Both the position numbers and the translations under genes were made by a program. This document shows, piece by piece, positions 1 to 20,326 of a stretch of 20,326 bases of DNA. This DNA comes from a virus: the IMG/VR virus record IMGVR_UViG_3300035228_001115, positions 1 through 20,326 of that record; one strand, written 5' to 3'. Numbering within the stretch: the first letter of the stretch is position 1; each line of letters opens with the position of its first letter. The notes under the pieces are model-generated. The model saw only the letters and a list, made by a program, of their open reading frames with translations, made no database searches and was not told the origin of the DNA.

Positions 1-2
1 AT

Positions 3-290
3 GGTGGAGTGATGAATCATGAGATGGTAGATGGTATTAGTAAGCGTAAGAAGCCATTTACTGTAGACTATACTGGATTCGGATGGGTGATGATTCAGAA
101 GGGTGTCTTTGAGAATAAGGGTATGACGTATCCATGGTTTGCTCCGAAGATGCAAGTCTTTGAGAGTGGTGCCGTACAGGATATGTGTGGAGAGGATGTA
201 AGTTTCTGTCTTGATGCTATTGAAGCAGGATATGAGATTTGGTGTGATCCACGTATTCGTGTTGGTCATGAGAAAACCCGAGTTATCTAA
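3..290 (+). CDS. Glycosyltransferase, family 2-like, C-terminal part (5' end outside the window)
   Basis: The reading frame is open at the left edge (GGT GGA GTG ATG AAT...) and ends at TAA 288-290, so the GTG at 9 and ATG at 12 are probably internal codons, not starts. About 95 residues are visible. They contain VDYTGFGWVMIQKGVFE, then YPWF, then GEDVSFC with the acidic pair at about visible residues 64-65, and end with DPRIRVGHEK. This order (a hydrophobic core strand, a GED..F motif, a helix with AGYEIW, then a D-x-x-(I/V)-x-V-x-H segment) is the C-terminal half of GT-A type glycosyltransferases, where the acidic pair lies near the catalytic base and the late His often helps bind metal. 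Such genes are frequent in marine T4-like phages and may modify virion or host surface sugars; donor and acceptor cannot be read from the sequence. Its stop region carries the ribosome site of the next small gene. The fold call is from motif recognition; the substrate is unknown. Confidence 0.7.
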   Translation, partial: GGVMNHEMVDGISKRKKPFTVDYTGFGWVMIQKGVFENKGMTYPWFAPKMQVFESGAVQDMCGEDVSFCLDAIEAGYEIWCDPRIRVGHEKTRVI

Positions 291-297
291 GGTACGA

Positions 298-450
298 ATG
301 GCAAATCAATTTAAAGTTGATCAATCAAAGGAATTTGCTTCAAAGATGACACTTATCACTGAAACCAGTAGTGATAAGTATTTGGAGCAATACCGACAAC
401 ATCTACAAAACCAGGTTCAATTAGAATCAATTTATAAGGAGCAACATTAA
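298..450 (+). CDS. Small hypothetical phage protein, 50 aa
   Basis: ATG at 298 is chosen rather than an upstream in-frame start at 211, because an AAGGT ribosome site (289-293) lies four bases before it and the upstream codons overlap the glycosyltransferase in another frame. The product starts MANQFKVDQSKEF and is polar and mostly helical in appearance (KYLEQYRQHLQNQVQLESIYK). It has no signal peptide, membrane segment or cysteine. Its start is eight bases after the glycosyltransferase stop and its end is three bases before the next small gene, so the three are probably co-transcribed and end at the terminator at 611-637. I do not recognise a family. Tight spacing and a good ribosome site argue that it is real. 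Confidence 0.6.
   Translation: MANQFKVDQSKEFASKMTLITETSSDKYLEQYRQHLQNQVQLESIYKEQH
436..441 (+). promoter_or_regulatory. Strong Shine-Dalgarno site (AAGGAG) for the 48-aa basic protein
   Basis: AAGGAG lies inside the end of the preceding small gene, 12 bases before the ATG at 454. The match is strong, though the spacing is longer than usual. It supports translation of an otherwise easily missed 48-codon gene. Most other genes in the window have weak or no such site. Confidence 0.5.
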
Positions 451-453
451 ATT

Positions 454-600
454 ATGGCAAAGATTCGAAAGTCTCTATTGGGTCAAACAATGATTGAGTC
501 TCAACCAAAGAAGACTCGACAAGGAAGTGGACAACATACCAAGTATGCAGCCACAAGTCGTAACAGCAAAGGAAAACGTTATCGTGGACAAGGACGATAG
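454..600 (+). CDS. Conserved small basic protein, 48 aa
   Basis: ATG 454 to TAG 598-600. The product begins MAKIRKSLLGQTMIE, continues through QPKKTRQGSGQHTKYAATS and ends KGKRYRGQGR. Thirteen of 48 residues are Lys or Arg and the C-terminal third is Gly/Arg/Lys-rich, so a nucleic-acid or polyanion binding role is plausible but is only an inference. The YAATSRN...KRYRGQG ending looks familiar to me from other marine T4-like phages, where it is annotated as hypothetical. It has an AAGGAG ribosome site upstream and is followed 10 bases later by an intrinsic terminator, so it is the last gene of its transcription unit. It is too short for most gene callers. No membrane segment or cysteine is present. 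Confidence 0.7.
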   Translation: MAKIRKSLLGQTMIESQPKKTRQGSGQHTKYAATSRNSKGKRYRGQGR

Positions 601-610
601 ATAATATATA

Positions 611-637
611 AAAGGTCTCAAATTGGGACCTTTTTTT
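611..637 (+). terminator. Intrinsic (Rho-independent) terminator
   Basis: A 9-bp stem (AAAGGTCTC at 611-619 with GGGACCTTT at 625-633, one T-G wobble) encloses a 5-base loop. A run of seven T (631-637) begins in the 3' arm. It sits 10 bases after the stop of the 48-aa gene and before the 208-aa gene, ending the upstream block that includes the glycosyltransferase. Confidence 0.85.
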
Positions 638-650
638 AATGTGAGGTATT

Positions 651-1277
651 ATGGCATATTTGAATCACAGTTTACCAGATTGGTCTTGTTATATTCGTAA
701 TGAGTTTTTATTCAATCATAAGAAAGGTCATGGTGAAGTCACTAAGGCTGATGTACATAGTGTAGCTAGTATTGAGAAGAGAGTACCATTATTCGAAGGA
801 TTTCTAGAGAATGGTGTGAACTGGACAAGAAGACCTCTACACGCCTTCTGTTGGGACCCTGAAGCAGAGATAGAACCCTTAGAGGATATAATGTACTGGG
901 ACTGCTTTAGTCCTTATATTGATGTACAGAAGAGACATAGGTTAGAAGGACTGCAGGCACAGTTAATTCGTCCTGATGGTAAGAAAGTATTAGGTGATTA
1001 TATGTTCACTATGGATTGGTCATGGGAGAATAAGAGTATACCGGATTTAAACTATTCAGAGACACCAGAACATAAGTGTGCTCATTTGTTTAAGGTAGAA
1101 ACTGGTAACTATTATGCATATCCCAATAATCGTATTATTTGGTATGATAATGCATGGACCTTTAATCGTATTGAAAAGAACCCTGGATTTGAGATTGATA
1201 CCACTGTATATAGCGTAGAGAACAAGAGACGTATAGAAACGTCAGATCACTATATGTACGAGATAAAAGATATATAA
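651..1277 (+). CDS. Conserved marine T4-like phage protein of unknown function, 208 aa
   Basis: ATG 651 has GAGGT (643-647) just upstream. The product is soluble-looking, with no signal peptide or membrane segment, and unusually rich in aromatic residues: about nine Trp and many Tyr. Recognisable blocks are LPDWSCYIRNEFLF near the N-terminus, SIEKRVPLFEGFLENGVNWTRRP at about residues 40-62, HAFCWDP, YWDCFSPYIDVQ, and near the C-terminus EHKCAHLFKVETGNYYAYP followed by NNRIIWYDNAWTF. From memory, proteins with these blocks occur in other T4-like cyanophages near the baseplate genes and carry no assigned function. The alternating strand-like pattern suggests a beta-rich fold, but I see no catalytic signature I can defend. 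It follows the terminator at 611-637 and precedes the 52-aa gene, so it probably starts a new unit. Confidence 0.8.
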   Translation: MAYLNHSLPDWSCYIRNEFLFNHKKGHGEVTKADVHSVASIEKRVPLFEGFLENGVNWTRRPLHAFCWDPEAEIEPLEDIMYWDCFSPYIDVQKRHRLEGLQAQLIRPDGKKVLGDYMFTMDWSWENKSIPDLNYSETPEHKCAHLFKVETGNYYAYPNNRIIWYDNAWTFNRIEKNPGFEIDTTVYSVENKRRIETSDHYMYEIKDI

Positions 1278-1292
1278 AGAAAGGCAGTCATC

Positions 1293-1451
1293 ATGGACCA
1301 AAACTTCTTAAGAGAAATTAATCACGATCAGAAGACACCAAAGAATACGAAGAAGGTCCGTGAGGATGGATTCTATGAAGCGTCTGAAGCTGATTGGAAA
1401 GACTTCTGGGAGAATGAAGCTACAGATAATAAGCAAACATTAATTGATTAA
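1293..1451 (+). CDS. Small acidic hypothetical protein, 52 aa
   Basis: ATG 1293 to TAA 1449-1451, with GAAAGG (1279-1284) eight bases upstream as ribosome site. The product is charged and hydrophilic. A Lys-rich N-terminal half (DQKTPKNTKKVRED) is followed by an acidic, Trp-containing segment (EASEADWKDFWENEA). There is no membrane segment, cysteine or known domain. It lies between the 208-aa gene and gp25, with 15 bases before it and 39 bases after it, and a late-type promoter motif begins six bases downstream. I do not recognise its family. Its tidy placement and ribosome site make a real gene likely. Confidence 0.6.
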   Translation: MDQNFLREINHDQKTPKNTKKVREDGFYEASEADWKDFWENEATDNKQTLID

Positions 1452-1456
1452 AGTGT

Positions 1457-1464
1457 AATAAATA
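1457..1464 (+). promoter_or_regulatory. Late-type phage promoter motif (AATAAATA) before gp25
   Basis: AATAAATA fits the NATAAATA form described for late promoters of T4-like cyanophages (T4 consensus TATAAATA, read by the gp55 sigma factor with gp33 and gp45). It lies 27 bases before the GTG of gp25, outside any gene, at the head of the baseplate block. The assignment rests on motif and position only. Confidence 0.6.
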
Positions 1465-1490
1465 ACTCATAATTGTTGTAGAAAAATCAA

Positions 1491-1892
1491 GTGCCTGTCC
1501 AAAGAGTCAGTCAAGGTTTTAAAGATGTGAGTGCATCATTCAAAGTCAATCCATTAAATCTCGATTTAATTGTGATGAGAAATGAGAATGCCATTGCACG
1601 TTCAATTCGTAACTTAATTTTTACTTTACCTGGGGAAAAGCCATTTCAACCTAGTGTTGGTTGTAATGTAACTAAACTATTATTTGAGAACTTAGATAGA
1701 CTTACTGCTAGTTCAATTGAATCGGAAATTAAAAATACGATCAATAATTATGAACCAAGAGTAAGGTTAAACCAAGTTAACGTCAATCCAAATTTTGACG
1801 CTAATATCTTTGAAGTAACTATTAAATTTGATATTGTAGGTGTACCTCTTCCTACTCAACAATTATCATTTGCATTGCAGCCCACTAGGTAA
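1491..1892 (+). CDS. 25: Baseplate wedge subunit gp25
   Basis: This is a GPW/gp25-family protein of 133 residues, essentially the length of T4 gp25 (132). In T4, gp25 sits in the inner baseplate with gp6 and gp53 and helps nucleate sheath assembly. The sequence shows the usual elements: a basic N-terminus (MPVQRVSQGFKD), NENAIARSIRNLIFTLPGEKPFQP (about residues 32-55) followed by SVGCNVTKLLFE, a helix with SSIESEIKNTINNYEPRVRL (the EPRV motif near residue 90), and a final strand pair ending in PTQQLSFAL. The start is GTG; an in-frame TAG at 1479-1481 leaves no earlier start, and no strong ribosome site is visible. A late-type promoter lies just upstream. The stop is directly followed by the ATG of gp6, as expected for translationally linked partners. 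Confidence 0.95.
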   Translation: MPVQRVSQGFKDVSASFKVNPLNLDLIVMRNENAIARSIRNLIFTLPGEKPFQPSVGCNVTKLLFENLDRLTASSIESEIKNTINNYEPRVRLNQVNVNPNFDANIFEVTIKFDIVGVPLPTQQLSFALQPTR

Positions 1893-3962
1893 ATGCCCTT
1901 AGTCAATTTTAGCAACTTAGATTTTGATCAGATAAAGACATCCATTAAGGATTATCTCCGTGCGAATTCAAACTTCACGGACTATGACTTTGAGGGATCT
2001 AATCTATCAACTATTCTAGATACGTTAGCTTACAACACGTATATAACCTCATACAATGCCAATATGGTATCTAATGAGGTGTTTATCGATAGTGCCACCT
2101 TACGAGAGAACGTGGTGTCTCTCGCACGGAACATAGGTTATGTACCTAGATCTAAGAAAGCTCCTACCGCAAAGGTTTCTTTTACTGTAAATGTTTCAAA
2201 CACGACAGCTGTAGCTGTTACACTTAAAGCAGGTATAGTAATGGCATCCAGATCAACTGGTGTCAATAGTAATAGAAATTTCACATTCTCAATTCCAAAC
2301 GATATTACAGTCCCAGTTAACGCTGCAGGATTTGCGGACTTCTATAATATCAACATTTATGAAGGAACCTATGTCACACAAACATTTACTGTCGATACCG
2401 GCAACGTTAATCAGAAATTCATATTACCCAATTCTGGTATTGACACAGATTTATTATCGGTAATAGTTAGAGACACTCAAGAATCTACTGTAAGTAGAAA
2501 GTTTGAGCTGTTTAATAGTCTATTTGATGTTACTTCATCAACTAGAGCATATTTTATTCAAGAGATTGAACAAGAAAGATATCAACTTTTATTTGGTGAT
2601 GGTGTATTTGGTGTTGCGTTAGAGAATAGTAATTTTGTTGAAGCAAGTTATATCATTACTAATGGAGAAGTAGCTAACAATATCAATACCTTTGGTTTTG
2701 TAGGTAACTTAGAGTCTACTTCTGGAGCTACAATTAGTTCTGGGGTATCAATTATAACTACGGAAGTACCATCTGGTGGTGGTAAACCAATTGAATCTAT
2801 TGATTCGATTAAAAAATATGCTCCTCAAATCTATGCATCACAGAATAGAGCAGTAACTGCTGCTGACTATGAAGCACTAATTCCACAAATTTATCCTGAA
2901 GCAGAATCGGTTTCGGCATTTGGTGGTGAGGACTTGACTCCACCATCATATGGAAAGGTATTTGTAAGTATCAAGCCATATAATGGTGTCTTCTTATCAA
3001 GTGCAATCAAACAAAACTTACAACAACAGATGAGAAATTATTCTGTTGCAGGTATTTTATCGGAGATTGTTGACCTAAAGTATTTGTATATTGAATCAAA
3101 CTGTAAGGCATACTACGATTCTAATTTAGCACCAACTGCTTCATATGTTCAGAACCTAGTACTGACTAATATTGTCAAGTATTCTGAATCATCTGATGTC
3201 AATAAGTTTGGTGGAAGATTTAAATACTCCAAGTTCCAGAAGATCATTGACCAAAGTCATGAGTCTATTACATCAAACATTACAAACATTGATATTAGAC
3301 GAGATATTAATGCCCAACTGAATTCCTTTGCCGAGTATGAATTATGCTTTGGTAATCGGTTCTATATAAAAAACCATGGACATGGAGCGAACTTTGATGG
3401 AAATCTCATTGGGTACAATATCAAATCATCCGGTTTTACTGTCAGTGGTATTAGTGGAACTGTATACCTTGGCGATAAGCCGTCTGGTAATCTGACCAAC
3501 GGAACAGTGTTCCTATTTAAACTCAAATCTTCATCAGAACCATTTATTGTAAGACAAAATGTAGGTACTATCGATTATATGAAAGGGGAGATTAGATTAA
3601 ACCCTCTTAATGTGATATCTACAGTGGTAAATAGAGGCACTCCTTTGATTGAAGTATCGGCTCAACCTTACTCAAATGACGTGATTGGCCTCCAAGATCT
3701 CTATCTACAATTGGATGTAAATAATACAACAGTTAACGTTATTGCTGACAACATTTCCTCTGGAAATGACGTATCAGGAACTAACTATATTGTTTCTTCT
3801 AGTTATGGCTCTAACGTTTTAGTTAGAGGACAGGCCATATTCCAAAATGAAGTGACTCCTGCACAACGGGAGAATCGTAATATTACTTCCGTGATTACAT
3901 CTGCGAGTACAGGCAACAATGGTGCCTACACTGCAAGCAGAAGAACCAGATCATCTTACTAA
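1893..3962 (+). CDS. 6: Baseplate wedge subunit gp6
   Basis: The product has 689 residues against 660 for T4 gp6. In T4, gp6 dimers form the continuous ring of the wedge core that holds the baseplate together during its conformational change. The N-terminus is typical of the marine form: FSNLDFDQIKTSIKDYLRAN, then TDYDFEGSNLSTILDTLAYN (about residues 29-48), then ANMVSNEVFIDSA and RENVVSLARNIGYVPRS, a segment highly conserved in gp6. Further on are FGDGVFGV, a baseplate-J-like YEALIPQIYPEAESV segment, and FGGEDLTPPSYGKVFV with GGE at 344-346. The C-terminal part (about 500-689) is Ser/Thr/Asn-rich and beta-like. The ATG follows the gp25 stop with zero spacing; AGGT inside the end of gp25 could serve as ribosome site. 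A giant structural gene follows after 18 bases. Confidence 0.95.
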   Translation: MPLVNFSNLDFDQIKTSIKDYLRANSNFTDYDFEGSNLSTILDTLAYNTYITSYNANMVSNEVFIDSATLRENVVSLARNIGYVPRSKKAPTAKVSFTVNVSNTTAVAVTLKAGIVMASRSTGVNSNRNFTFSIPNDITVPVNAAGFADFYNINIYEGTYVTQTFTVDTGNVNQKFILPNSGIDTDLLSVIVRDTQESTVSRKFELFNSLFDVTSSTRAYFIQEIEQERYQLLFGDGVFGVALENSNFVEASYIITNGEVANNINTFGFVGNLESTSGATISSGVSIITTEVPSGGGKPIESIDSIKKYAPQIYASQNRAVTAADYEALIPQIYPEAESVSAFGGEDLTPPSYGKVFVSIKPYNGVFLSSAIKQNLQQQMRNYSVAGILSEIVDLKYLYIESNCKAYYDSNLAPTASYVQNLVLTNIVKYSESSDVNKFGGRFKYSKFQKIIDQSHESITSNITNIDIRRDINAQLNSFAEYELCFGNRFYIKNHGHGANFDGNLIGYNIKSSGFTVSGISGTVYLGDKPSGNLTNGTVFLFKLKSSSEPFIVRQNVGTIDYMKGEIRLNPLNVISTVVNRGTPLIEVSAQPYSNDVIGLQDLYLQLDVNNTTVNVIADNISSGNDVSGTNYIVSSSYGSNVLVRGQAIFQNEVTPAQRENRNITSVITSASTGNNGAYTASRRTRSSY

Positions 3963-3980
3963 TAATAAGTCAGAATACAA

Positions 3981-4730
3981 ATGACAGTAGATAGAGTCAA
4001 GTTTCAAGAAATTGTTGAAAGTCAACTCCCTAGGTATGTTAGGGAGGATTTTCCTCTGCTAAATGAGTTTATTAAACAATACTATATCTCTCAGGAATTT
4101 GAAAGTGGTCCTATTGATATACTGAATAATATTGATGAATATGTAAAAGTAGATCAATTATGCGATATTGTTGACTCCACTGTACTGATTAGTGGATTAG
4201 ATACTAATGATACAACGGTTAAAGTAACCTCTACCCAAGGTTTTTCCGAAAATAACGGCATTATACAAATTAATAATGAAATTATATACTATGGAACCAA
4301 AACATCAACTACATTTGTAGATTGTTCTAGAGGTTTTAGTGGAGTTACGACATATATTACCTCTGGTGCACCTGATGAACTAACATTTTCTTCAACAATT
4401 GCAGAAAATCATCCTGTAGGGTGCTCTGTTAAGAATTTAAACATTCTTTTCTTGAAACAATTTCTAACTAAACTGAAAAGACAGGTAACACCTGGGTTTA
4501 CTGATAGAAATTTCTTCAAGGGATTAGATAAAAGAAACTTTATAATCAATTCTGATAGTTTTTATAAGTCGAAAGGTACAGAACAGTCATACGAAATACT
4601 TTTTCGAGCACTATATGGCGAAGATGTTGAACTTATTCGCCCGTCAAAATTTCTTTTTACTCCATCTAACGCCAACTATAAGGTCACTAAGGACTTTATC
4701 GTAGAACAACTTCAAGGCAATCCCCTTGAT
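3981..4730 (+). other. Conserved N-terminal anchor region of the giant protein
   Basis: Residues 1-250. Helical segments (EIVESQLPRYV, PLLNEFIKQYY, LFLKQFLTKLKRQV) flank a small beta insert at about 58-115 (STQGFSENNGIIQINNEIIY, then FVDCSRGFSG). They are followed by FYKSKGTEQSYEILFRALYG. Unlike the rest of the protein this part is helical and non-repetitive, which suggests that it docks the protein to the baseplate. The docking role is an inference. Confidence 0.55.
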
Positions 4731-7700
4731 TTGAAGAATCTTACCATATATCAAGACCTAACAGATGCAAGAGGGTCTGTTACTAACGTCCAGCAGATAC
4801 CTTATGAAGATTTTCAATACTATCAAATCAGTATTGACTCTGGTTTTGCTAGAGATAGTGATGTTAGTGGATCTATTTACGGAAAATTTAAACCAAATCC
4901 ACTTACAAAAGTCTTAAATGATGTAAGCACAGGTTCAACTATCATTGATGTTGACTCCACAATCGGATTTCCTGAGTTTGGTAAACTTAGTGTAGTGGAT
5001 ATAGACGATAATGAGGTATCTATTGCGTATAGTGGTAAGACTTTAAACCAATTTTTCAATACAAGTGGTGTTAGCAACCAAGTTTTAAAGAAAACTGACA
5101 TTACTTTAGACACATACTCTTATGCATTTGTTGGTATTAATACAAATCAAGAGATAAGGGTTAGATTTACTGCCGCAGTAACTGATTTTATTCCCAATGA
5201 CCACAATTTTTACTATAGAAAAGACGATACTATAGAATTAAAGTCTCTTGGTCTAGAATCCAAAAAGAAAAAGGCCAATAACTACGTATTAAATGTAAAA
5301 ACTTACTGGGATATTGTAAAATCCAGTGTTATTGATGCTAATGCATTTTCATATGAGTTTGATTTCCTAAAAACCCACTTTCTACGAGAGGGTTATACAG
5401 TAAGATACGAAAATTTAGACGGAACTTACTCTGTTTTAGGTACAGTTTCGAGAGTTATCTCATCATTAGCGGTTAGAGTAACTTTTTCGCAACAAATCAA
5501 CCTAAAAGGTGAGTTTGTAATCGAAAATCAAACGTTAAAAGGTGATTCTCAATTATATCCTTACCTAAATTCGTATATTGCCAATGTTTCTAATACTTAC
5601 TCCAAGTATAATGGCGATGTAATTATTGCGTCTAACTCTATTGCGAAATATAATAACGTTTTAACTGATCCCTACGATAAAAAAATAACTTTTAGTGCAA
5701 ATCTTGTCTCTACAGACATTCTCACACTACCAACTAACCCCACAAACAGACCTGATCATGGTTTTTATACTGGGGATGCAGTTTATCTCAATTTTACAGG
5801 AAATACCTTTGAGGGAGTACCCACAGCATCTTATTTTGTCTACAGAATTAATGAAACTAGTATAAAACTTGCTAGAAGTAAGGCTGACCTATCTAGAAAA
5901 ATTTACATTACCTTTAATGGTTCTGTAGTCGATGCATCTATTACATATCTTGATTTTTATAATAAACAAATAGAACCCCAAGGTTTATATCGTCAAATCT
6001 TGGCCCCAGTTAACGATAACCAGACTTATAACACTAGAGCCGGTTATATCGGTATGTTTATCAATGGTGTTGAACTACTAAACTATAAGGATCAAAGTAG
6101 TGTTTATTATGGTCAAATTGATAGTCTATCCCTGACTGCCGGAGGGGAAGGATACGATATTATTAGTCCCCCAATAGTCTCAATTAGAGATGAAGTTGGT
6201 ACTGGTGCCACCGGTATTTGTAATGTAAAGGGTTCACTCATAAGACTTGATGTTTTAGACACTGGTCTTGGTTATTATGCTCCTCCAACTATCGCCATTA
6301 AAGGTGGTAATGGTAGTGGTGCAAAAGCAGAACCAAGAATGACTTCTATTAAGCACGAAAACTCATTCTTTGCAGATTTTCCAAGTCAAGTAAATCTTGT
6401 CACTAATAGTATCATTTTCCCAAGTGACCATAAATTCTTGACTGGTGAAGAAATAATCTATCAACCAAGAGGAACTGAAGTAGTTGGTGGTCTTACTACT
6501 GACGGATCATATTATGTTCAGGTTACTGGTGAGAAGAAGATGAAGCTTCATACATCAGTAAATGATTCCTTTGTTGGTATCAATACTGTCAATTTAGTTA
6601 AGTATGGTTCCGGTACACAATATTTTGTTGCAGCTGAGCTAAAGCAGGTTGTGTCTTCGGTTGTAATTACTAATCCTGGTATAAATTACGAAAATAAGGA
6701 AAGAACAATTCCTCCAGCAGTAGGGGTCAATACTGCAGCAAATCAGATACAAATTATAAATCATGGTTATGAGTCGAAAGAAATTGTAAGATATACGAGA
6801 CCAGAGTCTGGTTCTGACGATAGAGTTGTTGGACTAAAACAGCAGACTGATTATTTTGTTGTTAAAGTCGATGATAATGCATTCTCCCTAACAGAAGTTG
6901 GTGCTGAACCTGTTGCAACAGATTATTATTTTGACAATGGTATCATTATTAACTTCAGTAAGGAAGGTTTAGGTTCTTTCAATTATCCACCAATTACGGT
7001 ACAAGTTGAAGGAGCAGCAGCATCCTATGACTTAACCTTTGTTGAGGACTTCCAGGAACTCTTTATAATCGAATCCCCGATTGAAGAAAATATTACGACT
7101 CCTGTGTTCGTTCTTGCCTGGACAGATACTGAAGCAGAGATCACAAATAATGGTTTAGTTCCAGATGAATGGTTTGTCGAAGTAAGCGAAGGTAGTAACT
7201 GGTTAATTAGTGATGATCCATTTGTTGGTAATATTCTTTTATATGATGCAAAACTTCAACCAATCTTTAGAGGATCTATTGAGACAATTGATCTAACTTC
7301 AAATGGTGTTGGTTATGGTTCTTCAGATATTGTTGATTTTGTAAGACAACCTGAAATTACATTTGACTCTGGTATTAATGCAAAATTGACTGCTATCGTC
7401 AATAATGGAGAAATTGTAGAAGTTGTTGTTAATACTCCAGGCAGTGGATACAATTCTCCACCAGACTTGCAAATTGTTAGTGAGACTGGTAACTATGCTG
7501 TTCTAGTTCCCATTATTGAAAATGGATCTATCAGTAGTATACTCATATCAAAACATGGTGCTGGGTATGTTGCAGGAAAGACTTTTGTTAATGTAGTACC
7601 GTCTGGTAAAGGTGCTAGAGTGAATGCAAATATCCAAGCTTGGAATATAAATGTATTCGAGAAAACTTTTAATAATATACTAGATGATGATGGTTTTATT

Positions 7701-10700
7701 GAAGAAAATATTTCTAACGAATCTTTAGAATACTGTGCAGTATATGTACCTAGAGCTCTTAGAAGAAGTCTGAATGTAGTAAATGGTTTTAATAAAAATA
7801 ATGAGTTATATGGTACTTTTGACTTAAGTTTCGATCCACAGACTGATGAAGAAATTTCCAATCTGTACCACTCTCCTATTGTAGGATGGGCATATGATGG
7901 AAATCCAATTTATGGTCCATATGGGTTTAGAAATATTGATGGTACTGGTCCAATCACCAGAATGAAAACAAGCTATAAAATCGAAAGATTTCAAAAGGGT
8001 CGTCCACCATATAATGCATTCCCTAATGGATTTTTCACAAATGATTACATCTTTACTGGTGATGGGGATTTAGACATTCATAATGGAAGATTCTGCGTTA
8101 CCCCAGATTATCCAAATGGAATATATGCATACTTCTGTACTATTTCAGAGGAAGTTGCTTCTAGTGGTCCATTCAATAACTATAGAACTCCTGTATTTCC
8201 GTATGTAGTTGGCAATACGTATAAGTCAACACCAATTGCTTTTAATTACCTGTCAAGATCTAATCAAACTGATTATGATATTGAAGGTAAGGGTTGGTTT
8301 AGGAATACTAAGTACTACTATACTAATGGTGGGAAGAGTGGATATGATTATATCTTCAATTCAAACCGTGTAAGGAAGCAGACCGTTGATGTTACTGCAA
8401 CATCAATAGGAAGTATCGATAAAATAGATATATTTGATGCTGGTCAAGATTATAAAGTTAATGACAGAGTATTATTCAATAATACCAATACTGGAGGTAG
8501 AAACTTAGATGTTAAAGTATCTCGAATTGTTGGAAAGGAGTCTACTAATGTAAGTCTTGCAACTACAACTATTGACAACGTTGAATTATATTCAGATACC
8601 CTTTCTAGTCGATTTGTTGGTTTGACTTCGGAACCACACAATTTTATCCCTGGTAACATTATCTTTATCGATGGTCTTTCTACCAGTTACAAGAATTTAC
8701 AAGGTTCTTATAGTGTTGGTGTAACTAGTGAGAGATGGTATACCTCTTTGGGTATTGCTACAGGATCTGTTACTGGTATTGTAACTTATGTGTATGTGTC
8801 CGGTTCACTTGATGAATCTATTATAGGACCAGATGACATCTTAAGAATTGAAACCGAAAAACTTAAGGTTCTGAATATCGATCAATCTTCAAGTCGGATT
8901 AGAGTTTTAAGAGGTTATCATGGTAGTGCGGCAGTTACTCATAATTCAGGTGTCTTGGTTAGAAATGATCCTAGAAAGGTAACATTTACTGCTGCGGGTG
9001 TAACTACTACAAAGGAATTAGTAGCAAATAGACAACTCTATTTTACACCTAATGAAACAGTAGGTCTTGGTACCGCAGTAGTTGGGACTGCAACAACATT
9101 AGTCTTCTCTAATCCTGGTGTAGGTCAAACTCAGTTAAGAGTTAAACAACAACAACTTTACATTCCAAATCATAATTTGGGATTGAATACTCCATTAATT
9201 TACTATACTAATGGTGGAACATCTATTAATGCATGGAGTGGTATTACTAGTTCTAATATATTCCCTCTAGAATCCGATAGAAATCTTTTTGCTGTTCCTA
9301 TTACTAAAGATATAATTGGTATTGCAACAGGTATAGTTGGTCTTAGTAGCACTTCTGGCGAATATGTTGGAATTGTAACTACTATGGGTGGTCTACTGTA
9401 CTTTACCAATTCCATTGGTCTTGGCAGTTATCATAGTTTTAAAACTAATATTTCGTCGGTATTGAATAGTAGAATTTCTGAAAATATTGTTACTGTCTCT
9501 ACTGCAACTACACATGGATTGAAACCTGGTGATGCAGTTTTTGTTGATGTAAATCCAACTACAACTACAGAAATATCTGTTGTTTATGATGATTATAATA
9601 GAAGAATTGTATTTGATCCTGATACAATTGAGCCCGCAGGAATTGATACTTCACTCAATACATTCAAAGTTCCTCCCAACAAATATCAAGTAGGTGACAA
9701 AGTTATCTACAACTCTATAATACCTGATCCAAGTCTTTCAAATAGTGGACTCTACTATGTTTATCTTTTTGAAAACGATAAGATCAAACTAGTTCAGTAT
9801 GCGTCCGAATTAGGTAGTGGTGATCCAAAGTTCATTAATATTGGAACTGCACATACAACTACTATTTCTAGAATTAACCCGTCAATTAAGGTTCAAAAAA
9901 ATCAAAAAATAAAATTTAATCTTACTGACGAGTCACTATCATTCTCCAACGCTGGAGCCAAGTTCCCCGCATTTGATATGTTCATCTATACCGATGGATC
10001 ATATACAAATAAATTCTGGAATGGTATTAATTCTGACTCATTTGAAGTTGTAAAATCTGGAATTGTTGGTGTTGATAGTACTGCAAGTTTAACTCTTGAT
10101 GTTAGTGATTCTATTCCAAATAACTTATATTACAATTTTGAGCCCGATTTTATTGATATCAACTTACCAGTAAAATTGAAAAAATATACTGACACTACGG
10201 TTTACAACAATAATCAAATTAATATAGTTGATAATAAGTTTGACGGTAGATATGGAGTCACAGGTGTGACATCTATGAGTTTTGACTATAACATACCTTA
10301 TAACAGAGATACTACTAGTTCTTATGATTCTACTAATTCCGTCATTGAGTATGATACCACTTCAGCACGTGTAAGTGGTCCCATTTCTAGGCTGACAATA
10401 GTTAATAATGGTGGAGGGTATAAATCTCTTCCTGGATTTACCTCAGTAAGTAGTTCTAAAGGTTCTGGTGCACTACTACAGCCGTCCAGTACTTCTATTG
10501 GTACTATTCTAGGAACAAAAGTAAATTATATTGGTTTTGGTTATCCTTCCGACACAACTTTAAATGCTGCCGGCAATTTACCAGAAATTATGAGAATCGA
10601 ACCTTTGGCCTCATTTGAGTCTATTGGTATTACTTCTGGTGGTTTGAACTATTATGAGGTTCCTCAACTGGTTGTGATCGATGGAGCATCAAAATTACAA

Positions 10701-13700
10701 ATAACTGATGTAAAATTAGCATATGAATTGAATGACACTGAAGTTGATATTGTAGAAAATACAATTTCGTTGAATAATGTTACGCCATCCATTATTCCAA
10801 TCAATAACTCAAATGGACTTGGTGTTAGTTCCGTTACTTATAATTCTACATCAAAAATTGTAAGAATTTACTTATCCAAGCAATTTAGTGATCCACAAGA
10901 TTGGCCGTTTAAGGTTGGAGAACCGGTAATTGTTGAAAATATTGCAATTGGGTTCAATACCACTGGAAGAGGTTATAATTCTGAAAATTATGAATATGCA
11001 TTATTTGATGTAGTTGCAAATGATAGTAATCTTGGAGGTTCTGGTTCATATATTGAGTATGACCTCTCAAATTACATTGATTCTGACGAATTGCCGGGCA
11101 AAATAACATCTGTTGCAGCAGCAAAAGTAACACCAAAAACATATTTCCCAATTTTTGACATTAAACTCAAAATTTCTGATTTCTTCAACGGAGAACGAGT
11201 AACTAATGGCGAAAATGTAGGTATTGTAGAAAGATGGGATCCTGTTAGTGAGTATTTGTTTGTTTCCACTAATTCTGATTTTGAAGTTGGTAGTATTATT
11301 GAGTCCGAAACATCCCAGATTAAGTCTAGAGTTAAATCTAAAATTGATTTCAATTCGACCGTTACCATTGGTGCAGGAACAACATTTGTCGAGGGTTGGC
11401 AAACAAATTCGGGATTCCTAAACGATAACTTACAAGTTATACCTAACAATGAGTACTATCAGAACTTCTCATACTCACTTAAGTCAAGAGTTCCTTACAA
11501 AACTTGGGATGATCCAGTAAGTTCTCTGAATCATACTGCAGGTTTTGATAAATTTGCAGATTTAGTTATTGACAATAATGCTGCTGGTATTACATCAGCA
11601 ATAAATTCGACAATTGAAACAGTTGTGGATCTTATTGGGGAGGGTGATTTAAGATGTTTCCCTGATTTTGACGGAGCAACAGAAACTACTATTGATGTCA
11701 TCAACGGTAAGGTTGTATCTGATCAAATTATATTTGAAAACAAAATTCTATTAGATTACTTTGAATCCCGAGGAAATAGAGTATTAGACATCGATGATTT
11801 TAGTGGAAGCTTTAATAGTAATCCAAGATCGACAAAATACTCTATTATAAAATTCTTTGATAACAAGTTCTTCTTCAACAAATTCTTTACTTTAGTTCAG
11901 GATAGTGAACTAAGAAATAGAAAACAAACCAGTATTGTTTCTGTAGTACAGGACGGAAATAGAGGTTTTATTAACCAATATGGTATTTTAGATACTGCCA
12001 AGCCTCTAGGATACTTTGATTATATTGGTGTAGGAAGTAGTGAGTGGGGGTTAACTTTCCACCCAACACTGTTCAAGTATAACAACTACGATATTTCTTA
12101 CTTTGCATTCAGTGGATTAAATGATGTAACTGGAATTGGAACTCAAGAACTTGGTGATGTAGTTAAAATTTCTACCGCAAGTACTAATGTATCTGTTGCA
12201 ACCACTACGAATTTAGTATCAATTTCTTCCACATATAGAGCTGCAAAACTTCTTATTCAAATGGAAGATGCAGAAAATAACTATTATGGAAATGAACTCA
12301 ACATACTTCACGATGGAACAAATGTAACCACTCTTCAATATGGTGCAAATGACAATAAAGTTGGTCTTGCAGGTCTACCAAGTTCTGGATTTGGAACCTA
12401 CAATGCATACATTTCAGGAGGATTGATAAAAGTTGACATTATTCCTACTGTGGGAACTGCGGTTACTGCAAATATAAGTATCGTATCTATTGCAGACAAT
12501 AATGCCACTGGGGTATCTACGACAAATCTTGTAGTTACTAACTTAACATCGTATCAAAAAGCTATTGCATCTTCTGGTTCTCCTGTTGCAAATGTAGTTG
12601 CATCTTACACATCTCCATTCAATTCTGAATACTTTATTGTATCTGTAGAGGATACTACAAATAATGAATATGAGATGTTTGAAGTAAATGTACTTGATAA
12701 TGCTAATTTTGACCGAATTGTAAAATATGGAGATATTAGGACCGGTGCAGGTATTGGAACCGTTGGTGTTACTCATACTGGGAACGAAACTAAACTTGTA
12801 TACACACCAAATCCAAGTATCGATGTTCAAGTAAGAGCGTTTGGTATTTCACTTAAGAACTATGATGATATTGTTGGTATTTCTTCTATAGATCTCAACA
12901 ATAACATATTATTCTCCGATTTTGGTACTTACACTGGTACCGAATTTGATAAGAAGACATCGTTTAGATTAGAATCCGATCAACTCCCAATATTCCAAAG
13001 AATATTTGTTGGAAATAGTACTTCTGTGGTCAATACGACTAATAATCAAATTACATTGAATGATCACTATTTTGTAACCGGAGAAAAGGTAAATTACAGT
13101 TATGAAAACTCCAATCAGTCAACTGCAAATGCTATTGGTATTGGGACTACTACAGTAGCTGGAATATCAACCGATAAACTTCCATCTACTCTATATGCTG
13201 TAAAATTCAGTGAAAGTTCTGTCGGATTTGCAAAAAGTGCAACTGATGCATTAAAATCAAGTCCTATCGTTCTCAATCTTGAGTCAGTTGGTATTGGAAC
13301 ATTCCACAAAATTAGTTCAACTAATCAAAATGCTCGATCATTGTTGGCTATCGACAATATGGTCCAGTCACCAATAACCGAAGTTAATATTGAAACTCAA
13401 TTGACTGAAAGTGTTATATTTGACGTTGATTTCAATGTTGTTGGAATTGAATCATTCAAAGCGGCAGATATCATTAAAATTGATAGTGAGATTATGCTTG
13501 TCCAGAACACTGGGGCTACTGGTCCGAATAGTCTAAAAGTTCTGAGGGGACAACTAGGATCTAAAGTTGCTTCACATAACATAGGAACTTCCGTCAATTT
13601 ACTTGGAGGTAACTATAACATTGTCGATAATATAGTTCACTTTGCATCTGCTCCTGCTGGAGCAACACCCATTGGAACAACTACAGCAGGTCCAGACAAC

Positions 13701-16118
13701 GTTGATTGGGTTGGTGTTACTACAAGTTCTAGTTTCCAGGGTAGAACCTTCATGAGAAGTGGTATTCTCAATGATGATCTCGACACATATGCAACAAACT
13801 ATACTTTCGATAATATCCAAAATGGATTTAATGGACAAAGAAAGGTCTTTAGTCTGACTCAAAATGGTGAGAATTTGGTTGGATTTGCAACTAACCAAGC
13901 AATCATACTCAATTCAAATATTCTTCAGGAACCACAGGGTGGCCAAATAACATCTGGTGATTATAGTTTCCTTGAAGTTGCGGGTGTAACTAGTATCACT
14001 TATCTTGGTGAAAGTGTTTCTTCTGAAGAAGACCCGAATAAAGCTTCAATTCCTAGAGGAGGAACAATTATTTCTGTTGGTTCTACTCAAGGATTGGGTT
14101 ATCAACCATTAGTTGGTGCTGGTGCATCGGTATTTGTTAATAGTGGAGGTACGATTACTTCAATCAGTATTGGTAATAGTGGTTCTGGTTATAGAACCGG
14201 TATTCAAACCCATGTAAGTGTTGGTATTATTACATCCTCAACTGGAGATGTCACCGTTATTGGTATTGGTACTGCAAATATCGTTGATGGTCATGTAGAT
14301 AGCATTGATCTTTACAATCTTGGTTCCAATCTAGATTTCAACAATCCACCTGTCGTTGTTATTGACCAACCGATTGGTTATGCAAATATTCCTTTAGTCT
14401 ACAGTTCTACTGCTCCAGCTGGAGTTGGTACTGGAGCAAGAGTTGATATTGTCGTTGGTCAAGGTTCTAGTGTTATTAATTTTGAGATTATAAGTGGTGG
14501 TTTTGGATACAACATCGGTGATAAACTCAACATTGCTATTGGTGGAACAACCGGTATTAGGACTGATTCAAGTATCCCATTCACACCCTTCGAATTAAGT
14601 ATTACTGATGTATATCGTGATACTTTTAATGGTTTTACTGTTGGAGAACTTGATGTATTTGATAATTTAAACGATTTGTTCGACGGTTCTACGACAAAGT
14701 TCCCTCTTACGATTTCTAATCAACAATTTGCTATTGAAACACAGAAAGGTTCAAATATCAATCTTTCTCAAGCATTAATTATAACAATCAATGACACTCT
14801 ACAGATTCCTGGGGAGGCATATAGCTTTACTGGTGGTGGTTATGTAGAATTTTCAGAACCTCCTAAAAAAGGTGACACTTGTAAAGTTATATTCTACAAA
14901 GGAACACCAGATGTTGATGTGGTCTTTGTTGATATTCTTGAGACGGTTAAAATTGGCGATACCCTACAACTTAAAAATGATATTACGAAAGGTCAAACTT
15001 TTGGTTTATATCAGGATCCAAGAGTAGTTACGGGTATTACTACACTTGATACTGTAGCTACTCTTGGATATAACGGTCCTGGTGTTACTACAAATACTTC
15101 TTTAGTACGACCAGTTACTTGGTGTAAGCAAGTCAATGACATCACAATTAACGGTGATTTTGTGACCAAAGATAGAATTGATCAGGAACCATACATTTAT
15201 CCTTCAGCATATCTAACATCTTACATCGGTGTAACTAGTAATTTTGCATATTATGATCACATCAGACCATTGTTTAACTCTAGGGCAGAAACAAACCTTC
15301 TGGATTATCAAGATAAAATTGTAATGGTAGATCAGGGAACTATTAATGTTGCTACTGCAACAGGTACAACTAGTTCTACCGGAACAATCTCATCATTCAC
15401 GATAACTAATGTTGGTGCCGGATATTCCTACTTGACAAATCCCGCAGTATCAGTTTCTTTACCTGATAATAATGGTGAAATTAGAGCAACAGGTATTGCG
15501 TCAGTAACTGGCGATGGTGTCACATCTATTTCTGTATCTAATGCAGGGACAGGATACACTCAAGCACCTACTGTCCTCATTGAACAACCTACGGTAAGAA
15601 GAGAACAGATTGGAGTTGCGTCGTTCTTTGGTGATTATGGTTATATCGTTGGTTATGCCCATTCAGGGATCAATACTGCGTTTATTGAACTTCATCTACC
15701 TGAAGATTCTTTTATGAGAGATCCCGCAATCGCAGGTGTTGCAGTTACGGTCAGTCAATTGATTCCTGGTGATATATTTGTCGTTAATGAGTCAAATATT
15801 GGCATATTTACCGGAAATAATTTCGATGGAATTTACCATGTGAAGAGTGCAGAAACTGTTACTAAAAATCTTTCAAATATTGGTCTTGGAGTAACACAAG
15901 TTAGAAGAGTTGAATTTACAAGTCAAGGATATTCTTCTGGTTCTGGGACATTTAACAACGAACGTATATACGGTGAATATACCTGGGGTAAGGTTCAATT
16001 CCTCAACAGGACTCTAGATACTGCTCTTGAGTTCTTCCCAGAAAATTACAGTGGGTTATCAACATCGCCTCTTATGCAGAGACTTGAACCATTGAAATTC
16101 AATAATTATAATGTTTAG
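3981..16118 (+). CDS. Giant modular virion structural protein, 4045 aa, with YHYH domain (position of T4 gene 7)
   Basis: This is a single uninterrupted frame from ATG 3981 to TAG 16116-16118. The N-terminal 250 residues (MTVDRVKFQEIVESQLPRYV, then REDFPLLNEFIKQYY, then FYKSKGTEQSYEILFRALYGED near 192-213, then RPSKFLFTPSNANYKVTKDF) match, from memory, the conserved start of large structural proteins in T4-like cyanophages. After that the protein is a mosaic of beta-rich modules. About fourteen GxGY..PP repeats run from residue 713 to the C-terminal end, interleaved with H-F-TG repeats and several two-copy modules. A YHYH domain lies at about 1230-1400. The NNEYYQNFSYSLKSRVPY block starts at 2490. 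The end (GEYTWGKVQFLNRT ... RLEPLKFNNYNV) resembles the conserved C-terminus of these proteins. No signal peptide, membrane segment or protease motif was seen, and cysteines are few. It lies between gp6 and gp8 exactly where T4 has gene 7, but T4 gp7 is about 1030 residues and I see no clear similarity, so equivalence is only positional. It is most likely a baseplate-periphery or tail protein. No obvious ribosome site precedes it. Confidence 0.9.
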   Translation: MTVDRVKFQEIVESQLPRYVREDFPLLNEFIKQYYISQEFESGPIDILNNIDEYVKVDQLCDIVDSTVLISGLDTNDTTVKVTSTQGFSENNGIIQINNEIIYYGTKTSTTFVDCSRGFSGVTTYITSGAPDELTFSSTIAENHPVGCSVKNLNILFLKQFLTKLKRQVTPGFTDRNFFKGLDKRNFIINSDSFYKSKGTEQSYEILFRALYGEDVELIRPSKFLFTPSNANYKVTKDFIVEQLQGNPLDLKNLTIYQDLTDARGSVTNVQQIPYEDFQYYQISIDSGFARDSDVSGSIYGKFKPNPLTKVLNDVSTGSTIIDVDSTIGFPEFGKLSVVDIDDNEVSIAYSGKTLNQFFNTSGVSNQVLKKTDITLDTYSYAFVGINTNQEIRVRFTAAVTDFIPNDHNFYYRKDDTIELKSLGLESKKKKANNYVLNVKTYWDIVKSSVIDANAFSYEFDFLKTHFLREGYTVRYENLDGTYSVLGTVSRVISSLAVRVTFSQQINLKGEFVIENQTLKGDSQLYPYLNSYIANVSNTYSKYNGDVIIASNSIAKYNNVLTDPYDKKITFSANLVSTDILTLPTNPTNRPDHGFYTGDAVYLNFTGNTFEGVPTASYFVYRINETSIKLARSKADLSRKIYITFNGSVVDASITYLDFYNKQIEPQGLYRQILAPVNDNQTYNTRAGYIGMFINGVELLNYKDQSSVYYGQIDSLSLTAGGEGYDIISPPIVSIRDEVGTGATGICNVKGSLIRLDVLDTGLGYYAPPTIAIKGGNGSGAKAEPRMTSIKHENSFFADFPSQVNLVTNSIIFPSDHKFLTGEEIIYQPRGTEVVGGLTTDGSYYVQVTGEKKMKLHTSVNDSFVGINTVNLVKYGSGTQYFVAAELKQVVSSVVITNPGINYENKERTIPPAVGVNTAANQIQIINHGYESKEIVRYTRPESGSDDRVVGLKQQTDYFVVKVDDNAFSLTEVGAEPVATDYYFDNGIIINFSKEGLGSFNYPPITVQVEGAAASYDLTFVEDFQELFIIESPIEENITTPVFVLAWTDTEAEITNNGLVPDEWFVEVSEGSNWLISDDPFVGNILLYDAKLQPIFRGSIETIDLTSNGVGYGSSDIVDFVRQPEITFDSGINAKLTAIVNNGEIVEVVVNTPGSGYNSPPDLQIVSETGNYAVLVPIIENGSISSILISKHGAGYVAGKTFVNVVPSGKGARVNANIQAWNINVFEKTFNNILDDDGFIEENISNESLEYCAVYVPRALRRSLNVVNGFNKNNELYGTFDLSFDPQTDEEISNLYHSPIVGWAYDGNPIYGPYGFRNIDGTGPITRMKTSYKIERFQKGRPPYNAFPNGFFTNDYIFTGDGDLDIHNGRFCVTPDYPNGIYAYFCTISEEVASSGPFNNYRTPVFPYVVGNTYKSTPIAFNYLSRSNQTDYDIEGKGWFRNTKYYYTNGGKSGYDYIFNSNRVRKQTVDVTATSIGSIDKIDIFDAGQDYKVNDRVLFNNTNTGGRNLDVKVSRIVGKESTNVSLATTTIDNVELYSDTLSSRFVGLTSEPHNFIPGNIIFIDGLSTSYKNLQGSYSVGVTSERWYTSLGIATGSVTGIVTYVYVSGSLDESIIGPDDILRIETEKLKVLNIDQSSSRIRVLRGYHGSAAVTHNSGVLVRNDPRKVTFTAAGVTTTKELVANRQLYFTPNETVGLGTAVVGTATTLVFSNPGVGQTQLRVKQQQLYIPNHNLGLNTPLIYYTNGGTSINAWSGITSSNIFPLESDRNLFAVPITKDIIGIATGIVGLSSTSGEYVGIVTTMGGLLYFTNSIGLGSYHSFKTNISSVLNSRISENIVTVSTATTHGLKPGDAVFVDVNPTTTTEISVVYDDYNRRIVFDPDTIEPAGIDTSLNTFKVPPNKYQVGDKVIYNSIIPDPSLSNSGLYYVYLFENDKIKLVQYASELGSGDPKFINIGTAHTTTISRINPSIKVQKNQKIKFNLTDESLSFSNAGAKFPAFDMFIYTDGSYTNKFWNGINSDSFEVVKSGIVGVDSTASLTLDVSDSIPNNLYYNFEPDFIDINLPVKLKKYTDTTVYNNNQINIVDNKFDGRYGVTGVTSMSFDYNIPYNRDTTSSYDSTNSVIEYDTTSARVSGPISRLTIVNNGGGYKSLPGFTSVSSSKGSGALLQPSSTSIGTILGTKVNYIGFGYPSDTTLNAAGNLPEIMRIEPLASFESIGITSGGLNYYEVPQLVVIDGASKLQITDVKLAYELNDTEVDIVENTISLNNVTPSIIPINNSNGLGVSSVTYNSTSKIVRIYLSKQFSDPQDWPFKVGEPVIVENIAIGFNTTGRGYNSENYEYALFDVVANDSNLGGSGSYIEYDLSNYIDSDELPGKITSVAAAKVTPKTYFPIFDIKLKISDFFNGERVTNGENVGIVERWDPVSEYLFVSTNSDFEVGSIIESETSQIKSRVKSKIDFNSTVTIGAGTTFVEGWQTNSGFLNDNLQVIPNNEYYQNFSYSLKSRVPYKTWDDPVSSLNHTAGFDKFADLVIDNNAAGITSAINSTIETVVDLIGEGDLRCFPDFDGATETTIDVINGKVVSDQIIFENKILLDYFESRGNRVLDIDDFSGSFNSNPRSTKYSIIKFFDNKFFFNKFFTLVQDSELRNRKQTSIVSVVQDGNRGFINQYGILDTAKPLGYFDYIGVGSSEWGLTFHPTLFKYNNYDISYFAFSGLNDVTGIGTQELGDVVKISTASTNVSVATTTNLVSISSTYRAAKLLIQMEDAENNYYGNELNILHDGTNVTTLQYGANDNKVGLAGLPSSGFGTYNAYISGGLIKVDIIPTVGTAVTANISIVSIADNNATGVSTTNLVVTNLTSYQKAIASSGSPVANVVASYTSPFNSEYFIVSVEDTTNNEYEMFEVNVLDNANFDRIVKYGDIRTGAGIGTVGVTHTGNETKLVYTPNPSIDVQVRAFGISLKNYDDIVGISSIDLNNNILFSDFGTYTGTEFDKKTSFRLESDQLPIFQRIFVGNSTSVVNTTNNQITLNDHYFVTGEKVNYSYENSNQSTANAIGIGTTTVAGISTDKLPSTLYAVKFSESSVGFAKSATDALKSSPIVLNLESVGIGTFHKISSTNQNARSLLAIDNMVQSPITEVNIETQLTESVIFDVDFNVVGIESFKAADIIKIDSEIMLVQNTGATGPNSLKVLRGQLGSKVASHNIGTSVNLLGGNYNIVDNIVHFASAPAGATPIGTTTAGPDNVDWVGVTTSSSFQGRTFMRSGILNDDLDTYATNYTFDNIQNGFNGQRKVFSLTQNGENLVGFATNQAIILNSNILQEPQGGQITSGDYSFLEVAGVTSITYLGESVSSEEDPNKASIPRGGTIISVGSTQGLGYQPLVGAGASVFVNSGGTITSISIGNSGSGYRTGIQTHVSVGIITSSTGDVTVIGIGTANIVDGHVDSIDLYNLGSNLDFNNPPVVVIDQPIGYANIPLVYSSTAPAGVGTGARVDIVVGQGSSVINFEIISGGFGYNIGDKLNIAIGGTTGIRTDSSIPFTPFELSITDVYRDTFNGFTVGELDVFDNLNDLFDGSTTKFPLTISNQQFAIETQKGSNINLSQALIITINDTLQIPGEAYSFTGGGYVEFSEPPKKGDTCKVIFYKGTPDVDVVFVDILETVKIGDTLQLKNDITKGQTFGLYQDPRVVTGITTLDTVATLGYNGPGVTTNTSLVRPVTWCKQVNDITINGDFVTKDRIDQEPYIYPSAYLTSYIGVTSNFAYYDHIRPLFNSRAETNLLDYQDKIVMVDQGTINVATATGTTSSTGTISSFTITNVGAGYSYLTNPAVSVSLPDNNGEIRATGIASVTGDGVTSISVSNAGTGYTQAPTVLIEQPTVRREQIGVASFFGDYGYIVGYAHSGINTAFIELHLPEDSFMRDPAIAGVAVTVSQLIPGDIFVVNESNIGIFTGNNFDGIYHVKSAETVTKNLSNIGLGVTQVRRVEFTSQGYSSGSGTFNNERIYGEYTWGKVQFLNRTLDTALEFFPENYSGLSTSPLMQRLEPLKFNNYNV
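5735..6915 (+). repeat. H-F-TG modules, copies 1-3, in the giant protein
   Basis: Three copies of a roughly 60-75-residue module are visible. The signature is a short strand, then HGF/HKF/HGY, a TG-(D/E) or equivalent, an I/V-x-Y strand, a YYV/YFV strand, then a D/E-x-x-x-(I/M/F)-x-L strand. Copy 1 (about 5735-5960) has RPDHGFYTGDAVYLNF and SYFVYRINETSIKLARS. Copy 2 (about 6392-6620) has FPSDHKFLTGEEIIYQPRG and YYVQVTGEKKMKLHTS. Copy 3 (about 6735-6915) has QIINHGYESKEIVRYTRP and YFVVKVDDNAFSLTEVG. A GxGY..PP repeat pair lies between copies 1 and 2. Confidence 0.7.
6117..6345 (+). repeat. GxGY..PP repeat pair, first cluster (giant protein residues 713-788)
   Basis: Two consecutive units: LTAGGEGYDIISPPIVSI and VLDTGLGYYAPPTIAIKGG, each followed by a Gly-rich GTGATG or GSGAKA segment. 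The unit pattern is I-x-x-(L/V)-x-x-x-x-G-x-G-Y-x-x-x-P-P-x-(I/V)-x-I, then G(S/T)GA. A further divergent unit (VVITNPGINYENKERTIPPA) lies at about 6650-6720. Confidence 0.75.
7276..7641 (+). repeat. GxGY repeat triplet, second cluster (giant protein about 1100-1220)
   Basis: Three units in a row: LTSNGVGYGSSDIVDF, VVNTPGSGYNSPPDLQIV and ISKHGAGYVAGKTFVNVVPS. The linkers are short IVNNGEIVEV / IIENGSISSI strands, giving a period of about 40 residues. The triplet immediately precedes the YHYH domain. A lone divergent unit (IFDAGQDYKVNDRVLFNN) lies beyond it at about 8406-8535. Confidence 0.75.
7670..8180 (+). other. YHYH domain in the giant protein (about residues 1230-1400)
   Basis: The block SPIVGWAYDGNPIYGPYG at residues 1298-1315 is the hallmark of the YHYH domain, preceded here by LYH (1295-1297). 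The second half of the domain is present as DLDIHNGRFCVTPDYPNGIY with His at 1367, followed by AYF. The domain occurs in bacterial secreted proteins and in marine phage structural proteins; its biochemical role is not established. The first motif is degenerate (NLYHSP rather than YHYH), so metal or ligand binding through both His cannot be assumed. Confidence 0.8.
8805..8969 (+). repeat. LRG/HNxG module, copy 1 (giant protein residues 1609-1663)
   Basis: The pattern is D-D-I-L-R-I-E-T-E-K-L-K-V, a short loop, SRIRVLRGYHGSAAVTHNSG, then a strand. It matches copy 2 at 13455-13604 (ADIIKIDSEIMLVQNTG ... SLKVLRGQLGSKVASHNIG) at the VLRG, G and HN-x-G positions. A looser relative (QINNEIIYYG ... 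FVDCSRGFSG) is in the N-terminal region near 4260-4345. Confidence 0.7.
9150..9870 (+). repeat. H-F-TG modules, central cluster (giant protein)
   Basis: Further copies of the module seen at 5735-6915: QQQLYIPNHNLGLNTPLIYY from about 9150, ATTHGLKPGDAVFVDVNP from about 9505, and NKYQVGDKVIYNSI with LYYVYLFENDKIKLVQYA at about 9675-9810. The middle copy lacks the usual YYV/IKL ending and may be truncated. The strand pattern is conserved although the sequence has diverged strongly. Confidence 0.6.
10374..10685 (+). repeat. GxGY repeats, third cluster (giant protein about 2132-2235)
   Basis: Units: SRLTIVNNGGGYKSLPGFTS followed by SSKGSGALLQP, then VNYIGFGYPSD, then ITSGGLNYYEVPQLVVIDG. They show the same Gly-x-Gly/Asn-Tyr plus Pro plus hydrophobic strand pattern as the other clusters, with weaker conservation of the PP pair. 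Confidence 0.65.
11448..11567 (+). other. Conserved NNEYYQNFSYSLKS block of the giant protein (from residue 2490)
   Basis: NNEYYQNFSYSLKSRVPY, then WDDPVSSLNHTAGFDKFADL. This non-repetitive block is, as I recall, one of the best conserved internal segments of large structural proteins in T4-like cyanophages. It follows a GAGTTFVEGW/GFLNDNLQVI segment. Function unknown. Confidence 0.5.
12240..12765 (+). repeat. Two-copy EDxxNN module in the giant protein (residues 2754-2798 and 2882-2928)
   Basis: Copy 1 has AAKLLIQMEDAENNYYGNELN followed by ILHDGTNVTTLQYG. Copy 2 has SEYFIVSVEDTTNNEYEMFE followed by VNVLDNANFDRIVKYG and ends in a Gly-rich GAGIGTV. Shared positions are the ED pair, NN/NE-Y, a D/E-L/V-N-x-L strand and a (L/V)-x-YG end. 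The copies are about 128 residues apart, pointing to a duplicated domain of that size. Confidence 0.55.
13050..13315 (+). repeat. H-F-TG module, last copy (giant protein)
   Basis: ITLNDHYFVTGEKVNYSYEN, then LPSTLYAVKFSESSVGFAKS and IVLNLESVGIGTFHKI. This is the fullest copy of the module, with all strands and the G(I)GTFHKI ending typical of it in marine phage proteins. Confidence 0.7.
13455..13604 (+). repeat. LRG/HNxG module, copy 2 (giant protein residues 3159-3208)
   Basis: ADIIKIDSEIMLVQNTG, then SLKVLRGQLGSKVASHNIGT. It is the counterpart of the copy at 8805-8969. Both are followed within about 15-20 residues by a strand of the form (K)VTFTAAG / IVHFASAPAG. Confidence 0.7.
13806..14014 (+). 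repeat. FDG..FxLT module, copy 1 (giant protein residues 3276-3344)
   Basis: FDNIQNGFNGQRKVFSLTQN, then AIILNSNILQEPQGGQITSG and DYSFLEVAG. It has the same layout as copy 2 at 14658-14903: F-(D/N)-G-x-x-x-x-F-x-L-T, then a strand with (I/L)-x-(I/L)-N-(D/S)-x-L-Q-x-P-(G/Q), then Y-S-F. Confidence 0.7.
14150..14550 (+). repeat. GxGY repeats, fourth cluster (giant protein)
   Basis: Three units: ISIGNSGSGYRTGIQTHVSV, LYNLGSNLDFNNPPVVVIDQP and FEIISGGFGYNIGDKLNIAI. The linkers include GVGTGARVDIVV. The cluster lies between the two copies of the FDG..FxLT module. Confidence 0.7.
14658..14903 (+). repeat. FDG..FxLT module, copy 2 (giant protein residues 3560-3641)
   Basis: FDNLNDLFDGSTTKFPLTIS, then ALIITINDTLQIPGEAYSFT, GGGYVEFSEPPKKGDTCKVI and FYKG. 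This complete form (a LxxxINDxLQxPGxAYxFTGG core followed by F-x-x-P-P-x-x-G-D) is a common module in marine phage structural proteins. Copy 1 at 13806-14014 lacks the PP..GD..FYKG ending. Confidence 0.75.
15380..15594 (+). repeat. GxGY..PP repeats, C-terminal cluster (giant protein)
   Basis: FTITNVGAGYSYLTNPAVSV and SISVSNAGTGYTQAPTVLIE, separated by an NGEIRATGIASVTGDG linker. The second is the unit closest to the apparent consensus I-S-V-x-N-x-G-x-G-Y-x-x-x-P-x-V-x-I. The unique C-terminal domain (from about 15600) follows. Confidence 0.75.
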
Positions 16119-16125
16119 ATAAATA
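16118..16125 (+). promoter_or_regulatory. Late-type promoter motif (GATAAATA) before the fibre gene
   Basis: GATAAATA matches the NATAAATA late form exactly and lies 29 bases before the ATG at 16155. Its first base is the last base of the giant gene's TAG stop. Position and motif suggest that the fibre gene can be transcribed separately from the 12-kb giant gene. Confidence 0.65.
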
Positions 16126-16154
16126 CAAACATAGAAAAGGATTTCGTATAAACG

Positions 16155-17756
16155 ATGGCATACCAAGGTATTAATACGGGTTCATCTCCCAATAGTGGAA
16201 CAGGTGACTCACTTATTGAAGGTGCCGAAAAGATTAATAGTAATTTTATTGAACTTTACAGTGTTGTTGGTAACGGTACTACTACCTATGTTGGTCTTGT
16301 AACTCAAATTACTGCTGGTACTAATGTCAGTATTAGTACCTCGTATGGTTCTGTTCAAATATCTTCTCAAGTACCATCACAGATAAACGTCACAAATTTA
16401 AATGTAAGTGGTGTTTCGACATTAGGTGTTACGTCAATAACGGGCTCTGCACTAATATCTGGTCCTGCGACAATTGTCGGTGTCACATCAATAACCGGTT
16501 CCGTACTTATTTCTGGTATTACCACTCTTGCAAATAGCGGTGGAATCACAACAACTGGTGGTGACCTTTATGTTGGTGGAGATTTGTATGTACTTGATGA
16601 TGTTATCTACGATGAGGTAACTGGTAGAAATATTAATATTACTGGTGTTGGTACATTTGGAACACTTAATGTATCTGGTCTTAGTACAGCAAAAGACTTG
16701 ATAGTTACGGGAATTTCAACATTAACTGGTAACGTAAGTCTTGGTTCATCTATTACATTATCTGACGATAAGCAGATCTTACTTGGAGATAATGCCGAAT
16801 TTTCACTTTCACATGGTGATTCTACTGGAAACCTAATTGAGTCAAAAACAGGTGCCTTCAATTTGAAGGGTGGCACCCTCAATATTATTGCTGGTACGGC
16901 AAATACAGTTGTTGCTTCAACAAACCCAGATGGTAACTATGGTATTGAGTTCTATTATAATAATGTAAAACGATTAGAAACAAGAGCAGGTGGTGTTACC
17001 ATTCTTGGGGATGTAAGATCTACTGGTGTTATAACTGCTACATCAGATGTTGTAGTCCTTGGTAGGACTATTGGTTTTAGTACTGCATTGTTTGGCGAGA
17101 TGCAGGCTAATAGCCTAGCCCTCACGACCGGCAATATAACTGGCGATAATAATACTAACATCAGTGGAATCAATAGCGTAACTGCTGCCACATTCTTTGG
17201 TAGTGGTTCTGGTATGACTGGTGTCGTTACATCCATTATTGCTGGCACTAATATTACACTTACTGGTGGACCAACAGGTAGTATTACCATTGCGGCATCG
17301 GGTGGTGGTGGTGTAGGTGTAGGTACGACAAATGTAAGTACTAATTCATTAGTCGTCTCTGGTATTTCTACTCTAGGTATTGTAACTAATGCAACATATT
17401 ATGGTGATGCATCAAATATTACTTCTGCTAGATGGGTTTTGGGTGCGGATGGTAGTACTCACTATCAATTCACAGGTCCTGGTGGTCTAAACGTAACAGC
17501 AGATCCTGTTATCTATCTTGCAAGAGGACAAAAGTACGAATTTGTTAATAATATGGGTGCTCACCCATTTGAAATTAGAGTATCAAATGGTGGTTCTGCA
17601 TATACTAATGGTATAACGGTACAGGGAACCACATCAAATGGAACTACAACTTTTGATGTCCCGTTTGATGCACCAAACTCACTATATTATCAATGTACTG
17701 CTCATGCGGGTATGGGTGGAACTGTTGTAGTATATCCCGACCTGTTTACAGTCTAA
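16155..17756 (+). CDS. Tail-fibre-like virion protein with C-terminal cupredoxin-like domain, 533 aa
   Basis: The N-terminus (MAYQGINTGSSPNSGTGDSL, then AEKINSNFIELYSVVG) is the GTGD...KIN.NF.ELY segment found at the start of many marine phage fibre-type proteins. The centre (about 50-360) is a chain of short VSGxSTLG / ITGxxxISG repeats, as in trimeric beta-helical fibres. It includes an LGDNAEFSLSHGDSTGNLIE segment and a GNYGIEFYYNNVKRLETRAG segment that belong to a module common in cyanophage fibres. QITAGTNVSIS and SIIAGTNITLT mark two related strand-turn units. After a Gly-rich linker (about 385) comes a domain from about residue 425 to the end. Its YLARGQKYEFVNNMGAHPFE and SLYYQCTAHAGMGGTVVV segments resemble type-1 copper proteins, with potential ligands His470, Cys514, His517 and Met520. 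A late-type promoter lies before the gene; AAAGGA (16136-16141) could be a somewhat distant ribosome site. The virion role is inferred from neighbours and repeats. Confidence 0.85.
   Translation: MAYQGINTGSSPNSGTGDSLIEGAEKINSNFIELYSVVGNGTTTYVGLVTQITAGTNVSISTSYGSVQISSQVPSQINVTNLNVSGVSTLGVTSITGSALISGPATIVGVTSITGSVLISGITTLANSGGITTTGGDLYVGGDLYVLDDVIYDEVTGRNINITGVGTFGTLNVSGLSTAKDLIVTGISTLTGNVSLGSSITLSDDKQILLGDNAEFSLSHGDSTGNLIESKTGAFNLKGGTLNIIAGTANTVVASTNPDGNYGIEFYYNNVKRLETRAGGVTILGDVRSTGVITATSDVVVLGRTIGFSTALFGEMQANSLALTTGNITGDNNTNISGINSVTAATFFGSGSGMTGVVTSIIAGTNITLTGGPTGSITIAASGGGGVGVGTTNVSTNSLVVSGISTLGIVTNATYYGDASNITSARWVLGADGSTHYQFTGPGGLNVTADPVIYLARGQKYEFVNNMGAHPFEIRVSNGGSAYTNGITVQGTTSNGTTTFDVPFDAPNSLYYQCTAHAGMGGTVVVYPDLFTV
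16425..16532 (+). repeat. Tandem duplication of an 18-residue unit (2 x 54 bp) in the fibre-like protein
   Basis: The two adjacent units begin at residues 91 and 109: GVTSITGSALISGPATIV and GVTSITGSVLISGITTLA. They differ at few residues but at many silent positions (for example GTTACGTCAATAACG against GTCACATCAATAACC), so the duplication is old enough for synonymous drift while the protein has been held constant. Confidence 0.85.
17425..17753 (+). other. Cupredoxin-like C-terminal domain of the fibre-like protein
   Basis: Residues about 425-533. It is a beta-rich domain with a His in NNMGAHPFEIRV (His470) and a C-terminal Y-Y-x-C-T-A-H-A-G-M-G-G loop (Cys514, His517, Met520) before the last strand. 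The ligand order matches plastocyanin-type type-1 copper sites. The His-to-Met spacing is two residues, shorter than the plastocyanin C-x2-H-x4-M. Copper binding is therefore possible but unproven; the fold may be kept only as a structural or binding head. Confidence 0.65.
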
Positions 17757-17759
17757 ATA
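17752..17759 (+). promoter_or_regulatory. Possible late-type promoter (TCTAAATA) before gp8
   Basis: TCTAAATA differs from NATAAATA at one core base. It overlaps the fibre gene's TAA stop (17754-17756) and lies 19 bases before the gp8 ATG. The arrangement parallels the motif at 16118-16125, which raises its credibility, but the match is imperfect and AT-rich spacers produce such sites by chance. Confidence 0.35.
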
Positions 17760-17778
17760 ACAAAAAAGTCCGGTAAAA

Positions 17779-19338
17779 ATGGCTGCGATAATTACAGATC
17801 AATTACGTATTTTGAATGCGAAGAATTTTGTGGATGATGTCCAAAATTCTTCTAATTCTTATTACGCTTGGATTGGTTTACCAGACGCTTCTAATTTTCA
17901 AAGTGATTGGGATTCAAATCCCCCAGCACCTAAAGATTGTTTGAATGATTCTGATAATTATTGGGATGACATGCTGTGTCTTAAGAGAATCAACTCTACT
18001 GATGTAAGTCAGGTTGTTAGAAAGATTATATGGCAGTCTGGAACCACATATGATATGTGGAGAAATGATATCACTAGAGATAATCCATCTCTTCCTTCCA
18101 ACTCATATGACATTTATGACTCAAATTTCTATGTAATGAATAGTGAGTATAAAGTTTATATTTGTCTGTTCAATAATGCCAACCCAGAAAATAGTTTTAG
18201 AGGTGGTCCATCACTAGATGAACCAAATTTCACCGACTTAGAGCCCAGAGAGGCTGGTAGTAGTGGTGATGGATATATCTGGAAGTATCTCTACACTATT
18301 AAACCTAATCAGATCATTAAATTTGATTCTACCAGTTACATTGCAGTACCAACTGATTGGACCACTAACCCATCTTATGCTGCAGTAAGAGAAAATGCTG
18401 CAAACAGTGGTGAAATTAAAATTGTAACTATCAGAAATCGTGGTGTTGGTATTGGAACTGCAAATGTTACTTATACGAGAGTACCTATTCTAGGTAATGG
18501 TAGAGGTGCAGAAGCTACTGTTGTTGTTAACAATGATGCAAAGGTAGAGTCTGTAACCGTTTCTAATGGTGGTAATGGTTATACTTTCGGTACATTAGAT
18601 TTGAAGAGTGGTGGTGTTCCGAGTGGAACAATTGCACCGGTTTTTGATGTCATCATTCCTCCTCCAGGAGGTCATGGTGCAGACATTTATTCTGAACTGG
18701 GTGCGTATAATGTACTCTCTTATGCAAGATTTGAAAATGATACTCAAAACCCAGATTTCATTACTGGAAACCAATTTGCACAAGTTGGAATCGTAAAGAA
18801 TCCAACTAATTATGGTTCTTCTGCTCTTCTCACTAAAGATAAGGCAAGTGCCCTGTATGCACTTAAGTTGGTAGGTACTGGTTATAGTGAAGCTGTATTT
18901 GCTGCAGACTCATACGTAACTCAAACTGTTGGTCTTGGTTCTACTGCTATAGGAAGAGTTATCTCTTATGATGAACAAACTGGTGTTCTAAAGTATTGGC
19001 AAGATAGAAGAACTGCCGGATTTAATACTGACGGAACAAAAAATACTGTTCCTATTTACGGTTTCAATCAATTAAGATTTACTGCCTCCCCAACTGTGGG
19101 TGGTAGCATCAATATTGTTCCCACTACGGGTAACACTCTTAATATTGATCAACAATTTACGGGTGTTTCTACGGCGATAAATAGTAGGACATACTACTTG
19201 GGTCAGGAATTCACAAAAGGAGTATCGAATCCAGAATCTCAAAAATATTCTGGTGATATCATTTATGTTGATAATAGACCTTCTGTTACCCGATCCTCTT
19301 CACAGAAAGAAGATGTTAAAGTTATCTTGCAATTCTAA
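17779..19338 (+). CDS. 8: Baseplate wedge subunit gp8
   Basis: The product has 519 residues; T4 gp8 has 334. In T4, gp8 is a dimeric wedge component that binds gp7 and gp10. The similarity is clearest at SSGDGYIWKYLYTIKP (Gly163-Asp164-Gly165-Tyr166), which corresponds to the GDGYVWEYLFEI segment of T4 gp8, and at the following YIAVPTDW (T4: YIVVPWPEE). The N-terminal part has the usual layout: LRILNAKNFVDDVQNSSNSY, YAWIGLPD, then DMLCLKRI, then VYICLFNNANPENSF. Residues about 213-280 hold an insertion with two GxG(Y/I)-type repeats like those in the giant protein. It is followed by PPGGHGADIYSELGAYNVLS and ARFENDTQNPDFITGNQF, characteristic of the marine form. Twenty-two bases separate it from the fibre gene, with no strong ribosome site. 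The next gene starts five bases after its stop. Confidence 0.92.
   Translation: MAAIITDQLRILNAKNFVDDVQNSSNSYYAWIGLPDASNFQSDWDSNPPAPKDCLNDSDNYWDDMLCLKRINSTDVSQVVRKIIWQSGTTYDMWRNDITRDNPSLPSNSYDIYDSNFYVMNSEYKVYICLFNNANPENSFRGGPSLDEPNFTDLEPREAGSSGDGYIWKYLYTIKPNQIIKFDSTSYIAVPTDWTTNPSYAAVRENAANSGEIKIVTIRNRGVGIGTANVTYTRVPILGNGRGAEATVVVNNDAKVESVTVSNGGNGYTFGTLDLKSGGVPSGTIAPVFDVIIPPPGGHGADIYSELGAYNVLSYARFENDTQNPDFITGNQFAQVGIVKNPTNYGSSALLTKDKASALYALKLVGTGYSEAVFAADSYVTQTVGLGSTAIGRVISYDEQTGVLKYWQDRRTAGFNTDGTKNTVPIYGFNQLRFTASPTVGGSINIVPTTGNTLNIDQQFTGVSTAINSRTYYLGQEFTKGVSNPESQKYSGDIIYVDNRPSVTRSSSQKEDVKVILQF
18411..18620 (+). repeat. GxGY repeat insertion within gp8 (residues about 212-280)
   Basis: Units IVTIRNRGVGIGTANVTYTR (followed by GNGRGAEATVVV) and VESVTVSNGGNGYTFGTLDL. 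They have the same strand, Gly-x-Gly-Tyr and GxGA pattern as the repeats in the giant protein encoded upstream. The insertion accounts for part of the length difference from T4 gp8. Confidence 0.7.
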
Positions 19339-19343
19339 GAGAT

Positions 19344-20326
19344 ATGCCACAGGAAACTAATCTAAACGTCGCTCCTTATTTTGACGACTTTGATCCTAAA
19401 CAAAATTATTACAAGATTCTTTTCAAACCTGGCTATCCAGTTCAGGCTAGAGAGTTAAGTGGTCTTCAATCTATTCTTCAAAATCAAGTTGAAGATATTG
19501 GCAACCATTTTTTCAAAGAAGGTGCTAAAGTTATTCCTGGTGATTTAACTTATGTTAAAGACTTTTATGGTGTTCAAATTGAACCCGAGTTTCTTGGCGT
19601 ACCCGTAGGCATATATCTTGATCAATTAGTTGGCACGATCATTTCAGGGCAGTCTTCAAACGTGACTGCACGTGTCGTAACTTATATTACAAATGATGAA
19701 TCGGATAGAGGAACTTATACTTTATACGTAAATTATGAAAATTCTTCATCTAATGAGGATGTAAGTACTTTTATTAGTGGAGAAGTTTTAAATACAAGTA
19801 CTAATATTAATTATGCATCAACCTTTATCTCATCGGGTGAAGGGTTTTGTACAACAATTCCACAAAATGCACCTATTATTGGTTCATCTTTCAACCTTTC
19901 CCAAGGAATTTATTTCCTGAGAGGTTATTTTGTTGATGTTGCAACTCAAACTTTAATCCTTGACCAGTATAGCAATACCCCATCTTATAGAGTTGGTCTT
20001 GATATTTTTGAGGAGATAATTTCTTCTGATATTGACCCTTCTTTAAATGATAATGCTCAAGGGTTTAATAACTATACCGCCCCTGGTGCGGACAGACTTA
20101 AGATAACTCCAATATTAGCAAAAAAATCTCTCAACAGTTATGATGAGAGTAATTTTGTTCAGCTCTCGGAAGTTAATGGTGGTATTTTAAGATCTATTAA
20201 TAAAGACACCACATACAATTTCTTAGGAGATGAGTTTGCAAAAAGAACTTTTGACGAGTCTGGCCACTATTATGTAAAGGAATTCGTTACTACTGTAAAG
20301 AATAGTTTAAATAACGAGGAAGGAAA
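19344..20326 (+). CDS. DUF4815-type virion structural protein, N-terminal part (3' end outside the window)
   Basis: ATG 19344 lies five bases after the gp8 stop; AAGAG just before it may act as ribosome site. The frame is open to the right edge (327 codons visible, no stop). The start MPQETNLNVAPYFDDFDPKQ, then NYYKILFKPGYPVQARELSG and LQSILQNQVEDIGNHFFKEG, is the hallmark N-terminus of the DUF4815 family found downstream of gp8 in marine T4-like phages. Later segments are GSSFNLSQGIYFLRGYFVDV and, further on, NYTAPGADRLKITPIL. These proteins are thought to be baseplate or tail structural components, in the genomic position where T4 has genes 9-12; their exact role is not established. Start choice is supported by the conserved first residues and tight coupling to gp8. 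Confidence 0.9.
   Translation, partial: MPQETNLNVAPYFDDFDPKQNYYKILFKPGYPVQARELSGLQSILQNQVEDIGNHFFKEGAKVIPGDLTYVKDFYGVQIEPEFLGVPVGIYLDQLVGTIISGQSSNVTARVVTYITNDESDRGTYTLYVNYENSSSNEDVSTFISGEVLNTSTNINYASTFISSGEGFCTTIPQNAPIIGSSFNLSQGIYFLRGYFVDVATQTLILDQYSNTPSYRVGLDIFEEIISSDIDPSLNDNAQGFNNYTAPGADRLKITPILAKKSLNSYDESNFVQLSEVNGGILRSINKDTTYNFLGDEFAKRTFDESGHYYVKEFVTTVKNSLNNEEG

Follow-up and report, generated by a model that had tools for sequence, protein, structure and literature searches.

The open reading frame at positions 3981–16118 (plus strand) encodes a 4045-residue, ~442 kDa protein that we assign as the gp7 of this phage, the baseplate wedge protein of the (gp6)2-gp7 heterotrimer, whose inserts would leave the wedge as peripheral arms; we place the probability of this reading, taken as a whole, at about 0.82. 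That the protein is a gp7 homologue with a split core is close to certain. Judged from sequence comparison, the family core is made up of two blocks: block N, comprising a helix-turn-helix and a helical/beta part bearing the motif FYxSKGT, and block C, a YYQ-SY-HPAGF element. Both are present in the giant protein, in order, at about residues 7–60 and 157–291 (block N) and 2444–2546 (block C). The window, that is, the whole stretch of DNA that was analysed, comprises an entire 20,326-base virus record; the search for a second gp7 core covered complete genomes of relatives.

The frame begins with ATG and continues for 4045 codons with no internal stop. Given that a stop-free run of this length has a chance probability of ~1e-130 at 35% GC, and that none of the other five frames stays open beyond 138 codons, the giant ORF is not a chance product. 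An earlier note made from the letters alone described one unbroken frame between gp6 and gp8, and this stands; the closest relative, phage S-B05, has one 4024-codon ORF at this position. Upstream on the same strand are genes for a gp25-like baseplate wedge/sheath initiator (1491–1892; PF04965, E 9.1e-17; phrog_261, 7.7e-55) and a gp6-like baseplate wedge protein (1893–3962; PF21379, E 2.1e-15; phrog_219, 2.5e-192). Downstream, also on the plus strand, the order given in that note requires one correction: a gene for a gp9/gp10-N-like wedge-to-fibre connector with a C-terminal cupredoxin-like domain (16155–17756; PF07880, E 5.2e-5; phrog_677, 7.3e-46) sits between the giant and the gene for the gp8-like baseplate wedge protein (17779–19338; PF09215, E 3e-10; phrog_438). 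The record closes with the start of a VrlC/DUF4815 gene distinct from gp7 (19344–20326, plus strand; PF16075, E 9.8e-26), with VrlC placed in the gene order as in S-SM2, P-HM1 and HTVC008M. By Pfam and PHROGs, the locus shows the gp6, gp7, gp8-region order of the wedge operon that marks the T4 gp7 family.

The cupredoxin-like end of the connector matches PF00127 (E 0.03) and TIGR03102 (E 0.009), both under their cut-offs, and possesses a His...Cys..His..Met pattern (AHPF...YYQCTAHAGM) resembling type-1 copper sites; the domain is found in 326 cyanophage records, often named 'baseplate wedge tail fiber connector'. The 208-residue product of positions 651–1277 is called 'ferredoxin' by its PHROG and 'PurM' or 'ferredoxin' in GenBank relatives. 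Pfam and NCBIfam give no backing for either label, which is likely a copied misannotation.

The relationship to gp7 was accessible to profiles alone: a phmmer search of the entire 4045-residue protein against the PDB returned no match, and the giant has none in NCBIfam. A 65-row profile of residues 1–470, queried against all 177,635 PDB sequences, ranked T4-type gp7 first and second (E 9.6e-6 and 4.4e-5), with the residue 159–291 part aligned to T4 gp7 725–758. A minimal-gp7 profile, built from short relatives taken from IMG/VR, also found gp7 as its best PDB matches (E 2.1e-8 and 1e-6), in which the order of the two blocks was kept; across the whole T4 genome its sole match was gene 7 (residues 647–837, E 8.4e-10). 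Profile–profile comparison with T4-type gp7 gave Prob 95.2 (E 2.7e-8) for cyanophage residues 1–520 and Prob 96.8 (E 2.8e-10, over T4 637–832) for the short non-cyanophage relatives. Controls comprising 13 other T4 virion proteins, reversed gp7 and gp7 1–630 stayed at Prob <= 1.3, with one unexplained exception, the short relatives against gp18 (Prob 43.6). Matches by tblastn to T4-type gp7 were weak (E 0.02–1), and nearly all of those shown lay in the gp7 gene. The Pfam family PF23786, 'Phage baseplate wedge subunit', scored 18.6 bits (E 0.0014) on residues 1–470, under its curated cut-off of 27 bits; 64 of the 65 aligned relatives matched it at E <= 1, the best at 4.7e-8.

Structure prediction concurs locally. 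The AlphaFold2 model of residues 1–470 (mean pLDDT 68) places helices at residues 8–15, 18–23, 25–39 and 44–54, and then within 153–212, supporting the helical N-terminus that had been proposed. For this model and for that of a 532-residue minimal gp7 (pLDDT 71), the three best Foldseek matches in the PDB are gp7. Both models are of moderate confidence and neither superposes globally on gp7 (TM 0.11–0.13); because of these low TM-scores, the agreement in fold is to be read as local. In a viral fold library, the N-terminal model also matches a 379-residue protein of Aeromonas phage 65 named Gp7b (E5DRT6), which suggests that gp7 can also be encoded in parts by separate genes.

The earlier note had left two alternatives, a gp7 replaced by or fused to a chain of repeat modules, or an unrelated protein in the wedge position. 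Profile, PDB and fold searches of the N-terminal part show the former to be right, with two amendments. The part of T4 gp7 that is matched is its C-terminal third (647–902) rather than its N-terminus, and the giant is not a simple extension; two insertions lie within the gp7 core and a further extension follows it. Slices of the giant compared with T4 gp10, gp8, gp9, gp11, gp12, gp6, gp5, wac, gp53, gp14 and gp7 1–630 gave Prob <= 3.1 and thus reveal no fused parts of the T4 gp10 type, and the T4-type N-terminal ~640 residues (gp7 1–630) have no counterpart anywhere in the giant. As the short gp7s also lack them, these 640 residues are not defining for the gp7 family as a whole. No second gp7 core was detected in 13 complete cyanophage and pelagiphage genomes.

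The anatomy of the core can be followed from block to block. The first half of block N, the helix-turn-helix expected to supply the core-bundle helices (residues 7–60; 3999–4160), is matched by an N-block profile at residues 7–69 (m1–63, E 2e-21) and by the minimal-gp7 profile over m8–60. Insertion 1 (residues 61–158; 4161–4454) holds one 66-residue 'A' beta module (E 5e-25), past which the second half of block N, including FYxSKGT, resumes (residues 159–291; 4455–4853; E 1e-34). Block N spans about 150 residues and is unbroken in T4 (649–759) and in the short non-cyanophage proteins; in all cyanophage giants examined and in HTVC008M it is cut near model position 47–63. The inserted segment measures 90–110 residues in most giants (~95 here) and about 570–610 in S-RIM8, S-WAM1 and S-SZBM1. 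The gp7s of these three phages (L041, L040 and L213, respectively; 6395–6737 residues) are the largest among those compared, and their ~600 residues within block N include middle-domain copies.

Block C (YYQNFSYSLKS...W...HTAGF; residues 2444–2546; 11310–11618) was first noticed through slice 2431–2522, a weak match to T4 817–888. Its motif, YYQ.FSY....W......HPAGF, occurs in every gp7-position protein examined (22/22), including five T4-type gp7s at about 849–891, and in each of 17 phages it is present as a single copy per genome, always in the gp7-position ORF. In the giant, the block N segment equivalent to ~T4 647–835 is found with block C after it, the T4 match of block C alone being weak (E 3e-4 in the 22-sequence set, 0.07 in the PDB). 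The two blocks occur together in all gp7-position proteins examined, from 503 to 6737 residues, and in 117 metagenomic ORFs, of which the complete non-cyanophage ones measure 488–1681 residues. The spacing from N to C is about 22–90 residues in T4, depending on the profile boundary, about 200–300 in short phages and ~2150 in the giant, while block C is followed by about 10–15 residues in the RHph_I1_18 and S-CREM2 proteins and by 1500 in the giant. Neither the split-core anatomy nor the unbroken range of sizes seems to have been described before; in the open-access full-text literature, we found no paper describing a split gp7 core.

A search with residues 1–1000 matched 462 phage records, which all come from cyanophages or marine phages and are labelled most commonly 'gp7' or 'baseplate wedge initiator'. 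Proteins in the same position measure 4024 residues in S-B05, 4307 in P-TIM68, 4156 in S-SM2, 3884 in S-CAM9, 4314 in S-CAM7, 4446 in P-HM1, 5195 in P-SSM2, 3045 in S-CAM3, 3048 in S-PM2, 6395 in S-RIM8, 6737 in S-WAM1 and 6619 in S-SZBM1, and, at the short end, 1937 in S-CREM2, 1016 in HTVC008M, 1007 in phiM12, 1288 in DLP6, 528 in RHph_I1_18 and 503 in IME-SM1; phages of other bacteria possess gp7 versions of 488–1700 residues. Giant gp7s of 3045–6737 residues are therefore standard in marine cyanophages, where they are already annotated "gp7", and the protein of this window is of ordinary size within a known class. Virion mass spectrometry detected 71 peptides of the 6619-residue gp7 S-SZBM1_208 (PMC9146016) and 91 peptides of the 1937-residue S-CREM2 ORF122 (PMC10665884); we find blocks N and C in both.

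The added mass lies in insertion 1, insertion 2 and the C-terminal extension. Insertion 2 (residues 292–2118; 4854–10334) carries A, B and C modules together with a YHYH-like domain and additional gp7 middle-domain copies, as delineated by module and minimal-gp7 profiles. Iterated profiles identify 24 modules in the giant (14 of the 31-residue GxGY type, six of 75 residues and four of 66 residues) and none of these in T4 gp7. The repeated beta modules of the earlier note are thus real, though they account for only about one third of the protein, and the remainder is not shown to be repetitive. The shared GxGY module, and not kinship with neck proteins, is the source of PHROG matches such as 'head closure Hc2' (phrog_460).

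The minimal-gp7 profile matches middle domains at five sites in the giant, and none in reversed-sequence controls. One site adjoins block C (residues 2119–2443; 10335–11309; m207–545, E 1e-10 at 2119–2543). About four extra copies lie elsewhere: residues 703–906 (6087–6698; m206–365, E 4e-5), residues 1089–1182 (7245–7526; m204–284, E 1e-5), a fragment at residues 1460–1547 (8358–8621; m236–321, E 2e-4) and a further copy in the region of residues 3429–3986 (14265–15938; m205–457, E 1e-4). The last of these falls in the C-terminal extension (residues 2547–4045; 11619–16115), which, by slice comparison down to its final residues, matches neither T4 gp7 nor gp10. The simplest reading of these profile matches is that the middle domain of gp7 itself was copied; the copies may instead have been captured from other GxGY-containing proteins of marine phages, because middle-domain matches also occur in other genes. 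No tandem DNA repeats were found, so any duplication would be old. The YHYH-like domain (residues 1295–1390; 7863–8150) corresponds to the C-terminal half of its family only (PF14240, E 4.8e-26, profile positions 90–184 of 193; 92.3 bits against a cut-off of 25), and the string YHYH is absent from every giant examined. This region is the most conserved stretch of the giant, at 49–62% to distant relatives against a median of 23.5 for 50-residue windows.

Three readings would deny the giant its identity as a single gp7. That the contig joined two or more genes is hardly credible: the contig is metagenomic and a close relative (L019) changes frame at residue ~2977, but single ORFs of similar length exist in the sequenced isolates S-B05, S-SM2, P-TIM68 and P-SSM2, and several metagenomic relatives have long unbroken frames. 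The break in that relative (L019:19009–19060), where its giant gp7 falls into two frames, is probably a sequencing or assembly frameshift. Non-homologous replacement, the second alternative of the earlier note, is very improbable. It would account for the dissimilarity between the giant and T4 gp7 along most of both chains, and for the absence of T4 gp7 1–630; it is contradicted by blind sequence and fold searches that each place gp7 first, by the conserved order of the two blocks and by intermediates of 488–1937 residues. Equally improbable is the reading that gp7 is missing and VrlC stands in its place, which draws on a published statement that cyano- and pelagimyophages lack gp7 and have VrlC instead (PMC7029224). 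Sullivan et al. also list gp7 among the genes of the non-cyanophage core only, remarking on strong divergence (PMC3037559). VrlC, however, is encoded by the DUF4815 gene that follows gp8 in S-SM2, P-HM1 and HTVC008M, and is a separate gene here, whereas it is the product of the gene next to gp6 that contains the gp7 core, the 1016-residue HTVC008M protein included (minimal gp7, E 1e-65). Our findings on the split core and the size range contradict the published statement. The pelagiphage protein in question, I899_gp055 (L043:33435–36485), is the gp7 of HTVC008M by a genome-wide search (E 3.9e-65), and its annotation as 'head closure Hc2' probably stems from the shared GxGY module.

Taken together, a structural model for the giant can be proposed. 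In the T4, T6SS and XM1 structures, the homologous chain belongs to a (gp6)2-gp7 trimer that has a trifurcation as well as a helical core bundle (PMC6300606; PMC10457771), and T4 gp7 touches gp10, gp8, gp9 and gp6, with one domain swinging outward upon triggering (PMC3004832). By analogy, residues 7–60 would pack against the N-termini of two gp6 chains to give the core bundle, the FYxSKGT part would make the trifurcation region, and block C would fold back beside these bundle and trifurcation parts. The inserted modules would project from the wedge as arms, forming the outer baseplate, anchoring gp8, the gp9/10-like fibre connector and further components at the periphery, and performing the work of the 640-residue N-terminal part of T4 gp7 plus gp10, gp11 and gp12. 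The protein probably grew as its middle domain was copied repeatedly and as modules widespread among marine phage structural proteins were recruited. We consider it probable that the added mass is a peripheral scaffold, and the giant may then form a major visible part of the tail periphery, as anticipated in the earlier note. A fuller version, that repeated copies of the middle domain were interspersed with recruited modules at three fixed positions around a conserved (gp6)2-gp7 core, such that in cyanophages six chains of 440–740 kDa constitute the entire outer baseplate in place of the T4 gp10/gp11/gp12 pins, is put forward tentatively.

Less likely still is that the gp7 core was fused to host-binding modules, the added mass being mainly a receptor-binding device (an adhesin or short-fibre substitute) rather than a scaffold. 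The 242-residue XM1 gp7 orthologue holds tail spikes through an internal loop (80–106) and the C-terminal part of the chain (PMC10457771). These sites correspond roughly to insertion 1 and the C-terminal extension of the giant, a parallel that speaks for the peripheral-arm reading too. Moreover, gp10 and gp12 are, like gp7, listed in the non-cyanophage core only (PMC3037559), and YHYH and similar domains have been treated as putative receptor-binding parts (PMC7029224). Conservation argues the other way: because the YHYH-like region is the most conserved of the chain, the opposite of a host-specific tip, its receptor-binding reading is disfavoured, and among eight giants most of the chain can be aligned, with no hypervariable segment standing out.

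The gp7 assignment settles the identity of the gp7 gene in a large group of ocean phages for which annotation and literature conflict. Blocks N and C provide portable landmarks for gp7 in divergent contractile phages, including mislabelled genes such as the 'head closure Hc2' of HTVC008M, and reveal that a core wedge component can accommodate hundreds to thousands of additional residues within its conserved portion. How the cyanophage baseplate functions in the absence of gp10 and gp12 relatives becomes a question that structures can test.

Compared with known systems, the giant resembles T4 gp7 (1032 residues; PDB 5IV5, 5HX2) in blocks N (647–835) and C (849–891) and in its position after gp6. 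In the T4 protein, by contrast, 640 N-terminal residues without equivalent in the giant precede the core, which occupies the C-terminal third; there are no A, B or C modules, and only about 22–90 residues separate the blocks. The short gp7s of IME-SM1, RHph_I1_18, phiM12, HTVC008M and DLP6, also encoded after gp6, have both blocks and one middle beta domain; they are 3 to 8 times smaller than the giant, and their block N is unsplit save in HTVC008M. In published structures, the XM1 gp17, TssG and P2 gpI wedge proteins have the same role, in which a single chain combines with two gp6-like chains to form a core bundle and a trifurcation; their likeness to the giant rests on the gp7 link. Closest are the giants of S-B05, P-TIM68, S-SM2 and P-SSM2, which occupy the same position, contain the same module types and are co-linear with the present protein over most of its length; over the first 1000 residues, identity is 65% to S-B05 and 30–46% to the other three, and the proteins differ only in sequence and in the length of the added parts.
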